Source of the DNA: Candidatus Wallbacteria bacterium
Lineage (GTDB): Bacteria; Muiribacteriota; JAQTZZ01
Length of the DNA: 64,000 bases
Direction of reading: 5' to 3'
NCBI GenBank assembly: GCA_028687545.1
Contig: JAQTZZ010000011.1
Coordinates: 1-64,000, forward strand
A program made the position numbers and the translations under genes. Positions 1 through 64,000 of the stretch are shown here, piece after piece (position 1 is the first letter of the stretch; every line of letters begins with the position of its first letter). The notes under the pieces are model-generated. The model was not told the origin of the DNA and made no database searches. It saw only the letters and a program-made list of their open reading frames with translations.

Positions 1-386
1 CCCTCTTCAACCGCGGTGCCGCGCCCGGTTGGAGTAAGCACTCCGCCCAGGCCTGCTCCGTAGGCTCTGATGCGCTCGGCCAGGGTCCCCTGCGGATTGA
101 GCTCCACGACAATTTCCTTGGCATTGAACTGGCGGCCTGTCTCCGGGTTGGTGCCGATATGCGAGGTAAGCACTTTCTTCACTTTCTTGGCTACGATCCA
201 CTTGCCGACACCTCTATCAGGGAAAGCGGTATCATTGCAGATGATGGTGAAATTCTTCTTGTCTGTAGTAAGAACGAGGTCAATCAGTTTCTCGGGCGTT
301 CCCACGGCCAGGAATCCGCCCACCATGATGGTAGCGCCGTCAGGCACGAGTTTCAGGAACTGCTCCCTGCCGATGATGCTTTTCAT
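1..386 (-). CDS. CoA-transferase subunit A (acetate/3-oxoacid type), 3' end cut by window edge
   Basis: N-terminal 128 residues of a class I CoA-transferase alpha subunit, which with a beta subunit moves CoA between acyl-CoA and a short-chain acid such as acetate or a 3-oxoacid. Visible family features are the glycine-rich [15 protein letters not shown] near residue 21, [13 protein letters not shown], the [12 protein letters not shown] stretch and [10 protein letters not shown] at the cut end. The ATG at 386 is followed directly by the family N terminus. The gene runs off the left edge, so the beta subunit, normally the next gene, is not visible. It is divergent from murF and has its own promoter in the shared gap. 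The exact acid substrate cannot be told from this part. Confidence 0.88.
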
Positions 387-416
387 GCTGGCTCCTAATG
401 TAGTGATGATGGATTC

Positions 417-446
417 ATTATATAGAAGCAGCCTCATAAATAGCAA
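417..446 (-). promoter_or_regulatory. Promoter of the CoA-transferase gene
   Basis: Reading the minus strand, TTGCTA (441-446) and a perfect TATAAT (417-422) are separated by 18 bases. The start codon lies 31 bases after the -10 box. Inferred from the match to the sigma-70 consensus only. Confidence 0.55.
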
Positions 447-479
447 CTGAGGGCATCCGTAACACTCCGAAAAATCTCC

Positions 480-508
480 TTGACTCGAATCTCAAAAATC
501 GATAAAAT
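480..508 (+). promoter_or_regulatory. Promoter of murF-mraY-murD
   Basis: TTGACT (480-485) and TAAAAT (503-508) are separated by 17 bases, giving a predicted start near 515 and a leader of only about 11 bases before the murF ATG at 526. An AGG directly before the ATG is the only Shine-Dalgarno-like sequence, so murF may be translated from a nearly leaderless message. Confidence 0.55.
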
Positions 509-525
509 CAACCAAATTTCTCAGG

Positions 526-1860
526 ATGGTTTTTTTGATACTGAGTACCGAAGAAATTCTGAATGCTGTTCCGGAGTGTTCGCTGATCAGAGGAAACCGG
601 CATGGCACTTTCACAGGCATCACCACAGACAGCAGAAACGTGCGTGAAGGTGATATTTTCGTCTGTCTCACCGGCGAAAACCATGACGGATTCTCATTTG
701 CAGAAGCAGCCTGCCGCTCCGGTGCCAAAGCACTTGTAGTATCAGGAACAAAGCAGTCTTATCCGCCCTGCTGCAACAGCGTTCTCTCTACACCTGACAC
801 CAGGACCTTTCTTTTAAAAATAGCCTCATTCATCCTGGAGAGGCAAAAAATGCCTGTAATCATGGTCACTGGAAGTTTCGGCAAGACCACGATCAAGGAA
901 TTTTTATCCGCACTGCTTTCCAGAAAGTACCGGATTCTGAAATCAACCGGGAATTTCAACAACAATGTCGGTCTACCCTTGAGCGTCTTCAGCATCAGGG
1001 ATGAACACCAGCTGGCTGTACTTGAGATCGGCATGAATCACGCCGGTGAAATAGCCCAGATCGTCCGGCAGGTCAGGCCGGATTATGCGATCATCGGAAA
1101 CATCGGGCCAGTGCATCTGGAATTTTTCCAGAATCTCTCAGGCATTGCAAAAGCCAAGCTGGAGTTGCTCTCCAATGCGAATCTCAACACTCTGGCCCTG
1201 ATCAATGCGAGATTCCCCCTGTTGAGAAAAAACTTCCCCGCTGATTATCCAGGCAGCGTAATTTTCTACCGCTATGCTCTCCGGAAGAAGCTGTTGATTC
1301 CTGACATCGAGGAAACCTACGAATTCCCTGAGAATCTCCGTGAAACAATCTCAAACTATGTGCCGGCCATACTGCTTGCCAGAAAACTGGATGTACCGGA
1401 ACAAGTCTGCCAGGAACTGCTCCTCTCCCCGCCGGTTATCCCTGGACGCTTTGAAATCAAGGATTTCAAAGGAGTCACAGTAATCAATGATTGCTACAAC
1501 GCCAACCCGGTCAGCATGGAAACAGCCCTGAAACGGGCTGTACTCCTGAACGGGAGAAAGATCTTCATCCTGGGCGACATGCTCGAACTGGGATCAAGGG
1601 GAGCCGCATACCACTCCCGCCTTGGTGAACTGATCAGAAAAAAATATTCTCCTGAATTCCTGTTCACACTGGGAGAAAATGCCCAGCTGATCTGCAGAGA
1701 AGCAGGCAGAGGGAAAAAGTTTCAGTCCCTTCATTTCAACAATCTGACTGAACTTGCCGATAATTTAAGAGAGATTCTCAGGCCGGGCGATGTCGTACTC
1801 CTGAAAGCATCAAGAAAACTAAAACTGGAAAGATTAATCGAACTGTGTTTTACTACCTGA
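526..1860 (+). CDS. murF: UDP-N-acetylmuramoyl-tripeptide--D-alanyl-D-alanine ligase MurF
   Basis: Cytoplasmic Mur ligase that adds D-Ala-D-Ala to UDP-MurNAc-tripeptide with ATP, completing the soluble cell-wall precursor. The 444 residues show the three-domain Mur layout: an N-terminal UDP-binding part (TTDSRNVREGDIF near 33), a P-loop GSFGKTT at 116-122, the MurF signature STGNFNNNVGLPLS near 140, and the C-terminal INDCYNANPVSME and ILGDMLELG. Length is normal for the family. The P-loop has Phe where many family members have Asn. It is the first gene of a three-gene operon and overlaps mraY by 16 bases, so translation is probably coupled. Confidence 0.97.
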   Translation: MVFLILSTEEILNAVPECSLIRGNRHGTFTGITTDSRNVREGDIFVCLTGENHDGFSFAEAACRSGAKALVVSGTKQSYPPCCNSVLSTPDTRTFLLKIASFILERQKMPVIMVTGSFGKTTIKEFLSALLSRKYRILKSTGNFNNNVGLPLSVFSIRDEHQLAVLEIGMNHAGEIAQIVRQVRPDYAIIGNIGPVHLEFFQNLSGIAKAKLELLSNANLNTLALINARFPLLRKNFPADYPGSVIFYRYALRKKLLIPDIEETYEFPENLRETISNYVPAILLARKLDVPEQVCQELLLSPPVIPGRFEIKDFKGVTVINDCYNANPVSMETALKRAVLLNGRKIFILGDMLELGSRGAAYHSRLGELIRKKYSPEFLFTLGENAQLICREAGRGKKFQSLHFNNLTELADNLREILRPGDVVLLKASRKLKLERLIELCFTT

Positions 1861-2915
1861 TCAAAAATTACTTTGGCGACACGACTTTCAGCTTTATTAT
1901 CATCAGAAGCGTGTTCGCCCTGCTGACATCGTTCATCATTACCCTGGTCCTGACTCCTGCCCTGATCAACAAGATGAAAGCCCGCCAGCTCTCCCAGCCG
2001 ATCCGCGACGATGGGCCGAAGTCTCATCTCATCAATAAAAAAGGTACTCCCAGCATGGGCGGGCTCGGCGTCAACATCGCAGTGATACTTTCATCGTTTT
2101 TCTGGGCCAACCTCAACAACATCACTCTCTCCCTGTTCATTCTGTATATACCAATGGCCCTGCTCGGCCTGGTCGACGACCTGGAAAAGTATTACAAGTA
2201 TTCCTCGAAGGGGATCACAGCCCGTGCTAAATTTCTCTGCCAGATTGCAATCTCGCTTCTGTTCGTGAATTACATCATCCACTGCAATCTGATAAAACCG
2301 ACTCTGTACATCCCTGGTTTCATCCACGAAATTGACCTGGGCTGGTTCTATTTTGTCTTTGTGGTGATCGTGATCACTGCAGCGTCCAATGCCGTGAATC
2401 TGACAGACGGGCTGGACGGACTGGCCATGGGATGTTCAGGGATCACAGTGCTCAGTTATGGAGTGCTGGCCTACCTGAGCGGAAACGCCATCTACTCTGC
2501 CTATCTCAAAATCCCGCATATTCTGAACGCTGGAGAACTGCTTGTAGTGGCGGCAGCCATCCTGGGTGCCAGTCTGGGTTTCCTCTGGTACAATTCCTAT
2601 CCAGCCCAGATTTTCATGGGGGACACCGGGTCCCTGGCGCTCGGGAGCATCATCGGCGGACTGGCCGTTCTGGTCAAGGGTGAACTGCTGCTCATCATCA
2701 TCGGAGGCATCTTCGTGATCGAAGCCCTCTCTGTGATCATCCAGGTCGGATCATTCAAACTGCGCGGAAAAAGGGTTTTCAAGATGGCTCCTCTGCATCA
2801 TCACTTTGAACTGCTGGGCTGGGCTGAACCGAAAATAGTCTTAAGATTCTGGCTGGTCACCTTTATCCTGATTTTGTTCGGATTCAGCCTGATCGGACTG
2901 AATATCCTGAAATGA
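1845..2915 (+). CDS. mraY: Phospho-N-acetylmuramoyl-pentapeptide-transferase MraY
   Basis: Integral membrane enzyme that moves phospho-MurNAc-pentapeptide from UDP to undecaprenyl phosphate, forming lipid I. The 356 residues have about ten hydrophobic segments and all family signatures: DGPKSHLINKKGTPSMGG near residue 45, NAVNLTDGLDGLA with the catalytic aspartates near 185, FMGDTGSLALG near 258 and the histidine-rich MAPLHHHFELLGW near 310. The start lies inside the end of murF (16-base overlap) and the stop overlaps the murD start as ATGA. This order (murF, mraY, murD) is the conserved core of the dcw cluster. Confidence 0.97.
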   Translation: MFYYLIKNYFGDTTFSFIIIRSVFALLTSFIITLVLTPALINKMKARQLSQPIRDDGPKSHLINKKGTPSMGGLGVNIAVILSSFFWANLNNITLSLFILYIPMALLGLVDDLEKYYKYSSKGITARAKFLCQIAISLLFVNYIIHCNLIKPTLYIPGFIHEIDLGWFYFVFVVIVITAASNAVNLTDGLDGLAMGCSGITVLSYGVLAYLSGNAIYSAYLKIPHILNAGELLVVAAAILGASLGFLWYNSYPAQIFMGDTGSLALGSIIGGLAVLVKGELLLIIIGGIFVIEALSVIIQVGSFKLRGKRVFKMAPLHHHFELLGWAEPKIVLRFWLVTFILILFGFSLIGLNILK

Positions 2916-4255
2916 TCAAGATACCTGACAAAAACACCAAGATCACGCTGCTGGGGCTCGGCCTGTCCAATTATGGAGCAGCCCAGTTTCTGCATTCCAG
3001 GGGATACAAAAACATCTTCATTTCAGAGCTGAAGCCTGCTCTGCAGAATCAGTTTTATCCGAAGATCAGCCCCCTGGGAATTGCAGCCGAATTCGGCGGT
3101 CACACTGAAAAAGTCTGGCAGGATACGGGTCTCGTGCTGATCTCGCCGGGATTCCCGCCACATTCTGTTGTAATGGCTGAACTGGCTGCGCGGAAAATCC
3201 CCATACTCAGCGATATCGAGTTCGTCTACCGCTTTTTCCCTGAGAAGAAATTCATCTCAGTCACAGGCAGCAACGGGAAGTCAACCACAACCGCCCTGAT
3301 CCACCACATTCTCCGCCACGCCGGGCTGCAGGTTTCAGTAGGCGGAAACATCGGGATTCCGATCTGCGAAGTATTCCAGCAGGAATCTGATCGTGATTAC
3401 TTTGTGATTGAGACTTCTTCGTATGAGCTGGAATATACGGAATTTTTCAAGCCGGCAGCGGCTGTGTTTCTGAATCTCAGTCCGAATCACCTGGAACATC
3501 ACGGGACTCTTGATAAATATCTGGCTGCCAAGGCGAAAAGCTTCACGAATCAGGATCAGACGGATCTGCTGGTACACCCCGACGACAGTGAAATCCTGGC
3601 CCAGTATCTGTTGCAGCATCGCGGCCGCAGAATCTCGTTCGGCTTTAACAGTGGGAGAATCTCCTGGCAGAATCACAATTTCACAGCCGGAGGGAAAAAA
3701 CTTTTCAGCTCACGCGGGATTCAGCTGCTCGGCAGGCATAATCTGCTGAATGTGATGGCAGCCCTGGGGGTTGCCCTGGACCTGGGAATCACGGCTGAAA
3801 TCTGCCATGAAGCGGTGAAATCCTTCCAGCCGCTCGAACACAGGCTGGAAACAGTCAAGGTCATCAGGGGAATCACACTTGTGAATGACTCGAAATCCAC
3901 CACCATTGATTCAATGGTCAAAGCTCTGGAGAGTTTTCCAGGCGGCAGGAACGTGATCCTGCTCGCAGGAGGCAGGGACAAACTGACTCCTCTTGAACCT
4001 CTGTCGGAGATTTCCGCCTCGAAACTGAAGAGCGCGATCCTGTTCGGCGAAGCAGGCGTCCGTTTTCATGATTTTTTCAATAAAATCTGTGATTCGCACC
4101 TGCTCAAAACCATGGACGAAGCCCTGGTGCTGGCCATGGAACTTGCTGAGCGGGGGGACTTCATCCTGCTCTCGCCAGGCTGCTCAAGCTTCGATCAGTT
4201 CCAGAACTTTGAAGCCCGCGGAGAGTATTTCAAGCAGCTCGTATCCAAACTGTGA
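2912..4255 (+). CDS. murD: UDP-N-acetylmuramoyl-L-alanine--D-glutamate ligase MurD
   Basis: Cytoplasmic Mur ligase adding D-glutamate to UDP-MurNAc-L-Ala. The 447 residues start with a Rossmann-like domain (LLGLGLSNYGAA), then the P-loop GSNGKST at 119-125, ETSSYELEY, LSPNHLEHHGTLDKY, NDSKSTTIDS and the C-terminal LSPGCSSFDQFQNFEARG, all diagnostic for MurD. It overlaps mraY by four bases. The operon stops here: ftsW, murG, murC and ftsQAZ, which often follow, are absent, and the next gene is convergent. A hairpin 58 bases after the stop may end the transcript. Confidence 0.97.
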   Translation: MIKIPDKNTKITLLGLGLSNYGAAQFLHSRGYKNIFISELKPALQNQFYPKISPLGIAAEFGGHTEKVWQDTGLVLISPGFPPHSVVMAELAARKIPILSDIEFVYRFFPEKKFISVTGSNGKSTTTALIHHILRHAGLQVSVGGNIGIPICEVFQQESDRDYFVIETSSYELEYTEFFKPAAAVFLNLSPNHLEHHGTLDKYLAAKAKSFTNQDQTDLLVHPDDSEILAQYLLQHRGRRISFGFNSGRISWQNHNFTAGGKKLFSSRGIQLLGRHNLLNVMAALGVALDLGITAEICHEAVKSFQPLEHRLETVKVIRGITLVNDSKSTTIDSMVKALESFPGGRNVILLAGGRDKLTPLEPLSEISASKLKSAILFGEAGVRFHDFFNKICDSHLLKTMDEALVLAMELAERGDFILLSPGCSSFDQFQNFEARGEYFKQLVSKL

Positions 4256-4287
4256 TTCTTTTCAAACTTAACAGCAATGCTCCCACT

Positions 4288-4309
4288 CCCGTCATTCCTG
4301 CGCAAGCAG
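4288..4309 (-). repeat. REP-like palindromic repeat, copy 1
   Basis: On the minus strand this reads as a short palindrome, CTGCTTGCGCAGGAATGACG plus two G. It matches the cores at 20175-20206 and 22388-22420 in the opposite orientation. The arms CCTGC/GCAGG seen in the other copies mark a small extragenic hairpin of the dispersed REP/MITE type. It lies between convergent genes. Confidence 0.55.
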
Positions 4310-4312
4310 TGA

Positions 4313-4346
4313 AGAGACTCTTACAATTACTTTTGTTAGAGTCTCT
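4313..4346. terminator. Hairpin between convergent murD and the AlbA-type gene
   Basis: AGAGACTCT (4313-4321) pairs with AGAGTCTCT (4338-4346), and after one T-T mismatch ACAA pairs with TTGT, closing a six-base loop. There is no T-run on either side. A bidirectional terminator role is therefore inferred from the stem and its place between two convergent genes. Confidence 0.4.
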
Positions 4347-4458
4347 CATCCATCCGCTCTGATTTCAAAACATCACAAGCCTTGTGACAAATTGGTTATC
4401 ATGCTCCTTTAACCAAGCTGACTTCATGCAATTTATTCTTAAATACTCTTAATTTTTT

Positions 4459-5943
4459 TCACCTCATCCGGATTTCAGTCAGGAATGCTTCGGCTTTAGC
4501 AGTTAACCGATACTTCTGCAACCTGCTTTGCGGTTTGTCCGGGATAGTGCGTTCCAGCCAGCCTTCTTTCAGCAGCAGATCCAGGTAATTCCGCTGGAAA
4601 GTTTCACGGTGCTTGATGCCGGTCACTTTCTGGATCTCACTGCTTTTCAAGGCTTTTCCCTGACAGGCAGTCAGGACTTTGACAATCCAGGGTTCGACTT
4701 GTCCGGCGACTTGTCCGGTGACTTGTCCGGTAGCTTCCCCGGTAGCCAGGGAAAGATTTTGATTTTGTGATTGCGCTGGCAGTGCAATGCAGGTCATGAA
4801 CACATCGCCTTCGGTCAATACAGGGTCTTTGTGGGCATAGATCCTGGAATAATGATAAAGGTTGCGCACGCCCGAACCAAGTTCGTCGGCAAGCCCGATT
4901 TCCCGGAATACCTTAGCGATAACCGGATTTTTCGGATGCGGCACAAAGCTGTCGGGATTGATCGGGCCTGAATCATGCGCAATACTGGCATTTTCGAAAA
5001 CAACCCGGCTTTTTTCGATAATCATCTTGGCGACAAAGGCATTGGCGTATTCGCGGTGGATCAGGCTGTTCACCACAGCTTCGCGGAAAATTTTATCTCT
5101 CAGGCTGATCCGGATCTGGCCTTCCAGGAAAAAAGGATCATTCAAATGTTTGGCTGTAAAGGCCATCAGCCGTTCATAGCTGTCTATGAGATTAGTGCGG
5201 ATGTCATCGCGGTCGTCATAGCGGTCAAGGTTGATTCTGCGAAGAAGCGCATCGGTTCTGTGATGAGGGCACGCAGCGATAATGGTCTGGTCTTTGCCGA
5301 ACAGAAGAACTGCGGCAAGAGTGAGTCCTTCCTGTCCTGTCTGGATGTCCTTCCTGTACAATCCTGCACTGCGCAAAAGTTCTTCGTCTCCCATCTGCGA
5401 CCATGCATGAGGGGTTTCCTGTCTGTTTGCAGCCATCATCCGGACGCGGTGGATGATTTCCGGGCGGAGATCTGTCAGTTCCGCGAAAGGATAAACCGTG
5501 TTTTCAGTGTGGATTTTCTGCTTTCTCAGGTAAAGAGTAGCAACCCGTTCCGTGTATCTGGTAATGTCAAAGTCCGAGTCCCCGTTGCGGTCGTAAATAC
5601 GACCTCCGAGGCTATGCACCTGCGGACTTTCCGGCACATGAACGACAATCACAATCTTACCTTCAATTTCAACGATCTCGGGGGTGAGATGCAGCGGAGG
5701 ATTGAATTTCTGTGGATTGTTCAGGGCAGTGACAAGATCTGCCGCGATTTTCCTGCAGAGTTCGCTCGAAACACCAACGACAGTTCCGTTATCTTTCACG
5801 CCAAGCAGCAAATGCCCGCCATTCCGATTGGAAAATGCGCAGACAGTTTCATAAACATCTCTGCTGAGTGAGTTCCTGCATTCCTTGAACTCAACCTGCA
5901 AGCCTTCGCCCTGCTTGATAATTGAAGCGATTTTAGACTTCAT
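4459..5943 (-). CDS. Schlafen/AlbA_2-domain ATP-binding protein with winged-helix tail
   Basis: A 494-residue protein of the AlbA_2 (Schlafen-like) family often annotated as RecG-like transcriptional regulator. The N-terminal ~120 residues carry FKECRNSLSRDVYETVCAF and GGHLLLGVKDNGTVVGV. The middle (about 290-390) carries a GHKL-type ATPase fold with REAVVNSLIHREY and IGLADELGSGVRN. The tail has TGQVTGQVAGQV and a winged helix (SSEIQKVTGI). The open frame extends further upstream, but I chose ATG 5943 because GAAGGA lies nine bases before it and the duplicated copy at 7501 starts identically. Such genes are common next to type I restriction operons. A role in defence or in controlling the island is inferred. 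Confidence 0.8.
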   Translation of the reverse strand: MKSKIASIIKQGEGLQVEFKECRNSLSRDVYETVCAFSNRNGGHLLLGVKDNGTVVGVSSELCRKIAADLVTALNNPQKFNPPLHLTPEIVEIEGKIVIVVHVPESPQVHSLGGRIYDRNGDSDFDITRYTERVATLYLRKQKIHTENTVYPFAELTDLRPEIIHRVRMMAANRQETPHAWSQMGDEELLRSAGLYRKDIQTGQEGLTLAAVLLFGKDQTIIAACPHHRTDALLRRINLDRYDDRDDIRTNLIDSYERLMAFTAKHLNDPFFLEGQIRISLRDKIFREAVVNSLIHREYANAFVAKMIIEKSRVVFENASIAHDSGPINPDSFVPHPKNPVIAKVFREIGLADELGSGVRNLYHYSRIYAHKDPVLTEGDVFMTCIALPAQSQNQNLSLATGEATGQVTGQVAGQVEPWIVKVLTACQGKALKSSEIQKVTGIKHRETFQRNYLDLLLKEGWLERTIPDKPQSRLQKYRLTAKAEAFLTEIRMR

Positions 5944-5968
5944 TAAATTTGTTCCTTCGACGAATTTC
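5652..5968 (-). repeat. Direct repeat, copy A (5' part of the AlbA-type gene)
   Basis: About 315 bases covering the ribosome binding site, start codon and first ~97 codons of the AlbA_2 gene. The same stretch recurs at 7210-7526 in the same orientation at a constant offset of 1558 bases with scattered mismatches. The two copies flank the YhcG-family gene. Confidence 0.8.
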
Positions 5969-6033
5969 TCCCTGTTTTGAGATTCTCCACAAGCCTTGTG
6001 GAAAATCAACGGAACACGATTCGAATAAACATA

Positions 6034-7083
6034 TCACTCCGGTTGTCTGTTCTCTAATTGTGCTCTTGCAGCTGCAATGACCGCATGCAACTTCTTTTCC
6101 AGCTCTTTCTTTGGTGGAAGCTCTGTCAGGTACTCAGCGACCCTGATGCCTGCCCTGTTGAGTTGAAGAAGTTCAACCGTTTCCCTGGAACCTTCAGAAC
6201 AGAGAATCAGGCCCAGCGGGGTATCCTCGCCCTCAGTCATTGAATGTTTTTCTAGCCAGCGGAGATAGAGCTCCATCTGCCCCTTATAGGCAGCCTTGAA
6301 CTTACCCAGTTTCAGTTCAATTGCAACCAGTCGTTTAAGCTGCCTGTGGAAGAAGAGCAGATCCAGGCTGTGATCTTCGCCGTCGATTGTCATCCGCATC
6401 TGTCTGGACACAAACGCGAATCCTGACCCGAGTTCCAGAAGAAAATGCTCAAGTTCATGCAGAATGGCGGATTCCAGATCACTCTCGCTGAACGTGTCCT
6501 TCAGGTTCAGGAAATCAAGTACATAAGGGTCCCTGAAAACAAGATCAGGCGAAACTTTGCCTGTTTCCCGCAAGTCTGCCAGTTCCTTTTTAATCAATTC
6601 TTCAGGTTTTTTAGAGATTGCCGTGCGTTCAAAAAGCATTGAGTCAATTTTCTGCCGCAGAGTCCGCACGCTCCAACACTCGACGCGGCACATCTCTGCG
6701 TAGAACTCTCGTTTCAGATCATCTTCCATCGGAATCAAGAGCACGAAATGGCTCCAACTCAATTGTTTCGACAGTGTCGAAACAATTTGAAGATCAGCGA
6801 ACTGTTCTGAAAACCGCAGCATTCGGGACAGATTGGGTTTGGAGAAACCGTCTCCATAATCAATTTGCAGCTTCGCGCTCAGTGTCATTATGATCTGTTC
6901 GCCGTAAGCAGCCCGCTTACTGCATAGAATTTCATCCCGGATCCTTTTTCCGATCTTCCAGTATAGCATGGTCAGGGTGAAATTGACGGCACTGGCGACA
7001 GTTCCGCGGGCGTTTTCGATCAGGCTCCTGATGTCATTCACCAGAGCTTGGGGCATTATTGCTTTGATGCTTTTGTTTTTCAT
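6034..7083 (-). CDS. YhcG/DUF1016-family PDDEXK nuclease-domain protein
   Basis: A 349-residue protein with the two-part YhcG layout. The DUF1016 N-terminal domain shows NFTLTMLYWKIGKRI near 35, LSRMLRFSEQF and LSWSHFVLLI near 128. The C-terminal PD-(D/E)XK-like domain has HSLDLLFFHRQLKRLVAIEL followed by K-LGKF, so the D and E-x-K triad is present. The start is preceded by GGGAG five bases upstream. These proteins are common in defence islands and near type I restriction genes; their target is not established. The gene lies between two direct copies of the AlbA-gene 5' end, suggesting arrival or reshuffling by recombination. Confidence 0.85.
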   Translation of the reverse strand: MKNKSIKAIMPQALVNDIRSLIENARGTVASAVNFTLTMLYWKIGKRIRDEILCSKRAAYGEQIIMTLSAKLQIDYGDGFSKPNLSRMLRFSEQFADLQIVSTLSKQLSWSHFVLLIPMEDDLKREFYAEMCRVECWSVRTLRQKIDSMLFERTAISKKPEELIKKELADLRETGKVSPDLVFRDPYVLDFLNLKDTFSESDLESAILHELEHFLLELGSGFAFVSRQMRMTIDGEDHSLDLLFFHRQLKRLVAIELKLGKFKAAYKGQMELYLRWLEKHSMTEGEDTPLGLILCSEGSRETVELLQLNRAGIRVAEYLTELPPKKELEKKLHAVIAAARAQLENRQPE

Positions 7084-7135
7084 CTTGACTCCCTATTTTC
7101 TCACACATATCTCTGCAAGAATATTAAATCCAGGC

Positions 7136-7501
7136 TTACTCGTGGCAAGGTTCTTGACTTTGTGACTGTAACTTTGTCAAATGTATAGCCCCGGTACTGT
7201 TCCCCAGTGCAATCTTCCCATCAATTTCAACGATCTCGGGGGTGAGATGCAACGGAGGATTGAATTTCTGAGGATTGTTCAGGGCAGTGACAAGATCAGC
7301 AGCGATTTTCCTGCTGTGTTCGCTCGAAACGCCGATAACAGTGCCGTTATCTTTCACGCCAAGCAGCAAATGCCCGCCATTCCGATTGGCAAATGCGCAG
7401 ACAGTCTCATAAACATCCCTGCTGAGGGAGTTTTTGCATTCCTTGAACTCAACCTGCAAGCCCTCTCCCTGCTTAATGATGTTGACGATTTTTGACTTCA
7501 T
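7136..7501 (-). pseudogene. Truncated duplicate of the AlbA_2-type gene
   Basis: The first ~97 codons are nearly identical to the gene at 4459-5943 (same start, same GAAGGA ribosome binding site, FKECKNSLSRDVYETVCAF and LLLGVKDNGTVIGV). After GKI the reading frame leaves the family and ends 24 codons later. The ATPase and winged-helix parts are missing. It could still be translated into a 121-residue AlbA_2-only protein, but a gene remnant is the simpler reading. Its 3' junction lies just upstream of the YhcG-family gene. Confidence 0.75.
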
Positions 7502-7526
7502 TGTAATTGTTCCTTCGCCGGATTTT
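7210..7526 (-). repeat. Direct repeat, copy B
   Basis: Second copy of the 5652-5968 sequence, including the upstream ribosome binding site. Similarity ends abruptly inside the coding region near 7210 and fades upstream of the start codon near 7526. Confidence 0.8.
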
Positions 7527-7809
7527 CCCTTACCCTGTGGGTTTAATCTTCTGATCTTGGATTCCTGTTTCTTCTCCCATCCCGTGTCTCTAATTGCTAT
7601 ATCCTCTCAATCAATGCTCATCCGCTCTCTGATCATTACATCCCGCTACATACACATGCCATTGCAATGCAACCAAATAACATCATTCCGCTACACCCTG
7701 TTACATACGCATTCACATTTCTCCCAACTCACTTATCTGAGCTGCAATTATCAACATGTACCCCTTAGAACATACCTGCAGAAGAAAATCCGCGATTCTG
7801 TTCTGCTCA
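7527..7809. other. Intergenic stretch without a recognised gene
   Basis: Between the truncated AlbA gene and darG. No ORF with family features or good start is seen. On the minus strand two related words, GTGTAGCGGAATG and ATGTAGCGGGATG, recur about 40 bases apart. They could be regulatory, but nothing else supports this. Confidence 0.4.
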
Positions 7810-8862
7810 TTACATTGCCTTCAGCATAAACTGCTCCGGCACAGACACAGTCATGAGTTCTGCTGTCAAGATGCCTTTGTCTGCTAATACATTGATTGCC
7901 GCTTCCACATCCTGCCTGGAAAATTTTCCGGCTTTTTCCGGGGACCATTTCTGCAGGGAATCAAAAATCTCTTTGGCTGATGCCGACTTGGATTTGTTGA
8001 CCAGATAGCAAATGCTGGAATAGAGTTCCAGATCGTGCTCAGCAGTTAACGAGTCCACTAAATCTGCGGCCTTTACGATAAAAGGTTCAAAGAATTCCAT
8101 TTTTCCATGCGTCTGGTTGCTGATCAGAGTGGCTTTAAGATTCTTGGCCGCTTCAGATGACTTGATTTTGTAATATTCCTGGTATTCCTTGATCTGCTTG
8201 GCAAGAATCTCAATGGAATGGGCATAAGGACCGTACAAATAACCGTCAAATTTGAAAAAGTCCTGCTTAGAAAAGTAATTCATGAAAAAAGCGGCTTTCT
8301 GAAGCCTGGTTTTATTGAACTTCTTGAGTCTTGACTTGATCAGGATCAGGAAATAATGGGAAATTGTCAGCTTCGGTGCTTCAGAAACAGTATCTTTTCC
8401 ATTCATAAAGCTTTCCGTCAAAAAAGGTTCATAAACAACAAAATCCACTTCTTCCAAAAGCGGTTTGATATGTTTTGAGACTATCTTCAAAACATCATTC
8501 CAATTTAAGCCGCCATTGCCGCAACCGAGCGGCGGAATGGCGATGGACTTGATTCCCAGTTCCCGGATCAGCTTGATGAGTTCAGCCATACCTTTTTCAA
8601 TATATTCGAGCCTGGAATCTTCTCTCCATTTATCTTTAGTGGGAAAATTGATGATCCATTGCCCGTTTTCTTTGAAATAATGCAATTTACCGATGGCAAG
8701 AGCTTTGCTTTTGCAGGCCTTCTGATAATCAGCATTGTTTTCAGGGAATTTACACTTGAATTTATAGGCAATTCCCTTGCCCATATAGCCTTCGCAATTG
8801 ACAGTATTGACAAGAGCTTCAGCCTTTTCCAGGAGAATATCGCCTTGTTTATAAATAATCAT
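7810..8862 (-). CDS. darG: DarG-type macrodomain antitoxin (DNA ADP-ribosyl glycohydrolase)
   Basis: A 350-residue protein whose first ~150 residues are a macro domain (VNTVNCEGYMGKGIAYKFK, IPPLGCGNGGLNW) of the DarG type, which removes ADP-ribose that DarT places on thymidine in DNA. The C-terminal part from about 165 (ISHYFLILIKSR, TRLQKAAFFMNYF, DGYLYGPYAHSIE) matches the second DarG domain, known in the family to bind and block DarT. The gene overlaps the toxin gene upstream by ATGA, the usual coupling. The order toxin then antitoxin is as in known darTG operons. It acts in the cytoplasm on self DNA. Confidence 0.9.
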   Translation of the reverse strand: MIIYKQGDILLEKAEALVNTVNCEGYMGKGIAYKFKCKFPENNADYQKACKSKALAIGKLHYFKENGQWIINFPTKDKWREDSRLEYIEKGMAELIKLIRELGIKSIAIPPLGCGNGGLNWNDVLKIVSKHIKPLLEEVDFVVYEPFLTESFMNGKDTVSEAPKLTISHYFLILIKSRLKKFNKTRLQKAAFFMNYFSKQDFFKFDGYLYGPYAHSIEILAKQIKEYQEYYKIKSSEAAKNLKATLISNQTHGKMEFFEPFIVKAADLVDSLTAEHDLELYSSICYLVNKSKSASAKEIFDSLQKWSPEKAGKFSRQDVEAAINVLADKGILTAELMTVSVPEQFMLKAM

Positions 8863-9476
8863 TGTTCACCCGTCCTCACAAACATCTCCGATAACACATC
8901 GATTTTCGGTGAGTACAGATTCTTGGAGTTTAAATACTTGACAATTTTCTTCATGGTTTCAGGTGTTCTGACATAGATGCAAAAAAAATCGCGGATTGTT
9001 ATTACGCCTGGCGATAAGCATTCAGCCATGCAGACTTGTTTGCAATGTTCAGCGCGATAATCCCGTGTTTCCATGGCGTCCCAATCAATCTGCTCCATAC
9101 CTTCAGCATAATCCAGTATTTCAGGTTCATCAAAAAATTGCCCTGATAGCGGGTGTTTGACAAGGATTTTGAAACCATTCTTTTTTGCATGTCCTCTGCG
9201 GATAGTGATCAGAATGAATTCCGTATCAGGATGAGCTTTGATGACAGCACCCTGAAAAGGATTTTTTGCGAAAAAATGAAAGGGCAGGAAATCATCAAGT
9301 TTGTAAGCTGTCCTTTTCTGAATTATCTCCTGATCTGCAATATCACAATACTTCAAACCAAGCCTGATAACTTCAGATCGAGGCAACAAGCCATGTTCAG
9401 CAATTGCAGGCAGATTTTTCAATGCCGTGAGATGATAGAGCAGCTTCTGATTTCTGATTTTCGTTTTTTCTGTCAT
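8859..9476 (-). CDS. darT: DarT-type DNA ADP-ribosyltransferase toxin
   Basis: A 205-residue DUF4433/DarT protein, which uses NAD+ to ADP-ribosylate thymidine in single-stranded DNA and blocks replication. Seen: YHLTALKNLPAIAEHGLL at 14-31 (the NAD-binding H of the family is His15), FHFFAKNPF near 66, and MAECLSPG at 150-157, where Glu152 matches the catalytic glutamate of the family. Length is typical. It precedes darG with a four-base overlap. Solo and paired darTG systems also act against phage, and its place in a run of defence genes fits this. Catalytic residues look intact, so the toxin is probably active. Confidence 0.9.
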   Translation of the reverse strand: MTEKTKIRNQKLLYHLTALKNLPAIAEHGLLPRSEVIRLGLKYCDIADQEIIQKRTAYKLDDFLPFHFFAKNPFQGAVIKAHPDTEFILITIRRGHAKKNGFKILVKHPLSGQFFDEPEILDYAEGMEQIDWDAMETRDYRAEHCKQVCMAECLSPGVITIRDFFCIYVRTPETMKKIVKYLNSKNLYSPKIDVLSEMFVRTGEQ

Positions 9477-9570
9477 ATCATGCCTCTTATTATCCTACTT
9501 AATAAAAACTAACTCTTTTCCTTCCAATACACTGGGCCACTGGTCTTTCGAATCATCCTCTCAGGATTTA

Positions 9571-9579
9571 TGGTATAAT
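9571..9579 (+). promoter_or_regulatory. Extended -10 promoter of a small RNA candidate
   Basis: TGGTATAAT is a perfect TATAAT (9574-9579) with the TGn extension. Seven bases downstream is G9586, the first base of the outer stem of the RNA candidate, exactly where a transcript would start. No clear -35 box is seen; extended -10 promoters can do without one. Confidence 0.55.
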
Positions 9580-9585
9580 TAAATT

Positions 9586-9655
9586 GTCGTGAGCTAAACT
9601 CGGCCCCGTGCCGTGAGAACTTTCGGGTTCCTATACTCACGACCTTTTCTTTTTC
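9586..9655 (+). ncRNA. Candidate structured small RNA with three-way junction
   Basis: An eight-base outer stem pairs GTCGTGAG (9586-9593) with CTCACGAC (9636-9643). Inside it lie a hairpin CTC-GGC/GCC-GAG with a two-base bulge (599-617 of this kilobase) and a second hairpin AACT-TTCG-GGTT (9618-9629) with a TTCG tetraloop. A pyrimidine-rich tail, CTTTTCTTTTTC, follows directly, as in intrinsic terminators. The promoter above starts at the first stem base. No ORF explains this conservation of structure. I do not recognise the family. It lies between the darT start and the end of the restriction operon, on the opposite strand to both. Confidence 0.5.
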
Positions 9656-9740
9656 AGTTTGATCTGATTTCAAAGGAAACTCTTCAGATCATTATTCCCT
9701 GACATTACTCCCCTCCTTTTATCAACACTTTACATCCAAA

Positions 9741-10538
9741 CTATCCCATGTATTTCGTTCTTAAAGCATTTTCAATGTCTTTCTCCTCAATATCATCAAG
9801 GAACTCTTCAAAGTGAGTAAAATCAACAACATCAATGATAAAATACTCTTTCGAAAAACATTCGTTATCTTTAAAAGCATAATTCACTTCGAATTGAAAG
9901 AATCGTTCGATTTTTTCAGGTTCATTATCTTCACTTGGAGCAAATTGAAACATCGAGTTAAAGTTTTTACAGACAATCAAAGGATACTGGAGAGTATGCA
10001 AAATTGGATAATGCTCTTTTTCTTTTTCAAAAATAGCTTTTCCTTGTCTTTGGATGCTCCTGAAAAAAATCAAAGAATTAATGCATTGAGTGATTGCAGT
10101 GAAAAAAGGTTCTCTTTCAGATCCATCTGGCTTTTCCCCTGAAAACAGTTTCCCTACAGAGCAATCTGAAAGATAATGATGTTTTGAATAGTAGGTATTT
10201 CTATCTGGGGCTTTTATTCCTGCTACATGCTCAACTAGCTTAATGGCATTAACATGGTCTTTTACATCAGTCCAGAACACGAGGTTTTTATCGATATACT
10301 TACATTCAATAATCAACCTTAAATTGACAATTCCCTTTACTTCTTTATACCTATTGAGCATTTTAAATGATTTTTCAGCGATTATATCAACTTCCCGTGG
10401 TTTTTCTGAATAGCAATCGAGATAGTAGGGGCTGACTAAGACTTTCCATTCTTTTTCTCTAAGAAATTTCATTACCTGAAAATGAAAAGAGTTCCCGCTT
10501 TTTTCTATAATTTCTTTCAGGTTTTCCTTGGTTTTCAT
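9741..10538 (-). CDS. Putative PD-(D/E)XK nuclease at the end of the restriction operon
   Basis: A 265-residue protein I cannot name. Its first 80 residues fit a restriction-type PD-(D/E)XK fold: GNSFHFQVMKFLREKEW (15-31), REVDII with Asp51, and LIIECKY with Glu78 and Lys80. The rest has no motif I know. The start is three bases after the stop of the 65-residue gene, so it is the last gene of the hsd operon. Base composition is A+T-rich (16 G+C in the 60 bases from 9841), unlike hsdM or hsdR. A nuclease effector in the restriction locus is inferred; it could also be an inactive nuclease-fold protein. Confidence 0.55.
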   Translation of the reverse strand: MKTKENLKEIIEKSGNSFHFQVMKFLREKEWKVLVSPYYLDCYSEKPREVDIIAEKSFKMLNRYKEVKGIVNLRLIIECKYIDKNLVFWTDVKDHVNAIKLVEHVAGIKAPDRNTYYSKHHYLSDCSVGKLFSGEKPDGSEREPFFTAITQCINSLIFFRSIQRQGKAIFEKEKEHYPILHTLQYPLIVCKNFNSMFQFAPSEDNEPEKIERFFQFEVNYAFKDNECFSKEYFIIDVVDFTHFEEFLDDIEEKDIENALRTKYMG

Positions 10539-10541
10539 GGG

Positions 10542-10739
10542 TTAAATAAACTTTTCAATTTTATCCAATGCTTCTTTTTCTGTTTCCGCTACAAGTACAA
10601 TCGATACACGACAGTCCAAGTATTTTGAATCACTACGATCAGATTGAGCTTCATCACTTGTGTCAAAAGGCCCGCGAACCACAATATTCCCTAGTGGATT
10701 GATCGCCTGGAATCCATACCAATACTTTGCTTTACCCAT
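10542..10739 (-). CDS. Small 65-residue protein downstream of hsdR, function unknown
   Basis: I chose ATG 10739 over a longer frame because GAGGA lies just upstream and the start overlaps the hsdR stop by eight bases, a usual coupling. The product (MGKAKYWYGFQAINPLGNIV at the N terminus) is predicted mostly beta, with a final helix rich in Glu and Lys (EKEALDKIEKF). No family is recognised. Its stop is three bases before the next start, so it lies firmly inside the operon between HsdR and a putative nuclease. A small partner or inhibitor of the nuclease is possible but unproven. Confidence 0.6.
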   Translation of the reverse strand: MGKAKYWYGFQAINPLGNIVVRGPFDTSDEAQSDRSDSKYLDCRVSIVLVAETEKEALDKIEKFI

Positions 10740-13700
10740 TACTTCCTCGCTTTTCAAGATCCATATTTTTCAACGAAGCAGAATCTTTTCTGATCTTTTT
10801 ATAAGCTTCATTTGCGAGCAGACTGGTTATTGTTTTCTGAAAAGTCATATCATTCATGAACCGTGCAAAGATCTCTTCGTTTTGGTCCATGCGCTCAACA
10901 AACAGGGCTTCAAGCAGCGTCTTGAAAACCAGCTCAAACTTATCGCTTGGATTAACTGCTGCTGCTTGCTTTAGTTTCTCGTCTGATACTGCGGTTTCAA
11001 TGATTTGATCAAAAAACAACTGATCTGCCTGGTTGAAATCAGTGCCAAATCTTTCATTAATAATATCAACAAGTACTGCTAAAGCTACTGTTTCTTCATG
11101 GACTGAGCCGCTGCCTACTTCGGTGGGGCCGTAAAGAGGTTTGCCGGAACCTTCCTTCAAGCTGATTGAACCTTCGCTGATCTTCTGTAAACGGTAATAT
11201 TCTAGTTTCACATCATCATCGAAATTATAATTCGGTCCTCTCCTACGTTTTGGGAGTTTCGTAGCGAGGTGGCGGAGGAAAACATAAAGCTTTTCAAGAT
11301 CAGAATCCTGATAGGGTATTACTTGACTTAAAAAACTATACAGGTTTCGAAATGCCAGCAAATTGCCTCGCCAAAGTTCCGCTTCATCTTCATTCTTCTT
11401 CTGTAAGCAGGAAAATCTTGAGACTGCAGGATCAAGCGCGGCATTTAACAACTTGTGATCAGCGGGACTCTGTTTCTGCTTAGGCTTGAAGTAAATCTCG
11501 CAAAATCTCAGCACTTCTTCATTCAAAAAAATACCGGATGACTCAAGCTCGGTTTTGATTTTATACATTTGCGCTGGATCAACTTGTTCTCCCATCTCAG
11601 AGCCTTCATAATAAGCCTTGAAAGCTTCACGGATTTCATCCCTGTCATTCATAAAATCAAGCACAAAAACGTCTTCTTTTAGAGGATGGATTCTGTTCAG
11701 ACGGGAAAGAGTTTGCACAGCTTGAATACCGGCAAGCCTTTTGTCAACGTACATCGTATGCAGCAGCGGCTGGTCAAACCCTGTTTGGTATTTTTCGGCT
11801 ACTAGGAGCACCTGATACTCTGAAGATGCGAATTTATCAGGCAGTTCTTTTTCACCGAGTCCGTTATTCATACCGACTTCAGTATAAGTCACTTTGGAAA
11901 TTTTATCGTCAATGACTGTGCCTGAAAACGCTACCAATGTCTTTATAGAGTAGCCTTTCTTCTTGATGTATTTATCAAAGCTCAATTTGTAGCGCACTGC
12001 TTCAAGACGTGATCCTGTCACTACCATTGCTTTGGCATGGCCACCGATTTTATGCCTTGTTGATGCTTGGAAGTGTTCAATCATCACTTCGGTTTTCTGG
12101 GAAATATTATGGGGGTGCAATTTAAAGAATCTGGCTAAAGCTTTCGCACCCTTTTTTCTCTCAACATTCGGGTCACCCTGGCATGATTTTAGTAGTTTGT
12201 AATATGTTTTGTACGTTGTGTAATACTTAAGAACATCAAGAATGAACTTTTCTTCGATTGCCTGCCGCATGGTGTAGCGATGAAAGGGTTCTCCGCCACG
12301 TCCGAAAACCGCAAGCGTCTTATGCTTTGGTGTCGCAGTAAAGGCAAAAAAGCTCAAGTTTGCCTGCCTTCCCCTCTTTGCCATGCTCCGGTAAAGTTCC
12401 TCCATATTCGAATTTCCTTCTTCAATTGCCTGCAATTTAGCCTTTTTTAACAGGTCCTCACCACCAAGCACTTCTTTCAGATCAGTAGCAGTTTCGCCTC
12501 CCTGCGAACTGTGAGCTTCATCGACGATCACTGCGCATCGTCTTGTCGGTAAAGTCCCGGAACTGGAAGTTCCACGCTTTTCAGCCAATTTGAGCAACTG
12601 CTTGGAAACGAAAGGAAATTTTTGTAAAGTGGTAATGATGATGGGTACTGCAGATTCAAGAGCTTCCGCAAGCTGTTGAGAGCTTTCTTCAATCCTCTGC
12701 ACTACACCTCGCTTGTGTTCGAACTGGTAAATTGCATCCTGCAATTGCTGATCAAGCACTATCCTGTCCGTGACAACGATCACGGAATCAAAAACGCGTT
12801 TATCTCCCGCATCATGCAGTGAAGCGAGTCTGTGGGAAAGCCAGGCAATGGTATTGCTTTTTCCGCTGCCTGCGGAGTGCTCAATCAGATAATTATTTCC
12901 AACGCCTTCGCTGCGTGCTGTGTCAACAATGGTTCTTACTGCTTGAAGCTGGTGATAACGGGGAAAAATCATCGATTCTTTTTTTATCTTTTGCCCTTCG
13001 TCGGTGCGGATTTCTTCAACTTGAAGATGGAGAAACTTAGCCAGCATGTCGAGCAGACTGTCCCGTTGCAAAATTTCTTCCCACAAGTAAGCTGTCCGGT
13101 AATTACGGCCTTCAGGGTCACAAGGGTTTCCCGCTCCGCCGTCACAGCCTTTATTGAAAGGTAGGAAGCGGGTAGAAAGTCCTGTTAATCTTGTAGTCAT
13201 GTAAACTTCTTCCGTATCCACAGCAAAGTGGACAAGAGTGCGGCGTTTAAAATCGAAAATTGCATCACGCGGATCACGGTCTTTTCTATATTGCTGAATG
13301 GCATTGTCCACAGTCTGTCCTGTGAGAGGATTTTTCAATTCAACTGTGATGATTGGAATACCATTCAGGCTAATCACGACATCAATTGAGTTTTCAGATC
13401 GAGTTGAATAATGCAATTGCCGAGTGATACCGAGAATATTGGCATCATAGCCTTTTTCAAGCTCAGGATTCATTTCATGTGCAGCCTTAAAAAAAGCTAC
13501 ACGAAGGGTCTTACCGTAACATTTGAACCCATGTCTTAAAGTGGAAAGCGAGCCGTAAGTATCCATCCATTTGCACAAATCTCCAATGATCTGTTCGCTT
13601 GTTTGGTCTCCATGGAGTGCTTCTAACTTAGTCCACTCTTTAGGTTGTGTTTTGCGAATAAAATCGATGATTACATCAGGAAAAAGCGCTACTTCTTTGT

Positions 13701-13794
13701 TGAATGTGTCGGGTAAAATCTTATCAAACTTGTTTGACAGCAAACAAAGTTCAATGACAAATTCGAATGAGGCTTCTTTCAACGTTTGATTCAA
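10732..13794 (-). CDS. hsdR: Type I restriction enzyme R subunit HsdR
   Basis: The motor and nuclease subunit of a type I restriction-modification complex: it translocates unmodified DNA with ATP and cuts it far from the site. In 1020 residues: nuclease motif with Asp138 and VELKNP (Glu152, Lys154), QxxxY-like QYRKDRDP near 168, Walker A EHSAGSGKSN at 305-314, DEAH box VDEAHSSQGG at 424-433, FTATP near 490, and helicase motifs QTGFDQPLLHTMYVDK and QTLSRLNR. All key residues are present. It overlaps ptuB upstream by four bases. Base composition is close to hsdM (29 G+C in the 60 bases from 11221), unlike the genes between them. Confidence 0.96.
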   Translation of the reverse strand: MNQTLKEASFEFVIELCLLSNKFDKILPDTFNKEVALFPDVIIDFIRKTQPKEWTKLEALHGDQTSEQIIGDLCKWMDTYGSLSTLRHGFKCYGKTLRVAFFKAAHEMNPELEKGYDANILGITRQLHYSTRSENSIDVVISLNGIPIITVELKNPLTGQTVDNAIQQYRKDRDPRDAIFDFKRRTLVHFAVDTEEVYMTTRLTGLSTRFLPFNKGCDGGAGNPCDPEGRNYRTAYLWEEILQRDSLLDMLAKFLHLQVEEIRTDEGQKIKKESMIFPRYHQLQAVRTIVDTARSEGVGNNYLIEHSAGSGKSNTIAWLSHRLASLHDAGDKRVFDSVIVVTDRIVLDQQLQDAIYQFEHKRGVVQRIEESSQQLAEALESAVPIIITTLQKFPFVSKQLLKLAEKRGTSSSGTLPTRRCAVIVDEAHSSQGGETATDLKEVLGGEDLLKKAKLQAIEEGNSNMEELYRSMAKRGRQANLSFFAFTATPKHKTLAVFGRGGEPFHRYTMRQAIEEKFILDVLKYYTTYKTYYKLLKSCQGDPNVERKKGAKALARFFKLHPHNISQKTEVMIEHFQASTRHKIGGHAKAMVVTGSRLEAVRYKLSFDKYIKKKGYSIKTLVAFSGTVIDDKISKVTYTEVGMNNGLGEKELPDKFASSEYQVLLVAEKYQTGFDQPLLHTMYVDKRLAGIQAVQTLSRLNRIHPLKEDVFVLDFMNDRDEIREAFKAYYEGSEMGEQVDPAQMYKIKTELESSGIFLNEEVLRFCEIYFKPKQKQSPADHKLLNAALDPAVSRFSCLQKKNEDEAELWRGNLLAFRNLYSFLSQVIPYQDSDLEKLYVFLRHLATKLPKRRRGPNYNFDDDVKLEYYRLQKISEGSISLKEGSGKPLYGPTEVGSGSVHEETVALAVLVDIINERFGTDFNQADQLFFDQIIETAVSDEKLKQAAAVNPSDKFELVFKTLLEALFVERMDQNEEIFARFMNDMTFQKTITSLLANEAYKKIRKDSASLKNMDLEKRGSNG

Positions 13795-14489
13795 TGAATA
13801 CCTTTTTTACAGTATTTGCTCTTCTTTGCAAGTTTTTCCAGCTGTTTAGCATATTCAATTAAAGCCCATTTAATTGCTATGCAGAACTCCGTATAACTTC
13901 CATCAGGATTACGATCACAGATTGTTTTAATATAATGTTTAGTTTTAGATTTCGTTAGTTTAGTATTACCATTTATCCAATCATTAATAACCCCCATTCT
14001 ATCTTCTGCTAAGCTCTCGTGATTCAGCAGAAGTACACCTATTGTGACAACAGCTTTTCTCCCTATTGGAATAACGTGACCTTCAATATCAAACCTAAAA
14101 TATTTTTCACAGTTATTATCTAACGGCGATACAAAATCTGCTCCTCCATTTTTCCACCATTTACCCTTTGCTTGTGCACCATATCGATATTTAGACTTCA
14201 TCCCTTTATCGGGAAAACATGCAACCATATTTCGATAATTTAAATCTGAGCCCTTCGCTTCTTTGCGGCAAATACACTCAGGCTTGATATGTTCTATATG
14301 AGAATTGCTTAAATCTATTTTTTTCATTGTATATGCACACAACCAGCCCTGTTCTTCCAACAATTTTTTATGGAGATCATTTTTTTCTGGATTTCGGAGA
14401 CAACCATAATTTTCATTTAATGTGTTACGGACACTCTTGACCCAAGCGATGTAATTACCTGGTGGGCCTTTTTTTTGGATGTATTTCAT
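13791..14489 (-). CDS. ptuB: PtuB-like HNH endonuclease of a Septu-type defence pair
   Basis: A 232-residue protein with the PtuB layout: a Lys-rich start (IQKKGPPGNYIAWVKS), then EEQGWLCAYTMKKI around 45-58, the HNH core SHIEHIKPE at 63-71, and LNYRNMVACFPDKGMKSKY. In Septu and in retrons of the Ec78 type such a nuclease works with a PtuA ATPase to stop phage. The ATPase gene lies directly upstream with a 35-base overlap, and hsdR follows with a four-base overlap. One expected Cys of a CxxC pair is Thr (CAYT). Composition is A+T-rich. The family match is by motif, so the exact subtype is uncertain. Confidence 0.8.
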   Translation of the reverse strand: MKYIQKKGPPGNYIAWVKSVRNTLNENYGCLRNPEKNDLHKKLLEEQGWLCAYTMKKIDLSNSHIEHIKPECICRKEAKGSDLNYRNMVACFPDKGMKSKYRYGAQAKGKWWKNGGADFVSPLDNNCEKYFRFDIEGHVIPIGRKAVVTIGVLLLNHESLAEDRMGVINDWINGNTKLTKSKTKHYIKTICDRNPDGSYTEFCIAIKWALIEYAKQLEKLAKKSKYCKKGIH

Positions 14490-15732
14490 CTGCGTATTTC
14501 TCCATACGAGTCATTCGCGTCTCGAAAATCGCCCATTCGGGTAAATCTAATCCCATTTGTTGATAGATTTTAATTTTTTTCCTAGCTTTACTAAATTCTA
14601 CTTTATTAATTAATTTATCCACCATGTGAATGGCTTCAGAAGCAAGAAATGGTCTTTCCTCAGTATCAAAGATTTTGCGCAAAATCGAATTAGAATCTAA
14701 ACCATACGATCTTCCAGGTAATTTTGAAGATGGCGGCATAAGAATAACTTGCTCAGGTTTTACTTCAGAAATAACTTGTGGGGAGTGCGTAGTAGCAATA
14801 AATTGAATTTTTGGAAAAGTTTCAGTCAGCTGGTGAACTACTGTTCGTTGCCATTTGGGATGTAAGTGTAAGTCTATTTCATCAATTAATACAATACCTT
14901 TTCCATTTTTTAAAGGGTCCCTCATTGTCGGATTAGCCTGAGATAATCTTTTAGCAATTTCAAGAACCAATGCTAGCATACCCCGCTCTCCATCAGAAAG
15001 TTGAAGTACATTAAGCGTAGTACCCAGTTTATTAATAAACAAGCTTGGTTTAGGTTGTGATACAGCATGTAAATTAGAAAAACCAGGCATGAATCTTTCA
15101 GCAGCAATGCATAAGGATTTAACGTGCCTTTTAGCAGTAGGATCTTCTTTCCCTAACTTTTCTTGTGTTATCATCCACTGAGCAAAATCCCCGAGTTGCA
15201 AAAAACGATCATTAAATGCTTGATCAAATGCTCTTCCAGGACCTTTTGTAGTTTGTCTCGTGGTTAGAAAAAGTCCATGCATTGGTAAAGACCGTTTGAT
15301 AGAAAAAAATAGCCCAATAGGTTGTCGTGTTGAATTTTTCAAGCTCTCATATGTGTACGTTTTAGGTAAAGATGTTTCTTCAGTGCGATCGAATTCTCTC
15401 CCGCCGTGCACCTTTTTATTTCTTGATTTTTCCAAATCAATTCTATTTCTATATCTTACAAATTTTACATCTTCATTTTTAAAGTTAAAAACACATTTGA
15501 TCATGGACATAGAAGTGTTATTAGTATAATCACTCGTTCTGAGCATTGATAATTGTTCTTTTGCAGCAGTAAGTTTGGGATACATTTTTAGCATGCAAAA
15601 TCGGAGAGCGTCTAATACCGTCGTTTTCCCCACTCCGTTAATTCCGACGATTAAATTCATACCGGGTTCAAAGTTAAATTCTGCATGTTTAAAGGTCCTA
15701 AAATTTGTAATCTCCAAATGCTTGATCATCAT
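14455..15732 (-). CDS. ptuA: PtuA-like AAA/ABC-type ATPase of a Septu-type defence pair
   Basis: A 425-residue SMC/ABC-like ATPase of the OLD/PtuA class. Seen: FRTFKHAEFNFEPG, Walker A GINGVGKTT at 30-38, signature QLSDGERGM at 244-252, Walker B VLIDEIDLHLHPKWQ at 281-295, and the H-loop TTHSPQV at 314-320. There is no Toprim domain, which separates it from OLD nucleases, and an HNH partner follows at once. The start overlaps the end of hsdS by four bases. The A+T-rich base use (17 G+C in the 60 bases from 15481) contrasts with hsdM. Septu normally stands alone or with retron RNA; no reverse transcriptase is present here. Confidence 0.8.
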   Translation of the reverse strand: MMIKHLEITNFRTFKHAEFNFEPGMNLIVGINGVGKTTVLDALRFCMLKMYPKLTAAKEQLSMLRTSDYTNNTSMSMIKCVFNFKNEDVKFVRYRNRIDLEKSRNKKVHGGREFDRTEETSLPKTYTYESLKNSTRQPIGLFFSIKRSLPMHGLFLTTRQTTKGPGRAFDQAFNDRFLQLGDFAQWMITQEKLGKEDPTAKRHVKSLCIAAERFMPGFSNLHAVSQPKPSLFINKLGTTLNVLQLSDGERGMLALVLEIAKRLSQANPTMRDPLKNGKGIVLIDEIDLHLHPKWQRTVVHQLTETFPKIQFIATTHSPQVISEVKPEQVILMPPSSKLPGRSYGLDSNSILRKIFDTEERPFLASEAIHMVDKLINKVEFSKARKKIKIYQQMGLDLPEWAIFETRMTRMEKYADEIHPKKRPTR

Positions 15733-16985
15733 AAGCTACTTACCTCCTTACTACCCTTAACGACGGCATTGATTAAGGAAAGCCTTCTTTCATTCAAAAG
15801 CATCGTGGTTTGTTTCGTTAATCTATAGATACTATCAAGTTTTAGTAATTCTTTTTTAATGTAATCAACAATCACTGATTGTTCTGATATTGGAGGAACG
15901 GTTATAGGTAGAGATGAATATTTATTTGGATTTAAATTTGCTTGGCCAATTGATGGTAAAGCCTCAGATCGGGACCAAGATAATGAGTATGTAGAATTAA
16001 GAAAATAATTAACAAATTCAGGATTTACACCTTTTTTGCATCTAAGTCTTACAAGATAAGAGGATAATGAAACAGGGAAATCACCGAAACCTCTAAAGAT
16101 AGCAACCTTTCCAATTTGATCTAGACTATTCGTACGATTAAAAACCAAGTCCCCTGGATTTAGTAATAATGAAGAATCAACACTGTCAATGAAGCCAACA
16201 TTTTTAAAATCCAGCTCCATATTCTGAATATCACCCATTCTTAAAACAGCTACTTTGCCAACATCTCCAATAAGATCGGAAATACCATAATCGATGCGAT
16301 CAAGGATTCTTTTAAGTTTAGTAATTTTCCAGTGCTCAGGAATTTTCCCTATCCATTTCACTCCTGAATCTTTAAACTTTACTTCTCGGCTAATACCCCT
16401 CAAAACCGTTTGAGTAATAAGCGCACGACGTTTTTCTTCAAGTATGGCTAACAGTTTTTCTTTTGCAGTTATTAATTCATCGATTTTAGACGTTTCTTTA
16501 TCAAGGTAATCCGCAATGGAATTTTGTATAGAATACTCTGGTTTAGGAACTTGTAATGCTTTTATTTCATCAGTACTTAATTCTAAAAAAGTTGATCCTC
16601 GTCCTAATGACTGAAGCTTTTCCTTGTTTGCGAGAAGAAAGTAGTAATAAAAACGAGGATCAATAGACTTATTTGGAGTTAAAATAAAACATCCTTGATT
16701 TGAACAAGCATCAATATCAAGAATCGCAAGTTGTCCAATAGGTGCACGCTTGGTAAGAACAAGTGAACTTTTAGGTAAAACATTTACTCCACAATTATTA
16801 TAACCAGCAAGAGAAATTTTTCTCGAAGTGTTGGTAAGTAGATACCCTGTTTTAACATTGCTAATGTCTTCAGGTGTTACCCAAGGAATGTCACCATTCC
16901 AGTAGCTCTCATTGGCGCTAGCTGGTGTTGCTCCACTAGTAACAGATAAAACATATTTAAGAGGTAGATAAAAAAAGTCCCTCAA
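15729..16985 (-). CDS. hsdS: Type I restriction enzyme specificity subunit HsdS
   Basis: A 418-residue specificity subunit with two target recognition domains, each followed by a conserved helix. TRD1 begins with LKYVLSVTSGATP and ends with QNSIADYLDKETSKIDELI near 165; TRD2 begins with VKWIGKIPEHWKITKLKRIL near 210 and ends with EQSVIVDYIKKELLKLDSI. Each TRD reads half of a bipartite DNA site, which cannot be deduced here. It overlaps hsdM by four bases. Its A+T-rich composition matches ptuA and ptuB, as expected if this subunit and the Septu pair were exchanged together. Confidence 0.95.
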   Translation of the reverse strand: MRDFFYLPLKYVLSVTSGATPASANESYWNGDIPWVTPEDISNVKTGYLLTNTSRKISLAGYNNCGVNVLPKSSLVLTKRAPIGQLAILDIDACSNQGCFILTPNKSIDPRFYYYFLLANKEKLQSLGRGSTFLELSTDEIKALQVPKPEYSIQNSIADYLDKETSKIDELITAKEKLLAILEEKRRALITQTVLRGISREVKFKDSGVKWIGKIPEHWKITKLKRILDRIDYGISDLIGDVGKVAVLRMGDIQNMELDFKNVGFIDSVDSSLLLNPGDLVFNRTNSLDQIGKVAIFRGFGDFPVSLSSYLVRLRCKKGVNPEFVNYFLNSTYSLSWSRSEALPSIGQANLNPNKYSSLPITVPPISEQSVIVDYIKKELLKLDSIYRLTKQTTMLLNERRLSLINAVVKGSKEVSSL

Positions 16986-18973
16986 ACAGCAACCTCTTTA
17001 AGCAATCGCATGATTTCCTCTTCAGCTTTTTTTAGATCACCATTGATATCTTTCAACTCTCTTGGAGGAGTAAATGTATAAAAATACCTGTTGAAGTTGA
17101 TTTCATACCCGATTTTGTCTTTTTCACGATCCATCCATGCATCCGGAACATGAGGAAGTACTTCTCTTTTGAAGTATTCGTCGATATCTTCCTTGAGCTT
17201 GATGTTTTCAAAATCCCTGAGATCCGGGTCTGGCTCGTACTCACAATTTCCTTTTAACATCCGCACTTTCTGCGCTTCTGGGTCTTTCTGCGTAAATACA
17301 ATGCGGAAGAGTTTGAGTTCTGCAGATTTCCATTTTGAGCGGCGCTCATGCAGCAAATCGAGTATCTTTTCATTCATCTCGTTCCATTCGAGTTGAGGCT
17401 TGCGTCCGAAAGTCTTGTCTATAGCCTGAATGTCGTCTAGCAGATGCGGACAGGCATCCAGAAAACGGGCTTTATCTTCAAGTGTCATTTGATATCTCAG
17501 CCGTAATGGACGCTCTATAGTCACACGTGTATATCCGAAATCCGCATTATCAAAAATCTTCGATTTTTCAGATTCGACGAATTTGCTGTAGCAATTTACA
17601 ATTTCGTCTATCTGATTAGGTTCGTCATCAACGCCTTCCCCGATTTTTCTCCTCTTGTCACCCAGACTTCTCCGCATCGGTAAGAAAATCTCACGAGCAT
17701 CAATAAGCTGAATCTTCCCTTTACGGCGCTTTTCCTTTCGATTTGTGACAATCCAGATATAAGTGCCGATTCCAGTGTTATAAAACATTTGCTCTGGCAA
17801 GGCTATTATAGAATCAAGCCAATCATTCTCGATTATCCATTTTCTGATGTCACTCTCTCCTGAACCGGCTCCACCGGTAAACAGCGGCGAGCCGCTGAAC
17901 ACTATGCCCAGACGCGAACCATGTTTATGCTGTTTGGGAAGTACTGGTTCAAACTTGTTGATCATATGTTGCAGGAACAGCAAAGATCCATCATTCACTC
18001 TCGGCAGACCAGCGCCAAATCTGCCGCCATATCCAAGTTTGTCGTGCTCATTCATTATCTCTTTTTGCTGTTTTTTCCAGTCAACCCCGAAAGGCGGGTT
18101 TGTCAGGAAATAATCAAATTTTTCATCGTAAAACTTATCTTCAGTTAAAGAATCTCCAAAACGAATGTTTTCGCCGCTGCCATTGTGGTCAACCTGCTTC
18201 AAGAGCATGTCGGAGGCTGCTGTAGCAAAGGCTCTCTTGTTGTAATCCTGGCCATAAACATAAAGGAGAGCTTCAGATTGGTGTTCGCGCATATAATTTT
18301 GAGCCTCTGCCAGCATACCACCTGTACCGCATGCCGGGTCCAGCAGCTTGCGCACTGTTCCAGGGGTTGAAAGCAGATCGTCATCTTCATAAAACAGGAT
18401 GTTCACCATTAACCGGATAACTTCGCGTGGAGTAAAATGGTCTCCTGCAGTTTCATTGGCAAGTTCATTGAACCGGCGGATCAGGTTTTCAAAAATCGAG
18501 CCCATGTCCTCATTCAAGACCTTGTCTGGGTGAAGATCTACATCACAGAATTTGGAAATCACGAGGAAGAGTATATTGGACTCATGCATTCTTTCGATTT
18601 CTGCTTCAAACTCGAAAAATTCAAATATCTTACGCACATTGGCTGAAAAGCCTTTGATGTAACTGACCAAATGCTTGTCAATATGATCCGGGTCGCCTTT
18701 AAGTTTTGAAAATGTGAGTGAAGAACGGTTATGAAATCGCTGCCCAGCCGCTTTATTCAATATAACATCAAGGGCATCTTCGTTTAATTTGCCCCCTTGT
18801 CGGCGATTGTATTCAGCTAAAACTTTGTCTTTAGAATCTGCTAATACACAGTCAAAACGGCGTAGAACAGTCAATGGAAGCATAACTCTTTCATATTGAG
18901 GCGGTCGATACGGACCTCGCAATAAATCAGCTATCTGCCATATCAGATTCGCGTGTTCCTGGTGATTAGACAT
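16982..18973 (-). CDS. hsdM: Type I restriction enzyme methyltransferase subunit HsdM
   Basis: An N6-adenine methyltransferase of 663 residues that, with HsdS, protects host DNA. Seen: HsdM N-terminal helices (1-150), DHFTPREVIRLMVNI at 178-192, SAM-binding DPACGTGGM at 212-220, catalytic NPPF at 292-295 and a C-terminal region matching HsdS contact helices. It is longer than the common ~500-residue form, fitting the N6_Mtase family with an extended C terminus. It opens the seven-gene operon. Base composition is near 50% G+C in the one line counted (17221), unlike hsdS downstream. Confidence 0.96.
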   Translation of the reverse strand: MSNHQEHANLIWQIADLLRGPYRPPQYERVMLPLTVLRRFDCVLADSKDKVLAEYNRRQGGKLNEDALDVILNKAAGQRFHNRSSLTFSKLKGDPDHIDKHLVSYIKGFSANVRKIFEFFEFEAEIERMHESNILFLVISKFCDVDLHPDKVLNEDMGSIFENLIRRFNELANETAGDHFTPREVIRLMVNILFYEDDDLLSTPGTVRKLLDPACGTGGMLAEAQNYMREHQSEALLYVYGQDYNKRAFATAASDMLLKQVDHNGSGENIRFGDSLTEDKFYDEKFDYFLTNPPFGVDWKKQQKEIMNEHDKLGYGGRFGAGLPRVNDGSLLFLQHMINKFEPVLPKQHKHGSRLGIVFSGSPLFTGGAGSGESDIRKWIIENDWLDSIIALPEQMFYNTGIGTYIWIVTNRKEKRRKGKIQLIDAREIFLPMRRSLGDKRRKIGEGVDDEPNQIDEIVNCYSKFVESEKSKIFDNADFGYTRVTIERPLRLRYQMTLEDKARFLDACPHLLDDIQAIDKTFGRKPQLEWNEMNEKILDLLHERRSKWKSAELKLFRIVFTQKDPEAQKVRMLKGNCEYEPDPDLRDFENIKLKEDIDEYFKREVLPHVPDAWMDREKDKIGYEINFNRYFYTFTPPRELKDINGDLKKAEEEIMRLLKEVAV

Positions 18974-19023
18974 AAAATCTCCCGTTTTTACTCAGCTTCA
19001 TCTCCAGCTAAAATTTCCAATCT

Positions 19024-19128
19024 TCAGCTTTCATGAAGCTTTCCGGATAGCTCGTCCATACTAAAATTTGAGGGTTGATGGGTATGTTTGGTAAAGAATC
19101 TTCGGAGTTTACTCAACTTATCAGACAT
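19024..19128 (-). CDS. Possible 34-residue peptide upstream of hsdM
   Basis: A short frame, beginning MSDKLSKLRRFFTKHTHQ, has ATG at 19128 preceded by AAGGTGAG. It is very basic at the start. It lies in the hsdM leader and in the same direction, ending 51 bases before the hsdM start. It may be a leader peptide, a small regulator or a chance frame; no family is recognised. Confidence 0.35.
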   Translation of the reverse strand: MSDKLSKLRRFFTKHTHQPSNFSMDELSGKLHES

Positions 19129-19337
19129 TGCTCACCTTGAATTCATTTACTCGGATTAGGGTTGTAGCATGTGTTAATTAAAGACACGAAAAATCCGACA
19201 TTTTTTTTCTGATTTGAACATAGTTCAGGGTCCAGCTTTTTTACCATTATACCTTTGAAATTATTAAAACTCCATTAACACCCTATCCATTGATTCTCAT
19301 CTCGCCTGATCGAACAGCAGTGTGACCAGCTCAATTC
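19129..19337. other. Intergenic region upstream of the hsd operon
   Basis: A+T-rich gap between the radC end and the hsd operon leader. The hsd promoter should lie here on the minus strand, but I see no pair of boxes good enough to name. No other feature is visible. Confidence 0.4.
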
Positions 19338-19994
19338 TCATAACTTACCGTCAGCCAGAAAGCTGTAATGCCCTTTCTGATTGAAAATGATGTGATCCAG
19401 CAGCTTGATGCCAAGGATTTCACCGGCATCTTTCAGTTTGCGCGTCAGATCGATATCTTCCCTGCTTGGCGTCAAGCCGCCTGCAGGATGATTGTGTGCA
19501 ACTATGATAGAGCTGGCTCTATCAACAATCGGATCAGCAAATACTTCGCGGGGATGAACCAGGGTTTTATTCACAATTCCGATGGTTACAACCCTGACAG
19601 CAATCACTTCATTGGCACCATTGACTGAAATGCAGAGAAAATGCTCCTGCTTGCGGTCAGCGAAATTCGCAATCAGTGGCATAACATCTGTCGGGAATTT
19701 GATTTGCAGACCTTCAGGCTTGATCCTGCGGCGGGAGAATTCCAAAGCAGCTATGATGATTGAAGCCTTGGCCTGGCCGATCCCTTCAATTTCTGTAAGA
19801 TCTTTCAAGCGTAATTTGCCCTTTGTTGAGTCGAATTTCTTGAGTATCTCATCAGCCAGCTTGAAAACATCGTGCTTTTCAGTGCCGCTGCCCAGAAGTA
19901 TGGCGAGTAATTCCTTATCAGACAAGTACTCAGCGCCTTTAAGTGCCAGTTTTTCACGGGGAAAAGTGGATTTATCGCTGCCTTTTTTCATCAC
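19338..19994 (-). CDS. radC: RadC-family JAMM-domain protein
   Basis: A 218-residue RadC protein: helix-hairpin-helix part (LTEIEGIGQAKASII at 66-80) followed by the JAMM/MPN metal motif with His167, His169 and Asp180 in AHNHPAGGLTPSRED. Once called a DNA repair protein, its true role is unsettled; RadC genes are often found in mobile and defence islands, as here. It starts M-M; the second Met is equally possible. It is transcribed towards the hsd operon but separated by about 200 bases and divergent from the MerR-type gene. Confidence 0.92.
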   Translation of the reverse strand: MMKKGSDKSTFPREKLALKGAEYLSDKELLAILLGSGTEKHDVFKLADEILKKFDSTKGKLRLKDLTEIEGIGQAKASIIIAALEFSRRRIKPEGLQIKFPTDVMPLIANFADRKQEHFLCISVNGANEVIAVRVVTIGIVNKTLVHPREVFADPIVDRASSIIVAHNHPAGGLTPSREDIDLTRKLKDAGEILGIKLLDHIIFNQKGHYSFLADGKL

Positions 19995-20075
19995 CCACCA
20001 TGTCGTTTGTTATGCTGATATTTTACCTCAAATGACTGCAAATAAATAGTTCTGAAAAAATCCGAAAATATTTCT

Positions 20076-20106
20076 TGACCCTGACGTAACGTCATAGCTT
20101 ATGATT
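20076..20106 (+). promoter_or_regulatory. MerR-type promoter and operator of the TipA-like gene
   Basis: TTGACC (20076-20081) and TATGAT (20101-20106) are separated by 19 bases, the long spacer typical of promoters that MerR-family proteins activate by twisting DNA. The spacer holds the dyad TGACG-TAA-CGTCA (20083-20095). The regulator gene follows at 20246, so autoregulation is likely. Inferred from spacing, dyad and position. Confidence 0.75.
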
Positions 20107-20174
20107 TAATCAGGATGTAAGAGTCGTAACAGTTAAATTGGTAAATTGAGTTTGGCAAATTAAATCACAGGAAC

Positions 20175-20206
20175 GGATGGATTCCTGCTTACGCAGGAAT
20201 GACGGG
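20175..20206 (+). repeat. REP-like palindromic repeat, copy 2
   Basis: ATTCCTGC-TTAC-GCAGGAAT is a near-perfect palindrome with eight-base arms, flanked by GGATGG and GACGGG. The same element occurs at 4288-4309 (inverted) and 22388-22420. It lies in the leader of the TipA-like gene. Confidence 0.65.
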
Positions 20207-20245
20207 AAGAAATAACCTGACTGTTACAATCTCAAGGGAGGAGAT

Positions 20246-21004
20246 ATGGAAGGGTATACAGTGAACAGGCTGGCTGAGATGGCTGATGTGAGTGTGCGCA
20301 CGCTTCATCACTATGACCAGATCGGACTGTTAAAACCGGATACGCGAACCGAGGCCGGTTACAGGCTGTATGGAATGGCTAAGCTCTTGCGGCTGCAGCA
20401 GATCCTGTTTTACAGGGAACTGGGATTCGAATTGAAGGAAATCCGGAAAATACTTGATCATCCTGAATTCGAACCAGTCGGAGCCCTGGAAAATCACAGG
20501 GAACTTCTGGGGAAAAAGATCGCCAGGCTGAAAAAGCTCCTCGCTACAGTCGACAGTACCATCAAAGACCTGAAAGGAGAACGGAAAATGCTTAAAGATG
20601 AAGAATTATACGAAGGGTTTTCAAAAGAACAGATTGAGCGCTACAAAAAGGAAGTGCGTGAAAAGTACGATCCTGTGCTGGTGCAGGAATCAAAGCGCAG
20701 GATCGGGAAAATGTCTAAAGAGCAGTGGAATGCAGTCAAAACTGAAGGAGGCGAGATCGCCAGACTGCTGGGAAAGCTGCTGGGGCGCAAGTCGTCAGAC
20801 CCTGAAGTCCAGAAGCTGATAGCCCGCCATCACGCCTGGATCGAGAACTTCTATCCTGCGCCGGCTGAAGTCTATCGCGGGCTCGGGCAGCTGTACACAG
20901 ACAATCCGGAATTCAGGGCTTTCTATGAAAAGTACGGTAAAAACCTGGCGGATTTCATGAAAGAAGCGATTGAATATTACTGTGGACATGATCTGAAGAA
21001 GTAA
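20246..21004 (+). CDS. TipA-like MerR-family regulator with TipAS ligand domain
   Basis: A 252-residue protein with a MerR helix-turn-helix (VNRLAEMADVSVRTLHHYDQ at 5-24, then IGLLKPDTRTEAGYRLY), a coiled-coil dimer helix (75-115) and a TipAS-type domain from about 120 (KEVREKYDP, MSKEQWNAVKTEG, RHHAWIENFY, YTDNPEFRAFYEKYG). In TipA this domain binds thiopeptide antibiotics and switches on its own promoter. GGGAGGAG lies just before the ATG. The dyad with a 19-base spacer upstream fits self-activation. No resistance gene is next to it, so its inducer is unknown. Confidence 0.9.
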   Translation: MEGYTVNRLAEMADVSVRTLHHYDQIGLLKPDTRTEAGYRLYGMAKLLRLQQILFYRELGFELKEIRKILDHPEFEPVGALENHRELLGKKIARLKKLLATVDSTIKDLKGERKMLKDEELYEGFSKEQIERYKKEVREKYDPVLVQESKRRIGKMSKEQWNAVKTEGGEIARLLGKLLGRKSSDPEVQKLIARHHAWIENFYPAPAEVYRGLGQLYTDNPEFRAFYEKYGKNLADFMKEAIEYYCGHDLKK

Positions 21005-21037
21005 GAAGAAACAGAGCTACAAATTGTGCGGAACGAT

Positions 21038-22360
21038 TTACTGTTTCCAGATCAGAACGCAGTCCTGCTCGTTTCTCATCTTCAGGCCGTTCTTTCTGCA
21101 GAATTCCTCTATCAGCCTGTCAAATTTGTAGATTCCTTTTTCCAGTTGAACCGGTGTGTTAAGCACATCATATGGCGCAAAGACATCAACATACGTGTTT
21201 CCCAGGTATGTCAAAAAAGTTTGGGTGGTGTCTGGAGAACAGCCCACAGTCAACCCTGAAAGAAGATTGACAGGAGCCTGATCTTCGTGGCTTCTACCGG
21301 AATGAAGGGGCGAGGAGAATTCTTCGTTTGTTTCTAGGTTTTTCAGTGCTATTTCCTGATCAGAAAAACTGATTACTTTGAACGTTTCGATTGTGTCCCC
21401 CGGAGCTGCCAGAATAAAGGCGGTATCAGTGTTAAACGCAACCATCAGCATGATTCGCGGTTTGCCGTCAATCTCAGTCAGACCTTGATAGGAAATTTCC
21501 ACCGGAATTCTATTTACTTTTCTCATTTCTGTTTTAATACTTTTCAAACTACCATCAGGGAGGTAAATAACCTCCATTTCATGATCCAATACAAGTTCCG
21601 GGTCAGGTATATACTTACTGTTTTTCCAGATCAGGTTGCTGTTCTCCCTGTAAATCAGGACTTGATCATTCTTTATTCTGAATTCCAGGCCAAGGCCTTC
21701 GAGCATGGTATAAATGGCATCCAGCCTGGAGATTGAATAGCACATCACCTTTTTGTGCAGTTTTTCAAGGCAAGGAGACAGATACACAGGTACACCCAGT
21801 TGAAATTGGGAAGAGAAAAAATCGAACAGGTTGCCGTCATAGATCAGATTGATCTTGCCTCTATATGATTCCAGTATCTTATCCTTTTCAAACAGCCGGG
21901 ACAGCATCTTTTGTTCGAGCACCGCTTCTTTGCCGTTTTTCATTGCAATACATGCCTTAACCCAGTCTACGTCTTTAAGTGTGAAACCCCTGAAAGTCTC
22001 CCCTTTTTTCAGAAGCAGATGTACTTCTCCGGCTGGTTGATTGACCGTGAATATCCCATAATATTCATCATCGATTACGCTTATACCTTCAAAGACAAGC
22101 ATCTCTGCAGTATATTCGATTTTTACAGGAGCAGGACTGATCTTTTCCAGGATCAAACCAGCCATTGCATAAAAAATCAGCATGAGCAGCGAACAATCTG
22201 TGATGAGAAGAATCAGGAACAGTCTCTTTTCAGGTTTGCTCTTACCCTTTTTTTTGTGAAGATTATAGGTTTTTTTGCATAGAAACGGCAGGGCTACGAT
22301 AAAAACGATTTGAATGATATTTTCAAGTAAGGTTTGCAGAAGCGTTTGCCTGAGATCCAT
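21038..22360 (-). CDS. Membrane protein with two STN/secretin-N-like modules
   Basis: A 440-residue protein. I chose ATG 22360 because AAAGGAG lies nine bases upstream; a longer frame would start at TTG. Two hydrophobic segments near the N terminus (IIQIVFIVALPFL and FLILLITDCSLLMLIFYAMA) anchor a large, probably periplasmic, part. That part holds two short repeats of the STN type: VPVYLSPCLEKLHKKV followed by MLEGLGLEFRI, and TYVDVFAPYDVLNTPVQ followed by FCRKNGLKMR. STN modules occur in secretins and TonB receptors, but no pore domain is present. I know no protein with this layout; function unknown. Confidence 0.6.
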   Translation of the reverse strand: MDLRQTLLQTLLENIIQIVFIVALPFLCKKTYNLHKKKGKSKPEKRLFLILLITDCSLLMLIFYAMAGLILEKISPAPVKIEYTAEMLVFEGISVIDDEYYGIFTVNQPAGEVHLLLKKGETFRGFTLKDVDWVKACIAMKNGKEAVLEQKMLSRLFEKDKILESYRGKINLIYDGNLFDFFSSQFQLGVPVYLSPCLEKLHKKVMCYSISRLDAIYTMLEGLGLEFRIKNDQVLIYRENSNLIWKNSKYIPDPELVLDHEMEVIYLPDGSLKSIKTEMRKVNRIPVEISYQGLTEIDGKPRIMLMVAFNTDTAFILAAPGDTIETFKVISFSDQEIALKNLETNEEFSSPLHSGRSHEDQAPVNLLSGLTVGCSPDTTQTFLTYLGNTYVDVFAPYDVLNTPVQLEKGIYKFDRLIEEFCRKNGLKMRNEQDCVLIWKQ

Positions 22361-22387
22361 GTCAATGGACTCCTTTAGATGCCTCAA

Positions 22388-22420
22388 GGATGGATACCTG
22401 CTTCCGCAGGTATGGCGGGG
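22388..22420 (+). repeat. REP-like palindromic repeat, copy 3
   Basis: GGATGG followed by ATACCTGC-TTCC-GCAGGTAT and GGCGGGG. Arms differ from copy 2 by paired changes (TTCC/GGAA to TACC/GGTA), so the palindrome is kept. This compensation suggests that the hairpin itself matters. It lies between the STN-like gene and the M20 peptidase. Confidence 0.65.
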
Positions 22421-22432
22421 TCATGTCTGGAA

Positions 22433-23824
22433 TCAGCGCTGAGCTCCAGCTTCGAGCTTTTGAATGATCCGCTTCACGGTTTCCTTGACCTCAGTCACAC
22501 TCTCGGCAGAGACCCACTCGTCATCCGAATGGATGTTGGCCCCATAGGTTCCAAAAACCACGGCCTCCCATTTGAAATCAGCGGAAAAGGCGTTGGCGTC
22601 CGACGGACCCATGCGGTAGATCGCCACTGGAACGCGGCCGTTGATTTCCCTGATCGAACTGTTCACGAGCTGGGAAAACTCGCTGTTCACAGGCTGCTGC
22701 CAGCCGCGCAGGAACTGGGGATTCCGCTTCAGGTAATCCACGCGTAGAGCTGCAAACCGCTTGATTTTCTTGGTCAGGTCCTGCTCGACATCCGACTGGG
22801 TTTCCGATGCGATGCTGTTGCGGTCTACAATGAAAAAGTTTTCTACGGGAGGCGGAAAGGGGCTGCCCTCGGAGAGAGTGTACCCGAGTTTCTCGGACAG
22901 TATCCCGATCTCTGCCTGATGTTCGTCCGAAGTCAGGCAGAACCTGGCGGTTTCAGGTATAGATAAGTAATAATTCCCATCCGCAGCCTGGTTTGGTTCA
23001 ACGCAGAAACTGGAAATATCCTCGTATTTGAATGCGAGCCTTAACATGTCGACCGCCAGATTTCTGGACAGTTTCTCTCCTGAACCGTGTCTCGGTTCGC
23101 CTCTCAGGGAGTAGTATTTCCCGCTGGTCTGGTTTCTCGATCCCAGGCATCTGCGCACCCTGTAATAACCGGAACCCAGAATCGGATCGTATTTTTCAGA
23201 CATCTCGCCCTCGATCAGACAGGCAGCCTGCAGCATTTCCAGAAAATCTCCGCTGATCCGGATCTCCTGCCTGCCGGTACCGCCGAGCCAGATCGAGGGA
23301 TAGGACTTGAAAATCGCTTTGTATTTCTCATCAAAACAGGGCTCTCCAACCAGCACTCCATTCACTATTCCCTGAAACCATTCGTCTGATTGCAGGGCAT
23401 AGACTCCGGCAGAATCGGTTTCCTCCCTGCACGTCAAGGCAAGCAGCACTTCCCCTGTTTTCACCAGTTCCCTGGATTCGATCAGCCCTGAAAAAAAGGC
23501 TGCCAGGCAGCCTTTGGTGTCATTGGCGCCCCGTCCATAGATGCGGCCCTTTATCTCCTGAGCTTCGTAAGGTGGGAACTGCCATTTTGCCGGGTCCTGA
23601 ACTGTTTCAGTGTCCAGATGTGCCGATATTACGAGCCTGTATTTCCGGCCAAGCGAAACTCTGGCGAGCAGATTGGAGGATTTGCCTGACACAGGCTGCA
23701 GCCTGGATTCGATTCCAGCTGCTTTCAGTTGGTCGAATAGATAGGCTGAGAGTTCCTCTTCATTGCCGGACAGGGACCTGATCGTCAGGATCTTTTTCAG
23801 CAGAGTGATTTCATTGTTTTCCAT
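22433..23824 (-). CDS. M20-family metallopeptidase
   Basis: A 463-residue di-zinc amidohydrolase of the M20 (ArgE/DapE/CPG2) family: SAHLDTETVQ with the first metal ligands near 70, GRGANDTKGCLAAFF near 97, catalytic EETDSAG near 133, GEPCFDE for a metal ligand, and NIHSDDEWV at the end. It is longer than most members and has a dimerisation domain between. These enzymes cut N-acylated amino acids or small peptides; the substrate cannot be told. Its ATG overlaps the stop of the adenosine deaminase gene by one base (TAATG), so the two are co-transcribed. Confidence 0.9.
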   Translation of the reverse strand: MENNEITLLKKILTIRSLSGNEEELSAYLFDQLKAAGIESRLQPVSGKSSNLLARVSLGRKYRLVISAHLDTETVQDPAKWQFPPYEAQEIKGRIYGRGANDTKGCLAAFFSGLIESRELVKTGEVLLALTCREETDSAGVYALQSDEWFQGIVNGVLVGEPCFDEKYKAIFKSYPSIWLGGTGRQEIRISGDFLEMLQAACLIEGEMSEKYDPILGSGYYRVRRCLGSRNQTSGKYYSLRGEPRHGSGEKLSRNLAVDMLRLAFKYEDISSFCVEPNQAADGNYYLSIPETARFCLTSDEHQAEIGILSEKLGYTLSEGSPFPPPVENFFIVDRNSIASETQSDVEQDLTKKIKRFAALRVDYLKRNPQFLRGWQQPVNSEFSQLVNSSIREINGRVPVAIYRMGPSDANAFSADFKWEAVVFGTYGANIHSDDEWVSAESVTEVKETVKRIIQKLEAGAQR

Positions 23825-24891
23825 TAGATTTCGGTAACATTTTCCCCGAGTATCCTGTTGATCTCATCCGTCATCGAGCGGAAAAGTTTCTGCTTATCCT
23901 TGTATGGCAGGAAAGCGCTCTTGATGCCTGCTTTGATCAGACGGATCAACTCATACAGGTTGAACTTGAAATGCTGGTGAGCGAGCCAGAGTTCACGGCT
24001 CACTGTAGTATTGGAAACAAGCCGGTTGTCTGTGTTGACTGTGACCCTCAGGCCGTAGTCATAGTAAAACCTGAGCGGATGCTCGGCGAAATTCTTGACT
24101 GATGAGGTCTGGATGTTTGAAGTCAGGCAGATTTCCAGCGGCATGCGGTGGTCGTTCACATAATTCAGCAGGTCCCCGTTTTCCTTGAGCCTGGTCCCAT
24201 GCCCGATCCTGTGAGCGCCGCAGTAATGGATGGCCTGGCTGATACTCTCGGGTCCATAGGCCTCTCCTGCGTGCACAGTGCAGTTGACATTGTTCTTGAG
24301 CACCAGGTCAAAGGCTTCCCTGTGATGTTTGGCAGGATAGTCGGCCTCTGCGCCGGCCAGGTCGAATCCTACGACGCCTTTGTTTTTATAGGCCAGCGCG
24401 AGTTCCGCAAGTCTCAGCGAATAATCCGGACTGATATGGCGGATGCCGCAGATAATCACTCCGGTCTTGATCTGGAATTTTTTTTCAGCCATCTGCAGGC
24501 CGTCAATCACTGACTCCACGACCTCGGTCAGCTTGAGGTTCCGCTCCAGATGCAGGATCGGCGCATAGCGCACTTCCAGGTAGCGGATGTTCTCTTTCGC
24601 TGCGTCCTCGGCCAGCTCATATGCGGTGCGGATCAGAGCATCCTTTTCCTGCATCACCATCAGCGTGATGTCAAAGGCTTTGAGATAATCCACCAGTGAA
24701 GTGCAGTCAGCTTCCTTGACGACAATCTTGCGGATGCCTTCTTCATCGAAAGTCGGCAGTTTGACATTATTTTCCTTGGCCAGTTCCAGAATCGTGGAAA
24801 GTCTGAGCGACCCGTCCAGATGGCAGTGGAGATCTACCTTGGGAAGTTTTTGAAGAAGTTCCAGCGATACTTTCTGTATCTGTTCAGCCAT
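23824..24891 (-). CDS. add: Adenosine deaminase
   Basis: A 355-residue zinc enzyme that turns adenosine into inosine in purine salvage. Seen: DLHCHLDGSLR with two metal histidines near residue 20, VHAGEAYGPESI with the metal His and catalytic Glu, HRIGHGTRL, EICLTSNIQTSSV and VNTDNRLVSNT with the last zinc ligand (Asp). Related deaminases such as adenine or aminofutalosine deaminase share this fold, so the substrate is probable, not certain. It is the first gene of an operon with the M20 peptidase and divergent from a secreted TPR protein. Confidence 0.88.
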   Translation of the reverse strand: MAEQIQKVSLELLQKLPKVDLHCHLDGSLRLSTILELAKENNVKLPTFDEEGIRKIVVKEADCTSLVDYLKAFDITLMVMQEKDALIRTAYELAEDAAKENIRYLEVRYAPILHLERNLKLTEVVESVIDGLQMAEKKFQIKTGVIICGIRHISPDYSLRLAELALAYKNKGVVGFDLAGAEADYPAKHHREAFDLVLKNNVNCTVHAGEAYGPESISQAIHYCGAHRIGHGTRLKENGDLLNYVNDHRMPLEICLTSNIQTSSVKNFAEHPLRFYYDYGLRVTVNTDNRLVSNTTVSRELWLAHQHFKFNLYELIRLIKAGIKSAFLPYKDKQKLFRSMTDEINRILGENVTEI

Positions 24892-25152
24892 AAATGAAAT
24901 TACTCCTTGAATCTTGAAGTGTTATGAGTCTCTTTTAATGTTAATCCCGGGCAGCTTAAAATGCAATCTGGATATTTCAGGTCAGGATGAGATAAAATAT
25001 CCGGATACGGTGAATATTCATAAAAAAGTGATCCTGGTTGGAAAAAAATAGCTGAATCTGGTAATATTTATTCGTAAAAAAGGATTTTATGCCGAAAACA
25101 GGGCTTTTTTCAGATAACACACAGATCATATTCTCAGCGAGGTAATCGAGCC
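24892..25152. other. Divergent intergenic region
   Basis: This 261-base gap must hold promoters for add and for the secreted TPR gene. On the plus strand TTGGAA (25038-25043) and TAATAT (25062-25067) are 18 bases apart and may serve the TPR gene. GAGGTAAT precedes its ATG. Confidence 0.35.
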
Positions 25153-26526
25153 ATGAAAAAACTCTTACTCACCTTTCTCTGCATTGCCGGGTCGATTTCG
25201 GCAGCCACTCTTTATGGAAAAATCTATGATGAGGCAGCGCTGACATCAGTCGCCAACGCAGAAATCACAGTGATGGCCAGAAAAACAACCAGCGACCTGA
25301 ACGGGAATTACCAGTTTAAAAATGTCGACGGAATTGTGATAATTTCCGTAAAAGCTAAAAATTATTCGACATTCACCAACACCATCAGCATTGATAAGAA
25401 TAAGACCCGCTATGACATACCTCTGAAATCGATGACCAGCAAAACTCCTGTCCAGGATGTCGAAAAAACCCTTCAGAAAATTGAAATCCCCCAGATAGAA
25501 CCGAATCCTGCGGCCCAGGTCACCACAAAGTTCGACATTCCATCAGAAAAGCCGCTCAAAAAAAATCCTTCCCCTGCGGAAGGATCCATTCAGGAAAACC
25601 TGAAGCTTCCTGAGGAAACTGTCGCCGGATTTGCCGAAGAGTCCACCTTCAATGAAGCTAAAAAGGCACTGGATGACGGCGATTTTGTTCCGGCCATGCC
25701 TAAGTTCTATCAAGTGATGGTGCTGGGGAGGGACCTCACTAGGAAAATGAAATCCTGCTATTATATTGCGATCATCTACAAAGCCCAGTCCCAGTATTCA
25801 GTCAGCCTGGATTATCTTTACAAAACTCTGGCTTATGCCACTCATACCAGAGAAGACAAGACTTTCATCAATCAGTTGAAAAGTGAAATCGCCCAGGTCT
25901 ATTCCTTATTAAACAACTACGCACTCGCCAAACCGATGGTGGATGAAGTTCTGAGGGATGAGTCAGTCAACTTCCCACTCACAAATTTCAACTGCTATTC
26001 CTTTTATACGGATTTTTATCAGAAAAAAGATAATTTCCAGCAACTGGAACTTTATCTGAAAAAAGCCATTCAGACAAATGTCAATTCCCAGCTCAAGAGC
26101 AAACCCTATCTTTCAGTGATCGACCTTTATATCCAGAGGGAAGAATATGCAGACGCAGAAAAGTACCTGAACCAGCTCAAAGGTTTCTTCCAGTCACAGG
26201 AAACTGAAAAACGCGAAGTACTGCTGCTCGCCCTTAAAGAATATCAGACAAGCCTGCAGAAAGGGGACATTCCTACTGTCACCAAATCTGTGATCCCCGG
26301 GCTTGCCAAGGCCCTGGACATTGATCCGAATTATTCCCAGGCTCTCTGCTATCTGGTAAACATTGAATTTCTCACCGGAAAACTCACCAACAATCTCCAG
26401 CTTGCCCTGTCCGCCAAGGATCATGTGCAGAAGCTGATCAGCCTTGATCCTGAGTTTAAGGATCAGACAGGCAAGAAACCGTCAGACATGCTGAAGGAGA
26501 TTGAAACGTTTTTGAAGAATTTTTAG
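25153..26526 (+). CDS. Secreted protein with carboxypeptidase-regulatory-like and TPR domains
   Basis: A 457-residue protein with a signal peptide (MKKLLLTFLCIAGSISAA). Residues 19-95 match a carboxypeptidase D regulatory-like beta sandwich (LYGKIYDEAALTSVANAEIT, SDLNGNYQFKNVDG). A Pro/Lys-rich linker follows, then alpha-helical TPR-like repeats from about 165 to the end (AKKALDDGDFVPAMPKFYQV, SLDYLYKTLAYA). Such proteins often sit at the cell surface as scaffolds. The next gene begins three bases after its stop. I cannot name a specific function. Confidence 0.75.
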   Translation: MKKLLLTFLCIAGSISAATLYGKIYDEAALTSVANAEITVMARKTTSDLNGNYQFKNVDGIVIISVKAKNYSTFTNTISIDKNKTRYDIPLKSMTSKTPVQDVEKTLQKIEIPQIEPNPAAQVTTKFDIPSEKPLKKNPSPAEGSIQENLKLPEETVAGFAEESTFNEAKKALDDGDFVPAMPKFYQVMVLGRDLTRKMKSCYYIAIIYKAQSQYSVSLDYLYKTLAYATHTREDKTFINQLKSEIAQVYSLLNNYALAKPMVDEVLRDESVNFPLTNFNCYSFYTDFYQKKDNFQQLELYLKKAIQTNVNSQLKSKPYLSVIDLYIQREEYADAEKYLNQLKGFFQSQETEKREVLLLALKEYQTSLQKGDIPTVTKSVIPGLAKALDIDPNYSQALCYLVNIEFLTGKLTNNLQLALSAKDHVQKLISLDPEFKDQTGKKPSDMLKEIETFLKNF

Positions 26527-26529
26527 TCG

Positions 26530-27561
26530 ATGTACCATATAGGCCTTAATTTCTCCCATAACTCATCCGCAGCTGCAGTTTGCGACGGAAAACTTGTTTT
26601 CGCTGTCGCTGGGGAACGCATGTCAAGGGTCAAGTACTTTTTTGATTCAGGCGATGCTCACAAATCACTGCATTATCTTTTATCCAAATCCGGAATCAGC
26701 CCCGCAGAAATTGCCGGGATGGCCGTAAACTACGGCGCTTATCTGCCATCAGTCGCCAGGAGAGACGGAGACGGTTTTCTGCTCGATTACAAGCTTGGCA
26801 GCCGTCAGATCCCCACCCGCCTCTTCAATCATCATCTCTCACATGCGGCAGCCGTTTACCACACCTCAGGCCTAGCCGACTGCCTGATCATGGTTTCAGA
26901 CGCCAGGGGATCAGCAGAGCTTGGAGGATATCCTGTAACTGAAGCGGACTGGCTGCACGGCAGCCGGGGGCAGGAGGAAACCATCAGTTTTTATCATGGA
27001 AAAAAAGGAGTCAGTCTTTTGAACCGCATGGTGTTTCCCCATTCTCTAGGGGAATTCTATTCCCTGATTACGGCCTGGCTGGGATTCAACAGCCACAACC
27101 ATCCGCATGACGTGGAATTCAACGAAGGCAAGACCATGGGACTGGCTCCATACGGAGCCGGATTTTACAAAGGCGAGACTTTCATCTTCCTGGAAAAGGA
27201 AGGGTTTTCCTTTAATCCTGAATACATCAGGGTCAAAGATGATTCACTGTTTCTCACAGACCTGTTCCTTTACACTTTCGGTTCTTACAGACAGCAGAAT
27301 GAGCCGCTCAACTCTCAGCATCAACTGGCAGCCTTCATCGCCCAGAATGATCTGGAAAAAACCGTGCATTACCTGATCGAATCGCAGGCTTTTAAAAACC
27401 CGGCAGAGAATCTGCTTCTCTCAGGCGGCACTTTCCACAATTCGGTCTTGAACGGGAAACTGAAATCTTCGACCTTTTTCAAAAATGTATTCGCGATGCC
27501 TGCAGCCGACGATTCAGGCCTGGCGATCGGGAACGCGTTTCTTTCGTATCTGAGCCGGTAA
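26530..27561 (+). CDS. Carbamoyltransferase-family protein, Kae1-like domain only
   Basis: A 343-residue protein matching the N-terminal domain of NodU/CmcH/TobZ carbamoyltransferases: GLNFSHNSSAAAVCDGK at the start, AGERMSRVKYF, the metal-binding HHLSHAAAVY near 100, EGKTMGLAPYG near 200 and LSGGTFHNSVLNGKL near 298. Full enzymes have about 550-600 residues with a C-terminal YrdC-like domain, which is absent here. The next reading frame downstream is on the other strand, so no split partner exists nearby. It may carry out a partial reaction or act with a partner elsewhere. It follows the secreted TPR gene by three bases. Confidence 0.8.
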   Translation: MYHIGLNFSHNSSAAAVCDGKLVFAVAGERMSRVKYFFDSGDAHKSLHYLLSKSGISPAEIAGMAVNYGAYLPSVARRDGDGFLLDYKLGSRQIPTRLFNHHLSHAAAVYHTSGLADCLIMVSDARGSAELGGYPVTEADWLHGSRGQEETISFYHGKKGVSLLNRMVFPHSLGEFYSLITAWLGFNSHNHPHDVEFNEGKTMGLAPYGAGFYKGETFIFLEKEGFSFNPEYIRVKDDSLFLTDLFLYTFGSYRQQNEPLNSQHQLAAFIAQNDLEKTVHYLIESQAFKNPAENLLLSGGTFHNSVLNGKLKSSTFFKNVFAMPAADDSGLAIGNAFLSYLSR

Positions 27562-27574
27562 AGCCTTTTTCAGG

Positions 27575-28984
27575 CTACGGTGTTTCTTCCAGTTCGATCT
27601 TTATCGCCTTGGGAACCAGATTGCCGTCTATATTCTCAACCTGGGTGATTTCGAAAGTGACGCGCAGATCCTTTTTGAGTTTGGTGCCAAGCGTCTCCTG
27701 GAAACTCGAATTCTGGAAAATCACCTGCTGCCCGTCGTCGGAATGGATCACTCCATTGCCTGTCTTCTGATCGAACCAGGCCACTACTCCGGCATTCTGA
27801 GCTGCTGTTCCGGAAATGAATACGATATTGTAAGCATTGTATTCACCGCTGTTCTGATCCTTGATCACTTCGAAACGCGCTTTTTCGCCGATCTGGGCCA
27901 CTTTGATCAGCCTGCCCACAATGGCTGTAAAATGAAATGGATACTCGGATTCGTCCTCTGATTTCATGACTCCCCTGCCGTTATGCAGGTCAAAACTCTT
28001 CAGTACCCCGAAACTGAACTTGGACGGATCACGATTCAATACTTCTACAGAAACTGCAATCGGTCCGCGCCTGGACTTGGTAATTCCGAAGCGCACTGTT
28101 TCACCCTCGTACAGCGTCTGATATCCTTCGTTGACTATCGCTGAAAAATGCACGAAAATATCTTTCTTCCGGGATGCTGTCTTCAAGAAACCGATCCCCT
28201 TGGAATCATCAAACCACTTGACGATTCCTGTATACTGTTTTTCCATCTTGCTGCTGCGGATGATCTCCTCGATCGTTTCACCGTTGTGTTCCTTGATTTC
28301 CATGAGTTTCTTCAGGAGTTCCTTAACCTCATTCTGATTCGGGTTGATCTGAAGAGAGCGCTTGAGGTTGGTAATGGAGAGACTGATCAGGTTGAGCCGC
28401 TGATAAGACAGGGCCAGGTGCAGGAATGCGCTGTAGTCCATCGGATCGAGTGCAACCGATTTCTGGGAGAGCTTGACTGCGTCCTCGAAAAAATTCAGCT
28501 CATAATAAATGTTGGCCAGTTCCCTGTAATAATCATGGTTGTCATCCTTAAGGATCAAGGCCTGGTAATAAGCCATGATGGCTTCATCATATCGCTTGAG
28601 CTGGTAATAAAACATCCCCATCGAGCCGAAATAATATGATTCTCTGGGGTTTTCCTTCAGTTTCTCTTCCAGAAGGATCAGCCCCTGCTCCAGGATCTTG
28701 GTGGATTTGGCGAATTCCTCCCGCAGCTGGTAAATATTGGAAAGGTAGATATAGTTGTTGAAATTCTCAGGTTCGGCCTTGATCGCCTCCAGGTAGGATT
28801 TCACCGATTCTTCAAGATTGTTCAGGAGAAAATAGGTGAGCGCGATGGCGCTGAGATAGCGGCCATTCCCACGGTCGAGTTTGAGCGATTCAATCAGTTT
28901 CTCGAGTGCGGGCTTGTAGTCTCCCTCATTCAGAAGGTCCAGTGCCTGTGAATAATAAGCTTCGGCCTGGGCAAGTTTATTCAT
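27575..28984 (-). CDS. TPR protein with three C-terminal cold-shock-like domains
   Basis: A 469-residue cytoplasmic protein. Residues 1-235 form about six TPR units (NEGDYKPALEKLIESLKLD, YDEAIMAYYQALILKDD). Three OB folds follow. The first (about 250-315) is a clear cold-shock domain with GIVKWFDDSKGIGFL and KDIFVHFSAI, the RNP1 and RNP2 motifs of nucleic acid binding. The second (GVLKSFDLHNGRGVMKS) and third (GVVAWFDQKTGNGVIHS) keep the frame but lose aromatic residues. An RNA- or ssDNA-binding scaffold is inferred. GAGGT precedes the ATG. Confidence 0.85.
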   Translation of the reverse strand: MNKLAQAEAYYSQALDLLNEGDYKPALEKLIESLKLDRGNGRYLSAIALTYFLLNNLEESVKSYLEAIKAEPENFNNYIYLSNIYQLREEFAKSTKILEQGLILLEEKLKENPRESYYFGSMGMFYYQLKRYDEAIMAYYQALILKDDNHDYYRELANIYYELNFFEDAVKLSQKSVALDPMDYSAFLHLALSYQRLNLISLSITNLKRSLQINPNQNEVKELLKKLMEIKEHNGETIEEIIRSSKMEKQYTGIVKWFDDSKGIGFLKTASRKKDIFVHFSAIVNEGYQTLYEGETVRFGITKSRRGPIAVSVEVLNRDPSKFSFGVLKSFDLHNGRGVMKSEDESEYPFHFTAIVGRLIKVAQIGEKARFEVIKDQNSGEYNAYNIVFISGTAAQNAGVVAWFDQKTGNGVIHSDDGQQVIFQNSSFQETLGTKLKKDLRVTFEITQVENIDGNLVPKAIKIELEETP

Positions 28985-29046
28985 CTGACCTCACAAAAAA
29001 TAGGCATCGGCAAATTTTTCCAGGTTAATCCGCTTAAATCTTTGTA

Positions 29047-29076
29047 AACAAATCTTCGCTTCGCTTCAGATTTGTT
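29047..29076 (-). terminator. Inverted repeat downstream of the CBS gene
   Basis: AACAAATCT (29047-29055) and AGATTTGTT (29068-29076) form a nine-base stem with a 12-base loop, just past the stop of the CBS/HutP-like gene. No T-run follows on the minus strand, so termination is only a possibility. Confidence 0.35.
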
Positions 29077-29084
29077 AACAGAGC

Positions 29085-29867
29085 CTAAATTATACAGTAT
29101 CCCATCGCGATCGTCTTGGGGCCGTTCACAAGGGCATGGCCGCATCTGCCGAAAGCCGAGACCACGATCAATCCTTCCCCCCTGACGATGGCGACTTTGA
29201 AGCCTCCGCCAAGGCCGGGGTTGATCAGGTCAAGCTGTGCATACACATCACGGGCTGCTATGGAGACTGCGATTTTGTCCTTCAGGTCCTCGGAAATCAC
29301 GCCTCTGGCGATGGCTGCCACGATCACGGATTCCCTGAACTTGATCGGAAGCTTCTCACCAGTCTCGCCAACCTGCGTAATGGCAGCCTGCAGCCCGGCG
29401 TTGGATCCCTCTTCCAGCCAGTGATTCTCTTTTTGTCTGTCGCTGGTCATGGAAAGATAGATTGCCAGACGCTCTGGGGAAAGCTCCGGTTCCTTGCGCT
29501 TTTCATCAGCCAGGTCCTTGACCAGGTCGGTTTCAGTGATGATTCCAACTACCTCGCCGTTCCTGGAAAAGACCGGCAGGCAGCTGATGCTATTGTCAAG
29601 CATGGTGCGTGCTGCTTCATTGACTGTGGTTTCTTCTGTGACACGGGGAAAATCTCCTGTCATGAACTTGGAAACTTTCTCCTTGCCTGAGGAATCCTTT
29701 AAGAAATCCCTCTCTGTCAACACGCCCACCACATCATTCCCATCGATTACCACCAACTGCTTTACCCGGTTAAGTAAAGCCATTTTTCTGGCGCTTTCAA
29801 AGCTATCGCTGGAGGCTACTTTGAAAAACTTCTTCTCCATGATATCTCTCACCTTGATCTTGGGCAT
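29085..29867 (-). CDS. CBS-domain pair fused to a HutP-like domain
   Basis: A 260-residue protein. Residues 5-120 are two CBS domains (VRDIMEKKFFKVAS, GVLTERDFLKD, VSKFMTGDFPRV, GIITETDLVKDLADEK), a module that usually senses adenine nucleotides. Residues 128-260 resemble HutP, the histidine-dependent RNA-binding antiterminator of Bacillus: RLAIYLSMTSDR, IKFRESVIVAAIARGV, GGFKVAIVRGEGLIVVSAFG and GPKTIAMGYC. The histidines that bind His and metal in HutP are not present at the aligned places, so ligand or role may differ. It overlaps the PIN-TRAM gene by 19 bases and is probably in one operon with it. Confidence 0.7.
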   Translation of the reverse strand: MPKIKVRDIMEKKFFKVASSDSFESARKMALLNRVKQLVVIDGNDVVGVLTERDFLKDSSGKEKVSKFMTGDFPRVTEETTVNEAARTMLDNSISCLPVFSRNGEVVGIITETDLVKDLADEKRKEPELSPERLAIYLSMTSDRQKENHWLEEGSNAGLQAAITQVGETGEKLPIKFRESVIVAAIARGVISEDLKDKIAVSIAARDVYAQLDLINPGLGGGFKVAIVRGEGLIVVSAFGRCGHALVNGPKTIAMGYCII

Positions 29868-30961
29868 TCCGAATCCTCCTTTTTTATGTCTTTAAATTTT
29901 GCAAAAACAATCCTGCCTGCCTGGGTCTGGATTATATTTGTGACAATTACTTCCAGCAGCCGGCCCAGATATTTCCGGCCATTTTCCACAACGATCATCG
30001 TGCCGTCCTCAAGGTATCCGACGGCCTGATGATGCTCTTTCCCGGGCTTCACTAATTCTATCACCACTTCTTCGCCCGGGACAAGTACCGGTTTTAGAGC
30101 CAGTGAAACCTCATTCAGGTTGATGCATTCAAGCAGCTGCAAACGGGCGATTTTGGACATGTTGAAATCATTGGTCAGTAAAGTTCTCTTGGTTTTTTTG
30201 ACATAATTGATCAGTTTTTCATCGACATTCTCGCCTTCGATCGGTTCGCTGACAATTTCGAGTTTTCTGGGCAGTTCCCTTCGCATCTTCTCCAGATTTT
30301 CCAAGCCTCTCCTGCCTCTAAGCCTTTTACTCTGGTCTGAAGAATCTGCCAGCAGCTGCAGCTCGCGCAATACGCACTCATGGATCTGAATTACTTCCCT
30401 GATCATGCCGGTTTTCATCAGTTCAATGATCCGCCCGTCAATCAGGATATTTGTATCAGCGACGATTTTCTCCCCGATTGTTTCTTCAGCGCCCAGAAGC
30501 TTGGTCTCAGTCAGTCTTTTCAAGACCGTGACACCGATGAAAAAAGAAACCAGGTTAATGGCCAGAGGAGAGAATACTTTGATGATCAGAGCTACTTCCT
30601 GAGCTTCTTTTTCCAGTTCATCCAGGCTGTAGCTGTAGAAAAAATAATATGGAACCATGAAAAAAAGATTACCTGCGATCAATCCGAGGACTCCACCCAG
30701 GAAATCGCACCAGATTCTCTGAAAACTGACCTCTTTAGTCCATTGCTCATACCAGTCCAGAAAGTGGCGAATCACCACATTGCTGAACAGGTAAAACGCT
30801 CCGCCAAAGAGGAAATTCATCACCAGTTTCGGGGTCGCTCCGACCCAGTCACCCAGGAAATCCTGCCAGTAGGTGGGATAAATATTGACCAGGAAATTTC
30901 CGATGCTGATGCCCAGAATCGTAAAAAAAAGGTTGAAAAAACCGAGAATGATTTTCTTCAT
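29849..30961 (-). CDS. YacL-like membrane protein with PIN and TRAM domains
   Basis: A 370-residue protein with four hydrophobic helices in residues 1-160, a PIN-type nuclease domain (ADTNILIDGRIIELM near 168, ECVLRELQLLAD, LTNDFNMSKIARLQ) and a C-terminal TRAM domain (GEEVVIELVKPGKEHHQAVGY, GTMIVVENGRKYLG). This is the layout of Bacillus YacL and relatives. The acidic residues expected for PIN catalysis (Asp in ADTN, Glu in LREL, Asp in TNDF) are present. Membrane-tethered RNase activity is inferred from the family; the target RNA is unknown. It overlaps the CBS/HutP-like gene. Confidence 0.88.
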   Translation of the reverse strand: MKKIILGFFNLFFTILGISIGNFLVNIYPTYWQDFLGDWVGATPKLVMNFLFGGAFYLFSNVVIRHFLDWYEQWTKEVSFQRIWCDFLGGVLGLIAGNLFFMVPYYFFYSYSLDELEKEAQEVALIIKVFSPLAINLVSFFIGVTVLKRLTETKLLGAEETIGEKIVADTNILIDGRIIELMKTGMIREVIQIHECVLRELQLLADSSDQSKRLRGRRGLENLEKMRRELPRKLEIVSEPIEGENVDEKLINYVKKTKRTLLTNDFNMSKIARLQLLECINLNEVSLALKPVLVPGEEVVIELVKPGKEHHQAVGYLEDGTMIVVENGRKYLGRLLEVIVTNIIQTQAGRIVFAKFKDIKKEDSECPRSR

Positions 30962-31018
30962 ATTGTGAAAAATTAAACCCTAAAACATTATTTGTCAAAC
31001 ATTCAGGGATTTCCGCGC

Positions 31019-33358
31019 CTATTGCGAGGACTTGCGCACCACTTCCAGTTCGCAGAGATGGGAACCTACATCTTTCTGGAGTGTCAGAATGGCCTTCTGC
31101 AGCAAAGTTTCCAGAGAGATGAAATCATTGAGTATGTTCACGAAATCAAGATTTGCCTTGCTGAAATTCCTGACGATCTCGGTGGATTTATCGGCATTGT
31201 TCAGCATTTCGTATGAATTCATCAACTGATTGAGTGTTCCCAGATTTCTCTGCAGTTCCGCGAGAACTTCCTGATACTTCTGAAGCATGGGGAGAAAATC
31301 ATTTTCATGCTCCTTTAAAATCTCCTCTGTCTGATTGACGAATGAAACTATCTCTTCCCTGGTCTTTTTTTCAGAAGATTCCCAGGGACTGTCGGATTCG
31401 CTGATGATGCTGATCACCATGGTGTCAATCAGGTCTTTCTGTTTTCTAAGCTTCCTGGTCATGGTTGTCAGTTCAGACTGGAATTCTTCTTTCCAGGACT
31501 TGAATTTCGCTTTTTCAGGAGGTTTCCGCTCTGTGCTCGCATTCTGATCATCCACCATCAATCCCTGTTTTTCGTCGAATGCGCCGGACTCATACGGATC
31601 AGCGCTCAGACCTGTCACCTTGTGCTTCTGCCTGTCGATCCTGGGTTCCTCTTTCCTGACAGTCTTCTGAGCAGTTTCTCCGGATTTCTCAACCATCTTT
31701 TTCGGAGGCATGGCCGGGGCTTCAGGTTCTGCGACTTTCTTCACAGGCGGCAGGAGGTCTTCCTCCTCATCCTGCTTCATCAGCGAAAGAATATCTTCCT
31801 CAGGCTCGCTTGCCTTCTTCTTTGGCGGAAGGATGTCTTCCGGTGCCTCGGCCTCCACTTCAGGCGGCTGGATATCTGCCGGTTCCCCGGCCGCGAGCTT
31901 AGGCGGCAGGATGTCTGCTTGTTCTGAAACCGCAGGTTCAGGCGGCAGAACTTCAGCTTCTGGTTTCAAAGCTTGTTCAGGCTGCAGGCTATCTGCCGGC
32001 TCCATTTCCGGCTCCTCAGGTTGAGCGAGATTCTCCTCCCCTGCCGGCCGGGTGGCTTCTGCATCTGGAAGTACCTGTGGCATGGATTCTTCAATCAGCT
32101 TGTCCAGCTCATCAGGCTCTTTTTCCGGAGCAGGGATTTTACTCCCGTCCATAGCTGTTTCCTTGGCCTTTTCAGCGGCTTTGGCTTTTTTCTCCTCTTC
32201 GGCCTTGGCGATCTTCTCATTGATCAGCCGGATTTCTTCTTCAGTGAAGGCGGCTTTGCTGCCGTCAAACTTGAGGTGCTGCATCTCTTCGATGTCCTTC
32301 AATGAAATATCTGTGTTTTCATCGAGGATCTCGGACATGGTTTTGCTGTCCGGCTGGCCTTCGGCGATTGATTTAAGTATTGCATGTACACCCAGGATCG
32401 TGGGGCAGAATTTGATGATCCTGGAATAGTATGCTTTGGCCAGCTCGTAATTTTCCTCAAGAAAATTCAGAGTGGCCAGTTTGGCCATGATCTCGATGTC
32501 ATCGTCCTTGAGCTGTGAGGCAATTTTATAGTTGGTGCGGGCGTTCTTGAAATCTTTGGTCAGCATGCACATGTCGCCGAGCTTCATGTAAACTTCATTG
32601 TCATTGAAGATCAGCTGCAAAGCTTTTTTATAGAATGGTACCGCGTGATCAAAATTCCTGAGCCGGAAATAGATATTGCCGATCCGTTTGTTCACCTGGG
32701 ACTTGTTGGCTGAATTCCTGAAGAACACTTCAGCTTCCGGTGCAACCAGAAATTTTTCCAGATTTTTGATGGCTAATGGATACTGCTCAGTGAATTCATA
32801 CAATTCAGCCAGTTTTTCGTAAATTGCGATGTTGGATGGTTCAAGTTCCAGGGAATGTTCAAAAGCTTCAATGGACTTGTTCAGGTCGCGCTGCACAAGA
32901 TAAAAATTAGCCAGCTTGTAATAACCGATGGATTTTTTTGCAGATTCCAGGATGTATGTCTCCCAGATCTTCACCACCTTTTCAAAAAGACCCTGTTCCT
33001 GATAAAGGTCCGCCAGTTTTTCGTATACCGGGAGCCCTCCGGTGTACTCAATGCCTTTTTTCAGAATCAGTTGGGCTTCGTAAACCTTCTTGGCCTTGAG
33101 ATAGATCTCGGCCATCATCACATAAGGTGCGGCATACTTGTAATTGGCCTTGATGGCATCCTTGAGGTAATGATAGCACTGCTCATAGTCCTCGGAATGG
33201 TAAAAATTGTTCGCCAGCGTAAAATTTGAATCCGCCCCGTGAAAATCGATAGCGCTGCTGTCAGGGAGATTGGCCGGGACAGGTATGATTGAAGTCACCC
33301 GCTCCAGAAAATTGTATTTCATCCCCCGGAAACTGTCCAACACATTTAATAACGACAT
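31019..33358 (-). CDS. Large TPR protein with Pro/Glu-rich linker and coiled-coil tail
   Basis: A 779-residue protein without signal peptide. Residues ~45-340 hold about eight TPR units (ANNFYHSEDYEQCYHYLKDA, SIEAFEHSLELEPSN, FYKKALQLIFNDNEVYMKLG). Residues ~400-600 are acidic and Pro-rich with recurring ILPPK/ILPPE words. The last 160 residues are helical (MTRKLRKQKDLIDTMVISII, EEILKEHENDFLPML) and probably coiled coil. A scaffold role is inferred; no enzyme motif is seen. It has its own extended -10 promoter and lies upstream of the YacL-like gene in the same direction. Confidence 0.75.
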   Translation of the reverse strand: MSLLNVLDSFRGMKYNFLERVTSIIPVPANLPDSSAIDFHGADSNFTLANNFYHSEDYEQCYHYLKDAIKANYKYAAPYVMMAEIYLKAKKVYEAQLILKKGIEYTGGLPVYEKLADLYQEQGLFEKVVKIWETYILESAKKSIGYYKLANFYLVQRDLNKSIEAFEHSLELEPSNIAIYEKLAELYEFTEQYPLAIKNLEKFLVAPEAEVFFRNSANKSQVNKRIGNIYFRLRNFDHAVPFYKKALQLIFNDNEVYMKLGDMCMLTKDFKNARTNYKIASQLKDDDIEIMAKLATLNFLEENYELAKAYYSRIIKFCPTILGVHAILKSIAEGQPDSKTMSEILDENTDISLKDIEEMQHLKFDGSKAAFTEEEIRLINEKIAKAEEEKKAKAAEKAKETAMDGSKIPAPEKEPDELDKLIEESMPQVLPDAEATRPAGEENLAQPEEPEMEPADSLQPEQALKPEAEVLPPEPAVSEQADILPPKLAAGEPADIQPPEVEAEAPEDILPPKKKASEPEEDILSLMKQDEEEDLLPPVKKVAEPEAPAMPPKKMVEKSGETAQKTVRKEEPRIDRQKHKVTGLSADPYESGAFDEKQGLMVDDQNASTERKPPEKAKFKSWKEEFQSELTTMTRKLRKQKDLIDTMVISIISESDSPWESSEKKTREEIVSFVNQTEEILKEHENDFLPMLQKYQEVLAELQRNLGTLNQLMNSYEMLNNADKSTEIVRNFSKANLDFVNILNDFISLETLLQKAILTLQKDVGSHLCELEVVRKSSQ

Positions 33359-33391
33359 CTAATTCTCCTTGCACGATCAAAAGTCAGACTA

Positions 33392-33400
33392 ATTATACCA
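33392..33400 (-). promoter_or_regulatory. Extended -10 promoter of the large TPR gene
   Basis: On the minus strand TGG-TATAAT (33400 to 33392) is a perfect extended -10. The TPR ATG at 33358 lies 33 bases downstream, with AAGGAGAAT before it. The promoter lies between the stop of the NtrC-type gene and this start. Confidence 0.5.
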
Positions 33401-33408
33401 TGGGCTTC

Positions 33409-34794
33409 TCATGACTGTTCTTTTTCCGCTTCCCCTGCTGTTCCTTCCAGCTGATATTTTTTCAGTTTGTTGTAAAGGGTTTTCCTGGTGATGCCAAGGA
33501 TTTCGCTGGCTTTAGCGCGGTTGCCGAGTGTGAACGACAGCACCCTCTCGATGTAGTTCTTTTCCACCTGCTCCAAGGTGAACGTGACATCAGTCACTGA
33601 CTCGTGAGGCGCAGCTCCGACAGGATTCAGCTCCTTTTCAAAAAAATCCAGCTCCAGCAGCTCCCGGTTTTCCAGCAGGATTGCACGCTCGATCACATTT
33701 TTCAGTTCACGGACATTGCCTGGCCAGGAATAATTCAGGATCAGCCACCTGGCTTTGCTGCTCAATCCCTTGACATGGCGCTTAAATTCCAGGTTGTATT
33801 TATCGATGTAATACTGGGCGATCAAAAGCGGATCTTCGCCCCTCTCTTTCATCGGGGGAAGGAAGATTGGAATCACGGATAATCTGTAATAAAGGTCTTC
33901 TCTGAAACGGCCGGCTTTCACCTCTTCTTTCAGATCCTTGTTGGTAGCCACAATGATCCGCAGGGAAACGGAAATATCCTCGATCGCCCCGACTGGTCTG
34001 AATTTTTTTTCTTCCAGCACTTTGAGCAGCTTGATCTGGAAGGCCGGCTTGAGATCGCCGATTTCATCCAGGAACACCGTACCTCCATCTGCCATTTCCA
34101 GCAGTCCTTTCTTGTTGCTGCGGGCATCTGTAAACGCTCCCTTGACGTGTCCGAACAGTTCGGATTCGAACAGGAAGTCGGAAACCGTGCTGCAGTTGAG
34201 TTCCACGAAAGGCGCGTCTTTCTGAGGCGAGTTGAAGTGGATGGCTTTGGCTATCAATTCCTTGCCTGTACCTGAGCTTCCCTGGATCAGGACTGTGCTG
34301 TGCGGGGAATCACCAATGGTTTTGATCACATTGAAAACCCTTTTCATTGGTTCGCTTCTGCCGATGATGTTCTGGAACTGATATTCCTTGATGATCTGAC
34401 TTTTCAGGAGGTCATTCTCGTATAGCAGGATCTTACGTTCCAGAGCCTTTTCCACCACAGAAATGATCCTGTCCTGGTGAAAGGGTTTCTTGATGTAGTC
34501 ATAGGCACCGTTCTTGATCGCCCAGACCGCGTCATCCACATTGGTGTATCCGGTGATGATGATCACCTGTATCAGTGGGCTCGACTCCTGAACATAGCGC
34601 AGGATTTCCAGACCACTGGTTTTATCAAGCCTCACATCGGTGATGATCACGTCAATCTGAAAGTTGTCGATGAATTTATAAGCCTGGGCAGCATTTCCGG
34701 CTGTCAGACAGTCATAGCCCCTCTCCTCCAGCCAGTAGCGGATTATCTCGACCAGGTTGTCTTCATCATCTATCACCAGGATTCGACCTTTCAT
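33409..34794 (-). CDS. NtrC-type sigma-54-dependent response regulator
   Basis: A 461-residue activator. Residues 1-120 are a receiver (VIDDEDNLVEII, phospho-acceptor in ITDVRLDKTSG, KKPF). Residues ~143-385 are the AAA+ sigma-54 interaction domain with Walker A QGSSGTGKELIAKAI, VELNCSTVSDFLFESELFGH and GTVFLDEIGDL. The tail is a Fis-type helix-turn-helix (RAKASEILGITRKTLYNKLK). The GAFTGA loop that touches sigma-54 reads GAFTDA here, a natural variant. It overlaps the kinase gene by four bases, so the two form a two-component system. Related to PilR/ZraR-type regulators; the pilU-like gene nearby makes pilus control a reasonable guess. Confidence 0.93.
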   Translation of the reverse strand: MKGRILVIDDEDNLVEIIRYWLEERGYDCLTAGNAAQAYKFIDNFQIDVIITDVRLDKTSGLEILRYVQESSPLIQVIIITGYTNVDDAVWAIKNGAYDYIKKPFHQDRIISVVEKALERKILLYENDLLKSQIIKEYQFQNIIGRSEPMKRVFNVIKTIGDSPHSTVLIQGSSGTGKELIAKAIHFNSPQKDAPFVELNCSTVSDFLFESELFGHVKGAFTDARSNKKGLLEMADGGTVFLDEIGDLKPAFQIKLLKVLEEKKFRPVGAIEDISVSLRIIVATNKDLKEEVKAGRFREDLYYRLSVIPIFLPPMKERGEDPLLIAQYYIDKYNLEFKRHVKGLSSKARWLILNYSWPGNVRELKNVIERAILLENRELLELDFFEKELNPVGAAPHESVTDVTFTLEQVEKNYIERVLSFTLGNRAKASEILGITRKTLYNKLKKYQLEGTAGEAEKEQS

Positions 34795-36404
34795 ACAACC
34801 TCCTTCTGGAATTCAAGCCTGAACGAAGCCCCGCCATATTCTGATTTTTTTTGAGACAGGAAAAGTTTGCCTCCGTTCTTTTCGGCAAGCATGAAGCAGA
34901 TCGGCAGGCCCAGCCCGGTTCCATTTCTTCCCTTTGTGGTGAAAAACGGCTGAAAAACCTTGTCATAATGTTCTTCCATAATCCCGGGTCCTGAATCTGA
35001 GATTTCAATCCAGATCAATGGCGGAGTGATTCCTGTGTTCAGATAAATAGATCCTTCCCCCTTCATAGCCTGGATTGAATTCAGCATCAGGTTAATGAAA
35101 ATCTGGAGCAGATCGTTTCGGTCCATCCTGATGAAACATTCGCCGGCTGCCAGATTTTTGATCCTGGTGTTGCGGAATTCAGGGTGACCAGACAGCAGAT
35201 TAACTGCTTCTTCAAACACACCTATCAGATTGATCCGGTCTGTAGCCGGATGGACTTCTGAAAAATGCAGAAGCCGTTCGGTCAATGTGGTAATTCTCTC
35301 TGTTTCAGTGATAATTTTCAGGCAGAATTCCCTGCGCTTGTCCCGGGGAATGTCGTCCATCAGGATCTGTGAAAATCCCGAGATGCTTGCCAGTGGATTG
35401 TTGATTTCGTGAGCCAGTGCCGCCGCCAGCTGGCCCATGGAAACCAGCTTCTCCTTGAGCACCATCTCTGTCTGCATTTTTTTCAGGCGCTGGTTGGCAT
35501 CCTCAAGGTTATCCGCCTTCTGCTTCAGCTCCATGTATACACCGGCTTTCCAGATGGCAAGCGAGGCGCAATTGGCAAGTGCCTCCAGCATTTCGATCTT
35601 GGAATTAAAGTCTTCGCTTTTATCGATCTGGCAGCAGACTATTCCGAGCAGGTTTTCCGCCTTCAGCAGCGGATGCAGGTAAATTTTTTCACCTGGAGCA
35701 AAAAAAATATTAAGCTCCCGCAGAAGCGCCTGTCTCTGACCGTAATTTTCCAGCCGGATTTCACTGGGGAAAAACTCCTCGGTCTGCTTACTGGCTGAGA
35801 GCATGGCTTTCCTGATCAGATTCGGCTTTTCAAAATAATAAAGTGCCACAGACTTAACACTGCAGACCCGGAAAATCGATTCAGCTACCTGGGTCAGCAC
35901 TTCTATCAGCTCATATTCTGAAAGCAGTGCCTGATTGATCTGATTGATGATGGAGATCTGGAAGAGTTTCTTCTCCAACAGCTTGATGATGTGCAGAAAT
36001 ATATCGTGCTCAGTCTGATAACCGCTGCTCCCGGATTGGTTTTGGAAGTCCAGGAGTCGTCGGATACTGTCTTTCAGGTCGTCCAGATCGAAAGGCTTGA
36101 TCACATAATCATCGGCTCCGGCGTTCTCCCCCCAGAATCGGCGGGCGCGGTCATCGCAGGCAGTCAGGATGATCACAGGGATCCTGTAATAGTCAGGATC
36201 GGATTTAATTACGCGGCAGAGCTGCAGACCATCCAGGCCGGGAAGCATCAGGTCGAGCAGCACGAGGTCAGGGACCTTGGAGTAAAAAAGGTTCAATCCC
36301 TCCACGCCGTCCCTGGCCCAGAACACTTCGTACTCTCTGGCCAAAAAATCCCGGCAGACCTGGTATACTATTTCCTCGTCTTCTATCAGCAGGATTTTTT
36401 TCAT
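34791..36404 (-). CDS. Sensor histidine kinase with N-terminal receiver domain
   Basis: A 537-residue cytoplasmic kinase without membrane segments. Order: receiver domain (1-120: LLIEDEEIV, LVLLDLMLPGLDGLQL, VIKPFDL), a GAF-like part (about 150-290), a short coiled coil (NLEDANQRLKKMQTEMVLKE), HisKA with the phospho-accepting His in ALAHEINNPLASISGF near 333, and HATPase_c (LMLNSIQAM, ISDSGPGI, GTGLGLPI). The receiver in front of the kinase implies a phosphorelay or an input from another kinase. It overlaps both the regulator gene downstream and the secreted protein gene upstream by four bases. Confidence 0.93.
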   Translation of the reverse strand: MKKILLIEDEEIVYQVCRDFLAREYEVFWARDGVEGLNLFYSKVPDLVLLDLMLPGLDGLQLCRVIKSDPDYYRIPVIILTACDDRARRFWGENAGADDYVIKPFDLDDLKDSIRRLLDFQNQSGSSGYQTEHDIFLHIIKLLEKKLFQISIINQINQALLSEYELIEVLTQVAESIFRVCSVKSVALYYFEKPNLIRKAMLSASKQTEEFFPSEIRLENYGQRQALLRELNIFFAPGEKIYLHPLLKAENLLGIVCCQIDKSEDFNSKIEMLEALANCASLAIWKAGVYMELKQKADNLEDANQRLKKMQTEMVLKEKLVSMGQLAAALAHEINNPLASISGFSQILMDDIPRDKRREFCLKIITETERITTLTERLLHFSEVHPATDRINLIGVFEEAVNLLSGHPEFRNTRIKNLAAGECFIRMDRNDLLQIFINLMLNSIQAMKGEGSIYLNTGITPPLIWIEISDSGPGIMEEHYDKVFQPFFTTKGRNGTGLGLPICFMLAEKNGGKLFLSQKKSEYGGASFRLEFQKEVV

Positions 36405-38254
36405 CTGGGTAAAAGCTCCAGAGTGATTTTCCGCTCTTCTCCAGGTTTCAGCTGGAAAGCCTTTGATTCAAGAAATGAGCCGGCAGGGAGCAGAAACTCA
36501 CTGGCCCGCACGGTCCAGCTGCCGTCATCGAAAGAATCCGCCCACCTCATCATCGGACTCTGGTTCTGGTACCCGATTCCTGAATAACGCAGATGGAGAC
36601 GCCTGGTGACGGATGCTGCGTTCTTGACTCTGAAAGATTCCGTCAATTTACTGCTCTTCCGGTCCAGCTCGAATACTTTCTCCAGAATGAAATCTTCCAG
36701 GTTGCCGTGCAGTTTTTTATAAAAAACAAGGCTGTCTCCCTTGAATTCATAGAAATCGAAGGTGATTTTCTCGTTATCGATGGATACGTCGGCATGTTCT
36801 TCATCTTCCACATCCGACAAGGTACGGTCTTTCCCTTTGACATAAACCTCTATCAGTCTGCCTGTATGGGCGTCCAGGGCACAGAAAAAATCCCTGTTTT
36901 CCAGGAACAGAAAATTCTCACCCTTGATGTTCCTGTAACTGGAATAAGGCTTCTTCTTCATTAAAGTGAAATATTCCCTGTTCAAGCATTGCTGCACGTC
37001 CCAGAACAGGGATTCATCTTTGAGGAACCAGTTTTCCTCGATTTTTTCCAGGATTTCCATTTGCCTGCCTTCAAGTACTGAACCCGGGTAATTGCTCTTC
37101 AGGTAGAAAAGCCAGTAACCGAATTTATCGCGATAATATTTATCCAGGTAGGAAGTAGTGAAATGATGATTAAAAGGCCTGATCAGATCCGGATAATAAT
37201 CCCGGGTCATTCTGCCGGTGATTGAGGGGTAGTACTCAGGCAGAGCCTTAAATCTGATGGATTTCTCATCTTTCAGGGTTTTCAGCTCTTCCAGCACTGA
37301 TTCGATGATTGAGAGTGTGGTCTGGTTGTCGACTTCCCAGTAAAGTCCAAGGAAAGGATAGAAATGTCCGGCTTCAGTGGCTTCGCTCAGGTAATTCAGG
37401 CAGCGGGCCAGCACTTTTCCGCCCATGTAGTCGGCCAGGTTTTCCAGAACAGGGATTGCGGGGAAAAAAGTCAGGCGGTTGTCGTCGATTTTATAGGGAT
37501 AGTATTCATTCGTCCTGCGCACCAGAATTCCCTGGTATCCAAGATCTCCAGCGGCATGAGCAACCTCGGAATCCACTCCCAGATATGGCACAGAGAGTAC
37601 AGATGCACCCAGATGGAAAACATCGTTGAATGCCACTTTCCAGTTTGAAAGCTGCAGAGTCTTGAGCGCGTTATTCTGAAGCCACGGCAGATAGGTGCGG
37701 GTCAGGGATGAACCAAGGAGATAGATGTTCTCGCTCTTGTTCAGCCAATCCGTGAATTTGGAATTCTTAGCCAGATAGTCCAGATAAACTCCGTTGAATG
37801 TGATGTTGAGTGGGATCTTGAGGAGTTTGAGCTCTGTTAAGAGTTTTTCATAGAGCAGAAAGTCTTTGTAAAAGCTGGATGGCTGGAAGTTCACAACCAG
37901 CGCCACGGTCAGCTGATTCTCCTGATAATCCAGAATTTCGCCGAATTTCAGATTCAATACAGACTGCTTGTTTACCTGATTCGGGTTGTCAGGATCAGCT
38001 CTCTTGAACAGCCGGTTGATCATGAAGTAGTATTTGTATTCTCCCTGCGGGAGGTAGAGATCAAGCTTGAAAAATCCGTCCTCGCACTTTTTCAACGGAG
38101 CTCCCTGCCAGTTGTTGAAGCTCCCGTAAAGTTCCACTACTGTGGCTTCAGGAGCGTAATAGGAAAACTCCACCAATCCTTTGTAATCGAAGGTAACCGC
38201 GGCGTTCAGGGTAATCGCAGAACAGAGAATCAGCAGAATGGCTTTTATCAGCAT
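36401..38254 (-). CDS. Secreted protein with CBM48-like domain and GH57-like body
   Basis: A 617-residue protein. I chose ATG 38254 because GGAGG lies eight bases upstream and the product then begins with a signal peptide (MLIKAILLILCSAITLNAA). Residues 20-90 resemble a CBM48/E-set glycan-binding fold (FSYYAPEATVVELYGSFNNW, QGEYKYYFMI). The middle resembles family 57 alpha-glucan enzymes (LGLYWEVDNQTTLSIIESVL) and the tail (FCALDAHTGRLIEVYVKG, SKLTESFRVKN) the DUF1925/1926 region of that family. I cannot confirm catalytic residues. A role on starch- or glycogen-like glucans is inferred. It is the first gene of an operon with the histidine kinase and NtrC-type regulator. Confidence 0.6.
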   Translation of the reverse strand: MLIKAILLILCSAITLNAAVTFDYKGLVEFSYYAPEATVVELYGSFNNWQGAPLKKCEDGFFKLDLYLPQGEYKYYFMINRLFKRADPDNPNQVNKQSVLNLKFGEILDYQENQLTVALVVNFQPSSFYKDFLLYEKLLTELKLLKIPLNITFNGVYLDYLAKNSKFTDWLNKSENIYLLGSSLTRTYLPWLQNNALKTLQLSNWKVAFNDVFHLGASVLSVPYLGVDSEVAHAAGDLGYQGILVRRTNEYYPYKIDDNRLTFFPAIPVLENLADYMGGKVLARCLNYLSEATEAGHFYPFLGLYWEVDNQTTLSIIESVLEELKTLKDEKSIRFKALPEYYPSITGRMTRDYYPDLIRPFNHHFTTSYLDKYYRDKFGYWLFYLKSNYPGSVLEGRQMEILEKIEENWFLKDESLFWDVQQCLNREYFTLMKKKPYSSYRNIKGENFLFLENRDFFCALDAHTGRLIEVYVKGKDRTLSDVEDEEHADVSIDNEKITFDFYEFKGDSLVFYKKLHGNLEDFILEKVFELDRKSSKLTESFRVKNAASVTRRLHLRYSGIGYQNQSPMMRWADSFDDGSWTVRASEFLLPAGSFLESKAFQLKPGEERKITLELLPR

Positions 38255-38296
38255 CGCATGCTCCCTCCAGGTTGTATGGAAGCGCCAGTGCCCCCA

Positions 38297-38327
38297 AGAG
38301 CCTCTACTAAAGTGTCCAAAAGGCTCT
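38297..38327. promoter_or_regulatory. Inverted repeat in the divergent gap before the pilU-like gene
   Basis: AGAGCCT (38297-38303) and AGGCTCT (38321-38327) are perfect inverted arms 17 bases apart, followed by a second small dyad GTGTA/TACAC. They lie between the divergent glucan-type gene and the pilU-like gene and could be an operator. No direct evidence. Confidence 0.3.
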
Positions 38328-38440
38328 GTGTATATTTTACACGGAACCAGCGCGGATTTGCAAGAACTCTTTAGCTTGCGACAAGCCAATGCATTTCACG
38401 GTTTAATCTGATAAAATATTAAAAAATCATCGGAGGAACG

Positions 38441-39505
38441 ATGGGAATCAATATCAACGACCTTCTCACGATAGCGGTCCAGAAAAAGGCTTCAGACTGC
38501 CATATCAAGCCTGGCCTTCCTCCCAGATTCCGAATCCACGGTGAACTCACAAACATAGTTTCCAATGTGATCACACATGAAATCGCCCTCACCTTTCTGG
38601 ACCAGGTCCTGACCAAGGATCGCAAGGAACAGTTCCAGAAGAACTGTGACATCGACGGTCTGCACGTGGTCCCAAACGTAGGCCGATTCCGCTATAACTT
38701 TTTCCGCCAGAAGGGTCTTTTCCACATGGTCTTCCGCCACATCCCGAACCTGATCCCGACAGTCGACGGACTGGGACTGCCGAAAATTCTCAAGGAATTC
38801 GCCATGGCCGAGCGCGGCATTATCCTGGTCACTGGAACCACAGGCTCGGGAAAATCGACATCACTCGCAGCCATGATCAACCATATCAACGAAAATGACT
38901 CTCTGAACATCATCACCATCGAGGACCCGGTGGAATTTTTCCACACAGACAAGAAATGCCTGATCTCTCAGAGAACGCTGGGTGAGGACGTCCCGAGCTT
39001 TTCCCACGCCCTTAAATATGTGCTGCGCCAGGACCCGGACGTGATCCTGGTCGGGGAAATGAGGGACCAGGAAACCATCTCCACTGCCATTACAGCCGCT
39101 GAAACCGGACATCTGGTATTTTCCACCCTGCACACGACAGATGCCCAGCAGACAGTGGAGCGTATCATCGACACGTATCCTTCCACACTCCATCATCAGA
39201 TCAGAAAGCAGATCGCCCTTAACCTGCAGGGAGTGGTTTCCCAGCGCCTGCTGCCCAAAAAGGACGGCACCGGCCGTGTGGCGGCCCTGGAAATACTGGT
39301 GGCCACGCCTACAGTGCGCAAGATCATCGCAGAAGGCGAAGTCACGAAACTCTATAAAGTGATTTCAGAGGGTGAACTGGAAGGAATGCAGACTTTCAAC
39401 CAGGCGCTGCTGAAATTCCTGCAGCAGGACCTGATCACTGAAGAGGAAGCATTCAGAGCAGCCACCAGGCCGGAAGAACTGAAGCTGGCGCTGCAGACGA
39501 CTTAG
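38441..39505 (+). CDS. pilU: PilU-like type IV pilus retraction ATPase
   Basis: A 354-residue ring ATPase of the PilT/PilU group that powers pilus retraction at the cytoplasmic membrane. Seen: Walker A GTTGSGKS at 132-139, Asp box TIEDPVEFFHTDKKCLI, Walker B ILVGEMRDQETI, and His box ETGHLVFSTLHTTDAQQTVE. Near the C terminus it has TVRKIIAEGEVTKLYKVI and GMQTFNQAL, as in PilU, instead of the AIRNLIRE motif of PilT, so I favour PilU. CGGAGGAACG precedes the ATG. A second paralogue at 43386-44468 carries the PilT version. Confidence 0.85.
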   Translation: MGININDLLTIAVQKKASDCHIKPGLPPRFRIHGELTNIVSNVITHEIALTFLDQVLTKDRKEQFQKNCDIDGLHVVPNVGRFRYNFFRQKGLFHMVFRHIPNLIPTVDGLGLPKILKEFAMAERGIILVTGTTGSGKSTSLAAMINHINENDSLNIITIEDPVEFFHTDKKCLISQRTLGEDVPSFSHALKYVLRQDPDVILVGEMRDQETISTAITAAETGHLVFSTLHTTDAQQTVERIIDTYPSTLHHQIRKQIALNLQGVVSQRLLPKKDGTGRVAALEILVATPTVRKIIAEGEVTKLYKVISEGELEGMQTFNQALLKFLQQDLITEEEAFRAATRPEELKLALQTT

Positions 39506-39593
39506 CATTAAATCCGGCACTGGATCAGTACCGGTTCATCGGCGGGTTAACTAAGGCTCATCTTAGTCCTTTATAACTACTGGCTGATTACTC

Positions 39594-42314
39594 TCACCTC
39601 TGGTCTGCTAGCAGCCACTTGCCTTCCACTTCTGAAGTAAAGGGTTTGATCCTCCACATATCCTTTTGGGTAGTTTGATTCTGTAGCTCATCCGGCTTGA
39701 TGATTACGGAAACTGTATGATGAATCTCCTTCCAGAAAAGCTTGTAAAGTTCGGCCGTTGCACGTACTGCCAATGGCAACAGTTTCTTTCCTAAATATAG
39801 GTTGTATTCATCATATGTGAAGTTGCCGGGAGCTGGCATATCACCCCATACATCTTTTGAAGAATCGTCATCTGTAATCTCAGTAACACTGTAAAATAAT
39901 TTGAATAAATCAGTTTGCTTATTCCATGTTTCTTCGCTATAACACCAATTATATTGATTAGGAACTTTTCTGTACTGCGTAATATCTATATTGTTGTCGT
40001 GCAGTTCAGAGTATATTCGGTAGTTTTCAGGCTCTCCCACGAAATCTTCATACGGATCAGGACCTAGGCCAATCAGATAACTGTTGTGCCAATCATTAAG
40101 GACATGTGCAGGTAAAGTCATGTCTTGTAGGAGATGAGCAACACGACCAAGCAAATAATATGCTTGTTTAGGATCATCTTTATAAACCGCCAGCATTTTT
40201 TCCCATAATTCTTCAGCTCTGTCAATAGAGGATTTATAAGAAAAGACAAAATTTCCAGTTGGCCACACGCCATTAAGACCGACATCGAAGTTGCCACCAT
40301 GTCTTGTTATCGGGTCCCAGAAATGGCAGCCAACTACTTTGAGAGTGCTTTCATTAAAATCCGGAATCGGCAGAGCATGTTTTGGGCCATAGGCAAATGG
40401 GCCACCTGGCCAGTAATACATATCTTCTTCCATTGAGCCTTCGATAACGTCGTTGTTGCCAGCCAGTGCTGTATTTTTTCCTTTATCAGTGTTTTTTATA
40501 AATTCAGGCCAGTCTACAAAAGAATATGGGGTGGGCGTCGGGGTAAAATCTGGAACATCTTGCCCAACTTCTCCGCCTGTGTATGTTGGTATCTTTATGT
40601 ATTTAAATGTATTTTCGACAATAATTGGTGGACCTTGCTCTTGATACTCTTCAACTTCATAAGTTACAGTATAATTCACATCTGTTTCCTTCCCTATATA
40701 CTTCCCAAATTCCTTCACCAGTCCCTTATCAGCATCTGGATTGTTCCATAGATTTTCGAAAGCTTGTCCAGACAAGTATTGATGCACTTGCTTTTCAGGG
40801 TACATGTGATGACATGCTTCAAACAAAGCATCTTCCTCATAGGTAAAACCAATCTTTGATTCCGTAGTATCCCATATTTCATCGGTAATGGGTGTAACCT
40901 GGGTTGGAACTCCTGGCAGATGCAGGATTTTTTGACCATCTCTCAAAATCTTCAAACCTGCCAGCACCTGTTCGTATTTCGAGCTGTTCTGCGTCAGTGA
41001 AATCGCTGCAGCCAGTCCGCTTACATGCGCTGCGGCTGCAGATGTGCCTGTGGTCGATCCATATTTACTCCCTGGAAGTAGAGTCGGTATGTCCACGCCT
41101 GGGGCCCAAAAATCCACTGCAGCGTTGATGTTTGAACTTGCCCAGATATTTCCGTCTGGTCCATTTGCTGCTACTGAGATCACGTAATTATATGAGGCAG
41201 GAAACAATGGTTCTTTATTTCCTTCATTACCTGCAGCAGCGATTATAGTACAACCTTTATCCAAAGCATAAAGAATCGCCTTTTTCATCATCTCAGAGTA
41301 CCCGTGACCTGCAGCACTGATGTTGATAATGCTCGCGCCATGATCAATTGCATAATAAATTCCCATGCATAGGATCGAATAACAACCATAGCCTTGATTG
41401 TCCAGCACTTTGACAGGCAGGATCTTCATCCTTGGGAACATTCCATCTATTCCGTATTCATTCCATAAAGCTGCCATGATGCCAGCCATCTCGGTTCCGT
41501 GTCCGTTGTCATCTGCAGGATCGTCATCAAGATTCAGGAAGTCATATCCAGGCAGAATATTATTCCTATCAAGGTCTTCGTGATACCTGTCGATCCCAGT
41601 ATCCAGTATTGCAACGATAACTTCCTTTGTAGAATTGATTTCACCGAGCCTTCTGATGTCTCCGAACTGCCGCATATTCCATTGAGTCTGCCGTAAATCC
41701 TGGCTTTCGCACATTTTCAAAACACGATCAGGTTCCACAGATGTCACCATGCCCTCTTGCGCCAGTTTTTTCTGCAATTCATCACGATCGGTACCAGTCG
41801 GTAATCTCACAGCTATGTATCTACCACTCAACAATTGTGGTTCGAGTTTATATTTATCAAGAAATTCTTTCTTTTCCCTTAAATCTTTTGGAGAGAAAAG
41901 CAGATTCAACCGTTCAGGTACTGTTTCACCAATCCCGGCATAGCTTGTTCTCGGAGGGTTAAGTTTGTCATCAGGGAGATTCAAAGTCACCTTTTTTGAT
42001 CCACCTGATCTAGGTATTCTCCAGTCCTGTGGGTTGCTATGTACACTGATTTTACCAGTCAACAAATCCTGACTGTAAAATTTGAACTCCCATTTTTTAC
42101 CTGCTGGTATCTCTCTTTTCATACCAGCATAAACTACATCTCCCCACTGTAGCCGCTCTGTTTTTATCAGGTCCAGCATAAATTTGCGGTTTTTATCTTT
42201 ACCGCTGACTGTGAGTTGAATTTCGTCTTTTTGGGGTGCAAATGATAAAGCTATGGGTACTGGCAGAAACCGTTTCCATGGAATCAACATGTCGAAGACC
42301 ATAGCAGTCAGCAT
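39594..42314 (-). CDS. Subtilisin-like serine protease with C-terminal phospholipase C-like domain
   Basis: A 906-residue exported protein. After a hydrophobic N terminus and a beta domain comes an inhibitor-I9-like part (LNLLFSPKDLREKKEFLDKY), then an S8 peptidase with the full triad: Asp in AILDTGID, His in NGHGTEMAGIMA, Ser in TTGTSAAAAHVSGLA, plus the oxyanion Asn in AAAGNEGN. The last ~270 residues contain YYLLGRVAHLLQDMTLPAHV, the H-x3-D..P-x-H pattern of zinc phospholipase C/P1-like folds. ATG 42314 lacks a ribosome binding site; TAAGGAGG lies 34 bases upstream, with an ATA codon in frame four bases after it, so the true start may be earlier. Confidence 0.82.
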   Translation of the reverse strand: MLTAMVFDMLIPWKRFLPVPIALSFAPQKDEIQLTVSGKDKNRKFMLDLIKTERLQWGDVVYAGMKREIPAGKKWEFKFYSQDLLTGKISVHSNPQDWRIPRSGGSKKVTLNLPDDKLNPPRTSYAGIGETVPERLNLLFSPKDLREKKEFLDKYKLEPQLLSGRYIAVRLPTGTDRDELQKKLAQEGMVTSVEPDRVLKMCESQDLRQTQWNMRQFGDIRRLGEINSTKEVIVAILDTGIDRYHEDLDRNNILPGYDFLNLDDDPADDNGHGTEMAGIMAALWNEYGIDGMFPRMKILPVKVLDNQGYGCYSILCMGIYYAIDHGASIINISAAGHGYSEMMKKAILYALDKGCTIIAAAGNEGNKEPLFPASYNYVISVAANGPDGNIWASSNINAAVDFWAPGVDIPTLLPGSKYGSTTGTSAAAAHVSGLAAAISLTQNSSKYEQVLAGLKILRDGQKILHLPGVPTQVTPITDEIWDTTESKIGFTYEEDALFEACHHMYPEKQVHQYLSGQAFENLWNNPDADKGLVKEFGKYIGKETDVNYTVTYEVEEYQEQGPPIIVENTFKYIKIPTYTGGEVGQDVPDFTPTPTPYSFVDWPEFIKNTDKGKNTALAGNNDVIEGSMEEDMYYWPGGPFAYGPKHALPIPDFNESTLKVVGCHFWDPITRHGGNFDVGLNGVWPTGNFVFSYKSSIDRAEELWEKMLAVYKDDPKQAYYLLGRVAHLLQDMTLPAHVLNDWHNSYLIGLGPDPYEDFVGEPENYRIYSELHDNNIDITQYRKVPNQYNWCYSEETWNKQTDLFKLFYSVTEITDDDSSKDVWGDMPAPGNFTYDEYNLYLGKKLLPLAVRATAELYKLFWKEIHHTVSVIIKPDELQNQTTQKDMWRIKPFTSEVEGKWLLADQR

Positions 42315-42353
42315 TATGAAGAAAAAGGTTCTGCTTTGTGTTATTAATCCTCC

Positions 42354-43049
42354 TTAGAATATGTTCCCATGCCTGATATCGCACAGGGTGCTGAGCACTA
42401 TGGCAAATGGCATTGATCCGATAAGAATGTATATAACACCTCGTATCACGGTCGATACACGAGCATTTTTGCAGCCAGCATATCTGGAAAAAAAGAGCGT
42501 CATTCCTATAGGCAAAAGATAAGCAAACATGCACCACATTCCCAGTGCACCCTGCTGCATATAAGCGAAAATCTGATCAGGGCCACCATGTTCAGGCCAT
42601 ATGCAGATGCCAGTATATGGTCCGGCATATGTGACCATACTGGCAAGAAATGCATAGAGGATCAGCCGCCTACGGCAATGCCAGGAGCTTGCTTTGATTC
42701 CATCCGGTTTTTCTTCTTCTGACAGATAGCGCGCCAGGCAGCAGAGCCCAAGGTATATCTCCCAGCAGAAAAAAAGCAATGTCAGCACTGCTTGCGGTGC
42801 CAGAGTGAGCAAATTCTCCTCATCGTTTACAGGGCTGAAAACTATCCGTTTGGAAAGATAAATCACTGTGAATATCAGATAATTCCAATCATGCAGGTTG
42901 GCGTAACGCCGAATATCCAATTTTAACAGATGGGACACGGTTTTAGCATGAGTCGGATTCAGCCGCAGCCAGGTAACAAACAGGAATGCGGCAGCGAAAA
43001 TCAGTAGAGGGATTAAGTAGTAATAATTCCTCAAAAAGGTGATCATCAT
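42354..43049 (-). CDS. Polytopic membrane protein of unknown function
   Basis: A 231-residue protein with about five hydrophobic helices (YYYLIPLLIFAAAFLFVTW, VLTLLFFCWEIYLGLCCLA, LILYAFLASMVTYAG, ALGMWCMFAYLLPIGMTLFF, VIYILIGSMPFAIVL). No family is recognised. Its stop TAA is part of the strong Shine-Dalgarno sequence of the subtilase gene that follows, so the two are co-translated. A consensus promoter lies about 120 bases upstream. It might help export or hold the protease; this is inference from position only. Confidence 0.65.
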   Translation of the reverse strand: MMITFLRNYYYLIPLLIFAAAFLFVTWLRLNPTHAKTVSHLLKLDIRRYANLHDWNYLIFTVIYLSKRIVFSPVNDEENLLTLAPQAVLTLLFFCWEIYLGLCCLARYLSEEEKPDGIKASSWHCRRRLILYAFLASMVTYAGPYTGICIWPEHGGPDQIFAYMQQGALGMWCMFAYLLPIGMTLFFSRYAGCKNARVSTVIRGVIYILIGSMPFAIVLSTLCDIRHGNIF

Positions 43050-43088
43050 TCCTCCGGATTTATTTTTTTATTCTTATTTCCAAACGCT

Positions 43089-43108
43089 TTTCCGCTCCAT
43101 AGCGGAAA
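43089..43108. promoter_or_regulatory. Perfect hairpin in the leader of the membrane-protein/subtilase operon
   Basis: TTTCCGCT (43089-43096), loop CCAT, AGCGGAAA (43101-43108): an eight-base perfect stem. It lies between the predicted start of transcription (near 43172, minus strand) and the first gene. It has no T-run, so it is more like an RNA stability element or binding site than a terminator. Confidence 0.4.
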
Positions 43109-43178
43109 CTTAAAAACCACAGCTATGATTAGTTGATCATTTTGATTAGTATGCAGCGGTTAACAGCTTGCTCATAAT

Positions 43179-43206
43179 ATTTTATTTTAAATTCAACCTT
43201 TGTCAA
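43179..43206 (-). promoter_or_regulatory. Promoter of the membrane-protein/subtilase operon
   Basis: On the minus strand a perfect TTGACA (43206 to 43201) and TAAAAT (43184 to 43179) are separated by 16 bases. The rest of the gap 43050-43385 holds only the leader hairpin and no convincing gene. Confidence 0.6.
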
Positions 43207-43385
43207 TACAAAACCCATGATTTCCAAGGGAAAAAAAAGGTGGAGTGAATATTCACAACGAGAAAAAATACAGTTTTTGGTTGCTGCATTTTTATCTGCA
43301 CGTCTGGTTAAAGTCAAGAAGCTTTTAATAGAAAGCGACTATCTGATACTGGATTCAGTAAATGACAATCCTTTTACAAGTGGTT

Positions 43386-44468
43386 TTAATACTTCCCGCC
43401 CATGCCGGCAGTGGGATTCAACACAACCTGCTTGACCTTTGTCTTGTCCTGGATCTTGCTCTGGGCGATTTCAGGAGTGATCTCGCCGTGGCGCAGGAGG
43501 TCCAGCACAGACTCTTCCATAGTGACCATGCCGTCCTTCTTGCCTGTCTGGATGGAATTGAGGATCATATAGGTCTTGCCCTCGCGGATCAGATTCGCGA
43601 TGGCTGAATTCATCACCATGATCTCGCGGGCAGCCACGCGGCCTCCGCCTTTGGCCTTGGGCAGGAGCTGCTGGCTGATCACAGCCTTGAGCGTAAGCGA
43701 GAGCTGGGTGCGGATCTGTTCCTGCTGGTAGGGCGGGAATACATCCACCACGCGGTCGATGGTCTGCGCCGCAGATTGCGTATGCAGTGTGGAAAACACC
43801 AGGTGTCCGGTTTCGGCCAGGGTAATGGTGGCTGCGATGGTTTCCAGATCTCTCATTTCTCCGCAGAGGATCACGTCCGGGTCCTGGCGCAGCACGTATT
43901 TGAGGGCATTGGCATAACTGTTGGTGTCACGGCCGAGCTGCCTCTGGTCAATGATGCATTGCTTGTGCTCGTGCACGAATTCGATCGGATCCTCGACAGT
44001 GACTATATGATAGTTATGGGTGGAATTGATCAGGTCGATCATCGAAGCCAGGGTAGTGGATTTGCCTGAGCCGGTGGGACCGGTGACCAGCACCAGGCCG
44101 TTCGGGTATTCCGTGAAAGTGGACACTACATCGGGCATTCCAAGCTCAGAGAGCGCAGGGATCACTTCCATGATCGTGCGGAAAGCGGCTCCGACATACC
44201 CCTTCTGCTTGTAAACATTGACACGGAAACGGCCGATGCCTTTGAGGGAAATGGAGAGGTCGAGTTCATTCTTTTCTTCGAACTGGGCTTTCTGCTCATC
44301 AGAGAGGATGCTGTAGACCAGTTTCTTGGTCATTTCCGGATTCAGTTTATCGTCCCCATACTGCTTGAGTCTGCCCTGAATCCTGAAAACCGGGGCTGCT
44401 CCCACTGAGAAAATTATGTCTGATACCTTCTCTTTGACCGCATCTCTCAGCATTTCAACGACATCCAT
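43386..44468 (-). CDS. pilT: Type IV pilus retraction ATPase PilT
   Basis: A 360-residue hexameric ATPase for pilus retraction and twitching. I chose ATG 44468, preceded by AGGAGGGG, over a longer frame whose added residues are not PilT-like. Seen: Walker A GPTGSGKST, Asp box TVEDPIEFVHEHKQCII, Walker B ILCGEMRDLETI, His box ETGHLVFSTLHTQSAAQTID, and SAIANLIREGKTYMI, the AIRNLIRE-type motif essential for retraction in PilT. Length is normal. It is the second retraction ATPase in the window, on the opposite strand to the pilU-like gene. Confidence 0.93.
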   Translation of the reverse strand: MDVVEMLRDAVKEKVSDIIFSVGAAPVFRIQGRLKQYGDDKLNPEMTKKLVYSILSDEQKAQFEEKNELDLSISLKGIGRFRVNVYKQKGYVGAAFRTIMEVIPALSELGMPDVVSTFTEYPNGLVLVTGPTGSGKSTTLASMIDLINSTHNYHIVTVEDPIEFVHEHKQCIIDQRQLGRDTNSYANALKYVLRQDPDVILCGEMRDLETIAATITLAETGHLVFSTLHTQSAAQTIDRVVDVFPPYQQEQIRTQLSLTLKAVISQQLLPKAKGGGRVAAREIMVMNSAIANLIREGKTYMILNSIQTGKKDGMVTMEESVLDLLRHGEITPEIAQSKIQDKTKVKQVVLNPTAGMGGKY

Positions 44469-44525
44469 AGTCCCCTCCTGCGTTATACATTCTGAACCTG
44501 ATAATTTTCTGCATATTGACGATTT

Positions 44526-44554
44526 ATTATAACAGAAGATGACGAACGGGTAAA
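44526..44554 (-). promoter_or_regulatory. Promoter of pilT
   Basis: On the minus strand TTTACC (44554 to 44549) and a perfect TATAAT (44531 to 44526) are separated by 17 bases, 57 bases before the pilT ATG. The divergent GIY-YIG gene starts at 44562, so the two share this gap. Confidence 0.6.
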
Positions 44555-44561
44555 AAATAAA

Positions 44562-44834
44562 TTGAAAAAACACTTTTTCGTTTACGTCCTCCGCTGCAGC
44601 GGAGGTTCCCTTTACACAGGGTATACTATGGATCTAGAGGCCAGGGTTGCATTGCACAAATCCGGGAGAGGCGCGAAATACACTGCCTGTCACCTGCCTG
44701 TAGAACTTGTTTATCATGAAGTTCTGAAGACCCGCAGACTGGCCATGCAGCGGGAAATCGCCATCAAACGGCTTCCCAAGGCTGGCAAGGAATCATTGAT
44801 CAAAGCTGCCTGGGCATTTTGTCCTGCATCGTGA
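44562..44834 (+). CDS. Small GIY-YIG nuclease-domain protein
   Basis: A 90-residue single-domain GIY-YIG protein of the UPF0213 group. Seen: [20 protein letters not shown] (the GIY and YIG strands appear as VYV and YTG), then [20 protein letters not shown] and the Glu-containing helix [20 protein letters not shown]. The start codon is TTG. Related proteins may act in DNA repair, but targets are not known. The last 35 bases overlap the end of the convergent DUF502 gene. Confidence 0.85.
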
Positions 44835-45447
44835 TCCCGCCGCTCAGCACCAGCTTCACATAATCCTCAAAAGTGATCTGGACTGGAATAGTCTGCTTTC
44901 TGGGAAATGTGTCATACCAGCCTGTGATCGGATTCGGAGTAGTGGCAATGAACACTGAAACCAGGTCATCTCCGCTCTTCTCCCTCATCTCGCAGTGGGC
45001 ATCCGCCATTTCCAGGCCTATGACATAGTGTTCGCAGTCGTAATATCTCACCAACACGACATTGCGGACAATTTTGTTGCTCTTGGTAAAAAAAACTGAG
45101 AGTTCGTTGGTTGTAGAGATCAGAAAATTACCCATGGGAAGCCTGCGAAAAAATGTTTCCAGGTGCTCATACAATCCGATACCTGCTTTCTGAAAAAGGT
45201 ATCCCACCAATATAATCAGGAACATGGTCAGGATGATTCCAAGTCCTGGAATCCGGTAATGAAACATTCTGGTGAGCAGATCCCCAAGCAGGCTCTCGTC
45301 GGCCCAATTGAAAAGATACAGGAATATGTAGATCGTCACTGCAAACGGAAGCAGAAACGCGAGGCCTGAAAAGAAATAGATTCTGAGTATGCGCCAGAAT
45401 CGCTTGAAGCCGGGTTTCTGAAACAGAGACACTGTAATTCTGTTCAT
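44800..45447 (-). CDS. DUF502-family membrane protein
   Basis: A 215-residue protein with two membrane helices ([20 protein letters not shown] and [20 protein letters not shown]) followed by a soluble domain, with [19 protein letters not shown] and [16 protein letters not shown] as in DUF502 proteins. Function of the family is not established. It stands alone after a 103-base gap downstream of the VanW gene and overlaps tail-to-tail with the GIY-YIG gene. Confidence 0.85.
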
Positions 45448-45480
45448 CGTATTAAATCAATCTGAAGAGATAGTTTCACC

Positions 45481-45504
45481 AACATACAAACATACTAACA
45501 TACC
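45481..45504. repeat. Short tandem AACATAC repeat
   Basis: AACATAC appears three times in 24 bases with one-base variations between the copies. It lies between the vanW-like and DUF502 genes. Probably simple-sequence DNA. Confidence 0.4.
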
Positions 45505-45550
45505 AACTTCAAACAGTGAACAAGGGGTTATCCGGACATTGTTGTCCAAA

Positions 45551-46774
45551 TTACTCAAACGTGCTGTATGTGCTGTCAGCCACATGCGATCTGGACACCA
45601 GCCTGTTTCCTTCATATTTAAGGAGCCAGACCTTCTCGGTGAGGCTTTTTCCGTGGCGGCTTTCCTTCTTTTCCAGTTCGTACCGGTAGTCTAAAGGCTT
45701 GTCGCTGTAAAGTGTCACTGTGCATTTATCTTCCGAAACCTGGGCCGAAATCAGAAAACTGCGGTCAGAATAGATATTCTTGAAGACCAGATCCTTATCC
45801 GGATATACTACTGCCGCGTCCTCGCCGGCCGGAACATAGTCGATGCCGGGTCCGCGCAGGGAGTGATTGTAGCGTTCGGTCACTTCAAGTCCGGCCAGTA
45901 AAACCGGACCGTAAAGGGTCGAGCTGACCTGGCAGATACCTCCACCGATCGAGTCAACGAGCTTCCCCCCGGAAATCCCGTGCGCTTCCATGTATCCCCT
46001 GGATCTGGTTCTGGCTCCAAGTACATAATTATAGGAAAATTCCTGACCAGGTTTGATCACCAGGTTGTCTATATCTGAGGCGGCCAGTTTTAAATTGTTC
46101 ACCCTGTTCTCATCCGAGGGATCGAACCTGGATTCCTGAGAGGAGATTTTATTAGTGAATCCCCGGCTTCTGAGAATTCCTTCATAGGAATTGTCTGTTT
46201 CCAGCATTACTACTTCAAGTTTGATTCTCAGCTCCGGCTGTGTCAGAAATTTAGCGTCATTGAAAAAATTGTCGAATTGAGTTTCAGTGTCCCTGTAGTT
46301 TATCCTGCAGCCGGTCTCGCCCTTTACAATCTTGTCGATTCCTTTGAAACTGGTGACCTTGGAGTCTGAACCTTCGACGGCATAGAGCCTGTTGATCTCG
46401 TCCAGCCGCGCCATTACCAGTTGTTTGTCGATGTGATATTTTGGTGTTATCTGATATGATTTCCGCTTGTTGAAGAGAGTGAAATTCATCCTGTCCCAGG
46501 AGTTCTGCATTCTCCTGATCTTGTTGATTTCATCCATCAGTTCCCGCTTCTGCAGTGAAATGAAGTCTGTGAACGGAACGCTGAAAACATTTTCCTTGAT
46601 CAGGAAGACAAGATTCTTGCTGCGCAGCCGCTGGTTAAGTTCGTCCTCGATGTCCGCGGCTGTCTGCTTGATGTTCGGAACAATCAGAAAGCTTTTATCA
46701 TAGCACTCGACCCGCAGTTCAGCACGTAGAATTCCGGAGAATAAGAACAGGAAAAAAAGGGTGATGCTCTTCAT
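45551..46774 (-). CDS. VanW-family exported protein
   Basis: A 407-residue protein with a signal peptide (MKSITLFFLFLFSGILRA). The C-terminal half is a VanW domain: VNNLKLAASDIDNLVIKPGQ, EFSYNYVLGARTRSRGY, and the hallmark DSIGGGICQVSSTLYGPVLL followed by ERYNHSLRGPGIDYVPAGED. VanW proteins are often tied to the cell envelope and vancomycin clusters, but their chemistry is unproven. It overlaps nadA by four bases and ends the aminotransferase-to-VanW operon. Confidence 0.9.
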   Translation of the reverse strand: MKSITLFFLFLFSGILRAELRVECYDKSFLIVPNIKQTAADIEDELNQRLRSKNLVFLIKENVFSVPFTDFISLQKRELMDEINKIRRMQNSWDRMNFTLFNKRKSYQITPKYHIDKQLVMARLDEINRLYAVEGSDSKVTSFKGIDKIVKGETGCRINYRDTETQFDNFFNDAKFLTQPELRIKLEVVMLETDNSYEGILRSRGFTNKISSQESRFDPSDENRVNNLKLAASDIDNLVIKPGQEFSYNYVLGARTRSRGYMEAHGISGGKLVDSIGGGICQVSSTLYGPVLLAGLEVTERYNHSLRGPGIDYVPAGEDAAVVYPDKDLVFKNIYSDRSFLISAQVSEDKCTVTLYSDKPLDYRYELEKKESRHGKSLTEKVWLLKYEGNRLVSRSHVADSTYSTFE

Positions 46775-47670
46775 CGGCTCAACTCCAGCATAAGTTTTAG
46801 CGCTTTCCCGGCGGATTCCATGATTTCAGGGGGGAGACTGATCTCTGTCAGCTCAAGTTCCAGACTCCTGATGACATCCGAAGGAAGCGTTTTTTTCATA
46901 TTATAGCAGGTTTTAGCACTGCCTGCGGAATAAATGTTTTTCCCGGGATAAAGCTCCGCCAGATGCTCAATTACACCGATTTCAGTCGCCAGGATCAGCT
47001 CGGTCCGGTCGGTCTGTGCGGCAATCCGCATCATTCCGCTGGTGGATGCAACCAGGTCGGCAACCGAGAGGACGTCAGCCCCGCATTCAGGGTGAGCCAG
47101 AAAAAGAGCCTTGGGATGCAGGAGTTTCGATTCCATGGCTTCTTCTCTGGTGAACCTGCAATGCACATAGCATGATCCGGGATAGGTGATGATCATCTTC
47201 TTTGTATTTCCGGCGACCCAGCCGCCAAGATTTGCATCAGGCAGCATGATCACTTTGTCATTTGGAAGTTTCTCGACGATAGTCTTGGCGTTGGAGGAAG
47301 TGCAGCAGACATCCGCGACAGCCTTGACTTCAGCGTAAGTGTTCACATAGGCACAAACTGCAGCGTCAGGGTACTGTTTTTTCAAATCCCTGATTTTATC
47401 AAGGTCAGCCATCTCGGCCAGCGGGCAGCCGGCATCGATCCTGGGAATCACAACCTTGGCTCCAGGATTAAGTATCTTGGCAGTCTCAGCCATGAAGCGG
47501 ACTCCGCAGAACACGATCAGCTTCTTTCTGGATTCAGCTGCAAGCTTCGACAATTCCAGAGAATCACCGATGAAATCTGCCAGCGCCTTGACTTCAGCTC
47601 TCTGATAATTATGCGCGAGGATCAGGGCGTCTTTCCGGGTTTTCAGTTCAGCGACTTTTTCCAGATTCAT
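46771..47670 (-). CDS. nadA: Quinolinate synthase A
   Basis: A 299-residue [4Fe-4S] enzyme that condenses iminoaspartate with dihydroxyacetone phosphate to quinolinate in NAD synthesis. Three cluster cysteines are visible in DVCCTSSNAK, AHPECGADV and AKTCYNMKKT. Other signatures: LILAHNYQRAEVKALADFIG at the start, VFCGVRFMAETAK and MLPDANLGGWVAGN. Length fits the short NadA form. nadB and nadC are not nearby. It overlaps both neighbours by four bases in an operon with a CPBP protease and VanW. Confidence 0.96.
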   Translation of the reverse strand: MNLEKVAELKTRKDALILAHNYQRAEVKALADFIGDSLELSKLAAESRKKLIVFCGVRFMAETAKILNPGAKVVIPRIDAGCPLAEMADLDKIRDLKKQYPDAAVCAYVNTYAEVKAVADVCCTSSNAKTIVEKLPNDKVIMLPDANLGGWVAGNTKKMIITYPGSCYVHCRFTREEAMESKLLHPKALFLAHPECGADVLSVADLVASTSGMMRIAAQTDRTELILATEIGVIEHLAELYPGKNIYSAGSAKTCYNMKKTLPSDVIRSLELELTEISLPPEIMESAGKALKLMLELSR

Positions 47671-48383
47671 TTTAACCAGATCTTCCAGAGGTCTATATTA
47701 TACAGTACCAGCAGATTGTAAATTGTATGGGTGTAAGAAGCGATGCCGAATCCGCGGAAATAATACAGCAGGCAGAGCAGCACCCCTGCCAGCAACCGGT
47801 AAATGAAACTCCCGAGAGCAAAGGGTTCCCCGTAACTGCCAAAGTAATGGAATCCGGCAAAGGCCGCTGACGAAGACATCAGGGACAGGACGAACACCAG
47901 CCATGGTTGTTTGATGACCTTGCAAAGGAGACAGAAAATTCCTGAAAAAAAGACCACTCTGAACAGGAACTCTTCGTATATTCCGGCTCCCAGGCAGGAT
48001 GCGAACTGCACTCTCTGCGAAAGAGCAAGGTAATGATGCAGTTTCTCGATTGCTGGAGCGAGCAGCACCGCATAGACAAAGCTTTCCAGGATCATGAAGA
48101 TAAAAAAGCCGGGCCTGATCTGCTGATCTTTCTCTTTTCTGTACACCAGCAGGAGGATCAGACAGAGCATGAATGCCACTGCCAGATGCCCTTTGATGCC
48201 GAAAAAAGCGAACATCTGCTTGATCACGAGATCAGCCAGGTTTCTGAAGCCCTCGATGTCGGAATTGTTCAGTTTGAGGGTTTCAAACTCATAGACAAGC
48301 AGGAGCGGCAGCGCCATCAGAAAGCTGTAGCTGAGCCTTTTAGATTCCTGCCAGTAAGTTTTCAGAATAGACAGTGATGCCAT
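47667..48383 (-). CDS. CPBP-family intramembrane metalloprotease
   Basis: A 238-residue membrane protein with six or seven helices and the CPBP/Abi motifs: GAGIYEEFLFRVVFF (motif 1, Glu-Glu and Arg), FAGFHYFG (motif 2, His) and SYTHTIYNLLVLYN (motif 3). Such proteases cut prenylated proteins or act in bacteriocin immunity; target unknown. The first 44 bases overlap the DUF523 gene. I keep the upstream ATG because YSFLMALPLLLVYEF is part of the normal family N terminus. Confidence 0.88.
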   Translation of the reverse strand: MASLSILKTYWQESKRLSYSFLMALPLLLVYEFETLKLNNSDIEGFRNLADLVIKQMFAFFGIKGHLAVAFMLCLILLLVYRKEKDQQIRPGFFIFMILESFVYAVLLAPAIEKLHHYLALSQRVQFASCLGAGIYEEFLFRVVFFSGIFCLLCKVIKQPWLVFVLSLMSSSAAFAGFHYFGSYGEPFALGSFIYRLLAGVLLCLLYYFRGFGIASYTHTIYNLLVLYNIDLWKIWLK

Positions 48384-48774
48384 TTTTTTTTAATAATTCC
48401 GTGGTAATGCCCATACCTGGAACGAGCGTTTCCCTTCCGTTCCGCATGCTGTAAACCCATTCTACACCGCAGGATGGGCTTTTCTCTTTCATGATAGCGC
48501 ATGTGGCTCCTGAAAGTCTTGCAATTTCAAGTGTTGCGGCAGCCCCTCTTTCGAAAAACGATGTGACATCGCAGCCGGACTCATCACGCAGGAGGTTTCC
48601 GCAGAAAACTGTTCTCAGCCTAGGGGTAGGCAGTCCGCCCAGCTGCTCGGGACACACCGGGATCAGCACTTTTTCACGGGCCAGTTCCACCACCCCAGGG
48701 TGTGGCTTTCCCATACCGTCAAATCGGCAGGGAATGCCTAAGAGACAAGCGGAAACCAGCACAGGACCGTTCAT
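48340..48774 (-). CDS. DUF523-family protein
   Basis: A 144-residue protein with the DUF523 cysteines: VSACLLGIPCRFDG at the start, IPVCPEQLGGLPTPR in the middle and IMKEKSPSCGVEW at the end. The family may bind a metal or an iron-sulphur cluster; its function is unknown. It overlaps the nitroreductase gene by four bases and the protease gene by 44 bases. Confidence 0.92.
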   Translation of the reverse strand: MNGPVLVSACLLGIPCRFDGMGKPHPGVVELAREKVLIPVCPEQLGGLPTPRLRTVFCGNLLRDESGCDVTSFFERGAAATLEIARLSGATCAIMKEKSPSCGVEWVYSMRNGRETLVPGMGITTELLKKNGITVYSENLLAGI

Positions 48775-49376
48775 GAGACGATCTTCAGCAGCACATCGAG
48801 CGGCAACCGCTGGGGCGTGGAGGGGAATTCGGCTCCCAGACCGATCGGCACCAGAGCAGCGAGTTTCCAGGTTTTATCCACTGCCAGGATTTTTTTCACT
48901 TCAGGAGCAGCCAGCAGCGGGGCGCACATGTAACAGCTGGAATAGCCAAGCGAAAACGTGGTCAGCATCAGATTCTCAACTGCTGCACCGATAGTCTGAT
49001 AATCCGCATAACTCTTGCATTCTTCAAGATTATCCGGATCCACCCTGGCTACAAGTTCCTCGGTGGCGGAATGATACGGCAGCTTGAAAACGTAGATTGT
49101 ACAGGGGGCGTCCTTGAAGAAAGTCACATGCTCCAGGAATTTGTCTCTCTCGGCTTCATCCTCGATCATCAGGGCAGTTTTGCTTTCAATGGCCTCGGCA
49201 ACAGTCCTGTTGATTGCCTGATTGATCACTGCGATAAAGCGAAAGATCTGGGCATTGTTCGCATTGGCGGAAAGAGCAGCCGTTTTCACAATCAGCCTGA
49301 TGTCGTCTGTAGGAATCGGCACATGCTTGAATTGTCTGACGCTGCGCCTGTTCCGGATTACGTGCTCGAAGTCCAT
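48771..49376 (-). CDS. Nitroreductase-family FMN protein
   Basis: A 201-residue flavin enzyme of the nitroreductase superfamily: VIRNRRSVRQFKHVPIPTDD at the start (FMN phosphate contact), SANANNAQIFRFIAVI, a long middle helix, TIGAAVENLMLTTFSLGYSS and LAALVPIGLGAEFPST at the end. It uses NAD(P)H; the substrate cannot be told. It overlaps the aminotransferase stop by 19 bases. Confidence 0.9.
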   Translation of the reverse strand: MDFEHVIRNRRSVRQFKHVPIPTDDIRLIVKTAALSANANNAQIFRFIAVINQAINRTVAEAIESKTALMIEDEAERDKFLEHVTFFKDAPCTIYVFKLPYHSATEELVARVDPDNLEECKSYADYQTIGAAVENLMLTTFSLGYSSCYMCAPLLAAPEVKKILAVDKTWKLAALVPIGLGAEFPSTPQRLPLDVLLKIVS

Positions 49377-50593
49377 TCAGCCTCCCTGGGGGCACTTTTC
49401 ACTCCCTTATACCTGGTCAGCGATTCGGCCAGTATTTCCATGGCACGGGTCAATTTATCGGAATTGAGTACGTAAGCTATGCGGATTTCATCCAGACCGA
49501 ACTCCGGACTGGCGTAAAAACCCTGGGCCGGGGCAACCATCACGGATTCCCCCCCGGAATCGAAATCAGTCAGAAGCCAGAGGGCATAATGTTCGGCGTC
49601 ATTCACGGGCAGCTTGGCGATCACGTAGAAAGCTCCCTGGGGTTTGCGGCAGACCACACCCGGTATCCGGCTCAAAGCGTCGTAAACTATATCGCGCCGC
49701 TTCTGATATTCTTCGTTTACTCTCCTGTAATAGCTCTCTCCCAAAGTATGCAGAGCGACTGCACCGACCTGCTCAAGAGTCGGCGGGCAAAGCCTGCCCT
49801 GGGCGAATTTCATCACACAGGCCATCAGCTCTTCATTTTTCGAGATAAAGACGCCGATGCGGGCGCCGCAGGCACTGAAGCGTTTGGAAATCGAATCGCA
49901 CATGATCAGGTGCTGCTCCGCTTCCTTGAACTCCATTACGGAAATGTGCTTCAGTCCGTCGTAGATGAACTCACGGTATACTTCGTCGGCGATCACGAAC
50001 AGCTTGTACTTCATGGCCAGGCCGATCACCATCGCAAGCTCATCCCTGGTATAGACCGTGCCGGTCGGATTGTTCGGATTGCAGATCAGGATGGCCTTGG
50101 TACGGGGCGTAATTTTCTCCGCAATCCTGTCGCTGGGCGGAAGATGAAATCCGTCCTCCGCGTAAGTCGTGATTGGGACTACTTTCAATCCGACCTGAGT
50201 GGCAAAGCTGTTATAATTCGTGTAAAAAGGCTCAGGAATGATCACTTCATCACCGAAATCTCCTACAGCCATGAAAGCGAAGAGGATCGCTTCAGATCCT
50301 CCGGTGCAGATGATTACATGTTCCTTGCTGATGTTGAAATTCTTGCGGTTGTAATAATTCACCAGAGTATTGATATACTCAGGCATCCCCTGAGAAGGTC
50401 CATAACCCAGCACAGGATCTTTGAATTTCCTGATAGCTTTCATCATCAGATCCGGGGTTTCAATGTCGGGCTGGCCTATGTTCAGGTGATAGATCTTCTT
50501 TCCTTTATCTTTGGCGGCTTGAGCATGCGGAACAAGCTTGCGGATCGGAGAAGCCTGGATCTCGCGCGCTCTTCTGGAAATTCTGAGTTTCAT
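49358..50593 (-). CDS. PLP-dependent class I/II aminotransferase
   Basis: A 411-residue aspartate-aminotransferase-like enzyme. Seen: YHLNIGQPDIETPDLMMKAI, GYGPSQGMPEYINTLVNYY, TGGSEAILFAFMAVGDFGD, ILICNPNNPTGTVYTRDEL, ADEVYREFIYDG and the PLP lysine in SISKRFSACGARIG. The amino donor and acceptor are not clear; aspartate or aromatic amino acids are typical for this subgroup. It is the first gene of a six-gene operon running to VanW. Confidence 0.93.
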   Translation of the reverse strand: MKLRISRRAREIQASPIRKLVPHAQAAKDKGKKIYHLNIGQPDIETPDLMMKAIRKFKDPVLGYGPSQGMPEYINTLVNYYNRKNFNISKEHVIICTGGSEAILFAFMAVGDFGDEVIIPEPFYTNYNSFATQVGLKVVPITTYAEDGFHLPPSDRIAEKITPRTKAILICNPNNPTGTVYTRDELAMVIGLAMKYKLFVIADEVYREFIYDGLKHISVMEFKEAEQHLIMCDSISKRFSACGARIGVFISKNEELMACVMKFAQGRLCPPTLEQVGAVALHTLGESYYRRVNEEYQKRRDIVYDALSRIPGVVCRKPQGAFYVIAKLPVNDAEHYALWLLTDFDSGGESVMVAPAQGFYASPEFGLDEIRIAYVLNSDKLTRAMEILAESLTRYKGVKSAPREAEWTSST

Positions 50594-50714
50594 TTATCCC
50601 CCTTATAACCCCGATTTTACTGGTTGATTTTACTATCTTGAAGAAAAATAGTCAAGAAAGTGAGAGACTCTGTTGCCGGATTCAAAATGATACATCGATC
50701 ATGGAATTTTTTTA
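50594..50714. other. Intergenic start of the divergent gap
   Basis: Upstream region of the aminotransferase operon. No clear promoter boxes stand out on the minus strand and no gene is visible. Confidence 0.35.
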
Positions 50715-50744
50715 TTGAAAATTTCAGGTGAACTAAATTAATAT
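50715..50744 (+). promoter_or_regulatory. Promoter of the 55-residue gene
   Basis: TTGAAA (50715-50720) and TAATAT (50739-50744) are separated by 18 bases, 33 bases before the TTG start. Confidence 0.45.
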
Positions 50745-50777
50745 TAGACAAATTCGAAGAACCCGCTGGAGGATGAC

Positions 50778-50945
50778 TTGGCTGACAAGGAAACACTGGA
50801 AAAACTGAATTATTCGAGCTCGATCAACTCATTGACCCTGGCCGCACTGGTAAAAATACTGGTGAAAAAAGGACTCATCAAACAGGCCGAGCTGGCTGAA
50901 GCTTTTGAGGAAGTTAAAAAGAAGGCTGAAGACCAGAAATTTTAA
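50778..50945 (+). CDS. Small 55-residue protein with TTG start
   Basis: A short gene too small for usual cut-offs. GGAGG lies five bases before a TTG start. The product begins MADKETLEKLNYSSS and continues with LAALVKILVKKGLIKQAELA and a Lys/Glu-rich helical tail. The middle resembles the short VxxLVxKGLIxxxEL helices found in many small regulators, but no family is named. Its TAA stop overlaps the murJ stop on the other strand (50942-50945). The clear ribosome binding site and upstream promoter make it likely real. Confidence 0.65.
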   Translation: MADKETLEKLNYSSSINSLTLAALVKILVKKGLIKQAELAEAFEEVKKKAEDQKF

Positions 50946-52474
50946 CTCTCTCTCAGGCTTCTGCGCAAGATTTCCGTCACTCCCAGGAAGTATCCGGCAG
51001 CGAGGTACAGTATAGCTGAGATTCCTATGATTGCAGTCAGTTTGAAATATACTCCTGCACCAGCAAAGATCGAATCCAGAGCATAAATCACCAGTACCAG
51101 CAAAAGATTCATGAGCGTTATTTTCCAGATCCCCAGATTCAATGCCTCAGTGAAGACTTTCCTGAGCGGGACATGCCTGGAAAGTCCATAGACCAATGCG
51201 AAACTCTGGAAAATCGCGGCCAGGGAATTGCCCATGGCAAGCCCGGCATGCAGAAACGGTTTGACCAGCAGGAGATTCAATCCGATGTTCATGATGATCG
51301 TGCAGATCGCGACTTTCAACGGAGTTTTCGGGTCGCGGAAGGCGTAGAAAACTGATTCCAGCAGGCGGTTGATGGAGAAGAAGAACAGCCCGACAGCGTA
51401 ATATTTCAAGGCCCAGGCAGTGTTCAGGGTGTCCAGGTGGCTGAATTTGCCTCGTTCAAAAACGAACTGTACCATTGGCGCAGCCTGCAGATAAATCAGA
51501 ATCGCGAGGGGCACCATCAGAAAGTAGTTGAGCAGCAGAGAACTCTGGATGTTCGCAGCGACTGCCTCGTCGCGCTTCCCGGCCGTAGCCTCAGAGAGCA
51601 TCGGCAGGCTTACAGAGACAATCGCCACAGAAAACACACCCATCGGCAGCTGCAGCAGGTGATTCGCGAAATACAGGTAGGAGATGCTTCCTGACGGGAG
51701 GAAGGAGGCGATCATGCGGCTCACCATCAAGTTTATCTGAGAAGCTCCATAGATCAGGGCTGTGGGAAGGAACAGCTTCAGGATCCTGGCAAGCTCCGGG
51801 TGCCAGAGTACGGGTGTGAATCTGAATCCGATCCGCTTGAACCACCATTGCTGCAGGAAAAACTGCAGGGCTCCTCCAATCAGCGCTGTAAGCCCGAGTA
51901 AGGTCAGCTTCAGAACAGGATCGTTGATTTCAGGCAGAAAACAGAAGATGTAGACGATGAAGACAAGATTCAGAAGGCAGGGTGAAAAAGCCGAGACCGC
52001 GAACTTGCCTGTGGAATTCAGGAAAGCCATCGTCACAGCGGCGAGTCCGATGAAAATCAGATAAGGGAACATGATCTTGAGAAGCAGCACACTCATCCAG
52101 AATTTGAGCGGAGTTTTCGCGAAACCGGGCAGGAACAGGTAAGTGACCTGGGGTGTGAAGATCAGGACGATCAAGGTCATGATCAGAAACAAAAAGGAAA
52201 GCGACAGGATCACGGAACTCGCCAGTCGATGGGCTTCTTCGTCCCCCCTTTTCAGCCTGACCTCGGTGTAGATCGGTACTACAGCCCCATTCAGAGCACC
52301 TTCACCGAAGGTCATCCTGAAAAAATTGGGGATCTGAAAGGCTGCCAGGAAAGCCTCGAACATCTCGGAGGTTCCGAAGAACAGGGTGAAGAGTATGACA
52401 CGTACAAAACCCAGCAGCCTGGAGATTATCGTGAAAAAGGAAAAAATGCCGATATTTCTGAGCTTCCTGGACAT
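50942..52474 (-). CDS. murJ: Lipid II flippase MurJ
   Basis: A 510-residue MviN/MurJ protein with about 14 membrane helices, which moves lipid II across the cytoplasmic membrane for peptidoglycan synthesis. Typical sequences: ISRLLGFVRVILFTLFFG at the start, NFFRMTFGEGALNGAVVPIY near 50, ISYLYFANHLLQLPMGVFSV near 260 and FYAFRDPKTPLKVAI near 370. Length is normal. It complements the murF-mraY-murD operon far upstream but is not linked to it. It is downstream of the HEAT/PH-like gene by 46 bases. Confidence 0.94.
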   Translation of the reverse strand: MSRKLRNIGIFSFFTIISRLLGFVRVILFTLFFGTSEMFEAFLAAFQIPNFFRMTFGEGALNGAVVPIYTEVRLKRGDEEAHRLASSVILSLSFLFLIMTLIVLIFTPQVTYLFLPGFAKTPLKFWMSVLLLKIMFPYLIFIGLAAVTMAFLNSTGKFAVSAFSPCLLNLVFIVYIFCFLPEINDPVLKLTLLGLTALIGGALQFFLQQWWFKRIGFRFTPVLWHPELARILKLFLPTALIYGASQINLMVSRMIASFLPSGSISYLYFANHLLQLPMGVFSVAIVSVSLPMLSEATAGKRDEAVAANIQSSLLLNYFLMVPLAILIYLQAAPMVQFVFERGKFSHLDTLNTAWALKYYAVGLFFFSINRLLESVFYAFRDPKTPLKVAICTIIMNIGLNLLLVKPFLHAGLAMGNSLAAIFQSFALVYGLSRHVPLRKVFTEALNLGIWKITLMNLLLVLVIYALDSIFAGAGVYFKLTAIIGISAILYLAAGYFLGVTEILRRSLRES

Positions 52475-52520
52475 AATGGAATTTTAACGGCGCACCTCTT
52501 AATTTGCAAGAAGCAGAGAT

Positions 52521-53765
52521 TTACCTTCGGGAGATGATCCCATTAATGACTTTTTGAATGCAGCCTGCCTCTTCCATTGTGGGGATTGTCAGGGCAATCT
52601 GACCTCCCCTGCTGTTGATCAGCAGAATCGCTGCCCCCACCTGCGGGCATCCTTCCTCCACTTCTGAAGTCGGTATCCCGACGTAGGACACCTTGGCTAT
52701 CTGTATGCTTCCCGGCTGCTGAAAAAATTTCTCTTTATTGCTGCTGCCTACCCTGGCTAAAGCCTCAAACAGGATGCGCTGGTCAGTTACCAGGATCCAT
52801 TGTCTGGCTGCGGTATCAGCAGAAGACTCTCCTCCATCCGGATCAAGGCAGCCGAAATAAAGAACGATCTCTTCAGGGAGCAGCTTTGATGATTGTTCAG
52901 GCGGAAGCTGACTTCGTTCGATCGCAGACGGAATATCTTGAGAGGGAGGCTGGTCTGCTGAGTCACTTTCAGCTACTTTCACTTTTCTGATTTCAGAAGA
53001 TTTGAAAGCATGGTCCGCAGAAGCGCTTCTTTTAAGATCCACCAGTCGCGCCTCTGCATAAATCAACAAATCATTTACAGAAATATCATCAATCTGCTCC
53101 AGCGTGAAGATTACACTTTCCAGTTCATTGATAACGTCGCTGTGCGCCATTTCTTCCAGCACTGCAAAAGTTTTTCCCTCATCTTTAGAAAACAGGAAAA
53201 GTACCGCATTGGCTCGTACTCTTGCATCAGGATCAGAAAGAAGAGGCAGCACATAATCATAAGTCAGTGAAGAGGAAAGAGGTTTCAAGGCCTCGATGGC
53301 ATTGGCGCGGACTCTGGAGTTTTCATGCTCCAGTCCTTTAGTGATTAACAAAAAATCAGTATCATCACCGAATTGTCCTAAAGCTTTCAGTAAGGCGGAC
53401 AGGATCAAAGGATCAGGCTCCAGGGGAATCAATTCCCTGATCATTTGTTTTGAAATCTGCACCTTCCCTTCCTGAAACAGTTTCAAGATCCATAATTTTT
53501 CGCCTGCTGTTCCTTTTAAAAGAGTAGCTTCTGGTTCAGGTGTTGAACAAAAGGTATGTTGTTTCTGCGGTGCATTTTTCTGCTGCAAGGCATCGACAAT
53601 CTTCCGGGCCTGTGCCCTGATCTGAGGGTGAACGTCATTCTGAGCAATCCACATCAGCAGTTCTGTTTTCTGGGGAAAATCTATTTTTAGCAAATTATTG
53701 ATGACGCCCACCCGGACGTTAGGATCAGGATTTGAAAGTTCTTTCTTAAGTTGTTCCAGGTTCAT
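52521..53765 (-). CDS. HEAT-repeat protein with C-terminal PH-like domain
   Basis: A 414-residue cytoplasmic protein. HEAT units are clear at the start (LSNPDPNVRVGVINNLLKID) and in the middle (GLEHENSRVRANAIEALKPL, LLSDPDARVRANAVLFLFSK). From about 290 to the end the sequence resembles a bacterial PH-like domain (LPEEIVLYFGCLD, RQWILVTDQRILFEALARVG, QIAKVSYVGIPTSEV). HEAT arrays bind proteins; no catalytic motif is seen. The N-terminal HEAT part resembles that of the 1210-residue protein at 57423-61055. Confidence 0.75.
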   Translation of the reverse strand: MNLEQLKKELSNPDPNVRVGVINNLLKIDFPQKTELLMWIAQNDVHPQIRAQARKIVDALQQKNAPQKQHTFCSTPEPEATLLKGTAGEKLWILKLFQEGKVQISKQMIRELIPLEPDPLILSALLKALGQFGDDTDFLLITKGLEHENSRVRANAIEALKPLSSSLTYDYVLPLLSDPDARVRANAVLFLFSKDEGKTFAVLEEMAHSDVINELESVIFTLEQIDDISVNDLLIYAEARLVDLKRSASADHAFKSSEIRKVKVAESDSADQPPSQDIPSAIERSQLPPEQSSKLLPEEIVLYFGCLDPDGGESSADTAARQWILVTDQRILFEALARVGSSNKEKFFQQPGSIQIAKVSYVGIPTSEVEEGCPQVGAAILLINSRGGQIALTIPTMEEAGCIQKVINGIISRR

Positions 53766-53924
53766 AAAATCCCCTGCGTATCCGGATGGATTTTCAATTT
53801 TACAAATAGCCCTACTGATACATGTAACATAAATTAATGAGGTTTCAAACTCTGAGATCTGTTTAAGGGTTCTGTATAGTCAAAGTCTTACATTTTTACT
53901 TGAATTTCCTGATGCAGTTCAAAC
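53766..53924. other. Intergenic gap
   Basis: A+T-rich 159 bases between two minus-strand genes. It should hold the promoter of the HEAT/PH-like gene, but no convincing boxes are seen. Confidence 0.3.
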
Positions 53925-54269
53925 CTATTTAAGAAACATTAAATGGAAGTAGGTGAAAATATTTGTGAAAACAAGGAGGACGATCAGCAGATTGACGACT
54001 GCCAGCCATATTTTCACCTGGTTTTTGGCTGGAATATTCCAATTGTCGCCAAGGAATACAAATGCGGAGAGAAAAGTGACTGCCAGGATAAAATATTTCG
54101 TGGTACCGCATTCCGACAAGGTCTGAATTATGGAATTCTCGTGCTCGGCCGGAACCAGTCTGCTGATTGTGAACACTGGAAAGGCCAGGCAGTTGATGAT
54201 CAGCAGGTAAAACAGCCAGAAGCAGAATCTGACCAGTTTCCTGAAGACGGGTTGAGTTTGCCTGATAAT
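53925..54269 (-). CDS. Small membrane protein, possible ATT start
   Basis: The only canonical start is GTG at 54176, which has no ribosome binding site. Upstream in the same frame a strong AAAAGGAG (54285 to 54278) lies eight bases before ATT at 54269. Starting there gives 114 residues with three membrane helices: FCFWLFYLLIINCLAFPVF, KYFILAVTFLSAFVFLG and IWLAVVNLLIVLLVFTNIF. The first helix is lost with the GTG start. ATT is rare but used, for example, by infC. No family is recognised. Confidence 0.5.
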   Translation of the reverse strand: MIRQTQPVFRKLVRFCFWLFYLLIINCLAFPVFTISRLVPAEHENSIIQTLSECGTTKYFILAVTFLSAFVFLGDNWNIPAKNQVKIWLAVVNLLIVLLVFTNIFTYFHLMFLK

Positions 54270-54361
54270 CTCAGAGACTCCTTTTATGTAACATTAATTC
54301 AGTATGTCAATCTTGCTGTAATCCAGGTTAGCGGATTGCATTCTTCCGGTCAAGGATGAGG

Positions 54362-55039
54362 TTAGACTACCACAGCTTCCAGCATTTCCATGATCTGTTC
54401 TCTGATCCAGATAAGCTCTTTCTGAAGGTACACCAGAAAATCATCGTCCGCGAGGAAAATGGAGCTTTCTGCGACCTTTGCGCAGAGTTCTTCCCCTGAC
54501 TTGTAAATCTTGAGGGCTGAGTCCTCGTCCACACCAAGTTCTGCAGCTTTATCCATGAATTCTCCGGCAAAACCTTCGTCACTGTAATATGTCTCTACAA
54601 CGGCCTTTTTCCTTTTTCCCAGTTCAGCTGGGGCTATCGATGAAGGAAGTTCGTGGCTGAGATCGCAGATTTCAGCAGATCCTGAAAACACGGACAGGGA
54701 TTCCCCGCTGATCTTCAATTGGACTTCTGATTGCTCGGCATCAGTTTCAGCTTCAAAGCAGAGCAGATTGTCAGGGCATACGAGCTGACTGAATTCCTGA
54801 TCAGCAATCTCTTTCTGGCGGATCAGAAAATAGATCCTGGATTCTATTCCGAATCCGGCAGGATAATAATTAAAGGAATCTCCAAAGTCGGTCCCATCTG
54901 CGCATGCAACACCGCTGAATCCGGCTTTCACGACATACGCCTTAAAAGATTTCAAGCTCCCCTTGTGATAAAGCAGCCCCTGCAAAGCCACCTGCTTATC
55001 CACATTTTCGAACACTTCACTGTTGAATTTGAACCTCAT
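54362..55039 (-). CDS. Hypothetical protein next to the radical SAM gene
   Basis: A 225-residue soluble protein I do not recognise. The first half looks beta-rich (MRFKFNSEVFENVDKQVALQ, FGIESRIYFLIRQKEIADQE), the second half acidic and helical (EGFAGEFMDKAAELGVDED, LVYLQKELIWIREQIMEML). The start overlaps the radical SAM gene by four bases (ATGA), so it is probably made together with that enzyme and may be its partner. No catalytic motif is seen. Confidence 0.65.
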   Translation of the reverse strand: MRFKFNSEVFENVDKQVALQGLLYHKGSLKSFKAYVVKAGFSGVACADGTDFGDSFNYYPAGFGIESRIYFLIRQKEIADQEFSQLVCPDNLLCFEAETDAEQSEVQLKISGESLSVFSGSAEICDLSHELPSSIAPAELGKRKKAVVETYYSDEGFAGEFMDKAAELGVDEDSALKIYKSGEELCAKVAESSIFLADDDFLVYLQKELIWIREQIMEMLEAVVV

Positions 55040-56295
55040 TTTTTCCCCTTCCCTCCTGCTATTTTCCCTGGCTTTAAATATATCAGAGAAATGAAATTAT
55101 CCAGAAAATATTTAAGCCGCTCGCTGGAAATTCCCGGCAAATCCGGAATCTTTTCCCACCTGTAATAGGATTCGCTGAACTCCACCCTGATTTTCCTGTC
55201 CCTGCAATACCCGGCCAGGTATGTTCCAGGATACGGCTGGAACAGGGAGTAATGGGCACGGTCAGGGGCAGCCCTGCGATTCAGTTCCACCAGCTTCCAG
55301 AGGCTGTCTTCTGTTTCATCAGGGAGCCCCAGAATGCTGAAACCCACAGTCATGATCCCAGCTTTTTTCAGAATCTGAAAAGCGGAAATAATTTGCTCGT
55401 CAGTGAGATTCCGGTTCAGCAGGTTTTTCCTGGTTTCAAATGACCCGGCTTCGATTCCGAGATGCACGCGGATCAGCCCGGCCCGCTTCATTTTATCCAC
55501 TATCCCTGTATTGATGGCTTCGACCCTGGAATTGCACCAGAAAGGCTTGCCCACTCGGCTGGGGTAAATTTCCAGAAATTCCTGAAGCCATCTCTCATCT
55601 GCCAGAAAATGATCGTCGTGAAAACCGATCAGGGGATACTTCAACCCTGCTTCCAGGATCTCTGCCACAACATTGCCCACAGAACGCCTGCGGTAGTAAC
55701 CGTGATAGGCTCCGGCATACGCCGGAGCTGAGCAGTATGTGCAGTCGTAATGACAGCCCCGCGTAGAGAGCACTTCAAATCCGATTATATTGCGGGCTTT
55801 GTCAGGAGGTTCCAGATAGCGCATAGGGAAAGGGTTGGAGTCCAGATCCAGGCAGAGCGGTGCGAAATCCGGAACTGGTTTCCTGCCCCCGGTAATCACC
55901 CCTTTATAACCGGACAGATTGCCTGGAGTTTTCAGAAACTCCTGAAAGAATCCCTCACCTTCACCGCGCACCAGATATTCAAAAGGCAGATCCAGAAAAT
56001 CCTCTGGAGCAAAGGTTGCGTGAACTCCGCCCAGCACAGTTTTCACTCCCCTCTTCCCCAAAAATCCCAGAGTCTCTCTGACCAGACCCAGTTGATTGGA
56101 AAAAGTCGTCAGCAGTGCGTAATCATAATCGCAGGAAAGCACAGGCTCAAGTTCGTTAAGATCCGAAAAGGCCCGGATCTCAGCCTGATGGCCTTCCCGA
56201 ACAGCCATTGCCGCCAGAATCCCCAGTCCCTGATGGATGCTGCGGTAATAGTTCTTGGTAGGTGCTGCAAAAGGAGAAAGGAAGAGTAGTTTCAT
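55036..56295 (-). CDS. B12-binding-type radical SAM protein
   Basis: A 419-residue enzyme. Residues 1-125 have the Rossmann-like fold of cobalamin-binding domains (LGILAAMAVREGHQAEI, LGFLGKRGVKTVLGGVHATF, YLVRGEGEGFFQEFL) but no DxHxxG cobalamin motif. The radical SAM core follows, with the [4Fe-4S] cysteines in STRGCHYDCTYCSAPAY near 180 and GFHDDHF, IRVHLGIEAGSF and GFSILGLPDETED. The family covers methylations, ring formations and cyclisations on many substrates. Divergent from it is a small RiPP-like peptide gene; the two may form one pathway. Confidence 0.88.
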   Translation of the reverse strand: MKLLFLSPFAAPTKNYYRSIHQGLGILAAMAVREGHQAEIRAFSDLNELEPVLSCDYDYALLTTFSNQLGLVRETLGFLGKRGVKTVLGGVHATFAPEDFLDLPFEYLVRGEGEGFFQEFLKTPGNLSGYKGVITGGRKPVPDFAPLCLDLDSNPFPMRYLEPPDKARNIIGFEVLSTRGCHYDCTYCSAPAYAGAYHGYYRRRSVGNVVAEILEAGLKYPLIGFHDDHFLADERWLQEFLEIYPSRVGKPFWCNSRVEAINTGIVDKMKRAGLIRVHLGIEAGSFETRKNLLNRNLTDEQIISAFQILKKAGIMTVGFSILGLPDETEDSLWKLVELNRRAAPDRAHYSLFQPYPGTYLAGYCRDRKIRVEFSESYYRWEKIPDLPGISSERLKYFLDNFISLIYLKPGKIAGGKGKK

Positions 56296-56404
56296 TGATA
56301 ATATCCAGGTCAGTTCCAGATAACTCCTGCTGATACAGTAATTAAATTAAAGATAACCTATTCGCCGGTGGTTGGAAAGTCGGGCAGATTCTTTTATTTA
56401 ATTC

Positions 56405-56433
56405 TTGACAGATGAATCCATTTTTGTCATATT
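56405..56433 (+). promoter_or_regulatory. Promoter of the RiPP-like peptide gene
   Basis: A perfect TTGACA (56405-56410) and CATATT (56428-56433) are separated by 17 bases. The region downstream to the ATG is very A+T-rich. AGAGGAAG lies six bases before the start codon. Confidence 0.5.
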
Positions 56434-56487
56434 AATATATGATTAAGTTGATCAATATAAGTTGATGATGTAGAGAGGAAGTTCCGG

Positions 56488-56676
56488 ATGGCACGGATAA
56501 AAATCGAGAATCTGAAAACAGGCAAAACGATCAGCCGCAGCGAAATGAAGCAGATTTATGGCGGCTGCATTTACAACTGGCCCTGCCAATGGAAAGGTTT
56601 GGACCCTGACGGAAAAGGCTCTGACAGTATCATCGACGCTTTAACCAGGCTGGACCCGACAGTTCGGAAAAGCTGA
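56488..56676 (+). CDS. RiPP-like precursor peptide with double-glycine leader
   Basis: A 62-residue peptide. Residues 1-26 look like a GG-type leader (IENLKTGKTISRSEMKQIYG then G): an ISRSEM helix ending in Gly-Gly, as in bacteriocin and natural-product precursors cut by C39 peptidases. The predicted core of 36 residues begins CIYNWPCQWKGLDPDGKGSD and has two Cys, two Trp and several Ser/Thr. A good promoter and ribosome binding site support a real gene. No exporter or protease is in the window. The divergent radical SAM gene could modify it. The family match is inferred from leader form only. Confidence 0.6.
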   Translation: MARIKIENLKTGKTISRSEMKQIYGGCIYNWPCQWKGLDPDGKGSDSIIDALTRLDPTVRKS

Positions 56677-56690
56677 TTTTCCCGAATCAG
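56673..56690 (+). terminator. Weak hairpin at the end of the peptide gene
   Basis: CTGATT (56673-56678) and AATCAG (56685-56690) enclose a six-base loop and overlap the stop codon. No T-run follows, so termination would be weak. Confidence 0.25.
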
Positions 56691-56812
56691 GGTTTCCTCC
56701 GTCTTATTACATTCCTCTAACTGGATTTGGTAGTTTTCTGATCAGGACCTTCAATTAAATTATTTTCCTGATAAAACCGATTGGATTGAAAAGCATTCCA
56801 GAAGGAGATGAC

Positions 56813-57400
56813 ATGCGTATATTTTTAATCATGTTCATATTAGGTTTTTCCGCAACCCTGCGCGCCGAACTCGTGGATTACTTGATGACCGACATGAAAG
56901 GCAGGGAAGGTGTTTCTGTGCAGGGTTATCAATATTCACCAAGGGATTCCAGGGATAATCTGGGGAACAGGGTTGAAGATTGGATGCCTGCAGTCTATTT
57001 TTATCATTTCAACACTAGAAGCTCCAGCCTGGAATTCGGGGTGGGCCTCTGGGACGAGAGCACGAACAGCCTCAGGTCCCGCATCAGGCCGGTCACAGCA
57101 GGGATCAGTTTTTATGACAATCTGGAAAACAATTTTAAATTTTATTATGGCGGAGACCTGGGAGTATTCAGGCTGGAAACAGAAGTGAGGGATACAAAAG
57201 GGGTAGTACGGTCATTTTCGGAATCAGATGTGGGTGGGCAGCTTAAGCTGGGTCTTGCTTACCTTCTGAACCCTGACTTCTGGTTCAAGATGGAAGCCCG
57301 TTATACAGGCTGCACAATCCATTCCATCTTCCCCAACGCTCCGGAAGACAGCAACATCTCGGATTGCAACTGGGGTGGCAGCCTGATCGCCTTGTTCTAG
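56813..57400 (+). CDS. Small outer-membrane-barrel-like protein
   Basis: A 195-residue exported protein. I chose ATG 56813 because GAAGGAG lies just upstream and the product then begins with a signal peptide (MRIFLIMFILGFSATLRAEL). The body has alternating beta segments (FHFNTRSSSLEFGVGLWDE, NNFKFYYGGDLGVFRLET, VGGQLKLGLAYLLNPDFWF) and ends in Leu-Phe, the C-terminal aromatic signal of outer-membrane barrels. No family is named. It is downstream of the RiPP-like gene but 136 bases away. Confidence 0.6.
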   Translation: MRIFLIMFILGFSATLRAELVDYLMTDMKGREGVSVQGYQYSPRDSRDNLGNRVEDWMPAVYFYHFNTRSSSLEFGVGLWDESTNSLRSRIRPVTAGISFYDNLENNFKFYYGGDLGVFRLETEVRDTKGVVRSFSESDVGGQLKLGLAYLLNPDFWFKMEARYTGCTIHSIFPNAPEDSNISDCNWGGSLIALF

Positions 57401-57422
57401 TTCCTGAAAGCGGTACGGGCTT

Positions 57423-60400
57423 TCATTTCTTCTTTGGCTCATCGATTTCTATCTCAAAATCATCCAGGATAATCTCATTATCAGCCTTTTTGTCGATCTT
57501 TTGAGCGATAGTGGCCTTGGGGGCCGGTTTCTTTTCAGTAATAATAAACTGGTCTGCTCCATCCGTCTCTTCAGCCAGAGCCTTTGCCGCTATTTCCAGA
57601 AGTGATTCCTTCTTTTCGCTTTTCCTCTTTTTCTCCACTTCCTTCGGATCAATGATCAGACCGTCGAGTTGAATTCCACCGAAATCCACTGCTGAAGACT
57701 GCTCCATTCTGGATACATTTTCCAGCCTGAGTTTGTCCTGCCGGTCATTTTCCAGGGACAGTTCGTCAGCACTGAGCACCTTGAAGTTATCCCCGGTCTT
57801 CGCTGGAGAGTCTGATTTCTTCTCAGCCAGGGTTTTTTCGTCCACCATGAAGTCCAAAAGGGCGGCTTCTCCGAGCTGGTTATTCAGGCTCTGCTCCATT
57901 TCGCCCACTTTAGCCATCCTCAATTCCTCTTCCTGCTGCTTCATCTTGTCGAATGAAGCTGCGTCCATGTTCTTGAATTCCCTGGTTTCTGAACCTTTTC
58001 CGCTGCTCATTTTATCGGCGACCAGGAAATCGTTGATCTGCACATCCCCGAACTGTTGGGCGGCAGCGGCTTCCATCTCAGCCACCTGTGAAAGGCGCTT
58101 GGCTTCCAGCTCTTGTTCCGCCTCTCTGACCTTGGACGGATCGTCAAGGATTGTCTTGGCAGACTTCTTTTCCCGGTTCTGCTTGATGGTCTTGTCGTCA
58201 ACCATGAACTGGTCCAGTTTGACATCTCCAAACTGCTGTTCCATGGCCTTTTCCATCTCAGCGGCCTTAGCCTTGAGGATATCGTCTACCTCAGTCTTTC
58301 TCTGCTGCAGTTCTACTCCACTGAGAATCTTCGGGGATTCTTTTTTTAGAGGAACTGCCTCCGGTTTTCTGATCTGAGACAGGTCCGGCTTGAACTGGTC
58401 AAGCTTGATATCACCAAATTCTTTATTTGATGCCTGCTCCATCTCTGCCAGCTGCTCTTTGATTTGTCTGTCTTCTTTGTCTTTTTTTTGGTTGAATTCG
58501 GCAGTTGTCATGACAGAGGGGCCTTGAGGAAATGGATTTTGAATTATTTCGTCATTTTTTTTTTCCGGTTTCTTTTCTTTTCCGGTTTCATCAGGGTTAA
58601 AATCCAGCACAAAGTTGTCCAGGGAGACTTCGATTTTTTTCTCTGGTTCAGGTTCTTTTTCCGTGAGATCGATCATCAGCCCATCCAGTGAGATTTCAGG
58701 AGAATCGGCTTTAACTGGTTCTGGAGGTTCCTGGATTGTCTTCTCCTCTTGCTTCGGTTTGGAAATTTCGGGGGCTTTCAATTTGATTCCGGATTTGCCT
58801 TCTGCTTCGCGCATCATATCCTGCAGGGAAATAGTCCGCTCCAGGCCGGGTATTCGTGGTGAATCCGGCAGAATTTTTTCTTCCCTGGAGGTTTCAGGAG
58901 GTTCTACAACTCCCTTGTTTTCATGTGAATGCGGTATGAGAATCTCTTTCAGGAAGTTCCTGTTCTCTTCGTTCTTGGCGGACTTCAATCCATCCTTAGG
59001 TTTTTCCTGAGGCGTGACTGCAGGTTTGGGCTGTGCAGCGGGGACAGGCTTCGCAGCGGGAGCAGGTTTTGCAGCGGGAGCAGGTTTTGCAGCGGCAGTT
59101 GCTTTTTCAGCCTTAGCCACGCCTTTCTTGACTTGTACCAATATATCATCCAGTGTCTCAGATGAATCAGGACCGCTTAGATCGACCCCTTTTAAGAGAT
59201 CAGACTCCTCAGTGGCTGCTTCAGAATCATCTAATTTCAGGGGCTCTTCAGCAAAGGGAGCTGGTGAAAGTTCCGGTTTACTGGATATTGCGGCAGGCAA
59301 TTCGGAGGGCTGCATCGTCGGTTCGACGTCAAGCGAAAAGGAAAGGATGTCAGGTTTTAATTCCACCTGAGATGATTCATCAATTGACTGCGTCTCATTC
59401 GAAGTGGTAGTGGCCTGAACATCGAAACTCAGATACGCTCCAGAATCCGTTTTTGATGTGTCAGGATTTTCCTCAACTGAAACTGCTTTTACTTCAACGG
59501 TTGTATCCAGTGAAACTGGTACTTCGGGAACGGTCTGCAGCGGAGTTTCATCCAGAGGGATCAGTGCCGGCGGTTCCGGAGTATCTATCATTGCCGGTTC
59601 TGCGGATGCTGGTGACTCTAATGAAGGAGCTTGTTCCATAGAAATTTCAGCAGCCTTGGGGGAGGCATCTGAGAAGGAAATCCGCTCCTCAATCTGAGGT
59701 TGCGGAATTTCCTCAGCTGATTGGGGAATTGCCATCTCCAGGATCTGCGGCGGGACTATCTCCTCTTTTTCCACTTTTTCAGAGCTTTCAGGACCGGGTT
59801 GGGTTAAAGGCGTTTCCACCGCAGGTGTCACCTCTTCAATCATTGATTCTTCAGGTTTGGCGGTTTTTTCCTTGCCGGATTTTCCAAATGAGTTGCTCAG
59901 GCGGGACCAGAGTCCCTTCTTCTCTGGAACTTTTTCCACAGTTTCAATAGCTGCTTCCACGGCTTCAGTAACGTCCGGTTCCGCTGAGACCGGCAATTCC
60001 TGCCTGGGGATTTGTCCGGATTTCTGGTCTGGTGCGGTTGCCGTATCTTTCCTGCTCAACTCTTCGATCTTCTGTTCAAGTTCGTTAAGTTTCTTCAGCA
60101 GCTGGTCCTGCTCTACATTGCTCACTGACGGGGCCTTGTGGGCTGTCACGAAAATTTTCGTGGCTTCCATCATTTCGTCTTTTTCAGCAGGCGTTTCTTC
60201 CAGCGGTTTTTTCTTCCCTCCACGGCACTCTCGCACAAGCCGGACCGCATCCGCACCATATTTCACCACCAGGTTCTTTAAAATTTCCCTGGCTTTCTTC
60301 TTGGTATCTTCGTCCGCAACTTCTGTGGCATCAACCAGTAAGGGAATGCTTTCCTGCCATTTGATCCGGGAAAGAGCGAACAGGGCCGAATCTTTCATCC

Positions 60401-61055
60401 AGACCTGGTCAGAGAAAACCATCTTGCGGAGAATACTGATAGTCCGCTTGACGCCGTATCTCTGCAAGGCCTTGGCGGCATTTGCCAGTACACGATTGTC
60501 CGGATCATGGAGCATGGGTATCACGAGATTAAGGCACTCTTCAGTACCGATGAATTCCAGACCCTCGATGGCATTGGCTCTCACCCTGCTGTCAGGATCA
60601 TTGAGATATCTGGAAATACTTTCTATGTCATGTTCATCGCCTAGAAATCCCAGGGCTTTCACACCTGTAGCAATCACGAAGCGATCTTTCTCATTGTTCA
60701 GCAGTTCCCTGATCTCATCGACCACTTCGATTTCCTTATAATAATTCGCATACTGCAGCGCTTTGATCCGCCGCTGTGCATCATCGCTGCGCAACAGCTT
60801 GATGAAGATCTCATAGTCAAAGTTTGAAAGCTTGATCATGCTTTCTTCAGTCTCAGTGCCTTCAAGCCTTTCATGAATTATATTGAGAGCCTTTTTAGCC
60901 AGATATTTGACACGGACATTCTTCTCGCTGACAATCAGGTCTTTGAGGGTTTCGATGGCACCCTTGGCTTCCTTGGCGAATTCCATGATGGCTTCACGTT
61001 GCGTGTCTTCCGAACCGGTCTCCATCTGCAGAATCAGTTCTTCAATATCGGCCAT
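57423..61055 (-). CDS. Large HEAT protein with a novel C-terminal repeat
   Basis: A 1210-residue cytoplasmic protein. Residues 1-270 are HEAT repeats (YLNDPDSRVRANAIEGLEFI, MLHDPDNRVLANAAKALQRY). Residues ~300-720 are low-complexity, rich in Glu, Pro, Ser and Thr, with APAAKPAPAAKP repeats. From about 770 to the end at least five units of about 45-60 residues recur, each with a helix ending in AEMEQ- or GEMEQ-type sequence and then FGD-I/V-x-LDxF followed by an acidic word such as MVDDKT. Shorter LDGLMIDLTEKE, LDNFVLDFNPDE and LDDFEIEIDE copies also occur. I know no family with this repeat. A scaffold is inferred. A strong promoter precedes it. Confidence 0.75.
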   Translation of the reverse strand: MADIEELILQMETGSEDTQREAIMEFAKEAKGAIETLKDLIVSEKNVRVKYLAKKALNIIHERLEGTETEESMIKLSNFDYEIFIKLLRSDDAQRRIKALQYANYYKEIEVVDEIRELLNNEKDRFVIATGVKALGFLGDEHDIESISRYLNDPDSRVRANAIEGLEFIGTEECLNLVIPMLHDPDNRVLANAAKALQRYGVKRTISILRKMVFSDQVWMKDSALFALSRIKWQESIPLLVDATEVADEDTKKKAREILKNLVVKYGADAVRLVRECRGGKKKPLEETPAEKDEMMEATKIFVTAHKAPSVSNVEQDQLLKKLNELEQKIEELSRKDTATAPDQKSGQIPRQELPVSAEPDVTEAVEAAIETVEKVPEKKGLWSRLSNSFGKSGKEKTAKPEESMIEEVTPAVETPLTQPGPESSEKVEKEEIVPPQILEMAIPQSAEEIPQPQIEERISFSDASPKAAEISMEQAPSLESPASAEPAMIDTPEPPALIPLDETPLQTVPEVPVSLDTTVEVKAVSVEENPDTSKTDSGAYLSFDVQATTTSNETQSIDESSQVELKPDILSFSLDVEPTMQPSELPAAISSKPELSPAPFAEEPLKLDDSEAATEESDLLKGVDLSGPDSSETLDDILVQVKKGVAKAEKATAAAKPAPAAKPAPAAKPVPAAQPKPAVTPQEKPKDGLKSAKNEENRNFLKEILIPHSHENKGVVEPPETSREEKILPDSPRIPGLERTISLQDMMREAEGKSGIKLKAPEISKPKQEEKTIQEPPEPVKADSPEISLDGLMIDLTEKEPEPEKKIEVSLDNFVLDFNPDETGKEKKPEKKNDEIIQNPFPQGPSVMTTAEFNQKKDKEDRQIKEQLAEMEQASNKEFGDIKLDQFKPDLSQIRKPEAVPLKKESPKILSGVELQQRKTEVDDILKAKAAEMEKAMEQQFGDVKLDQFMVDDKTIKQNREKKSAKTILDDPSKVREAEQELEAKRLSQVAEMEAAAAQQFGDVQINDFLVADKMSSGKGSETREFKNMDAASFDKMKQQEEELRMAKVGEMEQSLNNQLGEAALLDFMVDEKTLAEKKSDSPAKTGDNFKVLSADELSLENDRQDKLRLENVSRMEQSSAVDFGGIQLDGLIIDPKEVEKKRKSEKKESLLEIAAKALAEETDGADQFIITEKKPAPKATIAQKIDKKADNEIILDDFEIEIDEPKKK

Positions 61056-61115
61056 GATTACCTCTCACAGGTTAGATACTGCTGGACTGTATTTTAAAAT
61101 ATTCTGTCACTATGA

Positions 61116-61143
61116 ATTATAGCACAGACACGCACCCGGTCAA
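61116..61143 (-). promoter_or_regulatory. Promoter of the large HEAT gene
   Basis: On the minus strand TTGACC (61143 to 61138) and a perfect TATAAT (61121 to 61116) are separated by 16 bases, 60 bases before the ATG at 61055. The gene upstream ends at 61154, so the HEAT gene is a separate unit. Confidence 0.65.
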
Positions 61144-61153
61144 AAATCGAAGA

Positions 61154-62671
61154 TCATTCTACAGATCCGGCGGAAACGAAAAACAGTCTGTAAGGTCTTG
61201 CGAACTTAACTTTCAAATCAGTGCCGAAGTCGAACAGACTGTTCAAAAACATCAAAGTTCCGGGCCTGATGTCCAGATCTTCCCTGAAGGAATTTTTCAA
61301 GTCCTTGCCAGAAACGATCAGCGGTCTGGAAATCTCAATCTCATACCTCCCGGCTGGAAAAATGCCGGCAGAAACCTTCTCCGACAAATCAATTTTGGGA
61401 TCAGAGGGATAGTAACAAAGCCTGAATTCCACATTGAATTCAGAGCCAATCACATCTCCATAAAGGCAATAAGGATCATAAAAGGTGCGTCCCGGTTCTT
61501 TCCTGATCTCGGAGATCGTTGCCAGATTAAGAAAATTTCCACTTTCGTCCTGCCTGATCATGATGTTGTAATAATTCTCAGGAGTCATCGGAATGAAATC
61601 CCCGGTCGTACAGAATTTATTCAAAAAAATACTGCGGTCGAACAGCCACATGCCTCTGCACCGGCCGGGGTTATACTGCCAGTAATCCAGCGAGGCGTCG
61701 TCCCCCCGCGCCAGCTGATCGAAAAAAGCCGATTCGGCAAAAAAGAAATCCAGCGCAAAGACTCCGCTGCCCGGGTCAGCTCTGACCAGCCCGGGCTCCC
61801 TTCCATTAAAATCCGCATAGAGCCGCGGGAAAAAATATTCAGGCAGTTGCGACAGCATCAATTCACCGCTGTCTGTCAGCCTGTAAAATTCATAGTAAGC
61901 TCCTGTGTTTTCCTTCTGCTCCCAGATCAGTGAGAGGTACAGGTTTACCCCATCGCTGCAGGCAGCAAGTTCGCTGCCTGGAAACGGGCCGGTCTTCCTG
62001 ATTTTTCTCCTGCAGCTCCAGCCCGGATCGTTCAGTCTGCCGTCGATCGTGATTGAACCTGGCGGGACATCCACTACCTGAAGCTGAATCGGTTCGGGAG
62101 GTGTGAAATCGGTTTTCTTACAGGAGACCTTGGATTCCACTGTCTGATAAAATTTAAAATAATCAGGATATGCCGACATCAGATTGCTCATCTTCTGGCT
62201 GACAGAATCCTGCAAGGGGTATAGACCGAAATTATTCCGTAAAGCCATTTCCAGTCCAACCTGCTGTTCCAGAAATTCCCGCACCCGGTCAAGAAAAACC
62301 TTTGGATTTCTGGCTTCCTCTTCAGTTTCCCGAATTCTGGACAGGGTACTGTTCAGTGTAACTTCCAGCGACGCATATTTTTCCAGACTGGTCTTCAACT
62401 CTGTGATCCGTTCCTGAAACTGGCGGAACATTTCAGAAACCGGCATTCTGCTGATTTCATTCAACGATCCGTGATTGTCCAGCTTGAGCGAACTGTCATC
62501 AAAAGATTTGAGAGTACCTCCCTCGAAGGTATCTCCAATCCGGAGTTTCACAAGTGTCTGGGATTTGATATCGTAAACGAGAGCTTTACTCTCTTCCGGA
62601 CCGAGATAAATTACTGCAGCACGGGCTGCCAGAGCGGAAAAAAACAACATCAGTAAAAAAAGATTCTTCAT
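61154..62671 (-). CDS. Exported protein with coiled coil and CBM9/DOMON-like domain
   Basis: A 505-residue protein with a signal peptide (MKNLFLLMLFFSALAARAA). Residues ~75-125 are helical and may form a coiled coil (RQFQERITELKTSLEKYA). From about 205 a beta domain resembles the CBM9-like/DOMON fold, starting ITIDGRLNDPGWSCRRKI and continuing ELAACSDGVNLYLSLIWEQK. Such folds bind sugars or haem; here the ligand is unknown. It overlaps the aminotransferase gene by four bases and ends the operon. Confidence 0.65.
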   Translation of the reverse strand: MKNLFLLMLFFSALAARAAVIYLGPEESKALVYDIKSQTLVKLRIGDTFEGGTLKSFDDSSLKLDNHGSLNEISRMPVSEMFRQFQERITELKTSLEKYASLEVTLNSTLSRIRETEEEARNPKVFLDRVREFLEQQVGLEMALRNNFGLYPLQDSVSQKMSNLMSAYPDYFKFYQTVESKVSCKKTDFTPPEPIQLQVVDVPPGSITIDGRLNDPGWSCRRKIRKTGPFPGSELAACSDGVNLYLSLIWEQKENTGAYYEFYRLTDSGELMLSQLPEYFFPRLYADFNGREPGLVRADPGSGVFALDFFFAESAFFDQLARGDDASLDYWQYNPGRCRGMWLFDRSIFLNKFCTTGDFIPMTPENYYNIMIRQDESGNFLNLATISEIRKEPGRTFYDPYCLYGDVIGSEFNVEFRLCYYPSDPKIDLSEKVSAGIFPAGRYEIEISRPLIVSGKDLKNSFREDLDIRPGTLMFLNSLFDFGTDLKVKFARPYRLFFVSAGSVE

Positions 62672-63819
62672 TTTTTCAAGAAAACACGGATTTTTTTCAG
62701 TATATATTCAATATCATCTTTCGTCAACTGCGGGTAAAGCGGAAGGTAAACGCTTTTCAGCTTACCAGAGGCTCTATAGTCAGTCCCGCAGAAATCAAAC
62801 CTGTTGTCGATTCCGCGGGACAATAAAAATCTGGCGAGCTTTTCTTCCATCATCAGCTGATAGAAAAGGTAATTCGGCCTGGAACCTCCCGTTTCAGGGG
62901 GTAATTCCATCCCGAGCTCAGACAGGCCCTTCTTCAGTTGTTCCGAGAGCATCCGCCGCTTCCGCGTGGCATCATCGCAACGGTCGAGCTGCTTTTTCAA
63001 GAGAAAAGTGTTGAAATGGCTCATGCGCATCATGTCCGGAGCACTGAACGACGACTCGTCTTCAAAAAAACAACGCTCCAGATAATTCCTGCAAAAAAGA
63101 TTCAGCAGGGAGAAGATCGGGAATACAGTCAGAGCATATACAGAAGGCAGTGTGAAAAACCATTCCAGCATTCCGGGCCATAATTGTCCGCAGGATTCGT
63201 CGCGTTCAAGATTCTCATAGTCTTCGAGCAGAATCGGCCTTCCCTCACCCAGGACCAGCGCTCCGCCTCCGAAAGCCGGGAGATGCTTTCCGGTTCCAAA
63301 CGAATAAAGGGAAAAATCCGCGTAAGTAGAAAGAGCCGCTCCGTCCAGAGTGCTGCCAAAGCTGTGCACATTGTCCAGGATCAAGGTAATCCCACGATCC
63401 CTGCAGATTGCTGAGATGCTCCGCAGATCCGGGCAGCGCGAGAAGAGATTCAGACAGATCAGAGCCCTGCAGCTTTGATCGATCTGAGCATCAAGGGCAT
63501 CAGAATTCAACAGAAAATCTTTCCCGACCGGCACCCTTTTCACTCTAAAGCCCTGATTTTCAAGGATTTTCCTGTAAACATAAAAATCATACTCAGGAAT
63601 CAGGAAGACACTTTCGGCCGGAAAATCCAGCTTTTTCAGGAGATACTGGAAAGCCCCCCGGGCTGAAGAAAAAAGCAGCACCCTCCCTGAAGCGTTCCGT
63701 CTGGCAAACTCTTCAGAAACCTGAATTCCCAGCCTGCATCTTTCCGAATCAGGGATAAGCAGCCATTGGGCCAGCCAAAGCAGTGAAAACTCAAACCTGT
63801 GCCTGGGAATGATCTTCAT
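62668..63819 (-). CDS. DegT/DnrJ/EryC1/StrS-type aminotransferase-like protein
   Basis: A 383-residue fold-type I PLP protein of the sugar aminotransferase family. Seen: LFSSARGAFQYLLKKLDFP, VFLIPEYDFYVYRKILEN, ILDNVHSFGSTLDG, SLYSFGTGKHLPAFGGGALV with the expected PLP lysine, and a C-terminal half with YLPLYPQLTKDDIEYIL. These enzymes put amino groups on nucleotide sugars for surface glycans or antibiotics. The usual GxHGA-like and histidine residues are partly changed, so activity is not certain. It overlaps the GTPase gene upstream and the CBM9-like gene downstream by four bases each. Confidence 0.8.
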   Translation of the reverse strand: MKIIPRHRFEFSLLWLAQWLLIPDSERCRLGIQVSEEFARRNASGRVLLFSSARGAFQYLLKKLDFPAESVFLIPEYDFYVYRKILENQGFRVKRVPVGKDFLLNSDALDAQIDQSCRALICLNLFSRCPDLRSISAICRDRGITLILDNVHSFGSTLDGAALSTYADFSLYSFGTGKHLPAFGGGALVLGEGRPILLEDYENLERDESCGQLWPGMLEWFFTLPSVYALTVFPIFSLLNLFCRNYLERCFFEDESSFSAPDMMRMSHFNTFLLKKQLDRCDDATRKRRMLSEQLKKGLSELGMELPPETGGSRPNYLFYQLMMEEKLARFLLSRGIDNRFDFCGTDYRASGKLKSVYLPLYPQLTKDDIEYILKKIRVFLKK

Positions 63820-64000
63820 TGAGGCTTTTTCAATTCGTCCAGAATCGCGGCAGCCAGCTGATCCCGACCTGAGTGCTTCAGGACCGAGCAGAGGGAAAAT
63901 TGTTCGTCAGGAAAAGCCTTGATTATCCTTGAAGTAACTTTCTGCAGCTCATTTTTAGGGATTTTATCGATCTTATTAAGTACCAGGAAAAGTTTCCGCC
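63816..64000 (-). CDS. C-terminal end of a small GTPase (EngB/Era-like), start beyond the window
   Basis: The last 61 residues of a Ras-like GTPase. FLVLNKIDKIPKNELQK holds the NKxD guanine-specificity motif, and LCSVLKHSGRDQLAAAILDE looks like the G5 region and the final helix. It ends soon after G5, which fits the EngB/YsxC ribosome-assembly family better than Era or Der, which have further domains. The stop overlaps the next start (ATGA). The family choice is tentative because only the end is visible. Confidence 0.6.
   Translation of the reverse strand, partial: RKLFLVLNKIDKIPKNELQKVTSRIIKAFPDEQFSLCSVLKHSGRDQLAAAILDELKKPQ

Follow-up and report, generated by a model that had tools for sequence, protein, structure and literature searches.

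PrrC, an anticodon nuclease and the standard example of a suicide nuclease kept by a restriction enzyme, is an ATPase-containing effector embedded in the type I restriction-modification (R-M) operon EcoprrI; it is silenced by EcoprrI and freed by the Stp protein of phage T4 (PMC3874165, PMC2610378). Because PrrC orthologues are “invariably linked” to type Ic R-M systems, by which PrrC is silenced, and RloC is only rarely linked (PMC2610378), tight linkage marks the restriction-controlled kind of effector. Septu, the pair of the PtuA ATPase and the PtuB HNH nuclease, is known as a stand-alone system (type I) and in type I-A retrons (type II; Eco7/Ec78, Ec83). Stand-alone Septu works without a partner, and EcB88 Septu cleaves tRNA-Tyr (PMC13096335). 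PtuAB of retron Eco7 is toxic, is neutralised by msrmsd together with the reverse transcriptase (RT), and depletes tRNA-Tyr, but given that Eco4 PtuAB leaves tRNA undepleted (PMC11555353), the target in the operon analysed here cannot be read off from Eco7.

Defence genes between hsdS and hsdR have also been published: two papers describe DarTG2 of EPEC (PMC12255303) and RloF of Campylobacter (PMC11411939) in this slot, and TgvAB of V. cholerae in the same or a similar one (PMC11411939), and present the site as a possible recombination hotspot. TgvAB still confers protection after cloning apart from the hsd genes (PMC11411939), so that, as the partnerless action of stand-alone Septu also indicates, embedding need not imply control. 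Septu itself has been placed inside another defence operon, Hma, by a mention in PMC12255303 and an association in PMC8565338; the host in that case is not a type I R-M system.

Here we analyse a type I R-M operon that encompasses a Septu pair, in a window of 64,000 nucleotides (the whole stretch of DNA examined) from Candidatus Wallbacteria bacterium. The operon follows the same embedding principle as DarTG2, RloF and TgvAB but with other effectors, and its PtuA belongs to an exclusive lineage, a feature not reported for those three systems in the text consulted. Like PrrC, this PtuA lineage is always R-M-linked: in 15 of 15 loci it follows hsdS within an operon of a single hsd family, and none was found outside, a modest sample that includes some metagenomic contigs. 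Unlike PrrC, a single protein with its own nuclease triad, the effector here consists of an ATPase and a separate HNH subunit, and in family searches the embedded proteins matched PtuA and PtuB rather than the PrrC family with its Arg-Glu-His triad. The reading we favour, with a probability of roughly 0.4, is a type I R-M operon in which a dedicated Septu pair forms the second line of defence and PtuAB would be latent under HsdMSR.

Gene content of the operon

Table 1. Genes of the operon, with window coordinates, and further loci of the same arrangement
Feature	Coordinates	Strand	Description	Evidence
hsdM	16982..18973	(-)	type I DNA methyltransferase subunit, 663 aa	PADLOC MTase_I, Pfam N6_Mtase + HsdM_N
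hsdS	15729..16985	(-)	specificity subunit, 418 aa	Pfam Methylase_S, PADLOC Specificity_I
ptuA	14455..15732	(-)	ABC/SMC-type ATPase of Septu, 425 aa	PADLOC PtuA, PDB and fold matches
ptuA 3' part	14455..14766	(-)	C-terminal helical bundle, ~residues 323-425	recombinants L177 and L280, predicted helices
ptuB	13791..14489	(-)	HNH nuclease of Septu, 232 aa	PADLOC PtuB, TIGR02646, PDB profile match
hsdR	10732..13794	(-)	restriction and translocation subunit, 1020 aa	Pfam HSDR_N, SWI2_SNF2; REase_I/HsdR profiles
L004			Septu-bearing hsd operon, Ketogulonicigenium plasmid	
L009			Septu-bearing hsd operon, Roseovarius marisflavi	
L176, L177, L188, L191, L280, L281, L282, L240, L187			Septu-bearing hsd operons, Pseudomonadota genomes	
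L048, L049, L311			Septu-bearing hsd operons, IMG/VR contigs	

The initial annotation read the gene order hsdM-hsdS-ptuA-ptuB-hsdR, with overlaps of 4 to 35 bases, and named the middle pair Septu-like. The order is borne out by the ORF coordinates and by reading of the junctions in the sequence (overlaps of 4 bases for hsdM/hsdS, 4 for hsdS/ptuA, 35 for ptuA/ptuB and 4 for ptuB/hsdR), and the identity of the pair held as well. The three genes of a type I R-M system are all present and intact: the hsdM, hsdS and hsdR frames are full-length, and the NPPF motif of HsdM and the Walker A and DEAH motifs of HsdR are visible in the translations. HsdM matches the PADLOC MTase_I profile with E 1.5e-261 (868 bits) and HsdS the Pfam Methylase_S profile with E 6e-32; the match of HsdR to the NCBIfam hsdR model, at E 1.7e-58, lies under that model's own cut-off. 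A scan for promoters and terminators returned 18 promoter-like sites vs 30 expected.

Both middle proteins display the sequence features of Septu, namely, a PtuA with the ATPase motifs and an adjoining PtuB HNH protein with the catalytic His and Asn. PtuA (E 2e-113 against the PADLOC PtuA profile) retains an intact Walker A (GINGVGKT), signature (LSDGE), Walker B (VLIDEID) and H-loop (TTHSPQ), the key residues of which are invariant in all 14 clade members discussed below. PtuB scores E 2e-54 against the PADLOC PtuB profile and 61.7 bits, over the model's cut-off, against NCBIfam TIGR02646, and had no Pfam match in the family search; its E66-H67 and N87 are invariant in all 13 aligned R-M-embedded PtuBs. 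In searches of the PDB, the profile of the R-M-embedded PtuA clade gave Ec83 PtuA as the best sequence match (E 7e-68) and also retrieved the E. coli Septu PtuA 8ee4 (E 3e-63), and the PtuB profile matched chain C of the Septu PtuB structure 8ee7 (E 4e-19). A fold search with the window PtuA as modelled by AlphaFold (mean pLDDT 75.8) yielded solely PtuA structures among the best 50 PDB matches listed. Together, the profile, PDB and fold searches support assignment of the middle pair to Septu.

With stand-alone type I Septu, the pair thus shares adjacent PtuA and PtuB genes, retained catalytic motifs, and the PDB and fold matches, but differs in its position between hsdS and hsdR and in a PtuA that falls into a separate clade without stand-alone members. 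Retron type I-A systems are similar in that their PtuAs form a dedicated clade coupled to a partner module, and their Ec83 PtuA is the closest PDB sequence; however, PtuA is about 550 aa long in the retron vs 425 aa here. Neither the family matches of the operon nor a search of the R-M-embedded loci with an RT profile revealed an RT; likewise, there was no Rfam match in window 7000-21000, although Rfam may not cover all retron RNAs. The reading of this operon as a retron was therefore rejected.

The operon is located in a defence island that, with RadC at 19338-19994, extends over ~4.4-20 kb. Downstream of hsdR, at 7810-9476 (-), lies a DarT-DarG toxin-antitoxin pair, outside the hsd operon, unlike EPEC DarTG2, which is inside. 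Between hsdR and darT, a 265-aa ORF (9741-10538, (-)) without a family match contains a stretch, VDII...LIIECKY, that by eye resembles a PD-(D/E)XK motif. A Schlafen AlbA_2/Fic-like-C protein and a YhcG-type PDDEXK nuclease are encoded at 4459-7083 (-).

The PtuA lineage of one hsd family

The hsdM-hsdS-ptuA-ptuB-hsdR arrangement was found in 14 further loci (Table 1), in one of which (L191) the contig ends before hsdR. Ten of the loci are the closest to the window (L004, L009, L048, L049, L176, L177, L188, L191, L280 and L281); their HsdM is 71-76% identical to that of the window and their PtuA 38-44%. Where compared, identity is 70-74% for HsdR (eight close Septu-bearing operons), 28-38% for PtuB and 27-34% for HsdS. 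L240 and L282 are more distant, with HsdM 56 and 60% identical to the window protein. Among 40 genomes of the window's phylum, no other has this HsdM at >57% identity, whereas Pseudomonadota reach 71-76%. In L187 (209-1884), the ptuB frame is cut short at ~40 codons and what comes next resembles an insertion-sequence transposase, so that PtuA is retained there without its nuclease. A conserved sixth gene 3' of hsdR was considered and rejected, the downstream ORFs being unrelated between most loci.

A maximum likelihood tree of 81 PtuAs groups the 14 that belong to operons of this hsd family into a single clade (support 100/96), which contains no stand-alone and no retron members; L311, found later and not included in the tree, agrees. 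The 16 retron PtuAs form a separate clade in the same tree (98/95), and the window PtuA is a deep branch within the R-M clade. Two looser cases of linkage fall elsewhere. One, L005 (1-16290), is an hsdM-hsdS-ptuA-ptuB-hsdR operon of another hsd family, behind Tn7-like transposition genes on an Enterobacter plasmid; in the other, L145, hsdS alone is visible beside PtuA at a contig end. The PtuAs of both nest among the stand-alone ones, away from the R-M clade, and a single origin of all 16 R-M-linked PtuAs, these two included, was rejected (p-AU 4e-151).

Searches with a profile of the clade gave a wide gap in scores: all loci with at least 527 bits are in hsd operons, and the next PtuA, at 348 bits, is stand-alone. 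L311, which had been left out of the profile, scores on the R-M side of this gap. A search of 385 genomes belonging to one class returned the same four, and no others, with the window HsdM (E 1e-190) as with the clade profile (>560 bits). Furthermore, PtuA distances correlate with those of HsdM (Mantel r 0.81) and HsdR (0.83); when the two most distant loci, L240 and L282, are removed, these values become 0.54 and 0.62, respectively. On account of the exclusive clade, the score gap, the co-occurrence and the correlated distances, this PtuA is a long-term partner of the enzyme family and diverges more quickly than the genes around it. That the relatives constitute a PtuA lineage not yet met outside such operons suggests, short of proof, that the restriction enzyme keeps the pair in check and releases it on virus attack, but the exclusivity of the clade could instead stem from common descent and tight linkage. 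A restriction-bound Septu lineage is not described in the literature searched, which does not prove that it is new.

The hsdS-hsdR slot, base composition and rival explanations

A Pseudomonadota sample contained 31 complete operons with an HsdM of the wider family (recognised by HsdM at E 1e-100 or better), and 20 of them carry at least one same-strand gene of at least 140 aa between hsdS and hsdR; five Septu operons collected beforehand are outside this count. The slot accommodates, apart from Septu, IetAS, FRG, KAP, GIY-YIG/DUF4357, GmrSD, Schlafen with Fic, Mrr, HNH, AbiEi/AbiEii and TIR genes. L106 (4666-6624) and L107 show the order hsdM-hsdS-hsdR with a 652-aa PtuA-like ATPase after hsdS and without PtuB. 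Being filled in about two thirds of the sampled operons, the slot is a place to seek further guarded effectors.

One locus appears to record an exchange. L188 (4566-8970) has Septu and IetAS stacked in the order hsdM-hsdS-ptuA-ptuB-ietA-ietS-hsdR, and L239 carries IetAS without Septu; HsdM and HsdR of L239 are 89% and 90% identical to those of L188, and the two IetAS proteins of L188 are 88 and 81% identical to their L239 counterparts. The interval between ptuB and ietA in L188 contains a remnant of the 3' end of hsdS (AVTGQIDVSN), and 85 bases spanning the hsdS-ietA junction are 80% identical to L239 (E 4e-14). In the simplest reading, an hsdS-ptuA-ptuB block entered an hsdS-ietAS operon. Of the 27 slots scanned, the 26 others contain no such hsdS tail, and an entry scar was not recognised in the window operon. 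The proposal that hsdS, ptuA and ptuB make up an exchangeable cassette is therefore upheld in part: the L188 remnant and the Septu-free L239 speak for it, but PtuA is not often swapped in this family, given its exclusive clade of 14 and the distances that track HsdM and HsdR.

The same holds for the reported drop in G+C content, which is real, falls on gene borders and includes ptuB too, but was overstated, with hsdM and hsdR put at 48-50% and hsdS and ptuA near 30%: the computed values are 43.0% for hsdM, 34.4% for hsdS, 35.8% for ptuA, 34.8% for ptuB and 42.7% for hsdR. At third codon positions (GC3), hsdM and hsdR have 41.9% vs 25.8% for hsdS, ptuA and ptuB (chi-square p 9e-18), with hsdS at 22%. 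Even hsdM and hsdR are GC-poorer than the window outside the defence island (47.9%). The sharp change at gene borders, together with the scar of such an event in L188, another genome, might indicate that hsdS-ptuA-ptuB is a fresh AT-rich cassette in a resident R-M operon, but this appears very unlikely. Among R-M-embedded loci, ptuA is below the mean of hsdM and hsdR in 13 of 13 and ptuB in 12 of 12, and hsdS is below both hsdM and hsdR in all eight cargo-free operons checked; low G+C is accordingly weak evidence of recent import, against which the deep position of the window PtuA inside the R-M clade and the lack of a recognised scar in the window operon also count.

A far stronger rival is that a self-sufficient Septu merely shares a promoter and joint transfer with the R-M genes, the two systems covering different phages without contact. 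Such independent co-localisation is nearly as likely as silencing by the type I enzyme: the slot is a general cargo site in the Pseudomonadota sample, TgvAB functions alone (PMC11411939), and the PtuAs of L005 and L145 nest among stand-alone ones, one origin being rejected; free passengers, however, would be expected outside hsd operons too, where this PtuA clade was never found. Cargo could also be kept through addiction to the R-M system. Since loss of the modification genes would kill via residual restriction, a gene lodged between the R-M genes would escape deletion and spread with the operon, with no direct molecular control. The highly varied cargo, flanked by modification genes on one side and restriction genes on the other and frequently overlapping the two, and the passage of whole operons across phyla, apparent from the HsdM identities, fit this scenario; nevertheless, we consider it improbable, because it leaves unexplained why one PtuA lineage is bound to one hsd family while other cargo varies.

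Possible control of PtuAB and exchange of its C-terminal module

Under the favoured reading, with PtuAB latent under the type I enzyme, the complex would stay inactive while HsdMSR binds or controls it, comparable to PrrC with EcoprrI and to retron PtuAB with RT-msDNA. As the silencer known from retrons seems to be missing from the R-M-bound clade, the type I enzyme would be the obvious candidate for this role. PtuAB would be freed by a phage protein able to block the enzyme or take it apart; the ATP switch of PtuA would then position PtuB, which might cut tRNA or DNA, and the infected cell would be arrested. The parallels with PrrC and retron PtuAB make it plausible that modification, restriction and an abortive response are coupled, as the initial annotation envisaged.

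More tentatively, this could be a third form of Septu besides the stand-alone and retron-bound ones, latent under a type I enzyme and released by phage anti-restriction proteins. The PrrC principle would then have been invented a second time, independently, with another nuclease and with a plug-in effector (the PtuA C-terminal bundle with PtuB) that changes while the sensor stays the same. Should a separate PtuA lineage be bound to another type I family in the manner of PrrC, restriction enzymes may be general guards of latent nucleases. An anti-restriction protein may then be a general trigger, and Septu, the trigger of which is not established in the literature searched, would gain a defined partner.

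The exchange of the C-terminal module is directly apparent in two recombinants. PtuA of L177 is 89% identical to that of L004 through the H-loop and only 29% beyond it, where it is 65-71% identical to PtuA of L009 and L048, and it is paired with a PtuB of the L009/L048 type. In L280 the situation is reversed, with the N-terminal part nearest L009 (72%) and the C-terminal part and PtuB nearest L176/L004. The breakpoint corresponds to ~residue 323 of the window PtuA, where the modelled ATPase core passes into a C-terminal helical bundle (helices predicted by AlphaFold at 347-417, preceded by a low-confidence linker). PtuB splits into two lineages that conflict with the PtuA tree, and the swap is thereby detected; the PtuA C-terminal bundle and PtuB are exchanged as one unit. 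Joint movement would follow if the bundle served as the socket for PtuB, a putative role that would leave the ATPase core as the part contacting the restriction enzyme.

Two other PtuA-PtuB arrangements were observed. The genome of the window encodes a second, stand-alone PtuA/PtuB pair (L197, G000:C58:16383-17618; 636-aa frame), with a PtuA 33% identical to the first. On a Phocaeicola plasmid, a 616-aa protein annotated as an HNH endonuclease (L007, 9001-10851) also contains a PtuA-like ATPase and looks like a natural PtuA-PtuB fusion.
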